The notes beneath the pieces are model-generated. The model was not told where the DNA came from. It was given only the letters and a program-made list of their open reading frames with translations, and did no database searches. Position numbers and translations under genes: made by a program. This document shows positions 1-64,000 of a DNA stretch of 64,000 nt, piece by piece (position 1 is the stretch's first letter; every line of letters starts with the position of its first letter). The stretch is from NCBI RefSeq assembly GCF_000384295.1, contig NZ_KB913037.1, forward strand, positions 1,094,762-1,158,761, written 5' to 3'. Origin of the DNA: Amycolatopsis balhimycina FH 1894 (GTDB lineage Bacteria; Actinomycetota; Actinomycetes; Mycobacteriales; Pseudonocardiaceae).

Positions 1-101
1 GAGAGGTGCTCGTGAAGCGATGGTTGCGGCGGGATTGCCCAGGCCAGGAGCAGCCACAAGCCGATGCCGGCACCCAGCCCGAGGCAGATGATCGGGATCA
101 T
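1..101 (-). CDS. TadC-like type II secretion F-family protein, N-terminal fragment (runs off the window)
   Basis: The gene starts with ATG at 101-99 and reads off the left edge, so only about 33 residues are visible: a short hydrophobic segment rich in Gly, Leu and Trp, as expected of the first membrane helix of a TadC-type platform protein. Its ATG overlaps the TGA of the TadB-like gene (ATGA), so translation is probably coupled. Function is inferred from position, since tadA-tadB-tadC order is typical of Flp pilus loci; the visible sequence alone would not identify it. Confidence 0.55.
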   Translation of the reverse strand, partial: MIPIICLGLGAGIGLWLLLAWAIPPQPSLHEHL

Positions 102-994
102 GCGCGCTCACCGTCCCACTGAACTGCGGCTCCGGCGTCCGACTCACCGAGCGACAGCACGCGAGAAGCGGCGCGGCCGGCGGCGATCCTGACCAGCCAG
201 CCGAAGCCGGTACCGAACAGGCCGCCGATGGCGAGCAGGACGGCTTGGCCGAGCGCGCTGTCGTAGGCCGTCAGGTAGGCACGGTTGAACACCACGACGC
301 CCACTGCGAAGGCGATCGTGGTGGCCACGACGACCCGCACGGAGGTCCGGGTGCGAGCGCGGCCGGTCTCGACGCGCATCCGCATCGCCGCCTGCGACCG
401 CGCCGTCTCCGCGAGGGAGCCGAGCAACTCGCCGAGCTGCCGCGCCTGGTGCTCAGCGGCCAGCACCAGCGCGGCGATGACCAGGTCTGCAGTCGGGTCG
501 GCCAGTTCCTCCGCCAGCTGCCGCAACGCCGGCGCGAGCCGACGCCCGTTCTGCAGCCGCGACGCCAGACTAGCGACCTCATCGCGGATCGCGGCGGGCG
601 CCAGCGGGGCGGTGGCGAGGATTGCCTGCTCCAGTCCGGCTGCGGCCAAGAGCGTGTCGCGCAGCATCTCCGTCCACGACGCGACCGCCTCGATCCGAGC
701 GACCCGGCGCACATGCGCGCGATCCGGGCCGACCAACCGCGGCAGGAACCAGACCGCCCCGGCCGCGAGCACTCCCCCGACGAGCCACCCGGTCGCGACA
801 CCAACCAGCAGACCGGCACCCAGCGCGAGCGCCAGCCGAAGACCCCACGTCCGATCAACCCGCCAAGGCGGCACGGACCGCGGTCGGCGAACCAGCTGAG
901 GCCCGCGGAGGCCGACGAGGACGAACAACAACCCGACGGCAGTGCCGAGCCCTGCCAGGCCGGCCACGACGGTGGTGGTCACGTCGCCCACCAC
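98..994 (-). CDS. TadB-like inner membrane platform protein of a Tad/Flp pilus system
   Basis: A 298-residue membrane protein with hydrophobic segments at about 8-30 and 53-85, a long soluble middle region, and two C-terminal hydrophobic segments near 218-235 and 250-270. This is the layout of the type II secretion GspF/TadB family, which forms the membrane platform on which the TadA ATPase works in pilus assembly or secretion. The gene overlaps the end of tadA by 16 bases from the GTG at 994; a GTG at 982 would give a 4-base GTGA overlap and is an equally good start. It sits fourth in the minus-strand operon that runs from 3871 to the left edge. The family call is firm; what the apparatus exports (pilin, adhesin, other) cannot be seen here because no pilin gene is in the window. 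Confidence 0.8.
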   Translation of the reverse strand: MVGDVTTTVVAGLAGLGTAVGLLFVLVGLRGPQLVRRPRSVPPWRVDRTWGLRLALALGAGLLVGVATGWLVGGVLAAGAVWFLPRLVGPDRAHVRRVARIEAVASWTEMLRDTLLAAAGLEQAILATAPLAPAAIRDEVASLASRLQNGRRLAPALRQLAEELADPTADLVIAALVLAAEHQARQLGELLGSLAETARSQAAMRMRVETGRARTRTSVRVVVATTIAFAVGVVVFNRAYLTAYDSALGQAVLLAIGGLFGTGFGWLVRIAAGRAASRVLSLGESDAGAAVQWDGERA

Positions 995-2331
995 CCGTCC
1001 GGCTCGGCCAGCAGCTCGGGATCGAACCCGGCCTCGATGAGGTGGTCCAGGGTGTCCGTGCGGAGCGCTCCGGCGGCTGGGCGAGCCCGGCGGTCGGCGC
1101 CGGGGCGATAGACCTCGTTCGAGACGACCGTGCCGCCGTCGGCGTCGACGACCTCGCGGATCGAGGAGATCACCCGGGTCGCGCGATCAGCGGCTTTGTC
1201 CAGGTGCACGACGAAGTGCACGCTCGAGGCCACCAGCAGCGCGGTCGCCTCCAAGGACAGCCGCTCCGCGCTCTGCGCGGCGTAGGAGGCGAGCCGGGTG
1301 AACGCGATCCTCGAGCTGCTCGCGTGCAAGGTCGCCATCGAGCCGTCGTTGCCCTGGGACATCGCGTTGCACATCGGGATAACTTCGGGCCCGCGAATCT
1401 CGCCGACGATGACCCGGTCCGGCGACATCCGCAGCCCCCAGCGGACTAGCTCGGCCTGGCTGACCGCGCCGGCCCCTTCGATGTTCGCCTCGCGGGCCTG
1501 GAGAGCCGTGACATCGGCGTGCAACTCGGGGTCGAGCCCGAGGCCAAGTTCGAAGGCGTCTTCGATGGTGACGATGCGCTCCAGTGGGTCCATCTCCGCG
1601 GCCATTGCGCGCAGCAAGGTCGTCTTGCCGAACCCGGCGCCGCCGGTGATGAGGATGTTCTTGCGCGCCCGGACGAGTGCACGTAGGAATCGCTCGAGGC
1701 CGACGTCGAGGGTGCCGCGGCGACGCAGCTGGGCCAGGCTCGTGGTCAGGTATCCGTGCCGGCGGATCGAGCACGCCGTCACCCCTTCGGCAGTAAGCCC
1801 GAGCACCGCGAAGAGGCGCTCGCCACCGGGCAGCTGGAGGTTCAGCGCCGGCGAGCCGCGGTCGAAACGGCGCTCCTCCGACGACGCGCGGGCCGCGAGC
1901 GTCCGGACCAGGTCGGTCAGCTCATCGTTCGAGGCCGCGACCGGCGCGACCTGCGCCCGCGAGCCGTCTGCGTACTGGACGAAGACCCGGTCGAACCGGT
2001 TGACGTTGATCGTCTCGACCTTCGGATTCGCCAGCAACGGCTGCAGCCCGCCGAGCCCGAAGACCTCGGCGAGGACGGCCTCGGCGATTCGCCTCTCGGC
2101 CTCCGGAGGTAGCAGCACGCGGCCGGCCTGCAATTCGGCCTCGCTGTGCGCGGCTCCGGCGGACCGTAGGAGCTCCTGGGCGAGCTCGCGGCGGCGCTCT
2201 GCCGTCATCGGGGTGTTCTCCGCTTCGGCTCGGTGCGGCAGCTCGGTGGCGAGCGCGTGGTGGAAGACAGCGCGAAGGCGTGCGTCCGGGCTGGTCGCGG
2301 AGGGGCGGCGATGTTCGTCGAGCACGGTCAT
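979..2331 (-). CDS. tadA: TadA/CpaF family secretion ATPase
   Basis: A 450-residue hexameric secretion ATPase that powers Tad/Flp pilus assembly on the cytoplasmic face of the membrane. The ATP-binding core is clear: Walker A GGAGFGKTT at about 230-238, an aspartate-box ITIEDAFEL segment after it, Walker B DRVIVGEIRG at 305-314, and the conserved TLHA at about 334. The N-terminal 200 residues match the usual CpaF N-domain. The open frame extends upstream, but the ATG at 2331-2329 gives the normal family length and overlaps the stop of the upstream CpaE-like gene (ATGA at 2331-2328), so it is taken as the start. Followed directly by tadB. Very confident. Confidence 0.93.
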   Translation of the reverse strand: MTVLDEHRRPSATSPDARLRAVFHHALATELPHRAEAENTPMTAERRRELAQELLRSAGAAHSEAELQAGRVLLPPEAERRIAEAVLAEVFGLGGLQPLLANPKVETINVNRFDRVFVQYADGSRAQVAPVAASNDELTDLVRTLAARASSEERRFDRGSPALNLQLPGGERLFAVLGLTAEGVTACSIRRHGYLTTSLAQLRRRGTLDVGLERFLRALVRARKNILITGGAGFGKTTLLRAMAAEMDPLERIVTIEDAFELGLGLDPELHADVTALQAREANIEGAGAVSQAELVRWGLRMSPDRVIVGEIRGPEVIPMCNAMSQGNDGSMATLHASSSRIAFTRLASYAAQSAERLSLEATALLVASSVHFVVHLDKAADRATRVISSIREVVDADGGTVVSNEVYRPGADRRARPAAGALRTDTLDHLIEAGFDPELLAEPDGWWAT

Positions 2332-3170
2332 GGTGAGACCTCCTCTCCAGGCAGGCCGACTTCGTGGAGGTCGGGTGCGATCCGGACCCCGTATGCCGAG
2401 ACGCGCTGGGGTGGGACGCCCGGCACGTGCTGTCCGACGGCCGGTCCGGGAGTTCCGATCGACGCCCCTCCGGCGGCGAGGGTTCGTGCCACCTCGACGG
2501 CGGTTCGGACGAGCCCGCCTTTGTGTGCGCGACCCGGGATCGCGTGACCGGTCAGGCTCGCGGCCGCGGTTGGGTCGTAGGGAATCCGGGCCATGACCGG
2601 GATCCCGAGCTCTTGCTCGACTTCCTTTGTCGGGTGGCCCTGGCCCGCGAGGACGAGGGACGGACGAGCGGCTACCCGGCCCAGTTCGTGGATCCGGGCG
2701 GCCAGGTGTGCGAGTTCGTCGCTGTGCGTGCCGGCGATCAGGAGCAGCGCATCGGCTTGCCGGATCATCGGCTCCGCCGGCGATCCGGGGTCCAGCCGCC
2801 CGCAGTCGGCGAACACCACCACCCCGGGCTCGCGGGCAGCCCGGTGAAGTGGCGAGTCTGCCTGCGCCAAGGTGCTCAAGGCCGCGCGAGCTTGTGGTCC
2901 ACCGGCTGGTCCGGGAACGACCGGGAGCCCGTCGGCAAGGAGCTGGGTGTGGTTCCAAACGGGATTGGCCTCGACAGGCTGGCGCGCCGCGGCGGCGAGG
3001 CTGAGCAGGCCAGGAGAGGGCGCGAGTCCGAAGCGCTGGCCAAGGTCTCCGCCGGCCGGGTCGCACTCGACCACCACCCGGCGGATGGTGGCTGGCCAGT
3101 TCGCGGCCAGAGCGACGGTGAAGGTGGTGACGCCGGGCGAACCCTTCACGCTGGTCAGGACGATCAACAT
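2328..3170 (-). CDS. CpaE/TadZ-like MinD-family ATPase
   Basis: A 280-residue protein whose first residues carry a deviant Walker A motif, KGSPGVTT at 9-16, followed by a VECDPAGGD segment (second ATPase motif) and a FADCGRL segment, as in the MinD/ParA superfamily. Within Tad loci such proteins (CpaE/TadZ) position the assembly machine at the membrane or pole. The lysine of the deviant motif is present and the overall length is close to a minimal CpaE without a receiver domain. The ATG overlaps the previous stop by one base (TGATG) and the next gene by four, indicating a translationally coupled operon. The role as polar localisation factor is inferred from family and neighbours. Confidence 0.82.
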   Translation of the reverse strand: MLIVLTSVKGSPGVTTFTVALAANWPATIRRVVVECDPAGGDLGQRFGLAPSPGLLSLAAAARQPVEANPVWNHTQLLADGLPVVPGPAGGPQARAALSTLAQADSPLHRAAREPGVVVFADCGRLDPGSPAEPMIRQADALLLIAGTHSDELAHLAARIHELGRVAARPSLVLAGQGHPTKEVEQELGIPVMARIPYDPTAAASLTGHAIPGRAHKGGLVRTAVEVARTLAAGGASIGTPGPAVGQHVPGVPPQRVSAYGVRIAPDLHEVGLPGEEVSP

Positions 3171-3871
3171 CAGCGCTCACCACCCGCGAGCATAACCAGC
3201 GTGACCTGCCCGGCCGGCACTCGCGCGAGCGCCGGCGCGGTGGCGCTGGGCATCTGCAGCGAGATCACCGTCGTCTGGTCGCTCTCAGCCCGTGCCACGC
3301 CGGTCACCGTCGCCGGCCAGGTCGGCCCGTCGCCGCTGCCTTGCACGGCTGGAAGCGCAGCCGTCGGCGTAGACGCCGCGACCACGACGAGGACGGGAGC
3401 TCCCGGAGCGAGCTCGAGCGGGAACTGGCCTGCCTTGAGACCCACCGCCACGACGGCCTGGCCGGAGGCGGGGATCATCGACGGCCCGAGGCTGCCCCGG
3501 GTGAGCAGCGCGCCGGCGGTCAAGCTGGTCGCCATCGGCCTGCCGAGCACGGTGGCCGCTTGGCCGGCCGGAATGGTGGCAACCCCGTCAGCCGCAGAGA
3601 TTTCGACCTGGTGGACGTCTGCCGGCTCGAGAACGTGCCCGACGCTCACGGGCCGGGCAATCGCCAGCACCGAAACGCGGCCTTGAGCGCCGGCTGCCCA
3701 CCACAGCGCCCCGCCGACGCAAACCACGACGAGCAGCACGCCCACCAGCAGATGCGGCAAGCGCCGCCGCGTCCGGCGACCGGGCGGTACGGCAGCGAGC
3801 CGGCCGTTCTTCCCCAACCACGCCACGGAACCCACGTCGGCTCCTGAGCTACATTGACTCGTACTGGTCAT
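3170..3871 (-). CDS. SAF-domain protein, CpaB/RcpC-like pilus assembly factor
   Basis: A 233-residue protein with a basic cytoplasmic N-terminus, one membrane segment at about 38-61, and an extracytoplasmic SAF domain beginning with a VLAIARPVSVGHVLEPADV stretch (about 65-83). CpaB/RcpC proteins with this layout act at the cell envelope in Tad pilus biogenesis. The frame is open further upstream, but the ATG at 3871 is preceded by a strong GGGGAGG ribosome site six bases away, so the longer start at 3913 is rejected. First gene of the core Tad operon in this window. Family assignment is good; a direct envelope role in this organism is inferred. Confidence 0.8.
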   Translation of the reverse strand: MTSTSQCSSGADVGSVAWLGKNGRLAAVPPGRRTRRRLPHLLVGVLLVVVCVGGALWWAAGAQGRVSVLAIARPVSVGHVLEPADVHQVEISAADGVATIPAGQAATVLGRPMATSLTAGALLTRGSLGPSMIPASGQAVVAVGLKAGQFPLELAPGAPVLVVVAASTPTAALPAVQGSGDGPTWPATVTGVARAESDQTTVISLQMPSATAPALARVPAGQVTLVMLAGGER

Positions 3872-3968
3872 GACGTGCCTCCCCAGGCATGGTTCGACCG
3901 CACCGCGCATCACCGAAAGCGTTGACGCGCAGCAAGAATTGGATTCGGTTGTTCGCGGAAATGGTTCG

Positions 3969-4943
3969 TCAGCGGTGACCGGTACCGAGCGCCTGCACTT
4001 CCGCGACTCGGAAGGCCGCGGTTGCCGAAGTGGTCAGGTCCGGGAACGTGCCGCTGGCTCCGGCCCCCGACCAGGTCACCGTCCAGTGCACGGTCGCCTT
4101 GACGGCGAAATGTTGCCCTGGCGCCGCGGCGGACGATCGGCGGTAGGTGTGGCCGCAGTCAGGTGAAGGCGCCCGCGGATCTCCAGCGGCTGGGTAGGGA
4201 GTGCCGGGACCCGAGCAGGTCACGTCCTCACCGTCGCCCATCGACCACGAGACCATGGCCGGCACGGCTACCGCGGTGACCGACACTCCTGGTACAGCAA
4301 CGGTGGCTTGCCGCGTATCCCAGCTGCTGCGATCCAGCCACATCCAGGTCGACAGGCTCACGAGCTTGTCGCCGGGCGGATTCGCCTCGATCCGGGGTGT
4401 CGGCAACCGCAGCTGGGCCCGCGCCTGGTCGGCCAGCTCTTGCGGTGAAGGCGACGCGGCGGCCGCTGGCACTTGGCCATCGGGAAGCCAAATCGGAACC
4501 CGGTACAGGCCGTCGTGTACGCCTGGGCCGGAACACCGATAGACGTACCAGGCGCCCGCCGGCTGTTGACGCCTGAACTCCGCAAAAACCACCGAGGCGC
4601 CGTTTCGCCGCACGTCGCGGAACACGATGGTCTGCACGCCGTTCGCCGGCGGCTGGTAGTTGCTCCGGACGTACGAACACTTCGCCGTGGTGTCGTTGCC
4701 ACCGATGATGCTGTCGCCCCAAGGCTGCTGTTGTCCCGGCATCGGCTGGGGACGCGCCGGCTTACCCGGAGCCACAGGCGGCTGCGGCGCCCTCCCGCCG
4801 TTGCGACCGGCTCCGAGATCGCAGTACGGCGAAGACTCCTGGGCGCAATCGACTGACCCCCAGCCACCGGCCATGGCTTCTGCGGCCGAAGCCAAGAGCA
4901 TTGCGACCACTACCCCGCCGACAACTGGGGCTCGCATCAACAC
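3969..4943 (-). CDS. Secreted protein with signal peptide, probable PKD-like domain, associated with the Tad locus
   Basis: A 324-residue protein with an N-terminal signal peptide (hydrophobic to about residue 22, Ala-x-Ala-type cleavage near AEAMA). The mature part is rich in Pro and Gly, has several Cys, and contains a WSMGDGEDVTC segment and a later CGHTY segment that resemble a PKD-type beta-sandwich repeat. Such secreted proteins commonly accompany actinobacterial Tad operons; I do not know a proven function. Its start overlaps the stop of the lipoprotein gene at 4937 by 7 bases, so the two are co-expressed. Exported to the cell surface or medium. Confidence 0.65.
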   Translation of the reverse strand: MLMRAPVVGGVVVAMLLASAAEAMAGGWGSVDCAQESSPYCDLGAGRNGGRAPQPPVAPGKPARPQPMPGQQQPWGDSIIGGNDTTAKCSYVRSNYQPPANGVQTIVFRDVRRNGASVVFAEFRRQQPAGAWYVYRCSGPGVHDGLYRVPIWLPDGQVPAAAASPSPQELADQARAQLRLPTPRIEANPPGDKLVSLSTWMWLDRSSWDTRQATVAVPGVSVTAVAVPAMVSWSMGDGEDVTCSGPGTPYPAAGDPRAPSPDCGHTYRRSSAAAPGQHFAVKATVHWTVTWSGAGASGTFPDLTTSATAAFRVAEVQALGTGHR

Positions 4944-5494
4944 GTGCCCACGTCCTGGATCGCAAAGTCGACGACTTTCCAGGAGCCGTCCACCGCCTTC
5001 TTCACCATGGCATTGATGTGGCGCCGCCCGGCAGGGCCGTCATTGGCAGGTTGACCGGTATCGGCACGGTATTTGAGCCATTGGCTGTCGTCGCCGCAGT
5101 CCACAAGGTTCACTGTCGTCGGAGCCGCCGCAGGCTCGACGGACTCGACGGTGGGGTGGTTGACGGGATGCCCCTTGGTGACGAGGCCGTTGAAGTGATC
5201 GGCGTAGAGGCCGCGGGAGATCCTCGACAGCGCGTCGGCTGTCGCGTTCTGCGCGAGTTTGGGCGACTGCCAGTCCGAAGTCACGGCCGCGGCCGCCATG
5301 TCGTGCCACATGCCGAGGTAGGCGGCCGTCGCGCGCTCCTTCGCCAGGTCGGCCGGGTGCGGGACCACGGTTGTGGCCGCCGACGTGCTCGACGACGCCG
5401 TCGGCCGGCTCGGTTCGGTTGCGCTGCAGCCCCCGAGCAGGACGACGGCCGCAGACGAGGCGACGGTGATACGGACGGTTTCACGCAGGTTCAT
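4937..5494 (-). CDS. Lipoprotein of unknown function
   Basis: A 185-residue protein with a lipoprotein signal peptide ending in the lipobox LLGGC (Cys about 23), followed by a Ser/Thr-rich linker and a globular region of about 130 residues resembling the small secreted NTF2-like or Mce-associated type of fold (weak impression only). ATG at 5494 is chosen because GGGAGGGG lies a few bases upstream; the frame is open further up but without a ribosome site. Overlaps the downstream secreted protein gene and probably starts the transcription unit that leads into the Tad genes. Anchored on the outer face of the membrane. Confidence 0.72.
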   Translation of the reverse strand: MNLRETVRITVASSAAVVLLGGCSATEPSRPTASSSTSAATTVVPHPADLAKERATAAYLGMWHDMAAAAVTSDWQSPKLAQNATADALSRISRGLYADHFNGLVTKGHPVNHPTVESVEPAAAPTTVNLVDCGDDSQWLKYRADTGQPANDGPAGRRHINAMVKKAVDGSWKVVDFAIQDVGTC

Positions 5495-5852
5495 GGATTC
5501 CCCTCCCGTTACGATGATCAGCTGGCCGCCGGGCCTGGAACACCACCGCGGCGGAGGTTCACTCGTTGGTAGGACGAGCGATGCGCCGGAGCGTCGCGCC
5601 GGCCGGCATGGCTCCGCGGGGACGGCGATCAGCGCGAGCGGAATGCCTACGCCTACGTCTTGACGCTCGGCGCCCCGCTGGCGGTCATCGACTGGATCGA
5701 ACATCGGTTACCTCGGATCGTTGTGCTTGCACAGCTGGCCGGTACCGCTCTGGGGTTTGGCGATCAACGCCGACGCGGAGGGCGCCGCAGAGGGGGCAAG
5801 GACGCCCACCGCGTCGACTGGCCGAGGACTGGAGACGTCCTCAAGTCTGTGG
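5495..5852. other. Intergenic region, no supported gene
   Basis: This 358-base stretch carries no open frame with a ribosome site. A plus-strand frame near 5645-5790 reads as a short hydrophobic peptide but has no start signal and no recognisable homology; it may be a remnant. Confidence 0.5.
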
Positions 5853-6191
5853 TTACGCCGGGCCCTCGTAGCCCGGATAGCAACCGATGCCGCCGTTCCA
5901 CCAAGCGCCGGTCACCCTCCACCGGATGACGGGCTGCAGGTTGGTCGTCCCGGGACCGACGCAGTAGTGGTAGACGTTGCCCCAGATGTCCTGGACGTCC
6001 AGATCCACCCGAGATCCGGTGCCACCGTCACAGTGCCGGTATTCACCCCAGCCCAGGTAGCCACACTGCTCGCGGAGCTGGACGTCAGGTGCGGCAGCCG
6101 CGGGATTTGCGGCGACCACGCATGCGGCCACAGCCGCTACCGAGACGCCCAGAACACGGGAGAGCTTGGAGTGCAGAGTTCGCGGCCTCAT
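5853..6191 (-). CDS. Small secreted DUF6355-like protein
   Basis: A 112-residue protein with a clear signal peptide ending near ANPAAAAP. The mature 75-80 residues show the Cys/aromatic pattern I associate with DUF6355 (C-G-Y-x-x-W, then an H-C-D, a VYHYCVGPG segment, and a GAWWNGGIGC end), a family of small exported actinomycete proteins often annotated near natural-product genes. The four mature Cys residues could form two disulfides. It stands alone, with no overlap with its neighbours. Function unknown; the family call is from memory of the pattern and is moderate. Confidence 0.6.
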   Translation of the reverse strand: MRPRTLHSKLSRVLGVSVAAVAACVVAANPAAAAPDVQLREQCGYLGWGEYRHCDGGTGSRVDLDVQDIWGNVYHYCVGPGTTNLQPVIRWRVTGAWWNGGIGCYPGYEGPA

Positions 6192-6363
6192 CGTTCCTCC
6201 ATGGATTTCCTTGAGCCAGAAGAAATTTCGATGGCTCCGATAAATCCACTTTGGACCTCAAACACACCTCCGAGGAACTGATCTAGCAACCCAGCGTTGT
6301 CCTGATTCAGTGCCGCTGCTGTGCCGATCGTGTCAAGCCGATAATCCTTTTCAAGATCGAGCG

Positions 6364-7146
6364 TCAGCGCGGAGGAGTGGTTCCCCGCCGGTCCAGGGCG
6401 GTCTTCGCCGTGCATGGGACTTCACCGGACTGGACCTGGTCCCACGAGGGACGCCAGACCAGCGTCGCCCCCTGCACCCGGGAGCCCAGCAGGCAGTCGG
6501 TCCCATAGGTCGACCGGTCGCCCGCCTGGTACGCGACGCCGACATCGGCTCCACGCAGGGCGACATCCTGCACCGGTGGCTGCTCCGGGGTCTGCTTGTC
6601 GGGATTGACCGGCCGCGGTCCCGGCATCGACCGCGCCAACACGGCGAGCACGTCGCTTTCGTTCACAGCAGCGGGAAGTCCGGTGAGCACGGACCGCAAA
6701 GCGGGGTCGAAGCCGTCCGGCACCTCCCGCAGCGGGATCGGCGGCGGGTCCACTGGCGTCGCCCCCGCCGGGCAGTCCCGCCGGCTCGGCTCGCGAACAA
6801 GCCCGCGGAAGTTGAAGCCGACGTCGTAGCACGCCGTCACCGGCTGCTCGGGGAACCACTCGTCCTGGGATCCGTCGTGGTGCACCCGGAAGACGAGCCT
6901 CATCGTGACTGCCTCCGGATCGTCCGAAGGGGTGTCACGCATCTCGACCACCGCGAAGCTCGGCGAGGGGCCGCGCGCCGCGTCGAGCGCCTTCCGCGCA
7001 TACCGGGCCGCCGAGGTCTGGGGCGGCGAGTCGATCTCCGCCGCCACCTGCCTGGCGACCTTGTCGGTCTCCGCGTCCCCCGGCGCACACGCGACCAGCA
7101 CCGCCGCACAAAGCACGGAAAGGCACGCCACACCGACGATCCTCAC
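6364..7146 (-). CDS. Lipoprotein of unknown function
   Basis: A 260-residue lipoprotein: GTG start at 7146, hydrophobic signal and lipobox VLVAC at about 18-22. The frame is open upstream to 7311, but the signal peptide only makes sense with the internal GTG. The mature region has Cys pairs and no domain I recognise; it begins with charged helices and is Pro-rich near residues 150-200. Between this gene and DUF6355 (6192-6363) I see no gene. Probably anchored at the outer face of the membrane; no functional clue from neighbours. Confidence 0.65.
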   Translation of the reverse strand: MRIVGVACLSVLCAAVLVACAPGDAETDKVARQVAAEIDSPPQTSAARYARKALDAARGPSPSFAVVEMRDTPSDDPEAVTMRLVFRVHHDGSQDEWFPEQPVTACYDVGFNFRGLVREPSRRDCPAGATPVDPPPIPLREVPDGFDPALRSVLTGLPAAVNESDVLAVLARSMPGPRPVNPDKQTPEQPPVQDVALRGADVGVAYQAGDRSTYGTDCLLGSRVQGATLVWRPSWDQVQSGEVPCTAKTALDRRGTTPPR

Positions 7147-7189
7147 CGAACCGAGGGTACGCGGACCACACCCGCAGCGTGACGATTCG

Positions 7190-9490
7190 CTAGGCAGTGG
7201 CTGAGATCTGTCGTGTCCAACCTGCCGATCCGACGCTACGCGCCTCCAAGGAAGCCAACCGCGTGCGAACATCCAAAGCCCGTACGTCGCGGATAGCGTC
7301 GAGGATCTCAAGGCTCTGCAGGTACGTTTCGCGCGCTTGCTCGACTTGCCCCAGCTGGTGGAGCGCCTCCGCTCGCGAGATCAGTGTCTCGGCGGCTCCC
7401 CAGCGCTGCCAGCTCCGGCCGCGGACAGCCAGGGCCTCGTCGAAGTGCTTGAGCGCCGACCGGTGGTGGCCGTGCCGGCTGAGCAGCACACCGATCCGTT
7501 GGTGCGCGATGCCGAGGATGGCTTTCGACGTGAACGCCTGCGCGCGGTGCAGGGCGTCGAGGGCGTACTCCATCGCCTTGTCCGCCTGGCCGACGAGGTC
7601 ACAAGCGCCGGCGAGGGCCGCCCGGTTCACCGCCAGCCCGATCTTGGTCCCGGAATCCGCGAACAAGCGATCGGCGAGTTCGTGGACTTCGCGCGACTCC
7701 TCGGTACGCCCGCAATCGGCGTAGGCGAGCCCGAGCCCATAGGCGGTCCATGCGCGTGACCGGTCGTCGCCGAGTTCGGCGTGACGGCGAAGCGCCTCTT
7801 CGAGGTGCAGGATGCCCTCGTCGGTCCGGCCCAGCTCGTGTTCGACCCAGCCGAGTGCCTCAAGGCTTCGAGCGATCCCGGCCTCGCTGCCGGCCGCATG
7901 TGCCGCGGCGAGGCCGTCATGGGCCGCGACCAACCAGGTGTTCCAGCTGCGGGTCAGCACGAAGTACGGCAGGAACGCCGTCGGCAGCTGCCACAAGATG
8001 TCCTTCGCGCCGTAGGTCCGGGCGTTGCGCGCGACCTGCAGGGCAGTCGATACCTCATGCTCGCACCAGGCCATCGCGGACTCGAACCCGCGCGCCTTGA
8101 ACGACATCGATTCGACTCCGGACAGGTTCCGCGGGGTAAGGCCGCTGTCCGCCCAGTTGGGGATCAACGTGTTATTCGCTTCCCACGCTGCGGCGGCGTA
8201 CCACCGCAGTGTCCGGTCATGAGCCCGCTCGACCTCGGAGAGCTTCTCCTCCACCAGAGCCCGTTGGTGTGCGTAAGCCCGCAGGAGAACGCTGATCCGG
8301 TACCGGCCATCCGGCAACGTCTCCAGCAGGTGTGCCTCGGCCAGGATCCGGAGGGCCTGTTCCGCGCGCTCGACTTCCAGGTCGGCGAGCACGGCGGCCG
8401 CCTCGGGCCCGATGACGTTGGCCGGGTCGATGCCGAGGTACCGGAACACCCGCCTGACCGTCGCCGGCAGCGCCAGGTACGAGATGTCGATGACGCCGTG
8501 GATGTTCACCGCCGAATCGTTCGACGTGAAGAGATCGAGGCGTGTCTTCTCGGAGTCCAGGCGCTCGGCCAGCTCGGTCAAGGACGTCTCACGGTGCCGC
8601 TGCAGGTGCTCGGCAGCGACGAGAACGGTCATGGGCAAGCGGCCGCACCGCTCGACGATGAGGTCGGCAGCGGCTGCGCTGGCTCGCACGCGGGCCTCGC
8701 CGATGCGACGTCCGAGCAGTTCGAGCGCTTGTCCGGCAGTCAGGGGCGGCAACTCGATGACGGTGCCGCCCGTGCGCGCCAGCAGCCCGGACTGCCGTTC
8801 CCGGCTGGTGGCCAGCACGACGCTGCCGGCACCGGGCAGGAGCCACTCGGCTTGCTGGTAGTCGGCGACGTTGTCGAGGAGCACGATCGCGGGCCGCTCG
8901 GCGAGCAGCGAGCGGTACCGGGCGACTCGAGCCTGCAGGCTGGACGTCCCGAGCTCGGCCGGGCTGACACCGAGCGCGAGCAGGAACCCGTCCAGGACCT
9001 CTCCCGGATCGGCTGGTGCGCCGGGGGCGAGACCTCGCAGGTCGGCGAACAAGCACCCACCTGGGAAGCGCGCTTGGACGCCGGCGGCCCAGTGCACCGC
9101 GAGCGCGGTCTTGCCCGTCCAGAAGCCGCCTTCGATGACGATGGTGGCTGTGGCTCCCGGGCGGCCCTGCGTCACCAGCGTGTGGTCCATGGCCTGCAGC
9201 TGCTCCTCACGACCAACGAAGTCTGCGGGAGCGGCTGGCAGCTGGACGGGACGCGCAAACGGGCTCGTGTCGCCGCGTTGTGCTGCCGCGATCTTGTCCA
9301 GCTCGCCGTCGGCCGCCAGTGCGGTGTCGAGGTCGTGCACTACCGCCGGCAGGAGCGTGCGGTGGCCGTGTAGCAGCTTCGAGAGGTAGCTCGCGCTGTA
9401 GCCGGCCTTTGTCGCGACCTCGCCGAGTGTGAGACCTCGTTCTCTCCGCTTGCGGTGCACCGCCGCTGCGAAGCTGTCGATTGTCCTCAT
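7190..9490 (-). CDS. XRE-type helix-turn-helix / NB-ARC STAND ATPase / TPR regulator
   Basis: A 766-residue regulator of the AfsR/STAND type. Residues 5-60 form a helix-turn-helix (GYSASYLSKLLHGHRTLL). An NB-ARC ATPase follows with Walker A GGFWTGKT at 121-128 and Walker B IVLLDNV at 201-207. A sensor region with typical RCGRLPM-like (GxP) motif and winged-helix region extends to about 450, and TPR repeats fill about 490-750. STAND proteins switch between ADP-closed and ATP-open oligomers on ligand binding; here the output would be DNA binding. It faces away from the XRE gene at 9711, sharing the intergenic control region. Target genes are unknown. Confidence 0.85.
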   Translation of the reverse strand: MRTIDSFAAAVHRKRRERGLTLGEVATKAGYSASYLSKLLHGHRTLLPAVVHDLDTALAADGELDKIAAAQRGDTSPFARPVQLPAAPADFVGREEQLQAMDHTLVTQGRPGATATIVIEGGFWTGKTALAVHWAAGVQARFPGGCLFADLRGLAPGAPADPGEVLDGFLLALGVSPAELGTSSLQARVARYRSLLAERPAIVLLDNVADYQQAEWLLPGAGSVVLATSRERQSGLLARTGGTVIELPPLTAGQALELLGRRIGEARVRASAAAADLIVERCGRLPMTVLVAAEHLQRHRETSLTELAERLDSEKTRLDLFTSNDSAVNIHGVIDISYLALPATVRRVFRYLGIDPANVIGPEAAAVLADLEVERAEQALRILAEAHLLETLPDGRYRISVLLRAYAHQRALVEEKLSEVERAHDRTLRWYAAAAWEANNTLIPNWADSGLTPRNLSGVESMSFKARGFESAMAWCEHEVSTALQVARNARTYGAKDILWQLPTAFLPYFVLTRSWNTWLVAAHDGLAAAHAAGSEAGIARSLEALGWVEHELGRTDEGILHLEEALRRHAELGDDRSRAWTAYGLGLAYADCGRTEESREVHELADRLFADSGTKIGLAVNRAALAGACDLVGQADKAMEYALDALHRAQAFTSKAILGIAHQRIGVLLSRHGHHRSALKHFDEALAVRGRSWQRWGAAETLISRAEALHQLGQVEQARETYLQSLEILDAIRDVRALDVRTRLASLEARSVGSAGWTRQISATA

Positions 9491-9710
9491 CGCGCCTCCC
9501 CGCGCACCAGATCGCGTCGGATGACGCGTCTACCTGGGCGGGGACCCGATCGAGCGACAACGGGCTTCAGCAGTTCCTGAGCTTCCCGGTGTCCGATACC
9601 TTGGAATGATCAACAAGAACGGTACGAAACGCCGGACGGAGAGTCAACCAAACCGGACGCACTGCGACCAATAGTCCAGTATTTCGGACTCGGTTCCGAA
9701 GGAGGTGGGC
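9491..9710. promoter_or_regulatory. Divergent promoter region with an inverted repeat
   Basis: This gap separates two divergently transcribed DNA-binding regulators. At 9673-9690 there is a short inverted repeat, AGTCC-N8-GGACT, about 20 bases before the GTG of the XRE gene, a plausible autoregulatory operator. A CCGGAC motif also occurs twice (near 9634 and 9655). The operator role is inferred. Confidence 0.35.
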
Positions 9711-10130
9711 GTGTCCGAACTAACCGAATCTGAGCTCGGCGCCGTGGAACCATTCGGAGTCCTGCTGGAGCGACTGATCCGCCTGAAGAAGCACGACGAC
9801 GGGCGACCCTACACGGTGGCTGAGGTCGCCGAAGAGGTCAGCATTTCCAAGAGCCACCTCTACGGCTTAATCAAGGGCTCCAACGAGCCCAGCCTTCGAC
9901 TGACGCAGCTGCTCGCCACGAATCTCGGGGTCGAACTCGAATACTTCGGCACCAGCCAGCGCGCCCGCGAGATCCAGGGCCAGTACGCCATCCTCGCCCG
10001 GCTGTCCAGGCAAGGCATCAGCGACCTCGCCTTCCGGGCGAGTGAGCTGTCACCGAACGCCCTGTCCACCGTCCTGGACTTCATCGACTTCCAGGCCAGC
10101 CGCGACGGCGAAAATCACACGTCCGGATGA
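9711..10130 (+). CDS. XRE family transcriptional regulator
   Basis: A 139-residue protein with an N-terminal helix-turn-helix (about 30-75, including VAEEVSISKSHLYGLIKGSN), then a helical tail of about 60 residues. GTG at 9711 is preceded by GGAGG five bases away; the GTG at 9705 overlaps that ribosome site and is rejected. Followed 81 bases later by an ImmA/IrrE-type metallopeptidase, the partner that cleaves or senses XRE repressors in many mobile elements, so this protein is the likely repressor of the module 9711-12327. Confidence 0.8.
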   Translation: MSELTESELGAVEPFGVLLERLIRLKKHDDGRPYTVAEVAEEVSISKSHLYGLIKGSNEPSLRLTQLLATNLGVELEYFGTSQRAREIQGQYAILARLSRQGISDLAFRASELSPNALSTVLDFIDFQASRDGENHTSG

Positions 10131-10211
10131 CTTGCCGTCCAAGGTGCCGAACACTGCGTCTGATCTGCGACGATCGTGAAAGTTGATCAACAACGGGCTG
10201 GGAGGACCGTC

Positions 10212-10763
10212 GTGAGCAACCTGGTTCAGCGCGTGCGTCGCGCTCAGCGAACAGCCGGCCTGCGGCGCAGGCTGCGATCCGAGCTTCGAGCCGCCGGTGT
10301 CGAAGGCCCGACGCCGATGGCCGAGATCTGTACCCGGCTCGGCGAACACCGTGGAAAACCGATCCGCCTGCTGGGCGTCCCGATGGAGGTCCCGGGACCG
10401 TTCGGCCTGTGGATCAAGACGACGGCGGCCGACATCATCCTCTACCAGCGGGCGGGCACGACGCGGTTCCACCAGGAGCACATCATCGCCCACGAACTCG
10501 GCCACCTTCTTGCCGATCACCCTTCGGACGAGGGCGACGACGCGATGTGGCGCCAGCTGCTGCCCGACATCCCGCCGGATGTCATCCGCAAAGCTCTGCG
10601 CCGCCGCACCTCCTACGAGAACGAGTACGAGCAGGAAGCCGAGGCACTTGCGACCGTCCTGCTGGAGGCCATCGTCAAGGCCCAGGAAATCAGCCTGCCG
10701 GGACGGTCGCCGCGGGCTCGACGCGCACAGACCTCCCTCGGCGATCCGGTCGATGTGCTGTGA
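10212..10763 (+). CDS. ImmA/IrrE-type metallopeptidase
   Basis: A 183-residue zinc peptidase of the ImmA/IrrE family. The catalytic motif HELGH is at about 94-98 within HIIAHELGHLLADH, and the downstream conserved Glu cluster (NEYEQEAEALA) supplies the third ligand region. ImmA-type enzymes inactivate a cognate XRE repressor by cleavage in response to a signal. GTG at 10212 with GGGAGGA just upstream is used; the frame is open a little further. Its TGA overlaps the GTG of the next gene by four bases. Confidence 0.85.
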   Translation: MSNLVQRVRRAQRTAGLRRRLRSELRAAGVEGPTPMAEICTRLGEHRGKPIRLLGVPMEVPGPFGLWIKTTAADIILYQRAGTTRFHQEHIIAHELGHLLADHPSDEGDDAMWRQLLPDIPPDVIRKALRRRTSYENEYEQEAEALATVLLEAIVKAQEISLPGRSPRARRAQTSLGDPVDVL

Positions 10764-11884
10764 ACCTGACGAACTTCCTCCTGCTCGTGCTGGCCTGGTT
10801 CCTCTACCGGCTGGCTCGTTCCCCGCGTGACCCGGCGCTCTGGGCGGTCGTCGTCTGCGTGACCTTCCAACTGCTCGGCGCCTCAACTTTCGTCACGTTC
10901 GTCCGGGCAGTGTTCGGCGAGTTGCCCGCGTCCAGCACCGTGAAGCTGCTGACGAACCTCGCGCTGAGCACCTCGCGCTACGCCCTGCTGCTGTTCTTCC
11001 TGCTTTCGGCCGGCGGTTCATGGCGGCGAGTCCGCATCGAAACGGCCACCCTCGTCAGCGTCTGGCTGGCGATGACGGCCGCGATTCTCGCGCTTCCCTC
11101 CGGACTCCGCGACACCGCGTACCCGCTGACCGGGGTCCTGCCGAACAACATGAGCCACCCCGGGGTGGCGCCGTTCTACATCATCACCGACAGCTACACC
11201 TTCTACGCCACTGTGCAGACGAGCCGCTGGGCCCTCCGGTACGCCGCCGAGTCCGGCCGTCGCGCCCGCTTCGGCCTCCGCGTTGTCGCCTTCGCACTCG
11301 TCTGCGCAGCGATCACAACCGGCACCCGAGCCGTCGTCACGATCGTCCGCTGGGCCGGCCATCCCGGTTTCGGGTATCCGGTGACGCAGCTGACCAACCG
11401 GCTGGCTCCAATCAGTATCTTCTTGTTCCTCGCCGGCGTGTTCTCCATCGGTCTCGCGGCGCGCTTCGCCGCCCTGAAGACCTGGCTGCGCCGACGCCGC
11501 GCTTACGCCGAGCTCTGGCCGCTGTGGCGCGCATTGCACGCCGTGTTCCCGGCCGACACCCTCGACCACGCGCCGCGGCAAGCTTGGCTGGAAACGCTGC
11601 TCCCCCACCAGGTCGGCCACCGCTACTGGCGACGCGTAATCGAGATCCGCGACGGCCTCCTCCAGCTCAGCCCACAGCTGCTCGACGCGGGCTTCGACCC
11701 GAACCACCCGGCCGACGAGCAGCTCGGTGTCTTCCGGCGCGCACTCCAACACCAGGCTGGCGGCCGCCGACCAGCCAACCGGACAGCCGTGCTCGTCGCG
11801 GCGCCCGACGACGCCGGCATCAACTCCGATGTCCGGCAGCTCATCCACCTCTCGCGGGCACTGGCCCGGGAAGGAGCGTCGTGA
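10760..11884 (+). CDS. MAB_1171c-like multi-pass membrane protein (putative transporter family)
   Basis: A 374-residue protein with six or seven hydrophobic segments spread over residues 1-230 and a soluble C-terminal half of about 140 residues rich in Arg, Asp and Trp. The organisation matches the MAB_1171c family of actinobacterial membrane proteins, usually labelled putative transporters and commonly found beside XRE and ImmA/IrrE genes; the actual activity is not established. GTG start overlaps the peptidase stop (GTGA), and its own stop overlaps the next GTG in the same way, so it belongs to the operon. Confidence 0.65.
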   Translation: MNLTNFLLLVLAWFLYRLARSPRDPALWAVVVCVTFQLLGASTFVTFVRAVFGELPASSTVKLLTNLALSTSRYALLLFFLLSAGGSWRRVRIETATLVSVWLAMTAAILALPSGLRDTAYPLTGVLPNNMSHPGVAPFYIITDSYTFYATVQTSRWALRYAAESGRRARFGLRVVAFALVCAAITTGTRAVVTIVRWAGHPGFGYPVTQLTNRLAPISIFLFLAGVFSIGLAARFAALKTWLRRRRAYAELWPLWRALHAVFPADTLDHAPRQAWLETLLPHQVGHRYWRRVIEIRDGLLQLSPQLLDAGFDPNHPADEQLGVFRRALQHQAGGRRPANRTAVLVAAPDDAGINSDVRQLIHLSRALAREGAS

Positions 11885-12327
11885 CCACCCCCTCGAACGC
11901 CGAGATCGGCCACCGCAACCAGCAGATGCTCGAGCGGATCCGCTCGCAAGAGCCACAGCCCCACCGCGAGGGCCACTATGCGCTGCGGGTCATGACGGTC
12001 GCCGGCCGCACCAGCGGCCAGCCACGATCGGTGCCGATCGCCCTGATGCAGCTCGGCGGGGTCCAGTACGTCTGCTCGCCGGACCGCCGTCGCGACTGGG
12101 TGCGCAACCTACTCGCGGCCGGCCGATGCGTCGTCGAGCCCGACGAGCACGAGCTTCGCGACGCCGAACTGGTCGAAGACGAAGACGGGGCCACCGCGGT
12201 CGCCCGCTACCTGGGCCGTCTCCCCCGGGTCTCCGACGAATGGCCCTTCCCCGGCGACGCCCCGCTGGAACAGGTTCTGCCGTTCATGCAGCAGATCGCC
12301 GTGTTCCAGCTGCACCTTCCCGCCTGA
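11881..12327 (+). CDS. F420-dependent nitroreductase (DDN-like) family protein
   Basis: A 148-residue protein with the core of the deazaflavin (F420)-dependent nitroreductase fold: LRVMTVAGRTSGQPRSVPI, a WVRNLLAAG segment near the middle, and a C-terminal VFQLHLP strand. These split-barrel enzymes use F420H2 to reduce quinones or nitro compounds. GTG start overlaps the membrane-protein stop (GTGA). Substrate unknown; the position at the end of an XRE/ImmA operon is unusual but recurrent-looking. Confidence 0.7.
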   Translation: MTTPSNAEIGHRNQQMLERIRSQEPQPHREGHYALRVMTVAGRTSGQPRSVPIALMQLGGVQYVCSPDRRRDWVRNLLAAGRCVVEPDEHELRDAELVEDEDGATAVARYLGRLPRVSDEWPFPGDAPLEQVLPFMQQIAVFQLHLPA

Positions 12328-12340
12328 AACGTCCCCCGCC

Positions 12341-13520
12341 GTGCGACAGCAGCTTCTCGCCGCCGACCAGGTCCTCCCCGGCCCGGCCGGCCGCCGGATC
12401 CACAACGGAGCCGTGCTCCTCTAGGACGGCACCATCCGCGCAGTCGGGCCCCGCGCAGCCGTCGAAGGAATCGCCTCCCCCACCGCCGAGCGCCGCGCGT
12501 TCCCGGGCGGCACCATCCTGCCCGGCCTGATCAACTGCCACGTCCACCTCGTCCTCGACGCCGGACGCGACCCGGTGCAGGCAGCAGCCGATGCGACCCA
12601 CGCCGACCTGGCGGAACGAGCGGGCCGCCTCCTTCGCTCGGGCGTCACGACGATCCGGGACCTCGGTGACCGCGACGGACTCGCCATCCAGTTCCGAGAC
12701 CAACACACCCAGGGGCCGCGAATCGTCGCGTCCGGGCCACCGATCACCGTTCCGGACGGACACTGCTGGTTCCTCGGCGGCGCCACCGACGGCGAAGCCG
12801 AGCTCCGCGCGCGTGTGCGGCACAACGTCGAACTCGGCGCCGACGTCATCAAGGTGATGGCATCCGGTGGCCAGATCACCCCGAAATCGCCGCCAATGTG
12901 GGAGAGCCAGTTGACCAAGCGCGAGCTCGCGGTCGTCGTCGACGAGGCAGCGAAGGCACGCCTACCAGTCGCCGCACACGCTCACGGCTCGGACGCGATC
13001 GCCCGCGGCCGCCGAGGCAGGCGTCGCCACCATCGAGCACTGCACCTGGATGCAGGAAGGCGGAGGTGGCTACGACCTGCGGGACGAGGTAGCCGAGAAG
13101 ATCGCCGAGCGCGGGATTTTCGCCTGCGTCGCCTGGCCCTCGGACTGGCGAGCCGTCATGAACCGCTTCGGTGCCGCACGCGCCGAGGCTGTGGCCAACC
13201 GGTTCAAGTGGATGGCCAGCCACGGCATCCGAATGATCCCCGGCACCGACGCCGGCACCGCGAACTCCAGCTTCGACGACTACGCCGGCGCGCTCCAGCT
13301 CTACGGGCACCTCGGCTTCGACCGCGAACGAATCATCGAGATGGCCACGACAACGAGCGCGGAAGCCTTGGGTCTCGGCGGCACAACCGGCCAGCTGACA
13401 CCGGGCTTGTCGGCGGACCTGCTGGTCACGACGGGCGACCCGCTCTCCGACCTGGCCAACTTGAGGCAGCTTCACCTGGTCTTGGTCAGGGGGCTGCCCG
13501 CCACAGCAGCGGCGAGATGA
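12341..13520 (+). pseudogene. Amidohydrolase family gene broken by an in-frame stop and a frameshift
   Basis: Conceptually about 390 residues of a metal-dependent amidohydrolase (imidazolonepropionase / Xaa-Pro dipeptidase type). The zinc motif HVHLVLD is present (12540 region), as are HAHGSD and the late GTDAGTANS motif with its catalytic Asp. Two lesions break it: TAG at 12422-12424 in the frame of the GTG at 12341, and an extra G near 13006-13007 (CGCGGCC where CGCGCC is expected), after which the reading frame continues intact to 13520. The remaining segments are well conserved, so the damage is recent or reflects sequencing error. Directly follows the XRE/ImmA operon. Confidence 0.8.
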
Positions 13521-13566
13521 CAGACTCGGGCGCGGAACATCTCCTACGGGAGGGTAGCGCCATGCC

Positions 13567-14217
13567 GTGAGGGCGGTCGTCCTCGACATCGGGGAAACCG
13601 TGCTCGACGACACGCGCGAGTGGAACACCTGGGCGGACTGGATCGGCGTCGGCCGGCACACGTTCTCGACCGTGCTCGGCGCTGTCACCGCGTCCGGCCG
13701 GGACAACGCCGAGACGTTCCGGTACTTCAAGCCGGACTTCGACGTCGCCGCCGAGCGACAGCGCCGCGAGGACGCCGGCAACCGGCGAGCACATCGACGA
13801 GAACGACCTCTACCCCGACGTCCGGCCCGCCCTCGCCACGCTCCAGCAGAAAGGGCTCTGGGTCGGGCTCGCCGGCAACCAGACCGCCAAGGCCGGGAGC
13901 CTGCTCCGCAAGCTCGACCTCCCTGTCGACGCGATCGCGACCTCGGCTGAGTGGGGCGTCGCCAAGCCGGATCCCGCCTTCTTCCGGCACGTCATCGAGC
14001 TGGCCGGCGTCGCTCCCAACGAGCTGCTCTACGTGGGCGACCACTGCGACAACGACGTCGTCGCCGGTCACGCCGCCGGGCTCTGGACCGCGTTGATCCG
14101 CCGCGGTCCCTGGGGACTCTGTGGGCGGACGCCCCGGCGGTTCTGGCGAACGCCGACTGGGTCATCGACTCCCTGAACGAGCTGCCCAGCCTGATCGCCA
14201 GAACTTCGGCGGCCTGA
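13567..14217 (+). pseudogene. HAD family hydrolase gene with two frameshifts
   Basis: The GTG frame at 13567 begins with VVLDIGETVLDD, the motif I of HAD phosphatases (catalytic Asp in DIGET). The frame shifts at about 13780 (continuing as EHIDENDLYPDV) and again at about 14112 (continuing as TLWADAPAVLANADW). Motif III/IV region GVAKPDPAFF and LYVGDHCDNDVVAG are intact. The full product would be about 215 residues. Two shifts in a gene next to another broken gene argue for decay of this segment, though sequence error cannot be excluded. Confidence 0.75.
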
Positions 14218-14368
14218 GGCGTCGCGAAGCCGGATCCGGCGTTCTTCCAGCGCGTCGTCGAGCTGGCTGATGTGCCGCGGAGCGAACTGCTCTACCTCGG
14301 CGACCACCGCGACAACGACATCGTTGCCGGACTCTGGACCGCGCTTCTCCGCCGTGGCCCGGCCAAAG
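14218..14368 (+). pseudogene. Second, partial HAD hydrolase C-terminal fragment
   Basis: About 50 residues starting GVAKPDPAFFQRVV and ending LWTALLRRGP repeat the C-terminal third of the preceding HAD gene with roughly 70 percent identity and a 4-residue deletion after DIVAG. No start or motif I is present. It is the residue of a paralogue, suggesting an old tandem duplication. Confidence 0.7.
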
Positions 14369-14456
14369 TTGATCACGAGAGTGTGAACATGCGCGGACGG
14401 TGATCCTCACCCGGCAGCGCGCGCACCCTGCGGAACACGTCGTAGCATCTCGTGAC

Positions 14457-15014
14457 GTGGCCGACGAACTCAATGGGCAAGAGCTGACGCGCTGGAAGAT
14501 CCACGGCGAGCGGGTCGTCGACGACACCCGTCGCCTGCGCCTGAGCATCGCTTCGGTTGAGCTACCCGACGGAGTGAAGTTCGAGCAGTACGTGCTCCGC
14601 ATGCCCAAGGCCGCGATGATGGCAGTTCTCGACGACCAGGACCGCGTGCTCATGATGTGGCGGCACCGGTTCATCATCGACCGGTGGGTCTGGGAACTCC
14701 CTGGCGGCTATGTCGACCCCGGCGAGGACCCCGCGGCGACAGCTGTCCGCGAGGTCGAGGAAGAGACCGGTTGGCGGCCGCTGAACGTCGAACCGCTCGG
14801 ATCGATGCAACCCACCGTAGGCAGCGCGGACGCCGAGAACCTCCTGTTCGTGGCCCGCGGCGCGGAGTACGTCGGCGAGCCCGAAGACATCAACGAGGCC
14901 GAGCGGGTTGCCTGGATACCGCTCGACACGGTCCGTGACCGCATCACCAAGGGTGAGATCGTCGGCGCGGCTTCCCAAGTCGCCTTACTCCACGTCCTCG
15001 CGTTCTACCGATGA
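14457..15014 (+). CDS. NUDIX hydrolase (ADP-ribose pyrophosphatase-like)
   Basis: A 185-residue NUDIX enzyme. The Nudix box is complete: G-Y-V-D-P-G-E-D then REVEEETGW (about residues 84-107). N-terminal sequence with ERVVDDTRRLRL and FEQYVLRMP is typical of ADP-sugar pyrophosphatases. The GTG at 14457 is used; the frame opens at 14400. The gene converges with and overlaps by 10 bases the regulator on the other strand. Substrate not determinable. Confidence 0.8.
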   Translation: MADELNGQELTRWKIHGERVVDDTRRLRLSIASVELPDGVKFEQYVLRMPKAAMMAVLDDQDRVLMMWRHRFIIDRWVWELPGGYVDPGEDPAATAVREVEEETGWRPLNVEPLGSMQPTVGSADAENLLFVARGAEYVGEPEDINEAERVAWIPLDTVRDRITKGEIVGAASQVALLHVLAFYR

Positions 15015-16447
15015 ACCGGCGTGGGCACGCCGGCGGCGTCCATCTGCGCGTAGAGCGCACGCACCCTTCGGTCGGCGCGGTAAGGGCTGAGCCGACGGCC
15101 GACGTCGGCGAGGTACGCACCGCCTCGGATCGACCGGACCTGCTCGCTCATGCGCACCGCAGCCGTGGCCTCCACGCACGCTTCATCGACCCTGCCTTGA
15201 TCGGCCAACGTCGACGCGAGCAACGCGGTGTTGAACAACTTCCCACGCTCGTACCCGTCGTCCATCCCGAGCGCTCGGCGTGCGAACTGCTCGGCTTCGG
15301 CCGCGGAGCCGAGATCGCGGAACACGTGAGCGAACTTCGCCGACAGGTACGCGCTGTCGAAGTAGTTGAGCCACGCCGGCCCGGCACCGGGTGAAAACCG
15401 TTCGAAGGCCCGCTCGGCTTCGCGGAGTGCCGCGAAGCAGGCCGAGGAGTTTCGTTGAAGAGCGTGGCCATGGGCTTCGAGCACCGCGGCCTCCGCCTGC
15501 AGCGCGGCCAGACCGGACCTTTTTGAGGTACGCCTTGCCGCAAGCGCCATGTCGACGGCGACCTCGGGGGCGCCGTTGAATGCAGCGTGGTGGCTCATGG
15601 CTGCCAGCATCTCGGCTTCGAGCGCATCATCACCAGCGTCCTGCGACAGCTTCAACGCATCACGCAAGCGCCGTTGTCCTTCCGCGGCGTTGCCAATATC
15701 GAACGCGATCCAGCCGGCAACCTGGTGTAGTTCGGCGGCCGCACCGAGCAGTTCTTCGCGTGCCGCAGCTTTTCTGGTCGTATCCTTCAGCATCGGCGCG
15801 ACGGTCGATGTCAGGTAGTTCGTGATGGTCGTCGTCGCGCGGCTGTGTCCGCCCCCGAAGCGATTGTCCAGACGCCGGAACGTCGCCGTCATGTCGCGCA
15901 CGATCTCGACGTCCGTGCTGCGAGGCTTATGCGGGCCGGCAGCGGCGGTTGGCCCGGCGCCGAGCAATGATGCGCCGATCGCCGTGGCGCCGACACCTGC
16001 GGTCCTGAAGAACTGTCGCCTTTGCACACATCCGAGGCTAATGTCGTCGCCCGAGTCGGCCAATTCGTCGACGGTATGGGAAACGCTGAACCACAGCAGT
16101 GCCGGAGGAACCTGCAGGGCCTTCGCCCAGCGTTCGAGGTTCACCAGGTTGCTTGGAGGGCGGGCGCCCGGCGCTTCCAGCCGGCTGACTTGCGCCTGCG
16201 TCAGGCCGAGCCAACGGCCGAGCGCTGCCTGTGACACGTGCGGGTTGGATTCCTTACGATAGGCGGCGAAGAGCCAGCCGAAATGACGATCCTTCAGCGC
16301 AGCGCTGATGCTCTCCGCAGCCCAGAAGGTGTCCGGCTGAGGCGGCGCCTCGTTCGCGATCAACACCCGGAGGCAGGGGCCGCAGTGGTTGCTCACGCGG
16401 TCACGAGCCAGGCGCGCGCCGCATTTCTCGCACCTTCTCGTCGACAT
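15005..16447 (-). CDS. Zinc-ribbon / XRE helix-turn-helix / TPR regulator
   Basis: A 480-residue protein. It starts with a CEKC-x12-CGPC putative zinc ribbon (residues 6-25), followed by a helix-turn-helix near 65-110 (SQAALGRWLGLTQAQVSRLE), a short hydrophobic RRQFFRTAGVGATAIGASLL segment around 150 resembling a Tat-type signal remnant, and a TPR-rich helical C-terminus (about 250-470). Such HTH-TPR proteins are common actinomycete regulators, often of antibiotic or development genes. ATG at 16447 or the GTG at 16453 six bases upstream (better spaced behind GGAGAGGAG) could be the start. Confidence 0.75.
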   Translation of the reverse strand: MSTRRCEKCGARLARDRVSNHCGPCLRVLIANEAPPQPDTFWAAESISAALKDRHFGWLFAAYRKESNPHVSQAALGRWLGLTQAQVSRLEAPGARPPSNLVNLERWAKALQVPPALLWFSVSHTVDELADSGDDISLGCVQRRQFFRTAGVGATAIGASLLGAGPTAAAGPHKPRSTDVEIVRDMTATFRRLDNRFGGGHSRATTTITNYLTSTVAPMLKDTTRKAAAREELLGAAAELHQVAGWIAFDIGNAAEGQRRLRDALKLSQDAGDDALEAEMLAAMSHHAAFNGAPEVAVDMALAARRTSKRSGLAALQAEAAVLEAHGHALQRNSSACFAALREAERAFERFSPGAGPAWLNYFDSAYLSAKFAHVFRDLGSAAEAEQFARRALGMDDGYERGKLFNTALLASTLADQGRVDEACVEATAAVRMSEQVRSIRGGAYLADVGRRLSPYRADRRVRALYAQMDAAGVPTPVHR

Positions 16448-16625
16448 CTGCACGCTGGCTCCTCTCCTCCTCAATACCTGGCACGCAGTGTATTCGATTG
16501 AACACAACACCGTGTCGGATTTCATCCTCCGGATGTATGGAATCCGGTACCACACGACTCCTACCTGCTGAAACTCATACGTCGACGTCGTTTGCGGCCG
16601 CAACGTTCCGCTGCACGCTCAACCC

Positions 16626-16904
16626 ATGCAAGCGACAGCGGTAGCACACGGTGACAACAAGATCCCCCGCGACTCAGGTGCCTCGACCGAAGTTCAGGTT
16701 GCCTCCTCGGGTCCGGTTTCGTTGGCCGTGACTCCCCAGCCGAAAGGGGCTGTCCTCTTGGAGGCCGCGTTCCGGCAGCTCAGGCGACCGCGCGAACACG
16801 GTGAGCAGCTGACCGAGATGGATCATCAAGCGGCGACGCTGGTACTCGACACCTTCTGGCCGAAGTTCGGTACTCCGCGACCACTGCCGGAGCGCTGGCG
16901 ATAA
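16626..16904 (+). CDS. Small hypothetical protein
   Basis: A 92-residue frame with ATG, no membrane segment and no domain I recognise; the C-terminal half (LEAAFRQLRRPREHGEQLTE) is helical and charged, and the end PKFGTPRPLPERWR is Pro-rich. It lies between a regulator and the DUF5753 gene and reads in the same direction as the latter. Real gene status is moderate. Confidence 0.4.
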   Translation: MQATAVAHGDNKIPRDSGASTEVQVASSGPVSLAVTPQPKGAVLLEAAFRQLRRPREHGEQLTEMDHQAATLVLDTFWPKFGTPRPLPERWR

Positions 16905-16920
16905 CAAGCCACGGTTCTTC

Positions 16921-16935
16921 GTTTGTATCCCAAAC
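16921..16935. promoter_or_regulatory. Inverted repeat upstream of the DUF5753 regulator
   Basis: GTTTG-TATCC-CAAAC is a perfect 5-base inverted repeat ending 28 bases before the ATG at 16964. It is a plausible operator for the helix-turn-helix protein it precedes. Inference only. Confidence 0.35.
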
Positions 16936-16963
16936 AACACGACAATCTGCAGAGAGATCGACC

Positions 16964-17791
16964 ATGTCATTGCCAACCATCCGCCGCCCTGCCGCATTGA
17001 TCGTCAGCGCCAGCCTCCGCGAGGCACGCGAACGGCGAAAGATCGGGCTGCGCCGACTCGCTGACAAGCTCGGCGTGTCACCGGCGCGCCTGTCCGGCTG
17101 GGAGCTGGGAACCCACATCCCGCATCCTCCCAATGTCGCCCACATTCTCGGCTTCCTCGGGATCAGTGGCGCCGAGTACCAGAGGTTCATGGAGCTGGCG
17201 AAGCACCTCCATGACGACAACCTCATCACAGGCGAGGACGCGCAGGCCTTCAGTCTGATGTGGACGTACGAGCAGCTGGCGGAGCGGGTCGTGGAGTGGG
17301 CTCCTTTCTGTCTTCCCGATCTCCTTCGGACTCCACAACACTTCGATCGCGACCCCGGCGCGGACGAGAGCCCGTCTTGTCGCGAACTGGAATCACTTGA
17401 ACGAACCGTTCGCCAGCAAGCGATGCTGAACGGTCCTCGCCGCTACCTCTTCCTCATCAGCGAGGAGGCAGTACGTGCGGCAAGCAACGAAGCTGACGCT
17501 GAGGAACAGATCCAGCGCCTTCGAAGCGCGGCGAGCCTGCTCCACGTCACTGTCAGGATCGTGCCGACAACCGCGAACGAACTGAGCCCGCCTCACGCTT
17601 TCACCCTCTTCGAGAACCGACGCACATCGATTGCCGTAGCGTTCAAAAACGTTCATTGCACCGCGTACCTCACAGAGAAGGTACTGCTCGACAAGTATTC
17701 GGACACCGTAGGAGCCCTTCAGCGCCAAGCCTCGACGGAGGCGGCTGAAGCCGACACGCTGGACGGCTTCACGTGGGGCCGAGCGTCATGA
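16964..17791 (+). CDS. XRE helix-turn-helix protein with DUF5753 (Scr1-type) domain
   Basis: A 275-residue regulator: helix-turn-helix at about 15-65 (GLRRLADKLGVSPARLSGWELGTH), then the DUF5753 domain with its WAPFCLPDLLRT, ERTVRQQAML and VRIVP signatures. Actinobacterial proteins of this kind are paired with small partners in Scr1-type toxin-antitoxin-like or developmental modules. The last codon overlaps the ATG of the small gene 17788 (ATGA). It probably controls the radical SAM operon behind it. Confidence 0.82.
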   Translation: MSLPTIRRPAALIVSASLREARERRKIGLRRLADKLGVSPARLSGWELGTHIPHPPNVAHILGFLGISGAEYQRFMELAKHLHDDNLITGEDAQAFSLMWTYEQLAERVVEWAPFCLPDLLRTPQHFDRDPGADESPSCRELESLERTVRQQAMLNGPRRYLFLISEEAVRAASNEADAEEQIQRLRSAASLLHVTVRIVPTTANELSPPHAFTLFENRRTSIAVAFKNVHCTAYLTEKVLLDKYSDTVGALQRQASTEAAEADTLDGFTWGRAS

Positions 17792-18048
17792 CGGCCGCGG
17801 TGATCTACATCGATCCCCTCATGATCCACCCGGTGATGGACGGCGTGTGGCACCACGCACGCCTTGCAGGCATCCCCGACCCGGGCGAGGCGATCACCAT
17901 GCTCTGCGGCGTCACGGGCGTCGCAGCATTCCTGCCGCTGAGCCAACGGCGGCACAGCACGATACCCCGTCAGTGCGAACGATGCGACGCGATAGTCCGG
18001 CAACAGCGAGGCATCCCACTGCGGCAGAACCGAACCGGAAGAAACTGA
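17788..18048 (+). CDS. Small partner protein of the DUF5753 regulator
   Basis: An 86-residue protein of unknown family. It begins with a short hydrophobic stretch, has a central AITMLCGVTGVAAF segment and ends in a basic region with a CERC pair (one CxxC only, so not a complete zinc finger). ATG overlaps the regulator stop by four bases, and the radical SAM gene starts 47 bases later. The position matches that of the small partner in Scr1-type modules. Confidence 0.55.
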   Translation: MTAAVIYIDPLMIHPVMDGVWHHARLAGIPDPGEAITMLCGVTGVAAFLPLSQRRHSTIPRQCERCDAIVRQQRGIPLRQNRTGRN

Positions 18049-18095
18049 ACCTGCCCTAGCCACAGCCATTCGCATCGTCCTCAAGGGAGTAAACG

Positions 18096-19202
18096 ATGAC
18101 CGTCCGTCCGATCGCCGTCGACGAGCAGGCGTCGAGCTGCTACTTCCGCACCACCGTCGACACCCCATACCGCAAGGCTCTGGTGCAGATCACCGAGCGG
18201 TGCAACCTGCGCTGCGCGCACTGCTTCGTCTCCGCCACCAAACGCGGCAAGGACATGCCGCTGACCGAGGTCGTCAAGAAAGTCGTCCCTCGGCTGGCCG
18301 ACGCCCGAGTTCGGCGCGTGACGCTGACCGGCGGCGAGCCGACCGTTCACCCGGACTTCCTCGGCATCGTGCACGCCTTCCGCAACGCCGGAATCGACGT
18401 CGGCATCTGCACGAACGCCACCGAGCTCGACGACAAGCTCATCCAGCAGCTGACCACGGCCGGAGTCCACGTCAACGTCTCGCTCGACGGGTTCGCCGCC
18501 GACTCCCACGGCCTGTTCCGCGGCGACCGCGCCTCGTTCGACGTGACCGTGGCCAACGTCCGCAAGCTCGCCGCGGCTGGGCTGCTGCAGGGCCTGCTGT
18601 GCACGCCGAACTCTTTGGCCGCCAACGAGGAGTACGTCCGGCTGTGCGCCTTCGCCCGCGAGAACGGCGCCCGCTACGTCCTGCTCAACCCGCTGGGCAG
18701 CATGGGCCGCGGCGTGAAGTCCCAGCGAAAGCTCGCCAAGACGACCATGCACATGCAGGAGATCTTCGAGCTGACCGCCCCGTTCGACGGCCCCGACTTC
18801 GACATCGCCCACATCCGCTTCCCCAACACCGACCGCAAGCCCCTCGCCGGCTGCGAGGCCGGAACGATCATCTACGTCTTCACTCCGGGTGAGGTCACCG
18901 TCTGCCCTTACCTCGTCTTCGCCGCCCGCACCCCGATCTCGCGGCACCCCGACACCGACTTCATCGTCGGCAACATCTTCACCGATCGCGACCTCGCCGC
19001 CCGCCTCGACAACTACCGCTTCCACGAGCGGTTCCAGGTCGACGCGAACCCGACCTGTACGTCCTGCAGCCTCGAACCCCGATGCGGCAAAGGCTGCCCC
19101 GCCGCGGTCGTCGCCGCGGGCGGACGCATCGGCGACGTCGACGCCGAGCAGTGCCCCGTCACCGCCGAAGAACACCGGCTGCTGCCCCTGGACGTCGCAT
19201 GA
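18096..19202 (+). CDS. Radical SAM enzyme with SPASM-like C-terminus
   Basis: A 368-residue radical SAM protein. The [4Fe-4S]-binding motif CNLRCAHC is at residues 36-43, followed by LTGGEPTVHPDF (SAM-binding GGE motif) and VSLDGFAAD. The last 70 residues hold a Cys cluster, CTSC-x5-C-x3-C with an EQC further on, plus an earlier CEAG and CPY, which is the pattern of SPASM/twitch auxiliary cluster domains found in peptide and carbohydrate modifying enzymes. It is translationally coupled (ATGA) to a thymidylate-kinase-like gene, which suggests a nucleotide-linked substrate; the SPASM tail would otherwise suggest a peptide. No precursor peptide gene is obvious nearby. Confidence 0.85.
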   Translation: MTVRPIAVDEQASSCYFRTTVDTPYRKALVQITERCNLRCAHCFVSATKRGKDMPLTEVVKKVVPRLADARVRRVTLTGGEPTVHPDFLGIVHAFRNAGIDVGICTNATELDDKLIQQLTTAGVHVNVSLDGFAADSHGLFRGDRASFDVTVANVRKLAAAGLLQGLLCTPNSLAANEEYVRLCAFARENGARYVLLNPLGSMGRGVKSQRKLAKTTMHMQEIFELTAPFDGPDFDIAHIRFPNTDRKPLAGCEAGTIIYVFTPGEVTVCPYLVFAARTPISRHPDTDFIVGNIFTDRDLAARLDNYRFHERFQVDANPTCTSCSLEPRCGKGCPAAVVAAGGRIGDVDAEQCPVTAEEHRLLPLDVA

Positions 19203-19831
19203 GCGCGCTGCGGCTGCCGGGCAAGCTGGTGGCATTCGAAGGCCCCGGCGGCGTCGGCAAGACGACGATCACTGCGCTGGTCGCCGAGCTCCTCGGAGCG
19301 GACGGCGTTCCCGTGCACGCCACCGTCCAGCCGTCGCGCTCCCCGCTGGGCGAACTGGCTCGGCACGGCACCGACACCTACCGCGACATGGCTCTGGCCT
19401 GCCTATGCGCGGCCGACCGTCACCACCAGCTGACCAGCGAGATCCTCCCGGCCCTGGCCGAGGGCAAGATCGTGCTCTGCGACCGGTACGCGGCATCGTC
19501 GCTGGTCCTCCAAGGGCTCGACGACATCCCGCTCGATGTCGTCTGGGCGCTCAACCACGATGTGTACCGCCCCGACCTCGTGTGCGCGCTCAACGCTCCA
19601 CCCGCGGACGTCGAACAGCGACTCCGCGCCCGCGGCGGACACAGCCGCTTCGAGCGCACCCCCGGAAGCAGCTTTCGCGAAACCCTCGGCTATCTGGCGG
19701 CCATGACTTTTCTGCGCGACCAGGGCTGGCCCGTCGAGATGATCGAGTGCGCCGACGATCCCCGCGCCACGGCTGGCACCATCGTCGACCTGATCCACCG
19801 CATCTTCACGGAGAGCCCGGCATGCCCCTGA
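19199..19831 (+). CDS. Thymidylate kinase-like P-loop kinase
   Basis: A 210-residue P-loop kinase. Walker A is GPGGVGKTT at about 15-23, the DRYAASSLVLQG segment is the DRY/H motif of thymidylate kinases, and a late RARGGHSRFE Arg-rich segment stands where the LID lies. dTMP kinases phosphorylate dTMP to dTDP; this copy is shorter than housekeeping Tmk and belongs to an operon, so a dedicated (deoxy)nucleotide role is likely. ATG overlaps the radical SAM stop by four bases and its own end overlaps the next gene by ten. Confidence 0.82.
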   Translation: MSALRLPGKLVAFEGPGGVGKTTITALVAELLGADGVPVHATVQPSRSPLGELARHGTDTYRDMALACLCAADRHHQLTSEILPALAEGKIVLCDRYAASSLVLQGLDDIPLDVVWALNHDVYRPDLVCALNAPPADVEQRLRARGGHSRFERTPGSSFRETLGYLAAMTFLRDQGWPVEMIECADDPRATAGTIVDLIHRIFTESPACP

Positions 19832-20637
19832 CCGTCCTCACCCTCAACGTCGGCAACCCCGCCCTCGAACGAGGCCGCCGCCAGCGCGACTGGCTCGCCC
19901 GCCGCCACGAGGACGTCTTTGTGCTCACCGAGACCGGCTCCGGGCCCGGCACCCAGCTGATCGCCGAGTCCTACCGCGACGCCGGCTGGTCAGTCACCTA
20001 CCCCGAGCACCCCGACAAGGAACGCGGCGTCATGCTGCTGTCCCGGTTCGAGTGCACGGTGGACCCCATCGGCGCTGCGATGTCCTACCTGCCCGCCCGG
20101 CTGGCCGGCATCGTGCTGGACACCGACGGCGGTCCGCTGCGCGTCCTCGGCGCCTACGTCCCCTCCCGCGACGCCACCGAAGCTAAGACCACCCGCAAGC
20201 GCGCGTGGATCGACGCCTTCCACCAGGCCTACGAAGCCACCGGGGACGACGCCGCCGTTCTCCTGCTGGGTGATCTCAACGTCCTGGAACCCGGTCACGT
20301 ACCGCCGCACCCAGGGCAGTTCGCGCCGTTCGAGACCACCTTCTACACCGCGCTCACCCAACGGCACGGCCTCACCGACCTTTTCCGCGCGCTGCACCCG
20401 ACCGCCGTCGAGCACAGCTGGGCCCGCCGCGCGGAACTCGGCTACCGCTACGACCACGCCCACGCCTCCACCCCGCTCCTCGCCCACCTCACCAGCTGCA
20501 CGTACGTCCACGACACCCGTTCGGGGAACCCCGCCCTCACGGACCATTCAGGACTCGCCGTCCAGCTGACGCTCACCGCGACCGCGCCGCTGATAACCTC
20601 CGACCCGGCCGCGGACCGCGAGGCAACGCTGTTCTAG
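19822..20637 (+). CDS. Endonuclease/exonuclease/phosphatase (EEP) family protein
   Basis: A 271-residue metal-dependent phosphodiesterase. Motifs in order: LTLNVGN at the start, VLTETG (metal-binding Glu), GVMLLSRF, VLGAYVPSRD, LLLGDLNVLEPGH (catalytic DxN), YRYDHAHAS, and the terminal LTDHSGLAVQL (SDH-type His). All catalytic positions are present. Family members cleave DNA, RNA 2'-phosphodiesters or lipid/nucleotide phosphates. Overlaps the kinase gene by ten bases, so it is part of the same operon. Substrate unknown, probably nucleotide derived. Confidence 0.82.
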   Translation: MPLTVLTLNVGNPALERGRRQRDWLARRHEDVFVLTETGSGPGTQLIAESYRDAGWSVTYPEHPDKERGVMLLSRFECTVDPIGAAMSYLPARLAGIVLDTDGGPLRVLGAYVPSRDATEAKTTRKRAWIDAFHQAYEATGDDAAVLLLGDLNVLEPGHVPPHPGQFAPFETTFYTALTQRHGLTDLFRALHPTAVEHSWARRAELGYRYDHAHASTPLLAHLTSCTYVHDTRSGNPALTDHSGLAVQLTLTATAPLITSDPAADREATLF

Positions 20638-20694
20638 CCAGAGGGCTCGTGCCCGGCCGCCACACCAGCCGCCGAGCACAAGGGGCCTCACCGG

Positions 20695-21189
20695 ATGACC
20701 GTCGCCAGCGACCCGACGTTGCGGGTCGGCGCCCGCGTCCTGCTCCTCAACCCCGCCGACGAAGTCCTGCTCATCCACGCCCGCGATCCCGACAACCCCG
20801 ACCATCACTGGTGGGAACTCCCCGGCGGCGGCCAGGACCCGGGCGAGAAGCTCGAGGACACCGCCCGCCGCGAGATCGCCGAGGAAACCGGGCTGGTTCT
20901 GGACGAGATCGGCCGCAAGCTCTGGACCCGCGAGAGCCGCTTCACCTACCGCGGTCAAGAGCACCACCGCCTCGACCACGTCTACCTCGCCCGCACCGAC
21001 CACGACGCCCCGCAGGTCGCCCTCCGACACACCGCCAACGAGCGCGCCGGCCTGATTGAGCGGCGCTGGTGGTCAGCTGCCGCGGTCTCGACCTGCCGTG
21101 ACAAGCTCTTGCCCGCCGAGCTGCCCGACCTCCTGCAGGCACTCTTCGACGACCGCTTCCCAATCACTCCCCTGACACTCACTGCCTGA
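20695..21189 (+). CDS. NUDIX hydrolase
   Basis: A 164-residue NUDIX protein with a complete box, GGGQDPGEK then REIAEETGL (about 42-64). It begins 57 bases after the EEP gene and closes the operon. NUDIX enzymes hydrolyse nucleoside diphosphate derivatives; together with the kinase and EEP protein it gives the operon three nucleotide-handling enzymes around one radical SAM enzyme. Confidence 0.82.
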   Translation: MTVASDPTLRVGARVLLLNPADEVLLIHARDPDNPDHHWWELPGGGQDPGEKLEDTARREIAEETGLVLDEIGRKLWTRESRFTYRGQEHHRLDHVYLARTDHDAPQVALRHTANERAGLIERRWWSAAAVSTCRDKLLPAELPDLLQALFDDRFPITPLTLTA

Positions 21190-21204
21190 GACCAGCCTTC
21201 CCGC

Positions 21205-21540
21205 GTGGGCGCATCGCTGACCAGGTCGGCATCGCGATCGGACACAGACCGACTGCGCCACCGGACCGTCTAGCAGCGGAGCCGTCCAATGACACGACGA
21301 GGGCCGAGCCATCGCGGCTGCGCAAACGTCCGGCCGAAGCCGAGGAACTGATACTCAGCGGTGATGTGAGAATCACCGAGAGTATCCATCCGGCGGCTCA
21401 CGCACAGGCCCAGCGGTCACCGCACCGACCTCTGTGCTGTCGATATCGAGTTCGACCGACCGCTCGGCCAGCGTGCCTGCGGCCGACGGATGGGCGACTG
21501 AGACGAGGCCGACGCCCGGGCTTCCCCGCAGCCGATCGCG
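21205..21540 (-). pseudogene. Degenerate GNAT acetyltransferase fragment, copy of the gene at 38286
   Basis: On the minus strand pieces in different frames read VGLVSVAHPSAAGTLAE, EVGAVTAGP and FLGFGRTF, each matching the intact GNAT gene at 38286-38906 (VLVAHPPAAGTLAG, LVGAVTAS, RLGFGRTL). Nucleotide similarity to 38317-38640 is visible along most of the stretch. Stops and frameshifts make it non-functional. It fills the 500-base gap between the NUDIX and Mrr genes. Confidence 0.75.
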
Positions 21541-21703
21541 ACAGCGATTCACACGACCACGCAGGCTCTGCGCGGATATTATCAAACGGTTTCAGTCCGC
21601 ACGGTCGACGTAAAGCAGCGGTATCCCCTACGAAAATCGACCGCACCACACGGTGTAGCGTGTCGGAAAGCTATCTGCTTGCGGCGCGGAACAATGGTCG
21701 CTG

Positions 21704-22303
21704 ATGCCGATGTCCGCAACGGAAGGTGGGGCGCTCGTGGTAGAGGATGGGTTCGATCGGTGGCCGACGTTCGCTCTGAGCCCAGCTGAGTACGAGCGCG
21801 CCGTCGTCGACATTGTCACGACGACGGGCCACGAGATTACCGACTGGCGAGTAGAGCACCTGGACCCGGTCGAGGGCATGGACGGCACATACATTATCGA
21901 TGTGACCGCCCGGTTCAGGGTTATGGGCGCCGATTTCGTGATCCTCTTCGAATGCAAAAGACACTCTCGCCCGGTCGAACGCGAGGACGTCCAGGTCCTC
22001 CAGGACAAGCTGCGTTCGACGGGAGCACACAAGGGTGTTGTCGTCGCTGCAAGCGGGTTCCAGCGTGGCGCGTTGCAGTACGCGCAGAAACACGGAATCG
22101 CGTGCGTGAGGCTGGTCGACGGAGCCTGGACATACGAGACACGTGACCACAACGCACCGGCCGTCCCGCAACCCACAGGCAACTTTCTCGCGTACGCCCG
22201 CAGTCTCGGCGACCGGGGATTCCGCAATGTGCTGCTGAGCGACCAGCAATCGTCGGTACGCGACCTGCTGTTCACTACCTCCGGCGAGATGCCGACGGTA
22301 TAG
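21704..22303 (+). CDS. Mrr-like PD-(D/E)XK restriction endonuclease
   Basis: A 199-residue nuclease of the Mrr_cat type. The catalytic core is IIDVTARF (Asp66), then DFVILFECKRHSRPV with ECK at 83-85, then QVLQDKL and GVVVAASGFQRGALQYA, the standard Mrr order. Mrr enzymes cut modified or otherwise recognised foreign DNA. There is no N-terminal winged helix, so target choice may come from a partner. The ATG of the caspase-helicase gene lies 21 bases after its stop, so the two form an operon. GTG codons near 21735 are alternative starts. Confidence 0.82.
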   Translation: MPMSATEGGALVVEDGFDRWPTFALSPAEYERAVVDIVTTTGHEITDWRVEHLDPVEGMDGTYIIDVTARFRVMGADFVILFECKRHSRPVEREDVQVLQDKLRSTGAHKGVVVAASGFQRGALQYAQKHGIACVRLVDGAWTYETRDHNAPAVPQPTGNFLAYARSLGDRGFRNVLLSDQQSSVRDLLFTTSGEMPTV

Positions 22304-22324
22304 ACCCCGGAGAACGAGTTGACC

Positions 22325-25300
22325 ATGCGGTTCCACGGCACGTTTATCGGGATCGACCGCTACCAGGCTGCCGACATCGGCTTCCTCACCTCTGCGGTAC
22401 GCGACGCGACCGCACTGCACGCGCTGTTCACCGATGGCTTCGACGGCGAACCTGCTCTGCTGACCGACGCGGATGCGACCCGAGCCAAGATCGTCGAGGA
22501 GCTACGGCGGCTGGCGGCGTCCAGCAGCGACGACGATCTGGTCGTCGTCAGCTTCTCGGGTCACGGCAGCACCACACACGAACTGGTCCCGTATGATGCG
22601 GATCGCGCCAGGCTCGAGGAAACCGGGCTACCGCTGGAAGACCTCGCCGAACTTCTGAACCAGATCCCGGCGGCGACGCTGATCTGCGTGCTCGACTGCT
22701 GCTTCTCCGGCGGATTCGGCGCCAAGGCCCTGACAGCTCCGTTACACGCTCGCGGTCTTGAATCGGAGCTCGACCTATTGGAGCACATCGCCGGCCACGG
22801 CCGGATCGTTCTCGCTGCGTCCGCGCCGAATGAGCGGGCATACGAGGACCCCGGGCTTGGTCACGGCCTGCTGACCTACGAGCTGCTGACAGCGCTGCAG
22901 GGAGCGCCGGAGGTCGTCAGCGGTGGCAAGATCGACGTGTACAAACTCCTTGAACACGTCACCCGCAGGGTAGTCGACGCGTCCTCGGCAGTCCGCAAGG
23001 AACAGCATCCATGCTTTCGAGGCAGCCTCGCCGGCACGCCGACGTGGCCGATCCTCACGCCGGGCGCCCGATATGCGGCAGCCTTTCCCGAGTTCGTTCG
23101 CCAGCCCGCGACAGCGGACCTGGACAGTCTGGCATCCTTTGGCATCCCTCAGGTAGTCCTGGACACCTGGGGGCGGTCGATAGCCGAGCTCAATGCGCTA
23201 CAACTGGCCGCGATCAACGACTTCGGCGTCCTTGACGGCAAGAACCTGCTCGTCACCGCTCCGACCTCGTCGGGCAAGACCATGGTCGGCGAACTGGCCG
23301 CGCTCCGTGGCGCGGTGGACCACCAGCGCGCATTGTTTCTGCTCCCCATGCGCGCGCTGGTCGATGACAAGTACGCGGAATTCACGCGCAAGTACGCCGA
23401 TCTCGGTGTCGTGACCATTAGGTCGACCGGGGAAATCAGCGACGACAACGCGGCGCTGATGAGCGGCCGCTACGACATCTGCCTGATGACCTACGAGAAG
23501 TTCGGCTCGATGATCCTCGCCAACCCGTACTTGCTGCGCCAAGTCGGCACGATTGTCGTGGACGAGGTGCAGATGCTGGTCGACCCGGGCCGCGGAGCAG
23601 ACCTCGAGTTCGTCTTGACCCTGGTCAAGAGCCGCCGGGCCGCCGGAATCAATCCGCAGATCATCTGCCTGTCTGCCGTCATCGGCGACACCGGCGGTCT
23701 GGAGCGCTGGCTCGACGGACGGCAGCTCCGGCGGGAAGAACGCCCTGTGCCCTTGGTCGAAGGCGTCGTCGACGGGACCGGCCAGTACCGGTACCTGGAC
23801 GAGGAGGGACAGCCGAAGGCCGAGAAGGCGATCACGCCGTTGTGGAGTGGCAAGAACAGCAGCCAGGATGTGGTCATCCCGTTGGTCGCCAAGCTTGTCA
23901 GCGAAGGCAAGCAAGTCATCGTCTTCCGGGAAACCAAGGGCGAAACGCTCGGTTGTGCAGGTTACCTGTCCGCACAGCTCGGTCTCCCACCGGCCCAAGC
24001 CGCGCTCGACGCCTTGCCGACGGGCGATCTCTCGACATCCTCCGAACGGTTGCACAAGACGCTTGCCGGAGGGGTCGGCTTTCACAACGCCGACCTCACC
24101 CGCGAGGAAAGGCTGGTCCTCGAGGAGGAGTTCCGTCGTCGCGACACCGAGCTTCGTGTTCTCGTAGCCACCACCACGCTCGCCATGGGCGTGAACACTC
24201 CCGCATCCGCGGTAGTGATCGTCGGGCTCAATCATTTCAGCGGTCCGTACACTGTCGCCGAGTACAAGAACATGGTCGGCCGGGCCGGCCGGCTGGGGTA
24301 TGCTGAACACGGTGAGTCCTACATCGTCGGAACCCGAGGTCTCGACGTTCAACGGATCTGGTCTCGTTACGTCACTGGCAGGCCCGAGGACGTGAAATCG
24401 GTTTTCCTCAAAGACGTCACCGACCACCGGACGCAGGTGCTTCGCACACTCGCAGCGCTGCAGCCCGGCCCGGACGGCAGCGTCGAGTCCGACGTGCTGA
24501 TCTCCTTCCTGGAAAGCACCTTCGCCGCATTTCAGCAGCGTCAGGCCAACCCCGGATGGAGCTGGGGAAAAGGCCGCATTCTCGGCATCCTGAGCGAGCT
24601 TCAACAGCACCAGCTGATCGAGATCGTCGACGGTGGTCGGTACCGGCCAACCGACCTCGGGCGGTTCGCAGGCGAAGGTGGAGTATTTGTCGACTCGATC
24701 ATCCGGCTGGTCGAAGTGCTGCGCCACGTGACTGCACAACCGAACTCGACGACGTTGATCACCGCCGCCCAAGTGACGAAGGAACTCGACGATGTCCACT
24801 TCCCGTTCCATCGGAAAGCCAGGAATACCGAACACCGACGATGGCCGCAGGAGCTGATGAACCAGCAGGTCGAGCCGCGCGTGCAGAACATGCTGCGCAT
24901 TGGCGGCACCGACCAGCTCGCCAGCGCGGTCAGGGCGAAGAAGGCCATGGCCTGTCTGCTGTACGCGAGCAGCACACCACTCGGCGTTGTGGAACAACAC
25001 CTCATGCAGCACAACCTTGGCAACGAGGCCGCGGGCGCGATACGTAGCGTCGCCGGTCGCACGCGCGACTTGGTACCGGCCGTCATGCGAGTGTTCACGT
25101 TCCTGCACCCCGATGTCGCGACGAGCTCCCTGGCCGAGCGCACGATGGTACGTCTCGAACTCGGCATCCCAGCCGAGCTTGTCGACCTTGGAATGGTGCT
25201 CGGCGCCGAACTCACCCGGGCGCAGTACCTCGCACTTCTCGGCCACGGCATCACGACCCCTGATGAGGTCGAAGCCAGCGACGTCGAGAGCCTGGCCGAT

Positions 25301-25411
25301 CACCTCAACGTCTCTACGGCCAGGGCCGCTGAGCTCCAGGCCTTCCTGCACAACCGTGAGCGGCAGAGCGAGGAGTCGTTCGTCCCTTTGCTCCCGCCGC
25401 CCACTGAGTAG
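22325..25411 (+). CDS. Caspase-like protease fused to a Ski2-type DExH helicase
   Basis: A 1028-residue two-part protein. Residues 1-240 are a peptidase C14 (caspase/metacaspase) domain: FIGIDRYQ start, catalytic His in VSFSGHGS (His80) and catalytic Cys in VLDCCFSGGF (Cys126, second of the pair). Residues 270-800 are a superfamily 2 helicase: Walker A APTSSGKT at 312-319, VVDEVQML box II at about 411, ATTTLAMGVNTP box V and NMVGRAGRLG box VI near 650. A helical tail of about 200 residues ends in a helix-hairpin-helix-like region (LLGHGITTPDEVEASDVESLADHL). ATG at 22325 is preferred to the TTG at 22319 because GGAGAA is well placed. Coupled with the Mrr nuclease, it looks like a defence system in which nucleic acid sensing by the helicase triggers proteolysis. 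Confidence 0.88.
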   Translation: MRFHGTFIGIDRYQAADIGFLTSAVRDATALHALFTDGFDGEPALLTDADATRAKIVEELRRLAASSSDDDLVVVSFSGHGSTTHELVPYDADRARLEETGLPLEDLAELLNQIPAATLICVLDCCFSGGFGAKALTAPLHARGLESELDLLEHIAGHGRIVLAASAPNERAYEDPGLGHGLLTYELLTALQGAPEVVSGGKIDVYKLLEHVTRRVVDASSAVRKEQHPCFRGSLAGTPTWPILTPGARYAAAFPEFVRQPATADLDSLASFGIPQVVLDTWGRSIAELNALQLAAINDFGVLDGKNLLVTAPTSSGKTMVGELAALRGAVDHQRALFLLPMRALVDDKYAEFTRKYADLGVVTIRSTGEISDDNAALMSGRYDICLMTYEKFGSMILANPYLLRQVGTIVVDEVQMLVDPGRGADLEFVLTLVKSRRAAGINPQIICLSAVIGDTGGLERWLDGRQLRREERPVPLVEGVVDGTGQYRYLDEEGQPKAEKAITPLWSGKNSSQDVVIPLVAKLVSEGKQVIVFRETKGETLGCAGYLSAQLGLPPAQAALDALPTGDLSTSSERLHKTLAGGVGFHNADLTREERLVLEEEFRRRDTELRVLVATTTLAMGVNTPASAVVIVGLNHFSGPYTVAEYKNMVGRAGRLGYAEHGESYIVGTRGLDVQRIWSRYVTGRPEDVKSVFLKDVTDHRTQVLRTLAALQPGPDGSVESDVLISFLESTFAAFQQRQANPGWSWGKGRILGILSELQQHQLIEIVDGGRYRPTDLGRFAGEGGVFVDSIIRLVEVLRHVTAQPNSTTLITAAQVTKELDDVHFPFHRKARNTEHRRWPQELMNQQVEPRVQNMLRIGGTDQLASAVRAKKAMACLLYASSTPLGVVEQHLMQHNLGNEAAGAIRSVAGRTRDLVPAVMRVFTFLHPDVATSSLAERTMVRLELGIPAELVDLGMVLGAELTRAQYLALLGHGITTPDEVEASDVESLADHLNVSTARAAELQAFLHNRERQSEESFVPLLPPPTE

Positions 25412-25564
25412 CACCGTCGTGGACACCCGCGGCCGCAGAAAGCTAGGTGTACTGCTCGGGGAGGTCGCGATCGTGGTCACACATGGTCGGATGACCTTGG
25501 TGTGACGGAAGGCCTCCGGTTCGGTGTGGATTGCGACGTCGACACCAGCCCAACGGAGGTCCCC

Positions 25565-25833
25565 GTGACCCACGCCAACGCACCCTGACCCCGACCGGCA
25601 GAGACTCCACCTGGCCCGATGCGTCGTTGAGCACGGCTGACCGCTACGACTACGACGGGCGGCGGAACGGGCTCCAGGTGCGGTTCTCGACCACCGTCTG
25701 CAGGGCCGGCCGCTACCGCGACCTCGGCAAAGCCGGCATGGCCGACCAGCCCAGCCGCCCGCGCACCAGTCCAGCCCAGACACCGACGCGGACCGAACGA
25801 CGAATCGTCAAGGGCGGGGTACTGCGGCGCTGA
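25565..25833 (+). pseudogene. IS481-type transposase N-terminal remnant
   Basis: Starting with GTG the frame reads VTHANAP, the usual start of IS481 transposases, then shifts into LTPTGR and continues in fragments to YRDLGKAGMADQPSRP and PTRTERRIVK, the helix-turn-helix region. Frame breaks and a missing DDE domain make it dead. The rest of 25412-25916 holds nothing else I can support. Confidence 0.65.
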
Positions 25834-25916
25834 GATGCGAGTATCTGCCCGCGTCGCTTGTGCGATGACACTGACAAGTGTGTAACAAGACCGCCGAAAC
25901 AATCGACTCTGGGGCT

Positions 25917-26507
25917 ATGAGTCCTGCGGCCCGCACTACAGCGATCGTCATCGTCGCCGCCGTTCTAGTATTACTCGCGATCCTCATGCGACGACTGTCG
26001 AATCACCCAGACCGATGGACGATCACCAGCGGTGTAATTGGTTTGATCGGAATGATCGCCGCCATCGTCAGCGCGACAAACGATTGGAACTCGTCACCAT
26101 CGGCAGCGCCAACGGTATCACCTACCGCCTCAAGCCCCACCGCGTCTTCACAGCAAACTCCGACGACGCAGCCTCGAGTCGAGCCGAGCATGCAGTACCC
26201 CGGTCAGACTTCCCTGCCGCCAGATTCACCGCTTCGGGAAACTGGACTGCCACACATGGAGGACGCCTGCGAAAGGGCCGGATATCCGGCTGACGCATGG
26301 ATTCCGGGTCAGACCAAACCGCACAGCTTCGCAGGTCGTGTTCTTCACGCCACTGACCAGGCCTACAAATGGACTTGCGGGTCGAACAAAGGACCACAAT
26401 TGACACGGGAAGAGATCACCGTTGCATGTCAGGTCTGGGCACCCGACACTCAAGCCTACTCATGGGACCGGATTTCGCGTACTCCTGGACGTGCATTTAG
26501 GACGTGA
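25917..26507 (+). CDS. Two-TM membrane protein of unknown function
   Basis: A 196-residue protein with two hydrophobic helices at about 8-25 and 37-53, then a Ser/Thr/Pro-rich linker (60-105) and an extracytoplasmic globular region of about 90 residues containing four Cys (EDACERAGYP, WTCGSN, VACQVW). ATG at 25917 gives a clean start; a GTG at 25878 is also in frame. It stands alone between the caspase-helicase and the broken nuclease gene. Confidence 0.6.
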   Translation: MSPAARTTAIVIVAAVLVLLAILMRRLSNHPDRWTITSGVIGLIGMIAAIVSATNDWNSSPSAAPTVSPTASSPTASSQQTPTTQPRVEPSMQYPGQTSLPPDSPLRETGLPHMEDACERAGYPADAWIPGQTKPHSFAGRVLHATDQAYKWTCGSNKGPQLTREEITVACQVWAPDTQAYSWDRISRTPGRAFRT

Positions 26508-26747
26508 CCTGCACTGCCTGCCGGGCACAGAATCTCATTGAGCCAATGCTAACGCCCGGTGGATGAATGACGCAGGATTATTGCAATTCCGCCGGCCCTG
26601 GCTCCACTCTGCCGCCCGCGTCGGCTTTTACAGCCGTTGTCACTGCGCTAGAATCGGCTCGGTGTAAATATCGGGCGCGTAGCTCTTCGCCTTCCGCACG
26701 AAGAACGCGCAGCGAGTACCGAAAACCACATCCAACCGGGGCATCAG
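26508..26747. other. Intergenic, no supported gene
   Basis: Nothing coding is recognisable; base composition is somewhat lower in GC than the surroundings. Confidence 0.4.
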
Positions 26748-27436
26748 TCATATGCCGCTTTCATCGACGACATCGGCATGATTCCGCCCGAGACCCGAGA
26801 TAAACCTGACTTCTGGTGAACCCGACGTACCCCAACCACTGAAGTCGCGCACGATGTCGCTGACCGAGCCGATAGTAGCCGGCGTCCATGCCTCGGCGCT
26901 GGTTGCGAACAGTAGCCGGTCGGCGCGCAGCCACGCCGCCACACGACACTTTTTCTCCACCTCCAATCTGGCCTTTCGGCCGGTCAGGTCGCTACCGCTC
27001 TTGCACTCGGCCACGGTAAGGACATCGTCGGCATACGCCACCAGATCCACTTCGACCTGTGGTTTGCCTCCGTCGAGAAACGTGACCTCCTCGACGTCGC
27101 CGAACGACGAGCGCCGGTCCTTCCGCGTCGCCCGCAGGTATGCCGACAGCAGGGCAGACACTTCACCGTGCTCGGCCAGAACATGCCGGCCCACCGGATG
27201 CAGGTCGTAGAACCACGTCGGCTCGTTCACGGGGAGCTTCCACGCGGACCGGTCAAGGTCGTTCAACGCGTCACAGCGGGCGCACCGCCAGCGCTGGCCG
27301 AGCCGATCGATAGTCTGAAACTGCTTCTGCTGGCACGTCGAGCACAGAAGCACCATCCCGCGGCGCAGCATCCCGGAACTTAGAGCGGCATCCACCCGGT
27401 CACGCACGTCGGCCTCTGTCAACGCCTCGGGAACTT
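26748..27436 (-). pseudogene. C-terminal part of a zinc-ribbon / PD-(D/E)XK nuclease gene split by IS21
   Basis: About 225 residues, open from the IS21 edge to 26748. Residues 27-50 form a zinc ribbon (CSTC-x16-CARC); further on a PD-(D/E)XK core is evident: EVDLVAYADDVLTVAECKSG with Asp126 and E-C-K at 139-141. The sequence has no own ribosome site and begins at the element boundary, so this is the 3' end of the gene whose 5' part lies at 29603-31460. A TTG or ATG inside could still give an independent nuclease domain. Confidence 0.7.
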
Positions 27437-27484
27437 TGACCCCCGGTGGTCTCCGGAAAATTGACCCCTCCGCGGTGTTGCTGT

Positions 27485-28294
27485 CTAGTTCCGGTCGGGG
27501 TTCTGCTGCTGGTCGCGTAGCAGGTTGCGGCGCTGGCGGGTCCGGTAGGAGTCGCCGGTCAGGGTGAGAACTTCGGCGTGATGGACCAGGCGGTCGATCA
27601 TGGCCGCGGCGACGACGTCGTCGGAGAAGGTCTCACCCCAACGCCCGAACGGCAGGTTCGACGTCACCATCACCGAGCCCTGCTCGTAGCGGGAAGCGAT
27701 GAGCTGGAAGAACAGGTTCGCCGCGTCCTGATCGAACGGGATGTAGCCGACCTCATCGATGATAATCAGTTTGTAGCGGCGGATCTTCTTGAGTTCGTCC
27801 TCGAGCCGGTTGCCGTGGTGGGCGGCGGTGAGCCGGGCGATCCAATTGCTCGCGGTGTCGAACAGCACCGAGTAGCCGGCCTGGGTGGCTTTGACGCCGA
27901 GCCCGATCGCGAGGTGGGTTTTGCCGATGCCGGGCGGGCCGAGCAGGATCACGTTCTCGGCCTTCGCGAGGAACGTGCCGGTCGACAGATGCGCCAAGAT
28001 GTCGCGGCGCAGCGAAGGCAGGTGATCGAGGTTGAAGTCCTCCAAGGTTTTGACCGCCGGAAAGTGGGCGGTGCGGATCCGCATCACGGTGCCTTTGGAT
28101 TCGCGGTCGGCGACCTGGCGGGCCAGCAGCGCAGCGAGGTATTCCTCGTGTGACCAGTTCTCGTCCCGGGCCTGACCGGCCAGCTGCTCCCAGAACATCC
28201 CGATCGTCGGGGTCTTGAGCGCCCGGGTGAGATAGGCGATCTGGGACGGCAGCCCATCTTTCGGCGCCGCGGAGGTGGACTCGGTTGTGCTCAC
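27485..28294 (-). CDS. istB: IS21 helper ATPase IstB
   Basis: A 269-residue AAA+ ATPase of the DnaA/DnaC-like clade. Walker A is GPPGIGKTH at about 118-126, Walker B is KLIIIDEVG near 180, and the sensor TSNLPFGRWGE follows. IstB assembles on DNA and stimulates the IstA transposase and target choice. Its ATG overlaps the istA stop by four bases. Length is normal, so the element may be active. Confidence 0.92.
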   Translation of the reverse strand: MSTTESTSAAPKDGLPSQIAYLTRALKTPTIGMFWEQLAGQARDENWSHEEYLAALLARQVADRESKGTVMRIRTAHFPAVKTLEDFNLDHLPSLRRDILAHLSTGTFLAKAENVILLGPPGIGKTHLAIGLGVKATQAGYSVLFDTASNWIARLTAAHHGNRLEDELKKIRRYKLIIIDEVGYIPFDQDAANLFFQLIASRYEQGSVMVTSNLPFGRWGETFSDDVVAAAMIDRLVHHAEVLTLTGDSYRTRQRRNLLRDQQQNPDRN

Positions 28295-29556
28295 GTGTTG
28301 CTCGCTTTCGTTGGTGGTGCAGTGAAATCGACGCCGAAGAGCGCGTCGTAGTCCGGCAGGGCCCGCATCGCGACGACGTGTCCGTCGGCGTGACGACGGG
28401 TCTCGCCGGAGGCCTCGCGGCGCGCGCGTTCGGCCGCGAAGTTCTTCCGCAGCAAGGCCGCGGCCTGCTGGTGGGCCGGATCAGTGATCACGACCTGCTT
28501 GGCCCAGCAACGGTCGTGCCGGGCGACGACCTGCCCGTCGCAGGACACCTTCACCTGCTCCGGGGATGCCGCGATGTCGACGAACCGGCCGATCATCCGC
28601 GGGTCGACGGAGTAGTCGACGGTGTCGACCCGCACGTAGTAGTCGCGGCCGAGCCGGACCCGCTGGTTCAGCCCGATCGGCGGGGCGACCGGCGGCAGCG
28701 GCAGCATCGCCTGGTAGTCGGTCTCCAGCAGCTCCACCGGGCGACCCTGGATCGACCGGACGGTCCGGTTGTTCGCCTGGGCCAGCCACGCATCCAGCTG
28801 GATGTTGAAGTCCGCGGGTGAGGTGAAAACGCGGCCAGGCAGGAACGAGGTCTCCAGGAATTGGTTGTTCCGCTCGACTATGCCCTTGAACTCCGGGTCC
28901 CGCGGTGGCGCGAGCACGATCTTCGTGGCCAAGGTGCCGGCGAACGCCGCGGCCGGGACGCTGACCCGCCCGGTCCCGCCGATCGCGGACTCCCGGTCCC
29001 AGACCAGTTGCTTGGTGACCCGGCCGATCCCGTTGATCAGCTGCCACATGCCCGACAGGATGTCCCCGGCCTGCCGCGACGGGATCATCGTCGCGGTAAG
29101 GAACCGTGAGAAGCACAACGTCATCACCAGCACCGGCAGCATCCTTTCCTGACCCGCGGCGACCGGGATCCGTGGCTCGGGGAACCACAAGTCACACTGG
29201 GTGACCTGCCCGGGCTCATACGCCACCCGGTCGACCGGGTCGATCCCGGCATATTCCGGCCGCAACGCGGCCAGCTTCTTCTTCAACGGCGACATAGAAT
29301 GCGGCCAGCCGATCTTCTGCGCGATCACCGGTCCCGGCAACCGCGGCCATTCGGCCAGCAACGCCCGGATCTGCGGCTCGAACGCATCCGCCGCCGACCC
29401 TCGCGCCGCCCGCTCATACTTCGGCGGCCCGTCCGATCTCAACGCCGCCCGGACCGTGTTCCGTGCGATACCCAGCCGCCGGGCGATCTCCTTGATCGGC
29501 ACGCCCTCGGCCCGATGCAACCGGCGGATCTCCGCCCAGTCCTCCACGTTCAGCAC
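28291..29556 (-). CDS. istA: IS21 transposase IstA
   Basis: A 421-residue DDE transposase. It has an N-terminal helix-turn-helix (KEIARRLGIARNTVRAAL), then the catalytic core with QCDLWFPEP (first Asp), VWDRESA (second Asp) and KGIVERNNQFLE (Glu), followed by a C-terminal beta-barrel region. Starts 46 bases inside the right end of the element. All three catalytic residues are present, so it is probably functional. Confidence 0.92.
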   Translation of the reverse strand: MLNVEDWAEIRRLHRAEGVPIKEIARRLGIARNTVRAALRSDGPPKYERAARGSAADAFEPQIRALLAEWPRLPGPVIAQKIGWPHSMSPLKKKLAALRPEYAGIDPVDRVAYEPGQVTQCDLWFPEPRIPVAAGQERMLPVLVMTLCFSRFLTATMIPSRQAGDILSGMWQLINGIGRVTKQLVWDRESAIGGTGRVSVPAAAFAGTLATKIVLAPPRDPEFKGIVERNNQFLETSFLPGRVFTSPADFNIQLDAWLAQANNRTVRSIQGRPVELLETDYQAMLPLPPVAPPIGLNQRVRLGRDYYVRVDTVDYSVDPRMIGRFVDIAASPEQVKVSCDGQVVARHDRCWAKQVVITDPAHQQAAALLRKNFAAERARREASGETRRHADGHVVAMRALPDYDALFGVDFTAPPTKASNT

Positions 29557-29602
29557 CCTCCTACCTCAGAGGGGTCAACTTTCGGAGGGCGCCTGGGGGT
29601 CA

Positions 29603-31460
29603 GTTTTCACGAAGCGACGACAGCCTCATCGAGGCCGGCGACGCGCGTGCACATTCCGGCGAAGGTCAACACACCCTCCGTTGACGACAGTGACACGCCG
29701 TCCCCGTCCGGGTACGCCACCTTGCTTGTCGAACTGGTCACCAACATGCCGCGGAGCGCCGACAACAGAACTCCACCGAACACATCGACGTACTGCTCGC
29801 GCCCTCCGAGCATGCCCACTAGCAGTCCCGTGCGCAGACCAGCTTCACTCGGCCTCGCTACAAGATCGCGTTCCGCCGCCTTGGCTCTGATCCATGCGAC
29901 GAGGCTCAACTCGCGGAGTGCGACTCGGGCAAGGGTGTTTTCCGGCCTGGTCCCGCGCGTGACGAAGTCATTCCGCCGTGACTGGTAGGTCATGCCGTGG
30001 CGGCTGCTTCTTGCCCATGTGGACATAAAAGCCGGGCGGCTACCGAACAGCTCGATGCTGTCCAAACCACGTCGACGCACAGCACGGCTGTCCTCCCAGT
30101 GCACGTCGACGTGCCACTGAAGATCCTCCTGAGCCACCAAATCGGCACTCACGAGCACCGGAGCAGGAAGCGGTGCAGCCATTCGACGAGTACCGTCCTC
30201 CGCGACGGATATCGGCACGGTCACCTGGCTGTCCCACTGGTCTTCCACGGCCAGACTCACGGTCGGCTGCTGTCGCCACGGCAACTTTGGACTGAAGATC
30301 ACATCGAGCTTCGGATCCTGCTGCCCAGGGATCTTGATCTGATTCGCCGCAACGACACGGTCGCGCGTGACCTCGAGTTCCTTTTCCGATCGCGAGATCG
30401 ACGTGATCGCCAGGCGGTTGGAGTTTCGAGCGAGATCACGTGCGATCCGTGCAATACGGTGTCCGAGACGCCACCGTACAGTGCCCTCACCATCAAGCAA
30501 CGACGACGGCAGCCAGAATCCGGTGCCGAAGGTCAGCTGCCAGAGGCGGGCCAGCGCAAAGTCCTCGGCGCTGTCGCCGACGACCAAGAGTCCGGTGCGG
30601 TGGATGTCAAAGCCGGTATGAACGTCGACGAGATGCGTCTTGGATCGGGCGTGGGCCGTCGGCGTCATCTTGGTGTCCATGCCAACTGCTACACCGGGAT
30701 GCCACATCAACTCGTCGGGCGCTGAGCAACTCGGGTCGTCGAGCAGCCAACCGGCCAGCTGCTCCCGAAGGTCATCGTCGAGCACAGGTTCTTTAGCATT
30801 GTGCTCTGGTGGTGCGGCGACACCAGCGTGATTTGCTACGGCAGCACCGAGCACACCTCCCCAATGCGCGGGACAGGCAAGGACGGATGCATGCCATGTC
30901 TCCGACATATCCACGACGTTCGGGAAATGGCCGGTCGGCTCGTCGCCCAGGTACTCGATGCTCTCGTGCCAGGCACCTCCACGGCGAGAGGCGTAGGGAG
31001 AGCACACGGCAGCGATCTGTTCCCGTGCGGCGTGGTCGGCGGCACTCGGCACAGCCTCGTCCACCACCATGCTGAGCATCCGCTCTCGCTCGTCTCCTGA
31101 GAGAGGTTCGCCGTCATCTCCGGCGATCGTGAACCAGCCCGGACGGAGATTTTCCAAGTCGTCCACAGTTGGGCTGTAAGTCACGACAAAATCTGGGTCA
31201 TATGCCTCGCATGCGCGCAGCAGTACGGGGTCGACCTGACCACCACGGTGCGGTACGACTGCGAAGCCAGCACCGCCCCAGGCCCGGTCCGCGCGATACA
31301 GAGCGCGACGCACCCAGTAGCTCCAATGCTGGCCGCCGTCGACGATGATAACGACTCGCGGAGGGCGCAGGGTCGTACTTACCGAGGTGTACGACAAGAT
31401 TTCGGTCGATGCCACTGGCCGATTGAACCATGCGATACGTGGTTCGAGCCGCTGCCCCAT
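29603..31460 (-). pseudogene. N-terminal part of the large gene split by IS21, possible defence nuclease component
   Basis: About 617 residues open from ATG at 31460 to a TGA created at the IS21 junction (last residues GLDEAVVAS). The N-terminus after a short leader reads RVVIIVDGGQHWSYWVRRAL, a Rossmann-like strand-loop with Asp and His, and later FVVTYSPTVDDLENLRPG. The rest resembles no family I know. Joined with 26748-27436 it would make a product of about 840 residues ending in a zinc ribbon and PD-(D/E)XK nuclease. Gene direction, lack of a proper C-terminus here and lack of a start in the other part support one ancestral gene. Confidence 0.65.
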
Positions 31461-31928
31461 CGGTGCGTCATATTTCCCAAGTTGAGCTAATCCGATCGAG
31501 GCACTTCATGGGTCGCAACACACTCTCGTCCTCGCCAGATCGACCACATCAACTGCCAAGCGCTGGCCCGTCGGCTGCGCAGGTGCCTGCGATGGGGCGC
31601 GCAACGCCAACGACCGACGCCTTGGCGTGATCATCGCAAAGGCGGTGTCGAACGCACCCTCGACCAGCTTGGGCTCCAAGCCGGGAGACCACCGCATCAA
31701 CTCGTTACCGGATTACCTGCCCCGCAAGCTGGCGCTGGCGTTCGAGAGCGCCGTACGGAACCATCACCGGGTGCACGCCGCACTGTCGCCCACATCGTGC
31801 GGCCTCAACCGTCCTGCTGGTGAATACTGTGCGGCGAGATGCATCCTCGCCGAGATGCACCACCGAAGCGTGCAGCTGCGGAAAAGAGCCCTCAGTGCCA
31901 TAGTGGCAGGGTGACGGGAGGACCACCC
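31461..31928. other. Intergenic, no supported gene
   Basis: No frame here has a ribosome site together with recognisable sequence. The right end provides the GGGAGGA ribosome site of the STAND gene at 31929. Confidence 0.45.
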
Positions 31929-34544
31929 ATGCAGCACGAACCGACGACGCCCTGGCCACCTCTTCCGGTTCCACACCAGCTCCCCGCCCGTTCCCGAGGT
32001 TTTTCCGGGCGAGAAGAGCAACTCCTCTCGTTGGACAAGCAATGGGGCCACTCAGGCCCTGAGTTACCGGTAGTGGTGGTCACCGGCATGCCGGGAGTCG
32101 GCAAGACTTCACTGGCAATCGAGTGGGCGTGGCGGGGGATCGGCAAGTTCCCCGACGGGGTGTTGTACGTCGATCTTCGGGGTTACTCGCCCGGCCAGCC
32201 GTTGCCGCCGAGCACTGCTCTGCGTGGATTCCTCGATGCTTTGGGCGCTGTCCCGAACCAGGTCCCAGAGAATCCCGACGCCCAATCACGCCTGTACCGG
32301 ACTCTGATCGCTGATAAACGAATGCTGATTATCTTGGACGACGCAAGGGACGCTCGTCAGGTCATTCCACTGCTGCCGGGAACCGCGTCGTGTACCGTCA
32401 TCGTGACCAGTCGCCAGTCACTCACCGAGCTGACCGCCGTCCACGGCGCACGCCGGCTGAAACTGGACATCCTCGGGGAAGCGGAATCGCGAATTCTGCT
32501 GGCTCAGCTTGTCGGAGCGGACCGCGCCGCCTCTGAACCCCAGGCGATTGACGAACTGGTCCGCACCTGTGCCGGACTCCCGCTGGCATTGAGAATTCTC
32601 GGTGGACGAGTACGGGAACGCCGTCGCCTGCCGTTGGCCGGCATCGCCGCCGAATTGCGCACCGCCGTACTCGAACCCAACGAAGACGACCCGACAATCA
32701 GCCTGCTGTCGGTGCTGTCCTGGTCTTACCAAGCCCTTCCGGCCGATGTCGCGCGCTCCTTTCGCCTGCTCGGCCTGGCGCCCGGGCCGGACTTCGGGCT
32801 GAACGCCGCTGCCACCTTGAACGAGCGGAGCATCGACCAGACCCGGCACGCTCTGGCCGTCCTGGACCAGACCAACCTCGTCGAACACCGGACACCCGAT
32901 CGGTACGCGCTTCATGATCTGGTACGCACCTACGCCCTTGAACTAACCCTTTCGGTTGACGGCGAGGCCGTTCGGTCGGACGCTCGCGACAGGGTGATCG
33001 ATTTCTACCTGCACACCGCCAAAGACGCGAACCAGCAGCTGTCGCAGCGCAAGGGCCGTCTCGAGCTCGGTCAGTTCGCACCTGGCACCATTCCCCTGAC
33101 CTTGGCGGACGCGATCGAGGCCTTGGCGTGGTTCGATACCGAGCACATCTGCTTGCTTGCGATTCAACGGCTGGCCTCGACCTTGGGCCGGTACAGCGCT
33201 GTGTGGCAGCTGGCCATCGCCATGGACACCTACCTGCGGCGTAAGGGCAGCTTGGACGATCGGCTCACGAGCTGGCGGACAGCACTCGCCGCGGCCGAGC
33301 ACCTCGGCAAGGCGGGTCCGCTGGCCCTAGCGCTTCGCCAACTCGGTGATGCCTGTTCCCGCTCCGGGCAACACGCCGAAGCTCTCGATCTCGCGCAGCG
33401 AGGCCTCGAACTGTCCGAGCCTGCCGGGGCCGCCGAACAAGCCGAAGTCCATCGGACGCTGGCGATGATCTTGGAGCGCCAAGGGGACAGCGGACGAGCT
33501 CTCGACCACGCTCTTCAGGCTCTCGACCGCGTTCGCACGCTCGGTGACGGCTTCGCCGAAGCGGAGGTCCTCAACTCCGTCGCCCGTTACGCCGCCCGGC
33601 TCGGTCATTTCGGCCAAGCTCGCGATCACTGCAGAGCGGCGCAGGAGTTGCACCGCTACCACCCCGACCGCGCCGAAGAGGCTGACACGCTGGACACCCT
33701 GGGTTACCTCGCCCACCATTCAGGCGAGTATCCCCAAGCCCTGACGCTCTATGGTGACGCTCTGCAACTACGCCGCGACTTGGGTGACCTCTACCAAGTC
33801 GCTGACACACTCCGCAACCTCGGCGAAATCCACGCAGGCGTCGGCGATTACCAAACTGCCCATTTGCGCTGGACCGAGGCCCGCGAGCTGTTCACCGAAC
33901 AGGGCCGGACGGAAGAGGCCGAGGACACGCGACACCAGGTGGAAGCTCTGTATCATGCTGCACCGGGCGACGCGGAAGAGATCACGATCCACACGTCCGG
34001 TGACGACGGTCAACCGGTGCGAGACGCCTTGGTCGAACTTCTGGAGGTCGCCGGATTCGACATCATTTCGCTGGACGTACCCCAGCACGGGTCCTGGTTC
34101 CAGCGCCTGTTCGTCACCAAGAAGGACTCCCAAGGCGGAGAAGAGCTGGGCCGGCTGGTGGCGGCTGCGGTGGCCAACCAGCTGGACGGCACAGTGAACG
34201 GCGCGGTAGTCCAAGCTCGCAATATCTCTCTCAACCACAGCACCGCAGGTGTCGGGCACAACGAACAAGAAGCCAACGCGATCGCCCGGTTGCTCGAAGC
34301 GTGCCAAGCCCAGGACGAGGTCGCCGTCTGCACCAGCTCCTTCGTGCTCGTCAAGGTCGACGGCCGAATCACCTGCTGGGTGCCCACCGCTGAGACTATG
34401 CGCATCTTGCGCGCCAATCCGCAGCTGCTGCACTCTCCAAAGGAACTCTTCGACACACTCTCCCGGCTTCCGGAGAGCACTGCCGGTGATCAATTGCCCG
34501 GTGATCGGCCGAGCACGACCGCGCACGGCGACCTCCCAGCTTGA
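31929..34544 (+). CDS. STAND NB-ARC ATPase with TPR repeats and an unassigned C-terminal domain
   Basis: An 871-residue protein. NB-ARC ATPase: Walker A GMPGVGKT at 53-60, Walker B MLIILDD at 132-138, RNBS-type TSRQSLTE and the GLPLA-like CAGLPLALRILGGR near 220. TPR repeats occupy roughly 430-670. From about 684 on, a different domain follows (starting EITIHTSGDDGQPV, then GSWFQRLFVTKKD, EEANAIARLLEACQ and SFVLVKVDGRITCWV) that I cannot assign and that could be the effector or sensor. There is no N-terminal DNA-binding domain, unlike AfsR. ATG at 31929 follows GGGAGGA; the open frame to 31839 lacks a site. Likely a signalling or immune STAND protein. Confidence 0.8.
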   Translation: MQHEPTTPWPPLPVPHQLPARSRGFSGREEQLLSLDKQWGHSGPELPVVVVTGMPGVGKTSLAIEWAWRGIGKFPDGVLYVDLRGYSPGQPLPPSTALRGFLDALGAVPNQVPENPDAQSRLYRTLIADKRMLIILDDARDARQVIPLLPGTASCTVIVTSRQSLTELTAVHGARRLKLDILGEAESRILLAQLVGADRAASEPQAIDELVRTCAGLPLALRILGGRVRERRRLPLAGIAAELRTAVLEPNEDDPTISLLSVLSWSYQALPADVARSFRLLGLAPGPDFGLNAAATLNERSIDQTRHALAVLDQTNLVEHRTPDRYALHDLVRTYALELTLSVDGEAVRSDARDRVIDFYLHTAKDANQQLSQRKGRLELGQFAPGTIPLTLADAIEALAWFDTEHICLLAIQRLASTLGRYSAVWQLAIAMDTYLRRKGSLDDRLTSWRTALAAAEHLGKAGPLALALRQLGDACSRSGQHAEALDLAQRGLELSEPAGAAEQAEVHRTLAMILERQGDSGRALDHALQALDRVRTLGDGFAEAEVLNSVARYAARLGHFGQARDHCRAAQELHRYHPDRAEEADTLDTLGYLAHHSGEYPQALTLYGDALQLRRDLGDLYQVADTLRNLGEIHAGVGDYQTAHLRWTEARELFTEQGRTEEAEDTRHQVEALYHAAPGDAEEITIHTSGDDGQPVRDALVELLEVAGFDIISLDVPQHGSWFQRLFVTKKDSQGGEELGRLVAAAVANQLDGTVNGAVVQARNISLNHSTAGVGHNEQEANAIARLLEACQAQDEVAVCTSSFVLVKVDGRITCWVPTAETMRILRANPQLLHSPKELFDTLSRLPESTAGDQLPGDRPSTTAHGDLPA

Positions 34545-34639
34545 GGACCGCCCGCCATCGCGCCACAACCGGCAGAAAGCAGGCGGCAACCACGTCACGT
34601 CGATTCGACCGGCGCCGCGCGGATACGTGGCCTGACGCT

Positions 34640-34909
34640 GTTCCTCCAGCATGCGGCAGCTGGCGCAGTGACTACGGCACCTTGCACTATGAACGCATCG
34701 ACCCACCGTGCGACGTCGTCGCCGGCGTGCCGGAGTACTGCATCGAGTTCGGCCTGCTCTACGGCGCCTTCGACTTCGTCATCCGGCCCGACGGCGCATG
34801 GGTGTTCCTCGAATGCAACGCCACCGGCCAATACGGCTGGATCGAAGACGCGATCAACGCCCCTATCACCGACACCATCGCCGACCTCCTCGCCCAGGGA
34901 GCCGCATGA
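34640..34909 (+). pseudogene. C-terminal remnant of a graspetide ATP-grasp ligase
   Basis: About 85 residues read YGTLHYERIDPP, then GAFDFVIRPDGAWVFLECNATGQ, the metal-binding and C-terminal part of ATP-grasp ribosomal peptide maturases (TgmB/MvdD type). The N-terminal 220 or so residues, including the ATP-binding loop, are missing. The fragment ends at a TGA overlapping the ATG of the methyltransferase, the arrangement of an intact tgm-like operon, so the deletion removed the precursor and most of the ligase. Confidence 0.75.
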
Positions 34910-36057
34910 CAGCCGCCGGCTGGCCGGAACTGGCCCACAGCCTGGCCGACCAGCTCGCCGACGAGGGCGTCCTGCACTCCCCCGCCTGGCGGGCCGCACT
35001 CGAGCAGACCCCGCGGCACGTGTTCGTCCCGGCATTCCACACCCAACGCGCCGACGGCACCTGGGCGACCACCACCGACAGTGATGACCGATGGCTCGAA
35101 CAGGTCTACCGCAACCAGCCCCTCGTGACCGCGCTCGCCACCACCACGACCGGCCACGAGGTCACCATCTCCTCCTCGACCAAGCCCGGCTTGATGATCC
35201 GCATGCTCGAAGCCCTCGACATCCACGACGGACACCACGTCCTCGAGATCGGCACCGGAACCGGCTACAACGCCGCCCTGCTCACCCACCGCCTCGGCGA
35301 CCAGCACGTGTACTCCGTCGACATCGGCGCAGACCTCGTCACCGCCGCCCGCCAACGCCTCGCCAGCCTCGGCCACACCCCCACCCTCGCCGTCACCGAC
35401 GGCACAGCCGGCCTCCCCCAGCACGCCCCCTACAACCGGATCATCGCCACCTGCTCCGTCCAGGAAATCCCCTGGGCCTGGGCCGAACAACTGCGCCCCG
35501 GCGGCCTCCTGTTGACCGACCTCAAACGCACCATCCACGCCGGCAACCTCGTCCTGCTCAGACGGCACGACGACCGCTTGGCAGGCCGGTTCCTCCCCCG
35601 CTGGGCCGGCTTCATGGCCATCCGCCACACCGACACCGCACCCGAAACCCACCAGCCCCCGATCAACCCCGACACCGGCACACCGACCACAACACAGCTC
35701 GACCCGCTCCCGTGGACGTCCCCCGTGCCGTGGTTGCTCGCCCACGCCCACCTCCCAGCAGGAATCGACTTCGGCTACCGCGGCGCAACCGGCGCGGGCC
35801 CGGAATGGGCAGTCTTCGCCGCTCCCGACGGCTCGTGGTGCACCGTCCGAACACAACCCGACGACAACGGACAGCGGGACGTCCTCCAGAACGGGCCGAC
35901 CGCAATCTGGGACCGCGTCGAAGCCGCCACCCACGCCTGGACCCGGCTCGGCCGGCCAGGCTGGGAGCGACTCGGCCTCACCGTCTACCCCAGCCGGCCG
36001 CACCGCGTCTGGCTCGACCAGCCCGACAGCGACACCCATTGGGACCTGCACAGCTGA
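34906..36057 (+). CDS. PIMT-like methyltransferase of an ATP-grasp peptide (graspetide) system
   Basis: A 383-residue SAM-dependent methyltransferase related to protein L-isoaspartyl O-methyltransferase. Motif I VLEIGTGTGYNAAL lies at 112-125, preceded by the SSSTKPGLMIRMLEAL segment that in PIMTs covers the substrate pocket. A C-terminal extension of about 170 residues is typical of the ATP-grasp peptide maturase system methyltransferases, which methylate Asp in omega-ester peptides and lead to aspartimide. Here the ligase partner is truncated and no precursor is visible, so the enzyme is orphaned even though its own frame is complete. Confidence 0.82.
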   Translation: MTAAGWPELAHSLADQLADEGVLHSPAWRAALEQTPRHVFVPAFHTQRADGTWATTTDSDDRWLEQVYRNQPLVTALATTTTGHEVTISSSTKPGLMIRMLEALDIHDGHHVLEIGTGTGYNAALLTHRLGDQHVYSVDIGADLVTAARQRLASLGHTPTLAVTDGTAGLPQHAPYNRIIATCSVQEIPWAWAEQLRPGGLLLTDLKRTIHAGNLVLLRRHDDRLAGRFLPRWAGFMAIRHTDTAPETHQPPINPDTGTPTTTQLDPLPWTSPVPWLLAHAHLPAGIDFGYRGATGAGPEWAVFAAPDGSWCTVRTQPDDNGQRDVLQNGPTAIWDRVEAATHAWTRLGRPGWERLGLTVYPSRPHRVWLDQPDSDTHWDLHS

Positions 36058-36113
36058 CGATCACGCTGCAAAGCGCAGCTCGAGGCGGCCCTTTCCACAA
36101 CCGGACACGGACG

Positions 36114-36583
36114 CTAACCGCCTAGGTCCTGAGCAGAAGCCAGACCCACCGTGGAAAGGGTGTCCGGGGACGGGAACCAGGTTCGGACAACGCCGGAGAT
36201 GTCCGTTTCTCGGCGCGGCATGCGCGCTTCGCGACCGGCGGGAAGGCTGCCGCGGTAAAGGAAGCCGACGATGCTGTCGTCCGGGCCGAGGCTCAGTGCT
36301 TCTTTGACGTGCGGATCGGTTGCGGCGATCCAGTACTCGGAGTCCGTCGCCAGCCGGAACCGCTCCGCCTCCCGCTTCGCGCGATCGCGGAACCCCTGCT
36401 GTAGTTCGGTCAGCTCCCTATGGGAGTCCTCCGGGAGGTCTCCGGTGTACTCGACGTCACCCAGGGGTCCGGCTCCGGTGCCGCGTTGAGCTGCGCGAGG
36501 CTGTCCTCGTTCGACTGGGCACCGACGGGCGCGGCCTGTGCCGAGAGCTGGGCCAGCAGGTCGTCGTTGTCAGAGTTCGGCAC
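36114..36583 (-). pseudogene. Frameshifted gene resembling an actinophage structural-module protein
   Basis: Starting at GTG 36583 the frame reads PNSDNDDLLAQLSAQ and continues to a run of four C near 36468, after which it must shift to read GDVEYTGDLPEDSHRELTEL and REAERFRLATDSEYWIA. The last segment is the pattern I associate with a small protein in the head or tail modules of actinophages. One missing C explains the break. The tail after DSEYW no longer looks phage-like. Tentative. Confidence 0.4.
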
Positions 36584-37120
36584 GGAACATCTCCAAGTCC
36601 ACCAGCGGGAACCAGTCCAGGATTCGGGCGTAATCGGCGGGGCGTTGCGCCTGATCGGATCGAGGAACCGGAAGTCCGGCCCGTCGAAGCTGCAGTTGAA
36701 CCACTCGTAGTCGATCGGCAGTGGGCACCGGTTGTCGGCCAGAGCCGCCCGAACGTGGCGCACGCGCCAGTCCCAGACCGGCGAGACCTTCATGACGTGC
36801 TCGCGGACCGCGCCGTGTCCCTTGATCGCCGTACGGCGGTTCGGGGAGTCCGCGGCCCGGATGCAGTCCGCGGTGAACGTCACCGCCGGGTCCAGGTCGT
36901 AGTACTCCGTGCACAACGCGCGGGAGATCTCGACGTAGTTGGGCTCGGGCAGCTGAGCGGCCTCGATGATCAGCCGCCGCTCAGGTACTTGAAACGTCAG
37001 GTTGTTCAGCCACCGGAACAGCGACGGGTGCGGAAGCTGCGGGATCGTGACCCCGAAGAACTTCTCGTAGTCCGCCAGCGACCGCCGGTCACCAGCCGTG
37101 AGGCCACGGTTACGACGGCG
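36570..37120 (-). pseudogene. Frameshifted upstream partner gene, phage-like
   Basis: Reading from about 37120 the frames give LADYEKFFGVTIPQLPHP, FRWLNNLTFQVPERRLI, ALCTEYYDLDPAVTFTADC, and IDYEWFNCSFDGPDFRFLDPI, then after a one-base shift near 36640 DYARILDWFPLVDLEMFRAEL and a stop. The end overlaps the start of the next gene by 14 bases, as in phage operons. I do not recognise the family. No start codon is evident. Confidence 0.4.
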
Positions 37121-37158
37121 GGGAGGGGTCCGTAAGCCATCAGGGCAACGGAAGCGAT

Positions 37159-37356
37159 GTGGAGTACACGGTCAAGCGGGTCGATCTGGGCGGCCGACAG
37201 ACGATCCTGATCCGGGAGAAGCGCAGTCACGAGCCGTTCGAGGTGCTTGCCGACCGGTCGGTTCCAGCGAGGGAGATCGACGCCCACGTCCGCGCGGCGC
37301 TGATTCGTGAACTGGTGGACCGGCGGCAGCCCGAAGATCCCGCCGCCTCTGCGTGA
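37159..37356 (+). CDS. Small hypothetical protein
   Basis: A 65-residue soluble protein from GTG 37159, beginning EYTVKRVDLGGRQTILI and ending in a charged helix (DAHVRAALIRELVDRR). Codon third positions are GC rich as in real genes here, but the ribosome site is weak. Family unknown; may be a fragment. Confidence 0.4.
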   Translation: MEYTVKRVDLGGRQTILIREKRSHEPFEVLADRSVPAREIDAHVRAALIRELVDRRQPEDPAASA

Positions 37357-37439
37357 TCCTCGCGGGAACCGAAGAGCAACAGCTGAAGCGTCAGGACACG
37401 AACCAGTAGTTAAACGAGACTTATGGCAAAATCAACCTG

Positions 37440-37643
37440 GTGGGCGGTCGACTGATTCGAGGCAACGCAGTTGCCCGCCCGATCGCGCCCGCGATCATGG
37501 CTGCGTTCGTTGCGATTGCTGCGGCAGCAGCAGGCTTCCACGAGCTGCCCAACCTCTTTCAGCTGGTCAGCACCCTCGTGGCCGCTCTCTTCGCCGCGCT
37601 GGCAACGGCCGTTTTTAAAAAATCCTCCGCGGTTTCGGAATAA
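37440..37643 (+). CDS. Small two-helix membrane protein, paralogue 1
   Basis: A 67-residue protein from GTG 37440 with two hydrophobic helices (IMAAFVAIAAAAAGF and LVSTLVAALFAALATAVF) joined by HELPNLFQL, ending in a short basic tail. A close paralogue lies 240 bases downstream (37885-38115) with the same GFHELPNLFQL core. Function unknown. Confidence 0.55.
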   Translation: MGGRLIRGNAVARPIAPAIMAAFVAIAAAAAGFHELPNLFQLVSTLVAALFAALATAVFKKSSAVSE

Positions 37644-37884
37644 CGTCGACGTAGGACTGAGAACGGGCGCTTGGTGAACGCGGCGCTCGGCTGCGGTGGT
37701 CGTTGCAGCAGTACAGGTCGACGGTGCAACTGTCGCGCGGCTCGGCGCACAGTAATCTGGGCGATCGGATTAATCGCGAACGATGAGCCGCGAAGCAGCG
37801 CGGGTAAGGTCAGACACCAGGTCGAAGGGTGTCACAGCTCAGCTCTTGCGGGGGTCGAACACCGCTCATGGCAGAATCGGCGTC

Positions 37885-38115
37885 GTGGGCAGGCAGCCAG
37901 TTCGACGCGCAACCGCTGCACCGCGGTTCGTGCCTGCGGCCATCGCGGCGCTCGTCGCGATCGCGGCGGCGTGCGCGGGCTTCCACGAGCTCCCTAACCT
38001 CTTCCAGCTTGGCAGCACGCTAGTCGCTGCCATCTTCGCCGCCCTTGCGACGTGGGGCTTCAAAAAAACCCGAGCATTGCTCCGTTGGTTGAGTATTACT
38101 CCGTTGGGAGCCTGA
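37885..38115 (+). CDS. Small two-helix membrane protein, paralogue 2
   Basis: A 76-residue protein from GTG 37885, matching the previous gene over GFHELPNLFQL and both helices (about 65 percent identity across 50 residues), with a longer basic C-terminal tail (KKTRALLRWLSI). The similarity extends to about 25 bases before the start codon, where both have ATGGCA(A/G)AATC. A tandem duplication of an uncharacterised holin-sized membrane protein. Confidence 0.55.
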   Translation: MGRQPVRRATAAPRFVPAAIAALVAIAAACAGFHELPNLFQLGSTLVAAIFAALATWGFKKTRALLRWLSITPLGA

Positions 38116-38285
38116 GACAGCGTGGCTTACCGCTCACCTCCGCCTGAGAGTCGGAGGTGAGTGGTGATCCAAGCTCGCTGCACAGAAAGGTGTCACACCT
38201 CAGCATTTGCGGAAGGCAACGAGTTCTGCCTGGGTTGACAGCACAGCGTGTGGCGCGGCCACTCCGCACCGGACGCGAGCCCCTT

Positions 38286-38906
38286 TCATCGCGGGGAATC
38301 AACCGCACCAGCGTGAACGCATCGCTGACCAGGTCGACGCATGGCCATCCGAGCCCGAAAAGACTGCGCCACCGGACCGTCCGGCAGCGGCGCAGTCCAC
38401 CGATACGACGGGGCACGAGCCACCGCGGCCGCCACAAGCGTGCGGCCAAAGCCCAGGCGCCGGTACTCGGCGGCGACGTGGACATAGTCGAGGGTGGCCG
38501 TCCGACAGCCCGCGCACAGGCTGGCAGTCACCGCACCGACCAACGTGCCGTCGAGACGAAGTTCGATCCGGCCCGCCAGCGTTCCCGCTGCCGGCGGATG
38601 GGCGACCAGGACGAGCCCATTGCCCGGCGCTGTACCGGTCGGGTGCTGGACCGTGACGTCAAGGTGCGCCCACTCGGTGAGGCGCCGAGCCGCGGGCTCG
38701 CAGGCCTCCTGTGCGCGACAGACCTCGCACAGCGTGCCGTGCAGCCGGTAGCGATGGCTGTAGGGCTTGAGCTTGTCGTAAAGGTCCAGGTCAAGCCGGT
38801 GGCCACGCAGGCACACCACGAGCTTGCTCGTCGCCGGCCGGACCGGAATCAGCCCACCGTACTCACCGCGCGCTTCTGACCGGACGGCTTCGCCGGCCTC
38901 GCCCAT
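38286..38906 (-). CDS. GNAT-family acetyltransferase with Cys-rich N-terminal region
   Basis: A 206-residue protein. The C-terminal half carries the GNAT acetyl-CoA loop YRRLGFGRTL at about 160-170 preceded by the beta strands VGAVTASLC and ATLDYVHV. The N-terminal half has CLRGH and CEVCRAQEAC, which may bind zinc. ATG at 38906 gives the shortest frame free of the imuA' remnant; no strong ribosome site is seen, so the start is uncertain. A decayed copy lies at 21205-21540. Substrate unknown. Confidence 0.6.
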   Translation of the reverse strand: MGEAGEAVRSEARGEYGGLIPVRPATSKLVVCLRGHRLDLDLYDKLKPYSHRYRLHGTLCEVCRAQEACEPAARRLTEWAHLDVTVQHPTGTAPGNGLVLVAHPPAAGTLAGRIELRLDGTLVGAVTASLCAGCRTATLDYVHVAAEYRRLGFGRTLVAAAVARAPSYRWTAPLPDGPVAQSFRARMAMRRPGQRCVHAGAVDSPR

Positions 38907-38958
38907 CACCGGGCACCACGCGGCCACGGCTGGTTCGGAAACGGCTGCGACGTGCGGG

Positions 38959-39497
38959 TCATCCGGCGACCTCAGCCCATCTACGACTGGTGGACGCCTC
39001 GACGGCGGCGACAGCACCACCGAAGCCCGGAAGCTGCAGTGCGACGGTGCGCGGACGGGCCGCGACGCCGCGGCCGCGGCTGGTCGCGACGACGTCACGG
39101 AACTCCAGGTGGCCGAAACCGTCATCGGTAAGCCCGCGCCACCGACGTTTCGACACGCGCAGCTCGAGGTCCGCGCCGGGCAGCGGACCGGCAGCGAGCA
39201 GGACTGTGCCGCGGTTGCGAGCTCGTCCGAGCAGCCGGCGCTCCGGCTGCGGCTGCATACCGAGGCGATGGTCCGGCCGAGCACAATCAGGTCGAACCCG
39301 TCGATCAGCGCCGACAGCACCGCGGCGACCTCGGCCCCAGGATCTGGCACGAGCGCGAACCGCTCCAGCTCGACGCCCAGCTCGGCGGCGGCTGCCACAC
39401 CTATGTCGGGCATGCCGGTGATCGCTACCCAGGATCCTTCCCGTGTCGCTGCGGCCAGTAGCGCAAGGACCAGCGCGGTGGAGCCTGCGACCGACAC
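38959..39497 (-). pseudogene. imuA'-like remnant (actinobacterial mutasome RecA-like protein)
   Basis: The minus strand reads GSTALVLALLAAATREGSWVAI, then GMPDIGVAAAAELGVEL and FDLIVLGRT, and after a frameshift near 39240 GTVLLAAGPLPGADLELRVS, RRWRGLTDDGFGHLEFRDV and VAARPRTVALQLPG. This order is that of ImuA', the partner of ImuB and DnaE2 in translesion mutagenesis. The N-terminus is missing and the frame is broken. The end would overlap an imuB start (ATGA), but no imuB follows on this strand. Confidence 0.6.
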
Positions 39498-39820
39498 CGC
39501 GCAAGGGCGGGCGAACGCGATCTACTGGTGGGTCGCGCTGGTGATCGCCTTCATCTTCGGCATCGTCGTCAACGCGATCACGCCCACCGTGTTGTCCTGG
39601 TTCTCGTAGCCGACACGGCCGGCCGCCGACCTTGCCGTGCGCCATGTAACGCAGGGTGATTGAACTGACTGCGACGAGCTGGTCAGGTAGTCGTGACGTC
39701 GACAGGGAGCGGTGTCGAGCGGGTCGTCATGGCGCCGGCTGGCTGGCCGCACATGTCGATGTCCGGCAGTTCTGGGCCTGGAGATGATGATGCCTGCATC
39801 ACCTCCGGCCACAGAGCGCG
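39498..39820. other. Gap with the tail of a small membrane peptide
   Basis: On the plus strand 39509-39609 reads NAIYWWVALVIAFIFGIV then ITPTVLSWFS and a stop: a single transmembrane helix without start codon, probably the 3' end of a small gene cut when the imuA' fragment was joined to it. Nothing else is supported. Confidence 0.35.
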
Positions 39821-40039
39821 TCAGGTCGACGCTTTGCCGCTGAAGACGGTGACGAAGGCGTTGACGACCGTCTCGAACATCTGTGGGTTGCCAACGCCCA
39901 GCGCCAGGACAGCCAAAAGTACCAGGCCGAGCACCAGCAGCACACGAATCGGTGGCGTCTTGCGGATGACGGCCATGACGACAACGAGCGCCATCAAACT
40001 GACGATGGTGAGCGCGATGATGACCACGAGCAGTTCCAC
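39821..40039 (-). CDS. Small two-TM membrane protein
   Basis: A 72-residue protein starting MELLVVIIALTIVSLMAL with two hydrophobic helices (about 1-25 and 33-50) and a short amphipathic tail (MFETVVNAFVTVFSGK). It lies 24 bases past the next minus-strand small membrane gene, so they may be co-transcribed. Unknown function. Confidence 0.55.
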   Translation of the reverse strand: MELLVVIIALTIVSLMALVVVMAVIRKTPPIRVLLVLGLVLLAVLALGVGNPQMFETVVNAFVTVFSGKAST

Positions 40040-40063
40040 GGGACCAGTAACCCTTCCGAGTTT

Positions 40064-40484
40064 CTACCGGCGGAGCTGAGAACTGGTGGCCTGCGATGGA
40101 TCTTGAAAATCAGGCGCAGCCTCGGCTCGACCGGTGTGGATCAACAGTTGATTGAGGTCCGCGCCTCCGACTGCGAATGCCATCACCCCGATGACGGCGG
40201 TGACCACGCTGGCGGCGGCGATGACCGCGCGGGACACCGGGGGCAACATACTCAACTGCTCTGTGCCGGCGGACAGATGCGTCTTCGCGGCTGCGCAGCT
40301 TCTGAAACTTCGAGACAAGCTCAGGCGAAAATAGCAGTACGACCGCGGCGGCAACGATGAAGACGCCAAGAATGAAAATATTGAACTCCAGGGATTGCAG
40401 GTAGTCCGCCGTCTGCGCGACGGAAGCAACCGTCCCGACCGCCTTCGACAGGCCGACCGCGATCGTCTTACCCAGAAACTTCAC
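40064..40484 (-). pseudogene. Small membrane protein gene with a probable frameshift
   Basis: The first frame from ATG 40484 reads FLGKTIAVGLSKAVGTVA and a helix IFILGVFIVAAAVVLLF, then becomes Arg-rich noise after KLRSRE. The adjacent frame at that point reads KTHLSAGTEQLSMLPP and a second helix AVIAAASVVTAVIGVMAFAV, then an acidic tail to 40064. A single base shift near 40290 would join two membrane helices into a 140-residue protein. Either decayed or a sequence error. Confidence 0.5.
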
Positions 40485-40653
40485 GGCGCCTTCGCCCCGA
40501 ATCCGGATGTTGCGAACGCACCAGCATCGAGGTCGGACGAACCTGTACAGCCGTTACGCGCATGACGCCCAACAGACACTCCGACAGACATCGTTTCTAT
40601 GCCACAATCACAGCCGAACCGAACGGTGATCACGTGTTAGATAGGGCGAACAA

Positions 40654-41196
40654 ATGATCGAGGCAGTGCTGGTTAAGGTAGCCGAACAGATGATCAGAGA
40701 GCTCATCACGCGACGCCGGGTGGAGCGACCAGCAGAGGTTTCCGTGATCGCATCCCAGCAGGTCCTGATGGGACGCAGCGAGGAGCCGCTCGGCACGGAA
40801 ACCCGGCGAATCGACAACTCCGCTTCCAACAGCACATCAATCCGGCGCATCCGCGCCCAGCGCAGCTGGATCCGCAAGCAGGAGCTGCTCTTTGAGAAGC
40901 TGAAGAAACGCTCCGTCACCGGCGGGGTGGAGGTGGCCAACGTCCTCAACCTGCGGGGAGCCCTGGAGGAGACGGTCAAACAGAGCCAGACCTCGGTAAC
41001 CCAGGCGGAAGAGATCTTCGAAGAGCAGATCGAGCTGACGATTCCCGCGAGGACGGCCGTCGACATACTGCTGCACTGGAAGCAGGTCTGGCAGGAGGGC
41101 TTGCTGATCGTCACCACATCGACCGGTGAGACGTACGAAGTGCCCTACCGCGAGGTTGTCGGTATCACCTTCGACCAGCAGAACCGCGATCACTGA
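40654..41196 (+). CDS. Hypothetical helical protein
   Basis: A 180-residue soluble protein with long charged helices (RRIRAQRSWIRKQELLFEKL and ALEETVKQSQTSVTQAEEIF) and a beta-rich C-terminus (LLIVTTSTGETYEVPYREVV). GC is somewhat lower than average. It diverges from the small membrane genes to its left. I do not recognise the family; a membrane-associated adaptor for the small membrane proteins is possible but unproven. Confidence 0.55.
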   Translation: MIEAVLVKVAEQMIRELITRRRVERPAEVSVIASQQVLMGRSEEPLGTETRRIDNSASNSTSIRRIRAQRSWIRKQELLFEKLKKRSVTGGVEVANVLNLRGALEETVKQSQTSVTQAEEIFEEQIELTIPARTAVDILLHWKQVWQEGLLIVTTSTGETYEVPYREVVGITFDQQNRDH

Positions 41197-41283
41197 GCCC
41201 GCCCCCAAGGGAACTGGCCTTGTTGGCGACCTTGCGGGTGCCGAAAACTATGTCACATCGTGCAACCTGCTGATATTCGTGGA

Positions 41284-41753
41284 TCAGTCCACCGAGCCGA
41301 TCACGCTGACGAACCCGCCCCACACCAGTCGTTCGGGGGAAACCAGCACCTGATCGGGCAGTCGTTGGTCCAAAGAGGGATGAGGTCGATGCTGGTTGAA
41401 GTGATCGACGTACTCGGCTAGTACCTGCTCCAGACGATGCCAGTTGAGGACGAGCATCCGATCCAGACACTCGCGACGCACGCTGCCCACCCAGCGCTCA
41501 GCGATCGCTTTTTCGCGCGCGGTGCTCGAGCAGGGCTGCGCAGGATGTCGATACCGACCTACTCGAACACCGCATCGAACTCGGCAGTGAACCTCACGTC
41601 GCGGTCGCGGATCAGAAACCGCAGGCTGTCCACTCGATCATCAAGCTTCACCAGCAGGTTCCAGGCTCGCTGCACCACCCACTCTGCAGTCGGATGAGCC
41701 GTCACCCCAACGATGCGCACCCGCCGGCGGGCGTGCTCGACGACAAACAACAC
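41284..41753 (-). pseudogene. Integrase-core (rve) transposase remnant
   Basis: Two frames on the minus strand join: [20 protein letters not shown] and [10 protein letters not shown] (second catalytic Asp region) up to about 41559, then RRECLDRMLVLNWHRLEQV with YVDHFNQHRPHPSLDQRLP, the conserved C-terminal part of IS3-like/integrase-core transposases. The helix-turn-helix region and first Asp are absent. Dead remnant. Confidence 0.75.
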
Positions 41754-41893
41754 ATACAGTCAATGCGGCAACACCGTGTGTCACACCAGTGTCGCGCAAC
41801 TATCAGCCGGTCGGTATCAGCCGCATCAGCGCTACCAGTACCGCGCGATCAGCCCAGGGCAAATGCGGCCGCGCCACCTGGTGCCGAAGCACG

Positions 41894-42060
41894 GCGAGCC
41901 GGCGCGGCCGGATACTTCGGCGGCGCAGAAGCCCTCGCCGAGCTGCTGATCACCGAGGTCGAAGCCCACGCCGGCGTCGAATGCCAGGTCGGGATCGCCG
42001 ACGGCCTGTTCGCCGCGACCCTCGCCGCCCGCCCGACACCGCCGGTTGCCGTCCGGGGTT
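41894..42060 (+). pseudogene. imuB-like (Y-family polymerase) internal fragment
   Basis: About 55 residues read YFGGAEALAELLITEVEA and then VECQVGIADGLFAATLAAR, the finger/palm region that I recognise in actinobacterial ImuB/DNA polymerase Y-family proteins. Neither end of the gene is present. It is on the opposite strand to the imuA' remnant 2.4 kb away, so the mutasome locus has been broken and rearranged. Confidence 0.6.
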
Positions 42061-42087
42061 CCGAGCGTTGGGCGGGAAACACTGCGC

Positions 42088-43581
42088 CTACTTCTTGCGG
42101 TCAAATCGGCGACGGCCGGCGACGAGTTGTCGCCAGAGTTCTCGGCGAACCTGGTCAAGCGCCTCGGTGGCAGCATTCCGGGAGGCGGCGGTTGCCCGGG
42201 CCAGCGCCGGCCGTGAACCGCCGAGGAGGGTGGCGACCGCCGTGCCGGCACGGCCCACCAGCACCAGATCGGAGAGGTACGTGCGAACCAGGTATGTCAT
42301 CTGGTCACGGCTCGCGCCAGTGCCGAGCACCGCGATTGCCTCGCGACGAGGAAGCCAAGCCAGCAGGAAAACCACTGCCACGCCCAAGACGAACCCGGTG
42401 ATCACGCGGATTGCGCGGGTGAGTACGTCGGGTGAGATCAGTGCGGCCGGCCCGAGCGCGTCCGGTAACGGTTGGCCGGAGACCTGGCGGCGCTTCGGAT
42501 CGGCGGTCCAGGAGGCCCACGGCCCAGCTGTCTTCGCGGTCCGAAGCGACAGGTCGAGGAGTGAGCCGGGGACGATGGCACGGCCGTGGTCGGCCGCGTA
42601 CTGCCGGACGAAGCGCTGGCCGCTGAGCGTCATCGGCGGGAAAGTCATGTCTTTGACGGCCGCACACGCCTGAAGGTCGGGATGGCCGGGGACGACCGTT
42701 TGCAGCCGGCTCAACAGCGCGAGCACTGACCTGGGGTCCCTGCGCTGCATGAGCAGATCATGGGCCCTGATCAGGCCCAGCACCGGATTCAGCGTCGAAA
42801 TGCGGACAAAGTCCAGCCCAGGCCCGTCCTCGGCGAATGGGCGTCGCCCGCTGCGCAGGTTTTCCAAGGCCATTTCGAGAATTCCGGACGCGACGTCGAA
42901 ACCCGTCCATACCGATGTTGACGGTAGCATGTGAAACGATATTCGTGATATATCAGGGGCATCGTCCCAGGGTATGAATGCGACCGTCTGGTACCCAGCG
43001 GAAATCCAGGCCGGTACATCAACGGTGGCCAGCTTTGCCAACCTCACTCGGATAACGTAGCCGCCAGGTCGCAACGGCATGCTCGCTCCCGCGGCTCCTC
43101 CGTGCAGGTTGTCGGAGGTGACACTTACCTCTCGTATCGGGTGGTACGCCGAGTCCAGGAGGGTGAACTGGCTCCTGACGGTTCTGGGCTGGGACCAAGT
43201 TCCGGCTTGGCCGGGGATGGCAGCGATCACCAATCCCGAGCCTGAGCCCGTGTCGCGGAGACGACCACTCAATGTAGTGACGAACTCGGCAACCGGCTGC
43301 GAGCGATCGAGCGCGCAATGGACGGGGACCGGCGTGTCCACCGCGATGCCGAGCCGGCCGACCATTTGGGTAGTGCCCGCCGACACTTCGAGCAACCGTT
43401 GTCGGCGATCAACCGAATTCCACACCTCCGCCGCGTAAAGGCCAGGCGCCACATCGACGACCGCCGGCGTGATTCCTTCCTTGAAAGTCCTGAGGTTGCT
43501 GTCCCGCAGACGGAACACTGAGGGCCACCACTCATTGCCAAGAATGATCGTTCCCGACGAGCGACGCGGTTCAGATTTCAA
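42088..43581 (-). CDS. TM-anchored partner protein of a caspase operon, unknown family
   Basis: A 497-residue protein. The first 240 residues are beta-rich (IILGNEWWPSVFRLRDSNL, then PGLYAAEVW, PLRPGGYVIRV) resembling repeated carboxypeptidase-regulatory-like sandwich units. A helical middle of about 150 residues follows, with a single membrane helix near 395-415 (FVLGVAVVFLLAWL) and a basic cytosolic tail of about 80 residues. TTG at 43581 overlaps the caspase end by 11 bases and is the first possible start. It could be the substrate of, or scaffold for, the adjacent caspase. I do not know the family. Confidence 0.65.
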   Translation of the reverse strand: MKSEPRRSSGTIILGNEWWPSVFRLRDSNLRTFKEGITPAVVDVAPGLYAAEVWNSVDRRQRLLEVSAGTTQMVGRLGIAVDTPVPVHCALDRSQPVAEFVTTLSGRLRDTGSGSGLVIAAIPGQAGTWSQPRTVRSQFTLLDSAYHPIREVSVTSDNLHGGAAGASMPLRPGGYVIRVRLAKLATVDVPAWISAGYQTVAFIPWDDAPDISRISFHMLPSTSVWTGFDVASGILEMALENLRSGRRPFAEDGPGLDFVRISTLNPVLGLIRAHDLLMQRRDPRSVLALLSRLQTVVPGHPDLQACAAVKDMTFPPMTLSGQRFVRQYAADHGRAIVPGSLLDLSLRTAKTAGPWASWTADPKRRQVSGQPLPDALGPAALISPDVLTRAIRVITGFVLGVAVVFLLAWLPRREAIAVLGTGASRDQMTYLVRTYLSDLVLVGRAGTAVATLLGGSRPALARATAASRNAATEALDQVRRELWRQLVAGRRRFDRKK

Positions 43582-44608
43582 TGGTCAGTTCACCCCCGTC
43601 AACCTGGAAAAACCTGCTTCTTCCGGATCCTTCTGTGGCCTTGTAAATCCCATTGCGTAGATCGATGACCGCCACGCCGTCATCGACCGGCGCGTGCCGA
43701 ACCGTTTGCGAGTCACCCTGAGTTACCAGAACATCATCGTTCCACCTCTTGGGTACGCGAAACTCCACTCTGTAACGTTGCACCGGGACGTACGCCAGGT
43801 CGATTTGCCCAGGACCGGAGAGTTGCAAGTCCGCTCGTTGCTTATAGTTCAGGGCCGCCGCACGATTGCGAACGCTCTCGTAAAGGTAGTCTTTTAGATG
43901 GTCACTCCGAATTGCGCCCGTCTCGGGATCGTGTGCCGCGCCGCCACGTAGGCCGGCCAATAACGCTTCGGTGAAGAATCCGCGTCCGTGGTCTTTCGGC
44001 CCGATCATCCGCTTCGGTGCGCCGGCCATCTTCGAGTAAGTAGTCGCATAGGCGAGTATCCGGCGGGTCTGCCCCCGGATTTCCGTTTTCCCGAAGGGGA
44101 CAGCCCCGGCATCCGGGAGACCCAGTGCGGTCTCCCGGCAACAATCGGCAAGCAGCACGACCTCGTGGAACGGCGTACTTTTGGTCCCGTAAAGTTCGTC
44201 GTACTTGGCCAGATCGAGATTGTCCGCGTAGTCCGGCGGGTCTGCGTCGGCGTACAACAAGGCACCTCTTCCCCCTGACGGGGCAATCCCGTGTCCGGCG
44301 ACATAGAGGTAGAGGCGTGTCTCGGGCCAGCTGCGATCATCGACCTTCCGGACCATCTTGTGAAACCGCCTCAGTGCATTGATCACTTCCTGCCGGACGG
44401 GCCGTGTTTCTCCGGAATCAACAAATGTCCGCTCTTCCGTGGGGCTTGCGGTGATCAACTCGACTTGCTCGGGCGGAACGCCGCCCCCGTCAGGGTCCTT
44501 CAACCAACCTGCGAACGCCTCTGCGTCATCCCGTGCCGCCGACAGTTGCCTGGCGATGTTGGGATAGCAGTTGATGCCGACGACGATCGCGAAATGGAGG
44601 TGGTTCAT
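43571..44608 (-). CDS. Caspase-family (peptidase C14) protease
   Basis: A 345-residue protease with the caspase fold in its first 250 residues: FAIVVGINCYPNI start, catalytic His in YVAGHGIAP (His106) and catalytic Cys in VLLADCCRET (Cys157). A C-terminal beta-rich extension (YRVEFRVPKRW through GGELTIEI) of about 80 residues follows. ATG overlaps the stop of the two-TM protein gene (ATGA), and its stop overlaps the next gene. Bacterial caspases cut after basic residues and serve in defence or regulated death; the operon context suggests activation at the membrane. Confidence 0.87.
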   Translation of the reverse strand: MNHLHFAIVVGINCYPNIARQLSAARDDAEAFAGWLKDPDGGGVPPEQVELITASPTEERTFVDSGETRPVRQEVINALRRFHKMVRKVDDRSWPETRLYLYVAGHGIAPSGGRGALLYADADPPDYADNLDLAKYDELYGTKSTPFHEVVLLADCCRETALGLPDAGAVPFGKTEIRGQTRRILAYATTYSKMAGAPKRMIGPKDHGRGFFTEALLAGLRGGAAHDPETGAIRSDHLKDYLYESVRNRAAALNYKQRADLQLSGPGQIDLAYVPVQRYRVEFRVPKRWNDDVLVTQGDSQTVRHAPVDDGVAVIDLRNGIYKATEGSGRSRFFQVDGGELTIEI

Positions 44609-45138
44609 CTGTTCGGAAACAGTGTTCTGGCAAATTCAGCGAGCTGGCGCACGTCATCGGCAGGCGGCTCATCGGTGCCGATGCCCCGCTCCTCCACACC
44701 GCTCTGGCCGGGCAGAAGCCGCGCTCGCGCCTCGACGGCGGCCTTGAGCGCCCTGCCCTTGGCCTCCTGGTCAGCAGCGACGTTTATCGCCGACTCCGCT
44801 CTTGTGGTGGCCTGGTCTGCGCGTACCTCGGCGTTCTGCGCCGCCTGCCGGTGAACCTCACGGCCGAACAGCCATCCGACTGCGGTGAACACCAATGCTT
44901 CCGCTGCGCCGAAGAGGTAGACGAAGCGGGACCACGTTCCCTCACCCGCCGATTCAGCCTTCCCAACGAGGAAGAAGACCAGCGCGGCGAAACCGAGCAG
45001 AAGCAGCACCGCGGCCACGACGGCCACAACACCCCGAAAGCGTTCAGCGAAACTGCCCGGCGCCGCACCGGAAACACCGCCGGCGCCGGGCCCGCCATCT
45101 TGACCGGCCTGACCCGCCGGAATGGTTACCTCACTCAT
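44605..45138 (-). CDS. Two-TM membrane protein at the head of the caspase operon
   Basis: A 177-residue protein with a Gly-rich N-terminus, two membrane helices (about 35-60 and 70-90) and a long, charged, probably coiled-coil tail (QAAQNAEVRADQATTRAES onwards). GGAG precedes ATG 45138. Coupled with the caspase gene by a 4-base overlap. The layout (short hairpin in the membrane, cytosolic coiled coil) would suit a sensor or anchor. Unknown family. Confidence 0.68.
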   Translation of the reverse strand: MSEVTIPAGQAGQDGGPGAGGVSGAAPGSFAERFRGVVAVVAAVLLLLGFAALVFFLVGKAESAGEGTWSRFVYLFGAAEALVFTAVGWLFGREVHRQAAQNAEVRADQATTRAESAINVAADQEAKGRALKAAVEARARLLPGQSGVEERGIGTDEPPADDVRQLAEFARTLFPNR

Positions 45139-45465
45139 ACCAGCTCCTCGTTGCCAGGACCCTCCTCAACACGGTCGGGTCTTCATGTACAGTCGCGGGC
45201 AGACCGATCATCGCTACATTCGCTGACAATTCGTGAAACCAGACCAGGGTCAGCCAGTGGTTGGTAATTACCTTGTTCTTGAGTGCTCCGGCCTCCCGAG
45301 CCGGCCAGCGCGTGCACGTAATACCTTGCGTGTTGCCGAGCAGAGCTCGACTGCAGCAATGCGTCCACGGCGGACGCCGAGGTGGCCGGTGCCCGTTTCC
45401 GAGCGTGGCCAGCTCCTGAGGGTGCGGAAACCGGGCCGAGATACCGGACGCCGGTACCGAGAACG
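45139..45465. other. Intergenic between the caspase and CHAT operons
   Basis: No convincing gene. A minus-strand frame across it is a shadow of the CHAT gene in another frame. It must hold the promoter of the caspase operon. Confidence 0.45.
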
Positions 45466-47961
45466 TCAGCCGCTCCCGAAACAGACCAGCGGGATGAACG
45501 GCTCGCCCGTGGCCGCCTCCGCCAGCGCCTTGGCCGGTGGCGTGCCCCGAGAGTGGATCCGGTGGTAGCGGACCATGACGTCGACGACCGCGTCGTCGGG
45601 CACGCGGGCCACTCCGGCGATCACGGTCTTGGTCCCGCCGTAGAGCAGCGCCGCGGTGAACCCGAGCATCTCGTCGCCCGCTCGGACGATCGCGCGGCCA
45701 ACGTCGCAGGCCGAGAGCACGACGTGCTCGGGCGGGGTGGTGAGCTGGTGGATGTCGTAGGCCATCAAGGGGCCGTCGGCCAGATCGAGCCGGGAGAACA
45801 GCATGTTGGCCTGTTCGTGGTGGCCGTGCGCGGCGAGGTGCGCGATACCGGCGCCGTCCAGCGCGTTCAGCGTGGCGGCCACGGACGCGGCCGGCCCGGT
45901 GAGCGCGGTGCTGCCCGGCAAGGTCCCGGCGATCGCGTGCACTTCCCCATCGGCGTGTGCAAGGTTCGGCCCGGCCACCAGCAGCGGTCCGCTCGGCGGC
46001 CGCGGTGGCCGTCGTCTGCCGCGCAGCCAGGTGGTGGCCGACGGTGCCACGGTGACCGGGCGTCCGCGCAGCCGCGGCAGCAGCCCCCAGGGCACGGCCG
46101 ACAGCGGCCCGGTCGGCACGACGAGGTCCCGGTCGGCGAGGACCGCGGCCAGCGGAGCGACGACCTGGTCGGACAGCGTGGTGGCGTCGTACCGCAGCGA
46201 CGCGGTGATGACCTCGGCGACGCGCACCGGGAGCTGCCTCCCGCACAACGTGTCCAGGTCGCTGCGCAACCGGGTGGCCGCCTCGGTGACCGTCGCGAAC
46301 GACCCGAGCCGCGTGAGCCCGGACCGGCCGCCGGCGATCGTGAGCGCGACCAGGTCTTCCCGGTCGACGAGAAAGCTCACCAGGCAGCTCCCGGCCGCGT
46401 CGAGTTCTTCGGCGAATTCACGAAACGCCGGCTGCTCATCGTGTTCGCCGGTGCCGTCTGCCGCCCAGCCGTGCGCGCGGATCGTCCGTTCCAGCTCGGC
46501 ACACCGGCGTTCCGTCGCCAGGTCCGGGTGGCCGGCCAGCTCGGCCGTGCGGGCCAGCGAAGCCCGTTTGCGCAGTTCGGCGACCGCGTCGAGGGTTTCC
46601 TCGTCGGACGGCGGATGCACCGGCCGCAGCCGGAACGCCTGCGCCCGCGATCGCTCGAGCCAGGCGAACGTCGTCGACGGACGGCCGGACCGCACCGCCG
46701 TGGACAGTCCCAGCCCGGCAAGGGCTTCGCCCAGTGCGGCACTGCCGGTCTGGAGGTCCACGCTCCCGAACCGGGCCCGGTGCCGGTGCAACGCCGAGAG
46801 CCCGGCCCTGGCCTGGGTGAAGACCCCGCCGGTGTCGTTCTGCCCGGCCGCGAGCTCCGCCAGCGTCAGGCAGCGCGAGAGCACGATGTCCAGTGACGGC
46901 CGGGAGATCGGCCGCATCGAGAGGTGACGACGGGCGTCGTCGAACCGGCCTGCCGCGACACAGGCACGTGCCGCGAGGAGCCCGGCGAGCCGCGCGTCGG
47001 TCCGCAGCCCGAGCTTGGCCAGTCTCTCGGCGAGCCCCGCCGCTCGATCCGCCACGCCGCGGCGGCCGGCCTCGAAGTCGGCGGCGAGCACGGTCAAGGC
47101 GGCGACCGCAGCCCAGGTTTCGTTGCCCCGGCGCCGGAAGCGTTGTTCAGCTCGCTTCGCCCAGGCTCTGGCGAGGGCGGGCCGTCGTTGCGCGATCGCC
47201 GTCTGGGCCCGAGTGAGCTCGGCCTCCGCGCGCTCGTGCGTGGTCCGTGACTTCGCCAGCAGCGCCAGCGCGGAATCGAGCTCCGTCGCCGCCTCGTCGG
47301 CGAGACCGGCGGCGAGCAGCGCCCGCGCCTTGTCGACGCCGAGCACCGGCAGGAGGCCGGGGGCGTGCTCGGCGAACCCGGGTCTGGCGGCGTCGAACGC
47401 GCGCAGCGCCGCCGGGATGTCCCCGATCAACGTCTCGCAGTGCCCCCGATTGAGGTGCGCCTTCGCCAGCAGCAGCGGCAGCCGCTCCGCCTCGGCGATG
47501 CGCTCGCAGTGGTCGAGATCGGCCAGCGCGGCCCGGATGCGGCCGGCGAGGTCGTGCAGCATGGCCCGGTTGAGCAGGCCGCGGGCGATCCGGAACGGCT
47601 CGCCGACTGCCTCGACCAGCGGCTCGGCCGCGTCCATGCACCGCAGGGCCTCGTCCAGGTGGCCGACGAGCATCAGCAGCAACCCGCGCTGCTGGAGCAG
47701 GATGCCGACGTCCGTGGGTTCGGCCAGTGCCTCCGCCTGGTCAAGCAGGGCGAACCCGGCGTCGCGGTGACCGAGCTGGACTTCGGCCGCAGCCAGGCTG
47801 ATCAGCACCCGCGGCCGCAGCGAGTCGGTTTCGTCGATCGCGCGCAGCGCCGCGCGGAGCAACCGGGCGCCGTCCTGCGGACGGCCCCGCCGATGGCCGC
47901 GACCCCACGCTCGTGCAGGGCGCGGGCCTCTCCGCCTGATCCGGCCATCGGCAGCCGTCAC
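45466..47961 (-). CDS. TPR-CHAT protein (caspase HetF-associated with TPRs)
   Basis: An 831-residue protein. TPR repeats run over about 30-400, a linker follows, and the CHAT protease domain covers roughly 560-831, with catalytic His in HLAAHGHHE (about 708) and Cys in VVLSACDVG (about 748). CHAT proteases are separin-like caspase relatives; in other bacteria they act in defence or regulated cell death. GTG 47961 overlaps the stop of the upstream gene (GTGA), but the first 25 residues in this frame are Arg/Pro noise. An ATG at 47948 in another frame reads AGSGGEARALHERGVAAIGG, a proper first TPR helix, which would join by one missing G near 47890. So either a small frameshift or an odd N-terminus. 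Confidence 0.83.
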   Translation of the reverse strand: MTAADGRIRRRGPRPARAWGRGHRRGRPQDGARLLRAALRAIDETDSLRPRVLISLAAAEVQLGHRDAGFALLDQAEALAEPTDVGILLQQRGLLLMLVGHLDEALRCMDAAEPLVEAVGEPFRIARGLLNRAMLHDLAGRIRAALADLDHCERIAEAERLPLLLAKAHLNRGHCETLIGDIPAALRAFDAARPGFAEHAPGLLPVLGVDKARALLAAGLADEAATELDSALALLAKSRTTHERAEAELTRAQTAIAQRRPALARAWAKRAEQRFRRRGNETWAAVAALTVLAADFEAGRRGVADRAAGLAERLAKLGLRTDARLAGLLAARACVAAGRFDDARRHLSMRPISRPSLDIVLSRCLTLAELAAGQNDTGGVFTQARAGLSALHRHRARFGSVDLQTGSAALGEALAGLGLSTAVRSGRPSTTFAWLERSRAQAFRLRPVHPPSDEETLDAVAELRKRASLARTAELAGHPDLATERRCAELERTIRAHGWAADGTGEHDEQPAFREFAEELDAAGSCLVSFLVDREDLVALTIAGGRSGLTRLGSFATVTEAATRLRSDLDTLCGRQLPVRVAEVITASLRYDATTLSDQVVAPLAAVLADRDLVVPTGPLSAVPWGLLPRLRGRPVTVAPSATTWLRGRRRPPRPPSGPLLVAGPNLAHADGEVHAIAGTLPGSTALTGPAASVAATLNALDGAGIAHLAAHGHHEQANMLFSRLDLADGPLMAYDIHQLTTPPEHVVLSACDVGRAIVRAGDEMLGFTAALLYGGTKTVIAGVARVPDDAVVDVMVRYHRIHSRGTPPAKALAEAATGEPFIPLVCFGSG

Positions 47962-48395
47962 ACGACGATCGAAGGGGTCAGCGTGGTGCCGTTGTCCCGG
48001 ACGACCAGTTGCACCGTGCCGCGTCCGACTTGGTCGAACGCGAACCTCCCCCGTTCGTCGGAGCTGGTGGCCACCGGACCGTCCGGGGTGCGCAGCTCGA
48101 CCGGCAGCGCGGCGGGCGGGGTGAGCCAGCCGTCGACCCGGACCAGGCCGCCGGACGTGGGCGTCACGGTCAGCACGACCGTCCGGCTCGCGCCTTCGAA
48201 CGTGATCGAGCGGGTGCGTTCATCGCCGCGGGCGACCGCCGGCTCCCGGTACCCGCACGCCTTCAGGACCTCGATGTCCGGATCGGCAGGCTCCAGCGCG
48301 AACAACACCCAGTCCGCCAGCAGCGGCGGCGGTGGGTCGGCTTCCTCTCACAGCTCGCGGATCCGCCGCAGGACCGCCTCGTCGGAAGCCCTCAT
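47958..48395 (-). pseudogene. Carboxypeptidase-regulatory-like protein gene with an in-frame TGA, partner of the CHAT gene
   Basis: From ATG 48395 the frame reads RASDEAVLRRIREL, then TGA at 48350-48348, then in the same frame EEADPPPPLLADWVLFALEP and on to a beta-sandwich domain (VRVDGWLTPPAALPVELRT, RGRFAFDQV) ending SIVV. The two parts clearly belong together, about 145 codons. The TGA is either a nonsense mutation or a sequence error; reinitiation at the GTG codons near 48308 could still make the sandwich part. The stop overlaps the CHAT gene start. Confidence 0.65.
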
Positions 48396-48550
48396 GACAG
48401 CCACCGTTCGTCGTCCCGGCCGACGGTCTCCAGCAGCTGCCGCAGCTTGGCCAGGCACCGGCCGCGGGTCGGACGGTCGGCAGCAAAGGGCCGCCGCTTG
48501 CGAAACGACACTTTCGCAAGTGCTCCAGGTACGGCATCGGCACGGGTCAT
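48392..48550 (-). CDS. Small basic protein at the head of the CHAT operon
   Basis: A 52-residue basic protein from ATG 48550 (KVSFRKRRPFAADRPTR, CLAKLRQLLETVGRDDE). Its stop overlaps the ATG of the next gene (ATGA), so it is part of the operon. It may be what remains of a larger regulator such as a sigma factor, which often precedes CHAT modules; this is a guess. Confidence 0.45.
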   Translation of the reverse strand: MTRADAVPGALAKVSFRKRRPFAADRPTRGRCLAKLRQLLETVGRDDERWLS

Positions 48551-48690
48551 GGCTGGCCTCTCGGCGACTTTCAGTGCAGTGGGAGGTCGCCTCGACCACT
48601 CTGCGTGTTACGTCGCCGGGGAAGGAGTCGCCGGACTGTGATCAACCGGACATTGTATCGACTTGCACAGTCACGCCGCACGCTCGCCTC

Positions 48691-48825
48691 TCACGGCGTT
48701 ACGTCCAAACCGTACTCACAGGTGGTACCCGACGGCCTGCGCTTGGCCACCAGGGCACCCTCGGCGTCGACCAAGGCGACGTCGTGGTGGTCCTCGGCCC
48801 AGTCGATCCCGCAGAACACCTTCAC
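48691..48825 (-). pseudogene. IS110-family transposase N-terminal remnant
   Basis: GTG 48825 starts VKVFCGIDWAEDHHDVALVD, the DEDD transposase N-terminal motif of IS110 elements (first Asp in GIDWAEDHHD), and continues AEGALVAKRR for 44 residues until a stop. The rest is gone. Confidence 0.8.
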
Positions 48826-49449
48826 TCCTAAACTTTCCCCTCGGCTAGCTGTTTGTGCTGGTCAGAGACCCTGACGAGAACGCGCGGCGCCCTAATGACG
48901 AGGCTCTGCGGCCTGACCTCCGATTGAGCCGTTCGCGATCCCAGCGATCCGCGCGGGCACCGGTCTCGACGGAGAACTCGGGCGGTCCCCGGCCACTGAG
49001 GTGTCCTCCGCGCGAACGGGCTCGGACAACGAAACTGCCCGATCAGGTGACGGGTGGGACGCGGACACGCCGGTCGCGCCGCTCTATCAGGAGGGTTCGC
49101 AAGCCCAGGGACACCCGAGGCGTCCACCGAGCACGTCCGGCCCCACCCGCCCGAACGAGCAGCACGAAGGCCCCCGCGGATCAAGACCTATGCGACCGCC
49201 GGGAGGCATCCTTAGCAGCTCGTTCAGTAGTCATTAGGGACACCCCCTCGGTCATGCGCGGAAGGCCGGCCGCGCCGACACAAGTCCTCGAGGCAGGCAC
49301 GCACGAAGCTCTGCAAGAGCGTCTCAACGTCTAGGTGCTTCGGACACCGCGCTTGGCTTCGCCGGGGACGCCGCGGTGTCCTCCGAATCGGCCTTCCAGT
49401 CGGTCAGCTACTGCGCGGCACTGTGGCCCACATGGTCGACTCGCCTTCC
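48826..49449. other. Intergenic, no supported gene
   Basis: A 159-residue plus-strand frame covers 48855-49334, but its Arg/Ser/Pro-rich sequence and lack of any ribosome site mark it as chance. Probably debris between the IS110 and methylase remnants. Confidence 0.4.
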
Positions 49450-50074
49450 TCGACCTCGGCGCCCCGGCGGAGTGGATCGCCTTCGACAAGGTGGTCACCG
49501 TGCTCCCGGCTAGGAGGCCGTCGCCGACGTGCTCCGCCGCGAGGGCTAGTCCGTGGACACCGGGCTCCTCTCCGCCGAGGAGTTCGGCGGCCCCAGACCC
49601 GCTCCCGCGATCCTCGTGGCGAAGCGCTCCGGCACGGCCGCGCTCTCGACGCCGACCCCCCCTCCCCTCGTGAAGGGCGTTATACAGGCCGACCGCGACC
49701 CAGCCGTCCTGCCCTGGGTCTCGATGGCCGAGGCGCTCGGCTGGCCAGCCGGGCTCGTCGGCTTCCCGCGACTCGTCGACCCCGGCGGCCGGGCCAACAC
49801 AATCAACGGCACCGAGTATCGCGCCCGCGACCTCCGCGGCACCGACCAGCCGAGCTTCACCGTCACCGAAAAGGCCCGGAGCTGGCTCCGCTGGCCCCAG
49901 GACGGCAAGGTCGACTCGGAGCTGGTCCGCGTCACCGTCGAGGAGGCCGCCGCCCTCCAGACCTTCCCCGCGGACTACACCTGGCAGGGCGACCGGACCA
50001 AGGCGTTCCAACAGATCGGCAACGCGATCCCTCCGATCCTGGCCCGCTCCGTCCTGTCCGCCGTCGCCTCGTGA
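49450..50074 (+). pseudogene. C-terminal part of a DNA cytosine-5 methyltransferase
   Basis: The visible part begins with APAEWIAFDKVVTVLPA, shifts frame and meets a stop near 49546, then reads DTGLLSAEEFGG, ILVAKRSG and finally the target-recognition region and motifs IX-X: RVTVEEAAALQTFPADYTW and KAFQQIGNAIPPILA. Motifs I-VI, including the catalytic PCQ, are absent. Mobile elements and restriction loci often carry such genes. Inactive. Confidence 0.78.
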
Positions 50075-50127
50075 GTACCGGAAGGCCCTGTCTCCGCCGA
50101 GAGGTGGGGACTTTCGCGTTCCCACGG

Positions 50128-50226
50128 CTACGAGCCCGGCCTCACCTCCTCCAGCATCTTCGGGTCCTTCAATTCGAGCGCGAGCACCCCGAACATAAAG
50201 GCCCCGACGAGCGCGAGCACCGCCAT
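50128..50226 (-). CDS. Small single-TM protein
   Basis: A 32-residue protein from ATG 50226 preceded by GGGAGG eight bases away. It has one membrane helix (AVLALVGAFMFGVLAL) and a charged tail (ELKDPKMLEEVRPGS). It is too small for routine gene finding. Unknown role. Confidence 0.45.
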   Translation of the reverse strand: MAVLALVGAFMFGVLALELKDPKMLEEVRPGS

Positions 50227-50592
50227 CGCGGGCGCCTCCCTCACGGGCGCGACCACCACGCACGCGCAAAACAGCCGCCTGACCCGACCATCATGGCCGG
50301 CAGATCACTGGGAGAGATCATCGCTGTCGTCCCGTCGGCGGCGCACAGCCTCAATCACCGCCGCCGACGGAAGGCCATGCAGTCTCACGTTCGCGCGCCG
50401 AATGCCGACCGCCAAGCATTGAACGAGTCGGCCGAATCGACGCCGACATCACGCTCCGATCTGCATCTCAATCTGGTTTGAATCGGTTCAGCGCCACGAC
50501 CGGGCACCTATACAGGTGACGCACGTCACTTGCGGTGTGTAATCGATCAGCTATGGTGAGTTGACATGCCTGTACGAGGGTGGGGAGGCCCC
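50227..50592. other. Intergenic region, putative promoter of the WXG100 gene
   Basis: No gene seen. The stretch just before 50566 (CTATGGTGAGTTGAC) is AT-richer and may contain the promoter. The ATG at 50566 is in frame with the WXG100 gene but lacks a ribosome site. Confidence 0.35.
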
Positions 50593-50880
50593 GTGGGGAA
50601 TGGCTTCAAGGTGGCGCTCGAAGAGTTGCAACGCGTCGGTGACAGCGCTCTTCCTGCGTTACGGGACATCATGGCAGCTCAACTCCCGGTGTTGAACGCA
50701 CATGAAGGTCTCGCCGGGCCCGGCTCCTTCGGTGCCGTCAACGATTTTCAGGTGACCTACGCGCGTTTCACCGACGAAATCGCCGCCAGGCAGAAACACG
50801 GCGCCGAAGTCGTGGATGCCACCGCGGAAGCCGCCAAAGCCATCGTCGCGCTCTACCGCCGCGCCGACGGGCAGGAATAG
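50593..50880 (+). CDS. WXG100-like type VII secretion family protein
   Basis: A 95-residue all-helical protein from GTG 50593, with GGGGAGG four bases upstream. The length, the absence of Cys and the two-helix pattern (FKVALEELQRVGDSAL and QVTYARFTDEIAARQ) with a Gly-containing turn fit EspC/WXG100-type secreted proteins, though the WXG itself is not exact (LAGPGSFG at the turn). After its stop a GTG frame begins GDWKTDDATID but is cut after 12 residues by foreign sequence, so the downstream secreted partner is lost. Confidence 0.6.
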   Translation: MGNGFKVALEELQRVGDSALPALRDIMAAQLPVLNAHEGLAGPGSFGAVNDFQVTYARFTDEIAARQKHGAEVVDATAEAAKAIVALYRRADGQE

Positions 50881-50899
50881 CCGTGGGCGACTGGAAAAC

Positions 50900-51185
50900 C
50901 GACGACGCGACGATCGACTCACCGAGCGCGATGATCACGATGAGCCCGAACCGCTCGGCGAAGTGCGCGGCAGAGTTAGGCCGCCACCCGTCCGGCCCGG
51001 CGAGGTAGACGTTCAGATAGTCGACGAGCAGCGCGACGACCCATAGCCCCCAGCTGCCAGGGCCTGCTCAGCGACGCGGCCACATCGAGCAGCGCGACGC
51101 TCGGCAGGAGCCCGACGAACATCTTGAGCAGCACACGCTGCAGCTCGGCCCGCTGGGCACCGCGTTCCTGCTCACCCCGGCTGCC
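50900..51185 (-). pseudogene. LtrA (low temperature requirement A) family membrane protein fragment
   Basis: On the minus strand two frames read RVLLKMFVGLLPSVALLDVA, then WVVALLVDYLNVYLAGPDGW, and HFAERFGLIVIIALGESIVA. The last is the hallmark motif of LtrA proteins. Roughly 90 residues of a protein of about 380 remain, with a frame break near 51065. Wedged between the WXG100 gene and an ATPase fragment. Confidence 0.72.
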
Positions 51186-51186
51186 C

Positions 51187-51429
51187 CGGATGCTGCTCAT
51201 CGACGAACTCGACAAGTCCGAGGCCGACCTACCGAACGATCTACTGTCGCTGTTCGAGGACGGGGAGTTCCCGGTCGAAGAACTGGCTCGCGTGCGCACC
51301 CGCCACCCCGAGGTCAGGGTGCAAACCGCCGATCCCGAGCGCACCGCAGTGGTGCGGTTCGGACGCATCACGTGCCGAGCCTTCCCGATCATCGTCATGA
51401 CTCCGAACGGCGACCCGATGCCGCTGTAA
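51187..51429 (+). pseudogene. MoxR-type AAA ATPase internal fragment
   Basis: About 80 residues begin MLLIDELDKSEADLPNDLL (Walker B, DELDK) and continue FEDGEFPVEELAR and RAFPIIVMTPNGD (sensor 1), then stop. Walker A and the lid are absent. A C-terminal piece of such an ATPase lies at 54180-54445, so the gene was cut in two by rearrangement; MoxR ATPases are standard partners of SAV_2336 proteins. Confidence 0.75.
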
Positions 51430-51436
51430 CTTTCGA

Positions 51437-52437
51437 TCAGTGGATGAACCGGCCGAACCCCCAGGCGATGACCTCGATCGCCGGCATGGAATCGGTGCTC
51501 GAACGGAGTTCACGGTGCACTGCCCGGACCAGCTCCGGACGGTGCAGCAGAGCGCGTACCGCCGGCCAGGTGCCACGCGCGGCCAAGGCCAGCCCGAGAC
51601 CGACCAGCGCCGCCGGGACGTCGGGGGCCACGGCCAACAGGTCCCGGTAGCCGTCCGCCGCCAGCTGGTGGGTACCTCCCATCAACGCCAGATCCGCGCT
51701 CGTCACCCCGGGGACCAGCGGGCCGTTGACGGCGAACGAGTTCCGGTCCTGGCACAGCCGCGGCCGGATCAGGTCGGTCCGGGCGTCGAACCAGCCGCCG
51801 TCCGGGCCAGGAGTCGGCATGCTTGGTTCGGGCAACCGGCCGAGCTTGGGCGATGACTCCCCGCGGCGCCAGGCGTCGGCGAGGATCGAGACCGTCCGCG
51901 CATCCGGGCGGAGGTGGCGGAGGCGCAAGGTCGCGTAGTGGTCGAGCGCGGCTGTCGCAGCCCAAGCCGCCGGTCAGGTGGGTACCGGTTCCTTCTGCCA
52001 CGGTGCCAGTTTGGCCGCGATTCCGTCGAGGAATCTGCGTCCGGTGGAAGTGAGGCTTTCGTCGTCGTACACCGCGCGCAACGTTCGCCAGACCGCGGTA
52101 CGCCACAACGCGAACTCGAAGGCTGCCAGTTCATGGGCCGGCTCCGCAGCGGACAACGCCCGCCAGAACGCAGCGACCCCGAAGAACGCGTAGATCCCGT
52201 GTAGCACACCGTCGATGGGCCGCGGGGCTTCCCTCCACGGTGCGTACAACCGTTCCCGGCTGTCGTCGCGTGCAAGGTGGCGAGGTGCTGCACGCCGCCG
52301 AGCCGGATGTGGTGAAACTCGTGCACGAGTTTCGCCGCGAGTTGCTCGGGCTCCGCGCTGTAGGCCACGATCGCACTGCTGAAAGCATCTTCTGTCGACG
52401 CATTGGGCAGCCGAAAGGTCACCGCCGGAGCCGGCAC
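51437..52437 (-). pseudogene. HExxH-domain remnant of an FxsB-like peptide maturase
   Basis: Across three frames the minus strand reads TFRLPNASTEDAF, KLVHEFHHIRLGGVQHL with an intact HExxH, then YAFFGVAAFWRAL, FLDGIAAKLAPWQKEPV, and lastly LRPDARTVSILADAWR to GFGRFIH. This is the HExxH domain that follows the radical SAM part in FxsB proteins of FxSxx-COOH RiPP systems and in related putative 2-oxoglutarate peptide hydroxylases. Shifts occur near 52275 and 51965. No radical SAM part is found nearby. Confidence 0.68.
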
Positions 52438-52456
52438 CAGCGATTCGAGGCCGGCC

Positions 52457-52571
52457 GGTCATGGGGCCGTTGCTGCCCGGCGGAACCCCGGAAAGGCAGA
52501 TGCGGCGCGCCGACCGGCCCGTCGGTTCCTCCGGGCGCCGGGGATGCTCGTGCTGACGGACGGCATCAGCG
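52457..52571 (+). pseudogene. Short duplicated SAV_2336 (vWA-like) fragment
   Basis: Reads GPLLPGGTPERQMRR and SSGRRGMLVLTDGISD, which repeats 52733-52850 of the next gene (GPVLRGGTPD, SSGRRSMLVLTDGISD). It is a scrap of a third copy, joined directly to copy 1 at the duplicated point. Confidence 0.65.
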
Positions 52572-54170
52572 ATGTACCTGACCCTGGTGGTCGAGCAGGC
52601 GCCGTCGATGGCACTTTGGAACCCGACCATCGCGGCGTTCGTCACGCTGTGCCAGCGGCGGCTCGGGATCTTCCGCTCGGTCCAGGTGCGGCTGCTGGAG
52701 ACGGGGAAGACCGGCCGGGCCGAGGGGGGCATGGTCCTGGGGCCGGTGTTGCGCGGCGGGACGCCGGACAGCCCGGCGCGTGGTGCCGGCGAGCCGGTCG
52801 ACTCCTCCGGCCGCCGGTCGATGCTCGTGTTGACCGATGGCATCAGCGACGCCTGGCGCCGGGACCTCGTGCAGCCCCTGCTGGCGCGATGGGGGCGCAA
52901 GGTCCCGGTCGCGGTGCTGCACTTGCTGCCCCGCCGGCTCTGGGCCCGCGGCGGCGTCGACGTGCGGAACGCCGAGATCACGACCAAGGGGCCGGTACGC
53001 CCCAACGCCTCGTACCTCGTCCGGTTGACCGACTTCCTGCTCGACGAAGCCACGCAGGAAGAACTGACCGCGGACTCGGTCGCGGTGCCGGTGCTCAAAC
53101 TGGAGGAACGGTGGTTCCGCAGGTGGGCGGAGGTGGTCACCGGCCGGGCGGATGTTCCGCGGAAATGTTCGGTCATGGTGATTCGGAACCGGCCGGCGGG
53201 AGCGGTAACCGAATCGAGTGAAATCCCGGTTTTGCGGGATAATGAGGTCACCTCGAGCGATCGGGTGAGGGGTTTTCACAGTCAGGCTTCGCCGTCGGCG
53301 TTTCGGCTGGCCACGCTACTGGCCGCGGTTCCGGTGGATCTCGATGTCGCGTCGGCGGTGCAGGCGGAGATGCTGCCGGGGTCCGGCCCGGATCACCTTG
53401 TGGAGGTGTTCACGAGTGGTCAGCTGCGGCACGAGGGTGATCGGCAGCCTTGGGACCGGAACACCCGTGGGAATTCTCAGGCCAGACCAGAAGAGTGCTG
53501 CTCAGCGAGGCGCGGAGGTCGGACAACGCACACGCGGTCCGGGCGGCGTCGCGGCAGTACGGGGCAGAATCCCACGCTGGCCCGGCTGCAGGCAGCATTG
53601 GCCGAGCCGGACCCGACCCCGGACCCGGAACCCGCGACGGCATCAGCTGCCGAGATAGCGCTCGAACGCGATGTCATGAGTGCGTTGTCTGGTCCATACT
53701 TATCGCGAGCCGATCGTTTGGCCAGACTGAACGCCAATCCTTCGAGTTCACTCAGTTTGCGTGGTTCCCCTACTATGAACAACGATACTAGCGCTGCTAG
53801 CATCCCGGCGGTGACGATGTCGCAGGAACTCAAGCAGTCGGGTAACCCTGGCGAGCCCGCCGCTACGGACGTGGCGGACACGGAGACGACAGAACGCTCT
53901 CCCGAGACCGAAGCAAAACTCGCCGACAAGGCAAACGTCGTGGCCAGCGTAGGAGCGTCGACTTCGCGCCAGGTACGGCGTTCGGGTGAAGAGGTTCCCC
54001 CGGTCTGGGGTGTGATCCCCCCGCCCAATCCGAACTTCACCGGCCGCGGCGAGTTGCTCGCCCAGCTGAGTGGGCTCCTGGGCGCCGGCACCACGGCGGC
54101 GCTTCCGGCCACCCTGCATGGAATGGGCGGCATCGGCAAGACCCAGATGGCCACCGAATTCTGCGAAGGT
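52572..54170 (+). pseudogene. SAV_2336 / NB-ARC protein (FxsT-like), truncated copy 1
   Basis: The frame begins inside the SAV_2336 vWA-like domain (LTLVVEQAPSMALW, MLVLTDGISDAW), continues to the segment SAFRLATLLAAVPVDL, shows two compensating frameshifts between about 53460 and 53575, and then enters the NB-ARC domain with VWGVIPPPNPNFTGRGELL and Walker A HGMGGIGKTQM. It is cut right after Walker A at about 54165 where an ATPase fragment takes over. Lacks the N-terminus, most of NB-ARC and all TPRs. Confidence 0.75.
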
Positions 54171-54179
54171 GCCTGCGGC

Positions 54180-54445
54180 TGGAAATTCGGCCACCGACTT
54201 CCGAACAGCTCGGGCAAATGGTGGCGGCCCGGGTCGGGGAAACCGACGGCGTGGACATCCGCGGGCCCATCCACCGGTTCCTCGAGCACAGCGGACGGGT
54301 CGGCGGCCTGGCTTCGGACCAGTTGCTGAACGCCGTTCACCTCGCCGCCGAGCTCGCGACGTCCGGTGCGTACCAGAGCGACGACGAGTGGAGGGAACTC
54401 CGCGAGGCGATCTGGCACCCGTTGTCGTCCCTGGAGGCGGAATGA
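54180..54445 (+). pseudogene. C-terminal fragment of a MoxR-type AAA ATPase
   Basis: The frame reads RPPTSEQLGQMVAARVGE and then DQLLNAVHLAAEL, the lid domain of MoxR ATPases, and ends TGA overlapping the ATG of the downstream SAV_2336 gene. It is joined upstream to the NB-ARC of copy 1 in a different frame. Together with 51187-51429 it represents the ATPase that originally stood before the SAV_2336 gene. Confidence 0.7.
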
Positions 54446-57400
54446 CCGCCGACGAGACACCGCCACTGGACGGACGCCCTTCCTTGGGAAGGGGCGACCT
54501 GGCGGGAAGTGCGCGACGCCCTGTGGCTGACCAAAAAGCTCGGTCTGGAATGGCTGGCCGGAGAGCCGGGTGCGCCGGCCGAGTCGGAGCCGCCGGGTCC
54601 GCGAAACCGAAGCCACCCGCCCCGGAAAGCGATCTGCCGCCGGCCGCGAAAGCGGAAGAGACCCAGCCGCGCCGGGAACCTGACCCAGCCAAGACCGAGC
54701 AGCCGGCTCCGCTGGGCAGGCAGGTCTTCGAGCCGGGCGACCCTGGATTCCTCCACGCCACCGGCGTGATCGCCGATGACGGTCAGGCTACCGCTCCGCT
54801 GCTCACGTCGATTTCTCCCGCGCTGCCGGACGCCAGAGGGGTCGCCAGGGCGCTGCGGCCGCTCATGCGCGCGTCACCCTCGCCGTGGGCGACAGTCGTG
54901 GACGAGGAGGCCACCGCGATCCAAGCGGCCGACGACGGGATGTGGCTGCCGGTGTGGCAACCCGACCTGTGGCACAAGTTCGCGCTGTCGCTCGTGGTGG
55001 ACACCGCTCCCTCGATGGAGCTCTGGCAGAACACGGTCACCGAGTTCCGGAAGCTGACCCGCAGGCAGGGAGCGTTCCGCGACATCCGGGTGCACCTGAT
55101 GGACAGTTCGGAGCCGTCGGTGGGAGATCCCGTGCAGCGCGCGGAAGGGCCGGTCGGAGCGCGATACCGCGCCCGGGACCTCGCCGATCGCACCGGGCGC
55201 AGGCTCGTCCTGGTCCTGACCGACGCGATCGGCTCCACCTGGCACGACGGCGTGGCGCACGAGATGCTGGCCCGCTGGTACGAGCAGATGCCGGTGGCGG
55301 TCGCGCACGTGCTGCCGCAACGCCTTTGGACGTGGGACGGGCTTTCGCCGAGCCGGCTCCGCTTGTCCGCGACCGCGCCCGGGGTGCCGAACCGGCGGCT
55401 GCGGGTCCGGGCTCGCGGGCGGATCGACGGCGACGCGCCGGCCGCCGCCAAGGGCGCGGTGGCCGTGCCGGTCCTGAACCTGTCCCAGGCGTGGCTGGGC
55501 GACTGGGCAAAGCTGGTCTCGACGGCGACCACGATCGAAACGACGGCGGTCCTCGCGCACCGCGACCACCGCAAGAGGCCGGCCCGCCGGCCCGCCGCGC
55601 CGCCGGAGGAGCTCTCGCCGCGCTCCCGCGTGCTCCGCTTCCGCACTTACGCGTCCGCGCAGGCGTTCCAGCTAGCTGGCCTGCTCGCCGCGGCGCCGCT
55701 GAACCTGCCGCTGATCAGGCTGGTGCGACGCGTGCTGCTCCCGGGTTCGGGACTGCCGGCGCTGGCGGAGGTCCTCCTCAGAGATCTGCTCCAGCGCGTT
55801 TCCCCGAACAGCGGCTCCGCTGATCCGTCCGAGGTGACGTCCGAGTTCCGGGACGGAGTCCGCGCGGAACTCTTGTCGGTTGAAAGGCGCGATACAACGG
55901 TCCGGGTCGCCCGCGTTCTGGGGCAGTATGCGGGCTCGCGAATCGCCGCCCTGCGGAACTACCGGGGCACCATAGACGATCCGGACGCGACATCAGAGGT
56001 CGGAGCGTCTCCGGAGAACGCCCCTTACCTGCGTGTACAAGAGGCGGTCTTCCGCGCTTTGTCCGGAAGGTACGCCCGGCGGGCGAAGAAACTGCGGGCG
56101 GAGTTGGCGCCTCGGAACGGTGAGCTGGTGGGCGGCGCCCTTGCCGGATCCCCTAATGTGAGGCGTAACACCGCTTCTGTATCAATTCAGGACCGAGGCC
56201 GCGAGAGTTACGACGACCAACGCTCTCGATACCGCGTGTGCAACCATCCCCGGGAAGGAGCCAACGCCGTGACCGCTTCCGCATCAGCCACTTCTGGCTC
56301 GAGTTCGCAGATTTCGGTGCGGACGCGGCCTCAGATGTGGGGCACCGTCTCGCTGCGCAACCCCTACTTCGTCGGCCGCGACGAGCTACTGGACCAGCTC
56401 CGCAACCGCTTGGCCCCGGCGGCCGGCGCGACCGCGGTCCCGCCCGAAGCCCTCCACGCCATGGGCGGTGTCGGCAAGTCGCAGACGATGGTCGAGTACA
56501 TCTTCCGGCACGCCAACGAGTGCGATGTGATCTGGTGGATACCCGCCGAACAGCCGCCCCAAATCTCGAGCAGCCTGGCCGAACTGGCCAAACGCCACAG
56601 CTCACAGGTGCCAGGCACGGCGGACGCGGCGGTCCCGGGTGTACTCGAAGCACTGGGACGAGGTGAGCCGAATTCACGCTGGTTGCTGGTGTTCGACTGC
56701 GCCGACCGGCCGGACTTGGTGAGCCCGTTCTTCCCGACCATTTCCGGTGACACTGGGCGCGTCGTCGTCACTTCTCGCAGCTCACGCCGGTCCGGCGTGG
56801 CGCACATGGTCGAGGTCGACCTCTCCACCAGGCAAGGAAGCAAAGAGCTGCTCCGCAAAGCCGGCGGGGCAATCACCGACGACGACGCGGACGTGCTGGC
56901 GGAAGCGCCGGGCGATCTACCCTTGACTGTGGAGCAGGCGGCGGCGTGGCGGGCGCAGACCGGGATGCCGGTGGCCGAGTACCTGCTGCTGCTGGACCAG
57001 AACCTCGCCGAGCTGACGACGGCGTTCGAATCCCCCGACTACCAGCGTTCGGTGACCGCGGCCTGGAACGTCCCGCTGGCGAAGCTCCGGGTCTCGCACC
57101 CGGCCGCCCTGCAGCTGCTCCAGGTCTGCGCTTTCTTCGGCCCCGAGCCGATTTCGCGCAACCTCTTCACGGCGGTGCGGAACGCGCCGGTGCCGGAAGC
57201 CCTCGGCGAGGCGCTCAGCCAGCCGATCAAGCTCAACCTCGCGATCCGGGAGATCAGCCGATACAGCCTCGCGAGACTGGATCACCGCAGCAACACCCTC
57301 CAGCTGCACCGGTTGGTGCAGACGGTGCCGAAGAACCAGCTGACTGACGCCGAGCGCGACGAGATGCGAAACGCGGTGCACGTGTTGCTGGTGCACGCGA

Positions 57401-57477
57401 CCCCAACGCCCCGGAGAACTCGGCGAACTGGAAGACCTATTCCGAGCTGCTCCCGCACGCGACAGTGTCTCGGATGA
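54442..57477 (+). CDS. fxsT: FxSxx-COOH system SAV_2336 / NB-ARC protein (FxsT-like), copy 2, probably shortened
   Basis: About 1011 residues from ATG 54442. The SAV_2336 vWA-like domain covers about 110-450 (ALSLVVDTAPSMELW, LVLVLTDAIGSTW). NB-ARC starts near 630 with MWGTVSLRNPYFVGRDELL, Walker A GGVGKSQT at about 674 and WLLVFDCAD Walker B. It ends in the winged-helix region (LQLHRLVQTVPKNQLTD) followed by a frame-shifted tail, so the TPR array usual for FxsT is missing. Near 54470-54620 another frame reads WREVRDALWLTKKLG, the usual N-terminal helix, implying two small shifts early on. Paralogue of 52572-54170. FxsT proteins are STAND factors linked to FxsA/FxsB RiPP loci; function here is doubtful. 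Confidence 0.68.
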   Translation: MTADETPPLDGRPSLGRGDLAGSARRPVADQKARSGMAGRRAGCAGRVGAAGSAKPKPPAPESDLPPAAKAEETQPRREPDPAKTEQPAPLGRQVFEPGDPGFLHATGVIADDGQATAPLLTSISPALPDARGVARALRPLMRASPSPWATVVDEEATAIQAADDGMWLPVWQPDLWHKFALSLVVDTAPSMELWQNTVTEFRKLTRRQGAFRDIRVHLMDSSEPSVGDPVQRAEGPVGARYRARDLADRTGRRLVLVLTDAIGSTWHDGVAHEMLARWYEQMPVAVAHVLPQRLWTWDGLSPSRLRLSATAPGVPNRRLRVRARGRIDGDAPAAAKGAVAVPVLNLSQAWLGDWAKLVSTATTIETTAVLAHRDHRKRPARRPAAPPEELSPRSRVLRFRTYASAQAFQLAGLLAAAPLNLPLIRLVRRVLLPGSGLPALAEVLLRDLLQRVSPNSGSADPSEVTSEFRDGVRAELLSVERRDTTVRVARVLGQYAGSRIAALRNYRGTIDDPDATSEVGASPENAPYLRVQEAVFRALSGRYARRAKKLRAELAPRNGELVGGALAGSPNVRRNTASVSIQDRGRESYDDQRSRYRVCNHPREGANAVTASASATSGSSSQISVRTRPQMWGTVSLRNPYFVGRDELLDQLRNRLAPAAGATAVPPEALHAMGGVGKSQTMVEYIFRHANECDVIWWIPAEQPPQISSSLAELAKRHSSQVPGTADAAVPGVLEALGRGEPNSRWLLVFDCADRPDLVSPFFPTISGDTGRVVVTSRSSRRSGVAHMVEVDLSTRQGSKELLRKAGGAITDDDADVLAEAPGDLPLTVEQAAAWRAQTGMPVAEYLLLLDQNLAELTTAFESPDYQRSVTAAWNVPLAKLRVSHPAALQLLQVCAFFGPEPISRNLFTAVRNAPVPEALGEALSQPIKLNLAIREISRYSLARLDHRSNTLQLHRLVQTVPKNQLTDAERDEMRNAVHVLLVHATPTPRRTRRTGRPIPSCSRTRQCLG

Positions 57478-57602
57478 AGCAAGTGCTATCCAGACCAGAG
57501 CACCCCGACAGCAATCACGACTAGCTCAATACAACCTCACAGACCCAAACCTTTTCAAACTTTCCAAAAATAGCAACAAATAGCAGACATAGGGAAGAGA
57601 TC

Positions 57603-58274
57603 ATGGGACTTTGGAGAATTTCGCGTCGGAACCCGGCTAACGCAGTTCCCGATTTTCGCTCCCTGCTACAAATTGACGTGATCGAGTCCGCACAAACCGC
57701 ACCACATCTACTATCACAGATTCCCGAAAGACTTGACCGCCTCGTGCGCATTGGACTGGCCGACGTCGACCTAGACCGAGAGTCGGCCGTGGGACATCAA
57801 TACACTGGAGATGGGCAGTCCTTTGCCTTCTCCAGCCGCCAACTCGGACAAGTCGTCGATCTAGCTTACATTCTGGCCGAGCTCGTTTTCGATCATAATA
57901 AATGGTACAAGCCGGAACTTCGCTTGCGCATAGCCGTTGAGGTTGGACCACTTCCAGCCAAACCAGGATTATACCCTAGTAACATTTCATGCAACCGACT
58001 ATTAGAGTCTCCACAGTTCAAGAAATTAGCTCTCCGATGCGCCAAAGAGCGTCTTGGCAGCTCGATGAGTATCGCTCTAATCATTTCTAATACCACATAC
58101 CGGACGATCTTCAGTGGAAATCACACGAAGTTGGCAAAGCGCAGAGACTTCGCACAACTAGCAGTCGCCTTTAAAGAATTCGAAGACACTTCATGGGTGA
58201 GCGTACCGGGCTTCGACGCTTACAGTCTTGGCAAACTGATCGCCGAAGGCGACGCCTACGACGCTCCGCCGTGA
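57603..58274 (+). CDS. Degenerate nucleotide-cyclase-like effector domain protein, AT-rich
   Basis: A 223-residue protein, clearly lower in GC than its surroundings. The order SLLQIDVIESAQT, a GDGQSFAF motif, LRLRIAVEVGPLP, NRLLESPQFK, ALIISNTTYRTI and a final KEFEDTSWVSVPG follows the class III cyclase-like effector domains found in actinobacterial STAND and caspase systems (IDVVGYG..., GDG..., LRLRVALH..., ALIVSDRLY, WVxVPG). Metal-binding Asp are only partly conserved, so catalysis is uncertain. Recently acquired by its composition. Confidence 0.55.
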   Translation: MGLWRISRRNPANAVPDFRSLLQIDVIESAQTAPHLLSQIPERLDRLVRIGLADVDLDRESAVGHQYTGDGQSFAFSSRQLGQVVDLAYILAELVFDHNKWYKPELRLRIAVEVGPLPAKPGLYPSNISCNRLLESPQFKKLALRCAKERLGSSMSIALIISNTTYRTIFSGNHTKLAKRRDFAQLAVAFKEFEDTSWVSVPGFDAYSLGKLIAEGDAYDAPP

Positions 58275-58688
58275 CTTCTGCAACCTCCTACCACCATGCT
58301 TCCGCGAAAGCGGGATCCGTCGCTCCCGGGTGCTTCAGCGCTCTCCGCACCAAAGTATCCAGGAAGACAACTCGCGCGAGTGGCTCACAGTTGCGCTTTG
58401 ATCACTCACCCTGGCAAAGCGTATATCGCGCAGATACCGTGGCGGCACATGACCTACTAAAAGTCGTCTCCCCCACGGCCTCGCGAGATCGGACGCCACA
58501 CCCGGATCGGGCCGATCATCACCTCACCCATCAAGAGGTTGGCCGGGCGGTCAGCTCCAGTCGGCCCAGCGCGAGATCCCGGCACTCGGGCGGCCAAGCG
58601 ACAGTGGGACCGCCAGGTTCGCCCAGTAAATAGAATCCCGATCCGTCTTTCTTGTGGCGAAATAGGCCCGGCAACTCATCGGAACACT
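58275..58688. other. Intergenic, no supported gene
   Basis: No frame with both start signal and recognisable sequence; the right end (58690-58780) is strikingly AT-rich for this genome. Confidence 0.45.
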
Positions 58689-59009
58689 TCAGTCGCGCTT
58701 ATTGTAATTAATTATTTGATTGTCTCCATTGCTTACATGACCTATGTGGCGCGCATTAATCTTAAGATGATTATGACCACCACTCGGCGATCCGCTTGCC
58801 TCACCGACATGTTCCTGCGTGGAAGTGATTGGTCGCGCACGATACGACACACCGGCGAGGATAACCGTAGCAAAAAGGGCAAACACGCTGGCGTACTTGT
58901 CAGCACTGTCCAGGCCTTGGGTTAGAAAAAAGCCTGCAAGCGCGGCGCAAACGACCGTCGTTGACACCAGAACCACGAATTTCTTCACTGATTTTTGCAT
59001 AGTCGTCAC
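58689..59009 (-). CDS. Two-TM membrane protein with a Gly/Asn-rich amyloid-like tail
   Basis: A 106-residue protein with two membrane helices (about 8-28 and 37-55) and a 45-residue cytosolic tail ending INARHIGHVSNGDNQIINYN. The NGDNQIIN segment resembles the short amyloid signalling motifs (RHIM-like, IQxG-type) that couple STAND receptors to effectors. It follows the 455-residue membrane protein gene with a 10-base gap. AT-rich like 57603. Confidence 0.55.
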   Translation of the reverse strand: MTTMQKSVKKFVVLVSTTVVCAALAGFFLTQGLDSADKYASVFALFATVILAGVSYRARPITSTQEHVGEASGSPSGGHNHLKINARHIGHVSNGDNQIINYNKRD

Positions 59010-59019
59010 ATCCTCAGAA

Positions 59020-60387
59020 TCAGAACAGCCCGAAGCCGGGCGCTCGCACTTCTTCCGTCGCCACCGACTCCATCCGAATCCGGTGAAGCTCGCAGCATGG
59101 CAGCTTCTCCATGCGCCTCACCTCGTGTTCGAAATTCTGCGTGTACTTCGTGCTTCTACCAATCGGCAACGCAAGAATATCGTCAGCGTCGACTCGGCCG
59201 TCGCTGATGATCGCGTTAGAATCATGTGAAAGCTGGAATTCAAGGAAACTTTCGGAGGGCTGCTGGTTCTCAAACCTGTGCAGTGCTCGACTGAAGGCCG
59301 AAATGGCCGACGGATCCGTCACCGCTTCCGCGAAGCGGCGTACCAGCAGGTCGCTCGTCTTGAGCAGGTGATCGAGCGGCACGGTCGCCCGAGCGATGAC
59401 CACCCGGGAGTTGGCTGAGACGTGGTTATGATCGCCGTATACCACCATTTCGCAGTCGCCCAGGTTGAGCTCGACATCCTCAGCAGCCGGCAACTCGGCG
59501 GCGGTCCTGAAGTTGCCCTCCGGTGCTGCGTCGAGAAGTCGCTGGAATCGGTGGATCGCGGCGCCGTCCCGCGGCTTCATCACCACGTCGAGGAACGCGT
59601 CACGAGCTGCTTGCGTCAGGTCTCGCCAGAACTCTTTGATGTCCACGTGCATGCGCTTGACGACATAGGTCGTCTCGCAACCGACCTTGGTATGGTCGCC
59701 GATAGCGACGACGTCGACCGAGTCGGAGTGAATCAACCGGATCGGCACGTCCGTCGAGCCGGTCAGGCGCCCAGGGCCATTGACGATGATCGTGATGGTG
59801 ACACCCGCACGGCGGGATGACTTGGGATCGCCGATCTCGCCGATCGGTGGATTTTCGACCTGGGCGGCTTGTTTACGCTTCGGCACCGCGGACGCCACGA
59901 ACGGTCCCGCCCCGTGTGAGGCAACCGGTGGTGGTGTTGTCCGACCGCCGGCGGCACGGGCTTCCGCTTGCAGGTGTGGTCTGGGCAGCGGCAGGCGGTC
60001 CGTCGACCAGCTCTGGCCGTCGGCCCGGTCGGGGTCGCGCTGGGCGGTTCCGGGCCGGAGATTGTCGAGGTGCGCAGTCGCACGGACGTTGGCACCGGTC
60101 CAGTTGATCTCGTTGGCCGCCCGCATCGGCTTGGCGGGAGACGGGCTCATCCGTACACGCCGGGCCGAGCGGCCGGACGGTCGGGCCGCTCGGCGCTTCG
60201 CAATCACAACGAGAATCCAGACCCCGAAGACGAAGATCACGACAGCCGCGAGCGGGATCGCGATCGTCTCCAACAGAGCCGGCACCCTGGAGACGAGGTA
60301 GACCACGCCGGCGACCACGGACTGCACGAGCTTGACGAGCAGGGCGCCGACAAAGAAGACGGCCATCAGCGCGAGGAGAAACCGCAT
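59020..60387 (-). CDS. Two-TM membrane protein with repeated GDH-motif beta region
   Basis: A 455-residue protein. Two membrane helices lie at about 4-28 and 38-62, then a basic, Pro-rich linker to about 180. The remainder is beta-rich with two similar strands, DVVAIGDHTKVGCETTYVV and EMVVYGDHNHVSANSRVVI, each followed by a helical unit (DLTQAARDAFLDVV; KTSDLLVRRFAEAVTD). I do not know the family. The repeat around GDH(T/N)xV suggests a two-module sensor. Its stop is ten bases from the next membrane gene, so both form an operon. Confidence 0.6.
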   Translation of the reverse strand: MRFLLALMAVFFVGALLVKLVQSVVAGVVYLVSRVPALLETIAIPLAAVVIFVFGVWILVVIAKRRAARPSGRSARRVRMSPSPAKPMRAANEINWTGANVRATAHLDNLRPGTAQRDPDRADGQSWSTDRLPLPRPHLQAEARAAGGRTTPPPVASHGAGPFVASAVPKRKQAAQVENPPIGEIGDPKSSRRAGVTITIIVNGPGRLTGSTDVPIRLIHSDSVDVVAIGDHTKVGCETTYVVKRMHVDIKEFWRDLTQAARDAFLDVVMKPRDGAAIHRFQRLLDAAPEGNFRTAAELPAAEDVELNLGDCEMVVYGDHNHVSANSRVVIARATVPLDHLLKTSDLLVRRFAEAVTDPSAISAFSRALHRFENQQPSESFLEFQLSHDSNAIISDGRVDADDILALPIGRSTKYTQNFEHEVRRMEKLPCCELHRIRMESVATEEVRAPGFGLF

Positions 60388-60594
60388 CGCACTCTCCGAT
60401 CCTTCGGCGATCCAACCAGGATCCTCGCCAACACTCCTGCCGTCGATAGCGAAGAGGACAAGGTTGTCACAAGCACCCGTTCAGCCCTGAAACCGTTACT
60501 CCGCAGCCCTACCGGGCAACCGGTGGGGTTCCATCCGCCGCATGGTTTCGGCGGCCGGTCCGCCGGTGATCTCGCCGTCCGGGCTCGACCACGG

Positions 60595-60867
60595 TCAAGC
60601 CGACCGGGATTGTCGAACTCCACCGCAGTCGATACAGCCTTCGCTAGGGCCGGCGATCTGTCGAGGGCCGACCTTGGTGCCGGCTGGCGTGTGCTGCCGA
60701 CCAGGTCCTCGTCGAGCCACGTCGCCGACGGCCTCGAACCGGAGCCAAGCTGCCAATTCGCCCAGCGCGGCGTGGACGGTGAGCCCGTTGAGGTAGACCA
60801 CAAACGGGTTGGCCGAGCTGGTTCCGTAGCCGTGCTGCCGATCGAGGGCCTGCTGGTCGGCGGACTT
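60595..60867 (-). pseudogene. ThiF-like gene, 3' part, separated by IS630
   Basis: Right after the IS630 end the minus strand reads QQALDRQHGYGTSSANPFVV, YLNGLTVHAALGELAAWL, then in a second frame TWLDEDLVGSTRQP, the C-terminal part of a ThiF/HesA/MoeB-type adenylating enzyme. It continues the gene broken at 62505. At least one extra frameshift (near 60725). Confidence 0.62.
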
Positions 60868-60892
60868 AGTGGTCGGTTTCGGAAGTTCTTCG
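60868..60892 (+). repeat. IS630 left terminal inverted repeat
   Basis: A 25-base sequence starting AGTGGTCGGTTTCGGAAG is repeated perfectly and inverted at 62480-62504. TTA stands at both outer junctions, consistent with TA target duplication of IS630/Tc1 elements. Confidence 0.9.
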
Positions 60893-60912
60893 GGGGTCGT
60901 GACGACCCGGGA

Positions 60913-61245
60913 TCAGTAGGGGTTGTCCAGGTAGAGGCGGCAGGCGCAGTCGAGGGCTTCTTCGGGGCTGCCGCTGGGGAATCCGGTGGGCAGGATCTGG
61001 TTTTCGTAGCGGTCGCTGCTGGCCAGGTAGAGCCCGAAGCCCCAGTGCCGGGCTGAGCCGCCGTAGCGGAGCCGGATCAGGGGTTGCACTGTCCCGTCGG
61101 GCAGGTGTGCCTCGACGTAGACGAACGCGCCCCGGTAGCGGAACTGCAGCTCACCGGCCTGGGGCCAGTGGGTTGCGGCGTGGGCGCGCAACCGTTGCCC
61201 GACAGAGATCTTGGTGGACTCCGGTGGGGTGGCCATGACCGACAT
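60913..61245 (-). CDS. IS630 passenger gene, conserved small hypothetical protein
   Basis: A 110-residue protein from ATG 61245 (or 61236). Sequence such as SVGQRLRAHAATHWPQ, LQFRYRGAFVYVEAHLPDG and LRYGGSARHWGFGLYLASSD suggests a small alpha-beta protein. It lies within the IS630 ends and diverges from the transposase with a 63-base gap. I have seen similar proteins beside actinomycete IS630 transposases but know no function; a regulatory or host-interaction role is possible. Confidence 0.65.
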   Translation of the reverse strand: MSVMATPPESTKISVGQRLRAHAATHWPQAGELQFRYRGAFVYVEAHLPDGTVQPLIRLRYGGSARHWGFGLYLASSDRYENQILPTGFPSGSPEEALDCACRLYLDNPY

Positions 61246-61308
61246 CGTGCCCCACCGCCATCCTGGGTGCCGCCCTGACTCCTCGATCATGAAACGAGTC
61301 CTGTTGCG

Positions 61309-62472
61309 ATGCCCGTGGTCCAGGCCTGCCCAGTGACAGTGACCGGCGCGATCCGGCGGGTGCTGACCCGGCGTTCCCGGGGGCAGAAGACGCCGTATCG
61401 GGACAAGGTCCGGGCGCAGATCGTGTTGCTGGCCGCCCGTCGGTGGTCCAACACGGCGATCGCGGCGGCGGTGGGGATCAGTGTGGACACGGTCCGGACC
61501 TGGCGTGGCCGGTTCGCGGAACTGGGGTTGGCGGGGCTGGTGGATCTTCCCCGGTCGGGTCGGCCGTCGCGGTTCACCGCGGTGCAGGTCGCGCAGGTCA
61601 AGGCGCTGGCCTGCCAGTTTCCGGCTCGTGCGGGGGTGGCGTTGTCGCGGTGGTCGTGCCCGGAACTGGCCCGGGAGGCGGTGACCCAAGGCATCGCGGA
61701 GGCGATGTCGGCGGCGACGGTGTGGCGGTGGCTGGCGCGGGAGGCGATCAAGCCGTGGCAGTACCGGTCCTGGCTGTTTCCGCGTGATCCGGACTTCGCG
61801 GCGAAGGCCGGGCGGGTGCTGGACCTCTACGAACGCCGCTGGAACGGCCGGAGGCTGGGGCCGGATGAGTTCGTGATCTCCAGTGATGAGAAGACCTCGA
61901 TCCAGGCCCGCTGCCGCTGCCATCCCACCCTGGCGCCCGGGCGGGCGCGGATGATGCGGGTCAACCACGAGTACGCGCGGGGTGGTGCGGTGGCGTATCT
62001 GGCCGCCTACGACGTGCATCAGGCGCGGGTGTTCGGCTCCTGCGCGGCCTCGACGGGGATCGTGCCGTTCATGGCGTTGGTCGAGCAGGTCATGACCGTC
62101 GAGCCGTATGCCTCGGCGAAGCGGGTGTTCTGGGTGGTGGACAACGGGTCCTCCCACCGCGGCCAGGCCGCGATCGATCGTCTGGCCGCACGGTTCCCCA
62201 ACGCGGTCATGGTGCACACCCCCATCCACGCCTCGTGGTTGAATCAGGTGGAGATCTTCTTTTCGGTGGTGCAACGCAAGGTCGTGTCTCCCAACGACTT
62301 CACCGATCTGGACGAGGTCAAGCAACGACTCGCCGAGTTCGAGAAACGCTACAACGCGACCGCCAAACCCTTCCGATGGAAGTTCACCCGCCGGGACCTG
62401 CGCGACCTGCTGACCAGGATCAGCGACCACGAACGCCAAGACGTCCCTGTCGAACTCCCACACGCGGCATGA
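61309..62472 (+). CDS. IS630-family transposase
   Basis: A 387-residue transposase. An N-terminal helix-turn-helix pair (NTAIAAAVGISVDTVRTWRG) and second domain (ATVWRWLAREAIKPW) precede the DDE core: ISSDEKTSIQA (first Asp), FWVVDNGSSH (second Asp) and HASWLNQVEIFF (Glu). All catalytic residues are present. Stops eight bases before the right inverted repeat. Confidence 0.93.
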   Translation: MPVVQACPVTVTGAIRRVLTRRSRGQKTPYRDKVRAQIVLLAARRWSNTAIAAAVGISVDTVRTWRGRFAELGLAGLVDLPRSGRPSRFTAVQVAQVKALACQFPARAGVALSRWSCPELAREAVTQGIAEAMSAATVWRWLAREAIKPWQYRSWLFPRDPDFAAKAGRVLDLYERRWNGRRLGPDEFVISSDEKTSIQARCRCHPTLAPGRARMMRVNHEYARGGAVAYLAAYDVHQARVFGSCAASTGIVPFMALVEQVMTVEPYASAKRVFWVVDNGSSHRGQAAIDRLAARFPNAVMVHTPIHASWLNQVEIFFSVVQRKVVSPNDFTDLDEVKQRLAEFEKRYNATAKPFRWKFTRRDLRDLLTRISDHERQDVPVELPHAA

Positions 62473-62479
62473 CCACCCA

Positions 62480-62504
62480 CGAAGAACTTCCGAAACCGAC
62501 CACT
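62480..62504 (-). repeat. IS630 right terminal inverted repeat
   Basis: Perfect inverted copy of 60868-60892. Confidence 0.9.
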
Positions 62505-62802
62505 TAGCCCAGCCCGACCTCCGCCGGATCCAACTCGTCAGGCAAGACAGGCAAGGACCGTCCGGCAGGACGAACACGACACGGCCACCGAGAGCCGCGG
62601 GCGCGGCGGTGCGGTCGGCCCCGGCGGTGATGTCGAGGTAGGGCATCCGCGAGTCGACCGCGACCTGGTTGGGCCGGTGCCGGGGACCGTCGTGGTCGAC
62701 GCACCCGGTGATCAGGTCGACGTCATGCAGTTCCGGATGCGGTTCGGCAACGGTGATCCCCGGCCGCTGCGCGACGTTGATGAGCGGGTCGATCGCGCGC
62801 AT
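62505..62802 (-). pseudogene. ThiF-like gene, central part, separated by IS630
   Basis: From about 62802 the minus strand reads MRAIDPLINVAQRPGITVAE, LITGCVDHDGPRHRPNQV, SRMPYLDITAGAD and VVFVLPDGPCLSCL, the middle of a ThiF/MoeB-type adenylating enzyme with one CxxC-like Cys pair; in another frame it continues PDELDPAEVG up to the IS630 end. The nucleotide-binding N-terminus is missing or frame-shifted upstream of 62802. ThiF proteins activate ubiquitin-like or peptide carboxylates by adenylation. Confidence 0.65.
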
Positions 62803-62938
62803 CCGGCGACGGACGACGAGCCGCTTCGGGCTGATACCGACCTGTCAGCGCCGTCGCCGCCAACTGCTCAACCAAGGCGACCGCTGATAACGGATGTCCA
62901 CCACCGCTGCACACACTCGGCCAGCGGCGTTACACAAT

Positions 62939-63238
62939 TCACTCATTGAAACTAGGGAAACCGGGCTGTAGCCGCCGATCTTCAAACAAACTAACTAGGG
63001 GTAGTCGAGCTAGAGTTTTTTTATACTCATCCCCACCGTTTGGTCTAATCAACGAGGGCGGCTGACTCGATGTAGATGCACTCAGAGCAACACCCATGCT
63101 GGCTGTCCCGAGTGTCACAAGCAACCAGCACGCTTGCCAGATCGACAACCCGCCAGGCACACCCGCCATCACCTGGGCGCCAGCTGAGGAGGCCATCAAC
63201 GTAGCGCACACGAACGTTCGCGACGGCCGAATCCTCAC
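62939..63238 (-). CDS. Possible small membrane protein
   Basis: A 99-residue frame with one hydrophobic segment (GGLSIWQACWLLVTLGTASM) and no ribosome site or known family. GC is lower than average. Could equally be chance. Confidence 0.25.
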   Translation of the reverse strand: MRIRPSRTFVCATLMASSAGAQVMAGVPGGLSIWQACWLLVTLGTASMGVALSASTSSQPPSLIRPNGGDEYKKTLARLPLVSLFEDRRLQPGFPSFNE

Positions 63239-63419
63239 AAAGATGAGTATCGCACGTCAGCGTGCCCGACATAGCTCCAGGACCGCCCTGCCGGTGCCTG
63301 CCAGCCTCAAAGGTGAAGACCCGGCTCGGCAAGTCAGGAGGTAGCGGCGCACACCTCGCGAAGTTCCACCGCCGGGAAGACTGCTTTTGCCTCACGCTGC
63401 TGAGCCGACCGGGTGAAGC

Positions 63420-63617
63420 CAGCTGGTCAAACCAGGATCCCGTGACTCCCGCCGACGTCCTGACAACGGCGTGCAGTACGGCCAGCTCGGCGCCACCAAC
63501 ATGCACGCGCATTTCGGGGCGGCCCGCCCATCTGGCGATCCCCCGGCGACGGCAACCGGAAGCAACGACGCCAAGCCCGCCCCTCCGGAGCAGAACAGCA
63601 GCCCGCGACCTGCGTAA
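63420..63617 (+). pseudogene. Fragment with an amyloid-like VQYGQLG motif
   Basis: An open frame without start codon ends at TAA 63615-63617 and reads PDNGVQYGQLGATNMHAHFG followed by a Pro/Ala-rich tail. The segment resembles RHIM-like motifs in STAND-associated proteins. Probably the 3' end of a deleted gene; about 30 bases before the tRNA remnant. Confidence 0.3.
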
Positions 63618-63649
63618 GTACACGTTTCGACTGGTCGAGCTATGTGTCG

Positions 63650-63701
63650 CACTTCCCTGACACGGAAGAGGTCACTGGTTCAATCCCAGTATCGCGCACC
63701 A
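63650..63701 (+). tRNA. tRNA-Val(GAC) 3' half, probable attachment-site copy
   Basis: Visible parts: a perfect anticodon stem CTTCC/GGAAG with loop CTGACAC (anticodon GAC at 63659-63661), a perfect T arm ACTGG-TTCAATC-CCAGT, the 3' acceptor strand ATCGCGC and encoded A-CCA. The 5' acceptor strand (should be GCGCGAT) and D arm are not present upstream. A 3' half tRNA with CCA is the usual trace of tRNA-targeted integration, where the integrase crossover is in the anticodon or T region. Not a functional tRNA as it stands. Confidence 0.75.
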
Positions 63702-63719
63702 CATGTTTTCGCAGGTCAG

Positions 63720-63752
63720 AAGCCCTGTCCCTCCCCGGAGGGGCGGGGCTTT
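63720..63752 (+). terminator. Hairpin terminator-like structure after the tRNA remnant
   Basis: AAGCCC at 63720-63725 pairs with GGGCTT at 63746-63751, and CCCTCC with GGAGGG inside, giving a GC-rich hairpin followed by TTTC. It matches the factor-independent terminators that follow actinomycete tRNA genes. Confidence 0.6.
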
Positions 63753-63820
63753 CAGCTGTCAGTCGGCGACGATCCGGCGACGGCCCCCGGACCCGGCCCG
63801 ATCACCCGCTGGGACCGCAG

Positions 63821-64000
63821 GTGCGGGAACCACGACACCAGCTTCGCCCGCTCGCCCGGGTACAAGGCTACGTCGCCGGGATCCTGGCGACGCTTTCCTT
63901 GCTGTCCTTGGTGTTCTACTACGCGAACGCCTTCCTGCCCATCGGCCGAATCACGTCGATGGCGTGGACAGTGATCGTCGCGATCGTTCTGCTGCGGCGT
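63821..64000 (+). CDS. Membrane protein, N-terminal fragment (runs off the window)
   Basis: From GTG 63821 the frame reads REPRHQLRPLARVQGYV, then a membrane helix AGILATLSLLSLVFYYAN and a second one beginning SMAWTVIVAIVLL at the window edge. The positive-inside basic leader fits a polytopic membrane protein; family unknown. It lies beyond the tRNA remnant and is probably core chromosome. Confidence 0.5.
   Translation, partial: MREPRHQLRPLARVQGYVAGILATLSLLSLVFYYANAFLPIGRITSMAWTVIVAIVLLRR

What the first reader, a model, noticed from the sequence alone, without database searches (positions are those of the whole stretch)
21704..25411. Mrr-like nuclease plus a single-chain caspase-Ski2 helicase: candidate undescribed defence system
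The sequence shows a two-gene operon: a PD-(D/E)XK nuclease (Asp66, ECK 83-85) and, 21 bases later, a 1028-residue protein with a caspase His-Cys dyad (GHG, DCC) fused to a complete SF2 DExH helicase (APTSSGKT, DEVQ, GRAGRLG). Known families: Mrr cleaves foreign DNA; Ski2-like helicases are nucleic-acid motors used in defence systems such as Hachiman (HamB); caspases execute abortive infection. A helicase sensor wired in cis to a protease, with a nuclease in trans, would be a new combination as far as I know. It lies in a region full of defence-type genes and ISs.
Basis: partly seen in the sequence, partly recalled or inferred. Interest (0 to 1): 0.92.

Follow-up and report, generated by a model that had tools for sequence, protein, structure and literature searches.

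The report
Caspase-helicase fusion with nuclease partner
A mobile two-gene cassette encodes a DNA-cutting enzyme next to a single protein that joins a caspase-type protease to a DNA helicase; it probably senses invading DNA and triggers self-destruction of the cell, although this has not been tested.

Summary
Window 21704-25411 holds an Mrr_cat-type PD-(D/E)XK nuclease gene and, 15-21 bp on, one protein joining a C14 caspase to a Hel308/Ski2-type helicase. The fusion is no oddity: all 216 full-length relatives among the 232 listed rows examined carry the caspase, with both active sites conserved (His 215/216, Cys 216/216, Walker Lys 216/216). It is sporadic (22/390 family genomes, own included), sits on 12 plasmid records and lies among defence genes (QatABC, pPIWI-RE, PD-T4-7). 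The nuclease pairing is real but belongs to some branches: 4 of 82 loci. Window, Lentzea and Nocardia DNA match over the pair and not beyond it; the tree needs at least two changes of Mrr pairing, one locus having reversed gene order. Elsewhere partners differ or are missing. Best reading: a Hel308-like DNA sensor switches on a cis-fused Arg/Lys-specific caspase, which activates a companion nuclease, paralleling HamMAB and Canu (2025) with different parts. The mechanism is by analogy: no structure of the fusion could be computed and there are no phage data.

The parts
21651..25415 (+). two-gene cassette: the stretch of nucleotide homology shared with Lentzea californiensis (L001, 82.5%, from 21655 to 25414) and Nocardia takedensis (L002, 80.2%, from 21651 to 25415), with unrelated flanks
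   Evidence: blastn of window 15001-32000 against the loci; tblastx check of the flanks
21704..22303 (+). Mrr_cat-type PD-(D/E)XK nuclease, 199-aa ORF; probable start at 21737 (188 aa). D55, E72-C-K74 (188-aa numbering) invariant in 120 homologues; C-terminal extension after residue ~136; no N-terminal Mrr domain match
22319..25411 (+). caspase-helicase fusion protein (1030 aa from TTG 22319; 1028 aa from ATG 22325)
22343..23026 (+). C14 caspase domain, residues 9-236; catalytic His82 and Cys128; acidic residues D29 and D126 predicted to form the S1 pocket; basic residue R145 in the loop after the catalytic Cys, a predicted self-processing site
   Evidence: PMC6426788 section 17 for the acidic pocket
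23138..25327 (+). Hel308/Ski2-type SF2 helicase, residues 274-1003, including DEAD (294-455, nt 23198-23683) and Helicase_C (585-660, nt 24071-24298) and the C-terminal helicase region

Best explanation
A mobile anti-phage (or anti-invader) cassette. The constant part is a single-chain sensor-protease: a Hel308-type DNA helicase that loads on abnormal DNA such as single-stranded or forked replication intermediates, with a caspase fused to its N-terminus. Engagement of DNA (ATP-driven movement, or clustering of several copies on DNA) switches on the caspase, possibly by self-cleavage after the basic residue R145. The caspase then cuts after Arg/Lys and activates a companion effector. In this genome and its relatives the effector is the small PD-(D/E)XK nuclease encoded immediately upstream, which destroys DNA and stops the infected cell. 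Shown here: the two-gene unit, its mobility, intact and conserved catalytic residues in all three enzymes, purifying selection, defence-gene company, recurrent pairing with the nuclease. Inferred: the DNA trigger (from Hel308 and Hachiman HamB), basic P1 specificity (from the acidic pocket), nuclease activation by cleavage (from HamMAB and Canu), and cell arrest.
For: Caspase and helicase travel together: 216 of 216 listed homologues of 950 aa or more have both, with both active sites kept. Cassette borders at 21651/21655 and 25414/25415 against Lentzea and Nocardia; outside them only scattered tblastx scraps of at most 41 codons in these two. Mrr and fusion co-occur: of 390 family genomes (own included) 22 have the fusion and 6 the Mrr; 4 have both, adjacent in all 4, where independence would give about 0.3. 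16 of 35 listed fusion proteins at >=62% identity share the exact length of their longest contig with a listed Mrr hit, against 0 of 85 below 62%. Distances of the two proteins correlate (Mantel r=0.73, p=1e-4, 16 pairs). The tree needs at least two changes of the Mrr label (two gains, or a gain and a loss); Mrr is upstream in the window branch and downstream in L092. Another partner, PDC-S54, shows the same pattern. Acids: D29 in 215 of 215 ungapped rows and D126 in 216/216; R145 is Arg/Lys in 216/216 (178 of 179 in the wider set) inside an otherwise variable loop. Precedent for a protease-activated nuclease under a sensor helicase: HamMAB; for a caspase-activated nuclease: Canu (PMC12799240).
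Against: Mrr relatives exist without the fusion (L113, L114 in 10 kb; L115, L116 only in about 3 kb). The best candidate cleavage site in the nuclease, Arg136 (R 116, K 2 of 118 ungapped rows), is also Arg in three of those four (Asn in L113), so it is weak evidence. No blocking insertion comparable to HamM or CanC was demonstrated. Self-cleavage at R145 is uncertain: PMC5756287 (passage) says type I metacaspases do not self-process between p20 and p10, while caspases and type II metacaspases do. The fusion could not be modelled. No phage, biochemical or expression data.
Confidence: 0.5

Rival explanations
1. Hachiman-like complex: the nuclease is bound and restrained by the helicase and released without proteolysis when the helicase meets damaged or replicating DNA; the caspase is a second, parallel executioner that cuts cell proteins.
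For: HamAB works this way without a protease (PMC12278908, abstract in listing and passages); PADLOC HamB profiles hit the helicase core at 105.7 bits; the nuclease lacks an N-terminal Mrr domain match and would need another protein to aim it.
Against: The best HamB match covers residues 305-658 only; the nuclease is Mrr_cat, not HamA; the caspase dyad is as strictly conserved as the helicase motifs, also in distant loci without the Mrr.
Confidence: 0.2
2. The caspase-helicase is a complete stand-alone abortive-infection protein; the nuclease is an optional add-on that widens or strengthens it.
For: Partners vary (Mrr, PDC-S54, AbiJ_NTD4, DEDDh exonuclease, TIR) and 19 of 52 loci show no same-strand neighbour of 150 aa or more; the fusion itself is constant.
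Against: Recurrent pairing with the same Mrr family and the same PDC-S54 family, in both gene orders, and cassette borders around the pair argue for a working link where the partner is present.
Confidence: 0.2
3. A DNA-repair or stress device: a Hel308-like repair helicase whose caspase processes repair proteins; not immunity.
For: Hel308/HELQ are repair helicases (PMC12278908, passages); the best curated profile is Hel308-type.
Against: Present in 2 of 396 phylum-sample and 22 of 390 family genomes, own included, on plasmids, as a mobile cassette, beside known defence systems: not the pattern of a housekeeping gene.
Confidence: 0.06
4. A member of the EACC1-caspase conflict system of multicellular bacteria, with the helicase as its variable C-terminal domain.
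For: The only curated caspase profile among the 25 shown is 'caspase, EACC1-associated type' (97.5 bits); that system pairs a caspase with many C-terminal domains (PMC7159879, passages).
Against: 97.5 bits is below the curated cut-off of 140; the upstream gene is an Mrr_cat nuclease, not EACC1.
Confidence: 0.03

Closest known systems
HamMAB, nuclease-protease Hachiman (PMC12799240)
   Same: Upstream separate nuclease gene, a protease wired to an SF2 Ski2-like sensor helicase, defence role
   Different: There: MBL-fold nuclease, trypsin-like protease fused to a dead HamA, separate HamB helicase (3 genes). Here: PD-(D/E)XK nuclease, caspase fused directly to a Hel308-like helicase (2 genes), no HamA
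Canu caspase-nuclease system (PMC12799240)
   Same: Caspase-family protease next to a nuclease
   Different: Canu has an MBL-fold nuclease with gating loops, a MALT1-like caspase with Ig-like fold and a third gene in its prototype; no helicase in the caspase chain is described in the sections I read
Hachiman HamAB (PMC12278908) and AbpAB
   Same: Nuclease + Ski2-like helicase; helicase as genome-integrity sensor, described as functionally close to Hel308
   Different: No protease; HamA differs from Mrr_cat; the best HamB match here covers the helicase core only
EACC1-associated caspases (PMC7159879; NF047832)
   Same: Closest curated caspase profile shown
   Different: Below cut-off; EACC1 partner gene absent
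Hel308 / HELQ helicases
   Same: Helicase part aligns over nearly the whole of a Hel308-type profile (residues 274-1003; PDB 2zj2 E 3.8e-52)
   Different: Far below the equivalog cut-offs (263.8 vs 887 bits); fused to a caspase; PMC12278908 (passage) calls Hel308 absent in bacteria
Mrr type IV restriction enzyme
   Same: Mrr_cat catalytic domain
   Different: No N-terminal Mrr domain match; extra C-terminal segment; paired with a caspase-helicase
Helicase-linked bacterial metacaspases counted in PMC3501461 (12 of 671 sequences)
   Same: May include this fusion class
   Different: Only counted by domain function; the passages found name no helicase type, no nuclease partner of these and no mechanism

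Membership tests
Hachiman (HamAB/HamMAB) | HamA (DUF1837) component | tested here: not met
   The neighbouring nuclease matches Mrr_cat (and, below cut-off, NA-iREase1) in Pfam and no HamA model among its 5 PADLOC matches
Hachiman (HamAB/HamMAB) | HamB helicase over its length | tested here: not met
   The best HamB profile matches residues 305-658 only, 105.7 bits, profile 316-694 of 1163
Canu | MBL-fold pro-nuclease (CanC) | tested here: not met
   Nuclease is PD-(D/E)XK Mrr_cat; no Lactamase_B match at E<=1
Canu | Ig-like domain after the caspase | tested here: not met
   Caspase is followed by the helicase; no Ig match at E<=1 in Pfam
EACC1-caspase system | caspase of NF047832 above cut-off | tested here: not met
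   97.5 bits, cut-off 140
EACC1-caspase system | EACC1 gene upstream | tested here: not met
   Upstream gene is the Mrr_cat nuclease
Caspase/metacaspase clan (C14) | His-Cys dyad in a C14 domain | tested here: met
   Pfam 61.1 bits, cut-off 21.4; His 215/216, Cys 216/216
Metacaspase/orthocaspase type specificity | two Asp in the S1 pocket | tested here: inconclusive
   By sequence position only: D29 in 215 of 215 ungapped rows, D126 216/216; pocket residues of TbMC2 as cited in PMC6426788; equating D29 with Asp95 and D126 with Asp211 is my inference, no TbMC2 alignment was made
Caspase/metacaspase clan (C14) | active-site superposition | not testable with these tools
Hel308 helicase | equivalog score | tested here: not met
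   263.8 bits against cut-off 887; 215.1 against 1200
Hel308/Ski2-like SF2 group | SF2 motifs and Hel308-like C-terminal extent | tested here: met
   Profile 6-698 of 739 aligned to residues 274-1003; motif residues kept in 215-216 of 216 rows
Mrr type IV restriction enzyme | Mrr_cat catalytic domain with D...ExK | tested here: met
   53.7 bits, cut-off 21; D55, E72, K74 in 120/120
Mrr type IV restriction enzyme | N-terminal Mrr domain (recalled as a winged-helix DNA-binding domain) | tested here: not met
   No match at E<=1; in the model the first helix starts at residue 16 of 188
Anti-phage defence system | phage protection dependent on catalytic residues | not testable with these tools
   needs plaque assays

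The most novel reading that the evidence does not exclude
A widespread undescribed immune sensor family: a DNA-activated initiator caspase, in which a Hel308-type helicase and a caspase form one molecule (sensor and protease in cis), coupled to interchangeable effector genes (Mrr-type nuclease, PDC-S54, exonuclease and others) that it switches on by cutting them.
Probability: 0.35. Interest if true: 0.9.

Novelty: new variant of a known kind. Interest (0 to 1): 0.74.

Why it matters
Proteolytic activation of nucleases by caspases is familiar from animal cell death and has only recently been shown in bacteria (PMC12799240). Here sensor and caspase appear to be one molecule, found from Actinobacteria to candidate phyla, Bacteroidota, Proteobacteria, Acidobacteriota and Cyanobacteria, so a single protein could show how nucleic-acid sensing is converted into caspase activity. 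It also gives a compact, directly testable two-gene cassette and a fusion family for which my ten literature searches found no functional description.

Tried and rejected
Viral contigs: no relative of either protein by a scan that reaches close relatives only; phage records: none at tblastn E<=1e-40. Arg136 of the nuclease as caspase site: kept only as a weak lead, because three of four partnerless Mrr relatives share it. KAP/QatA, AbiE-like and pPIWI-RE neighbours as dedicated partners: rejected; they look like whole defence systems of their own beside the fusion, and the AbiE match is weak (AbiEii E 0.0092; AbiEi_2 E 0.0067). HEPN-type neighbours of L003 and L009 are below the Pfam cut-offs (15.9 vs 28.4 and 25.7 vs 26.8 bits). 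EACC1 membership: rejected on two points. GC3 as a sign of foreign origin: weak, since a neighbouring NB-ARC gene is lower still (0.73); the 'helicase part' line was out of frame and is not used. Literature: searches listed no paper on a caspase fused to a Hel308/Ski2-type helicase; PMC3501461 counts helicase-bearing metacaspases. The library lacks most subscription papers, and supplements were not read.

Other near copies (such as L026, L044, L088) were kept, and loci cut by contig ends were kept. One search used 80 of these 82 (proteins over 700 aa), the window and 14 of 120 P rows; six of its Mrr labels rest on the contig-length proxy, 61 rows bear no label and are not counted, and support is SH-aLRT from a short search with long branches flagged. 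One search dropped 16 of 232 rows under 950 aa (4 of these 16 show no caspase; all 16 look like fragments). One search used 50 sequences, one search used 34 of 120. Searches compare only listed rows (120 of 1189; 118 of the 120 listed out of 174; 104 of 112 new rows of the 120 listed out of 922). Only listed rows of the 1189 were checked for a caspase, so some of the rest may be plain helicases. L002 holds under 2 kb beyond the pair on one side. L115 and L116 are only about 3 kb long. Rows taken from loci can run to the upstream stop, so they carry N-terminal overhang.
Full report
What is there. Window 21704-25411 (+) carries two ORFs: 199 aa and, 15 bp later, 1030 aa from a TTG (21 bp to the ATG, 1028 aa). 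The first matches Mrr_cat (2.6e-14), the second Peptidase_C14 (1.7e-16), DEAD (1.8e-24) and Helicase_C (8.1e-11). Among curated families the helicase is nearest to Hel308-type ATP-dependent DNA helicases (3.2e-78, residues 274-1003, below the equivalog cut-off) and the caspase to the EACC1-associated type (97.5 bits, cut-off 140). Solved relatives by sequence are led by Hel308-type structures (2zj2, 3.8e-52; HamB 8vx9 at 1.7e-20). The caspase part alone finds the uncharacterised protein GSU0716 (3bij, 0.0026) and, not significantly, metacaspase-4 (0.2); the nuclease finds no solved chain at E<=1. The nuclease was modelled at mean pLDDT 79.7; the core (about residues 16-133 of 188) is followed by a variable linker and a small extra segment.

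The fusion is constant and widespread. A search of 5.8 billion proteins gave 1189 relatives at E<=1e-10, 120 of them listed; a second search from a distant member gave 922 at E<=1e-200. Of the 232 listed relatives of both searches, 216 are 950 aa or longer, and all 216 have the caspase domain. His82 is kept in 215, Cys128 in 216, Walker Lys320 in 216, Asp415 in 215, Glu416 in 216. In the wider set with distant loci, His is 178 of 178 and Cys 178 of 179 ungapped rows. A scan of genome contigs gave 52 loci from Actinobacteria, Bacteroidota, Proteobacteria, Acidobacteriota, Cyanobacteria, Armatimonadetes, Verrucomicrobia, candidate phyla and others. It is rare within groups: 2 of 396 genomes of the phylum sample and 22 of 390 of the family at E<=1e-80, the own genome included in both. 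It is on 12 plasmid records, 5 of them typed conjugative. It was not found in 50,697 phage records at E<=1e-40 nor in viral contigs by a scan for close relatives.

The nuclease is a true partner in this branch. Against Lentzea californiensis (L001) nucleotide homology runs from window 21655 to 25414 (82.5%) and against Nocardia takedensis (L002) from 21651 to 25415 (80.2%); blastn finds nothing else of the 17 kb compared, and an uncapped tblastx finds only scattered scraps outside the pair, at most 41 codons long in these two loci. L002 holds under 2 kb on one side of the pair. The pair therefore moves as a unit of about 3.76 kb. Its GC3 (0.76 and 0.80) is lower than that of the neighbouring radical-SAM and NUDIX genes (0.93, 0.89), but an NB-ARC gene nearby is lower still (0.73). 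dN/dS is 0.07-0.18 for every part of both genes. In 390 family genomes the nuclease (E<=1e-20) occurs in 6, the fusion (E<=1e-80) in 22, both in 4, adjacent in all four; one of these is cut by a contig end, and in one (G667 = L092) the nuclease lies downstream. Distances of the two proteins correlate over those 16 pairs (Mantel r 0.73, p 1e-4) and over 18 pairs with two from the second branch (r 0.90, p 1e-4). On a quick tree of 95 fusion proteins the Mrr label needs at least two changes under starred branches: two gains, or a gain and a loss. The reversed gene order in L092 favours two gains.

Elsewhere partners change. Seed searches in 82 loci found Mrr in 4; a PDC-S54-type gene in 4 (upstream in L015, L080 and L081, downstream in L018; again at least two changes on the tree); an AbiJ_NTD4 gene in 4; a DEDDh exonuclease in 2; and single TIR and other genes. 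HEPN matches beside L003 and L009 are below the Pfam cut-offs. L089 has a PD-T4-7 homologue upstream (135.2 bits). Seven loci have a QatA-type gene downstream (in L021: QatA 1067, QatB 488, QatC 703 bits); 11 loci of an actinobacterial branch have a pPIWI-RE-type gene upstream on the other strand (clustered by BLAST; domain-checked in L040 and L101). These last are separate defence systems and speak for defence islands, not for dedicated partners. 19 of 52 loci have no same-strand neighbour ORF of 150 aa or more within the limits used, 4 of them near a contig end. ORFs were called mechanically, and there was no matched control for island enrichment.

How it probably works. Two acidic residues, D29 and D126, are conserved in every one of the 216 rows that has a letter there; they sit where metacaspases and orthocaspases have the S1 Asp pair that accepts basic residues (PMC6426788, section 17 read; the equation of positions is mine). 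So the caspase should cut after Arg or Lys. In the loop between the catalytic Cys and the next predicted strand, an otherwise variable stretch, position 145 is Arg in 211 and Lys in 5 of 216 rows, and basic in 178 of 179 rows of the wider set, with one Asp: a possible self-processing site. Against this, PMC5756287 (passage) says that type I metacaspases do not self-process between p20 and p10, while caspases and type II metacaspases do. Hel308 is a DNA helicase tied to replication forks and repair, and HamB of Hachiman is a genome-integrity sensor described as functionally close to Hel308 (PMC12278908, passages and cited titles). HamMAB and Canu show that a protease, trypsin-like or caspase, can switch on a separate nuclease (PMC12799240: Results and Discussion read). 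The simplest reading is that DNA engagement by the helicase activates the caspase, which activates the neighbouring nuclease. The nuclease has no N-terminal Mrr domain match, consistent with being governed by a partner. Arg136 of the nuclease, between core and tail, is basic in 118 of 118 ungapped rows, but is also Arg in 3 of 4 relatives without a fusion gene in the stretch held, so it does not prove cleavage there.

Novelty. Searches of open-access papers listed no description of this fusion's function. A 2012 survey counted helicase activity on 12 of 671 putative bacterial metacaspases (PMC3501461, passages). Among the 25 of 48 PADLOC (2023) families shown for the fusion, none matches the whole chain; the best are HamB and PDC-M23B on the helicase, with a general caspase profile on the N-terminus. 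Because nuclease-protease-helicase defence is now a known kind, I file this as a new variant: caspase in cis with a Hel308-type helicase, with a PD-(D/E)XK nuclease in trans.

Limits. 

Noticed in passing
window 43571-44608 (-): A second, shorter C14 caspase protein (345 aa, Pfam 32.2 bits) in the same window, in a run of overlapping minus-strand ORFs (42088-46246); the three neighbours checked have no Pfam match at E<=0.01.
   Followed up: partly
L047:11117-13738 (+): Next to the caspase-helicase of a Myxococcales MAG: one 873-aa protein with an N-terminal metallo-beta-lactamase domain and a C-terminal Peptidase_C25 (gingipain-type, recalled as caspase-like fold) domain, like a Canu nuclease and protease in one chain.
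   Followed up: no
L040, L097-L104, L107, L108: In 11 actinobacterial loci the caspase-helicase lies divergently beside a pPIWI-RE-type gene (in L040 also a PprPDDEXK gene, 289.5 bits); conserved adjacency of two defence modules.
   Followed up: partly
L014, L021, L030, L041, L043, L046, L050: Caspase-helicase upstream of a QatA-type gene (QatABC checked in L021), in several loci downstream of a 366/298-aa pair with weak AbiE similarity.
   Followed up: partly
L080 and L081 (alphaproteobacterial plasmids): Two TIR genes plus a further caspase-family gene lie near the fusion and its PDC-S54-type partner.
   Followed up: no
L083 (Agrobacterium pusense plasmid): Downstream of the fusion lie a UvrD-type helicase, a multiubiquitin-domain gene and a ThiF gene.
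   Followed up: no
window 31839-34544 (+) and 7190-9490 (-): Two NB-ARC/TPR proteins, STAND-type, in the window.
   Followed up: no
window 27485-29556 (-): Two adjacent genes that look like an IS21-type istB/istA pair, about 2 kb downstream of the cassette (read from the translations; not searched).
   Followed up: no
window 54070-57477 (+): A 1135-aa ORF with a DUF7779 domain and a below-cut-off AAA_16 match.
   Followed up: no
L113, L114: Mrr relatives (52% and 40% identity) in the same family of bacteria without a caspase-helicase within about 5 kb.
   Followed up: partly
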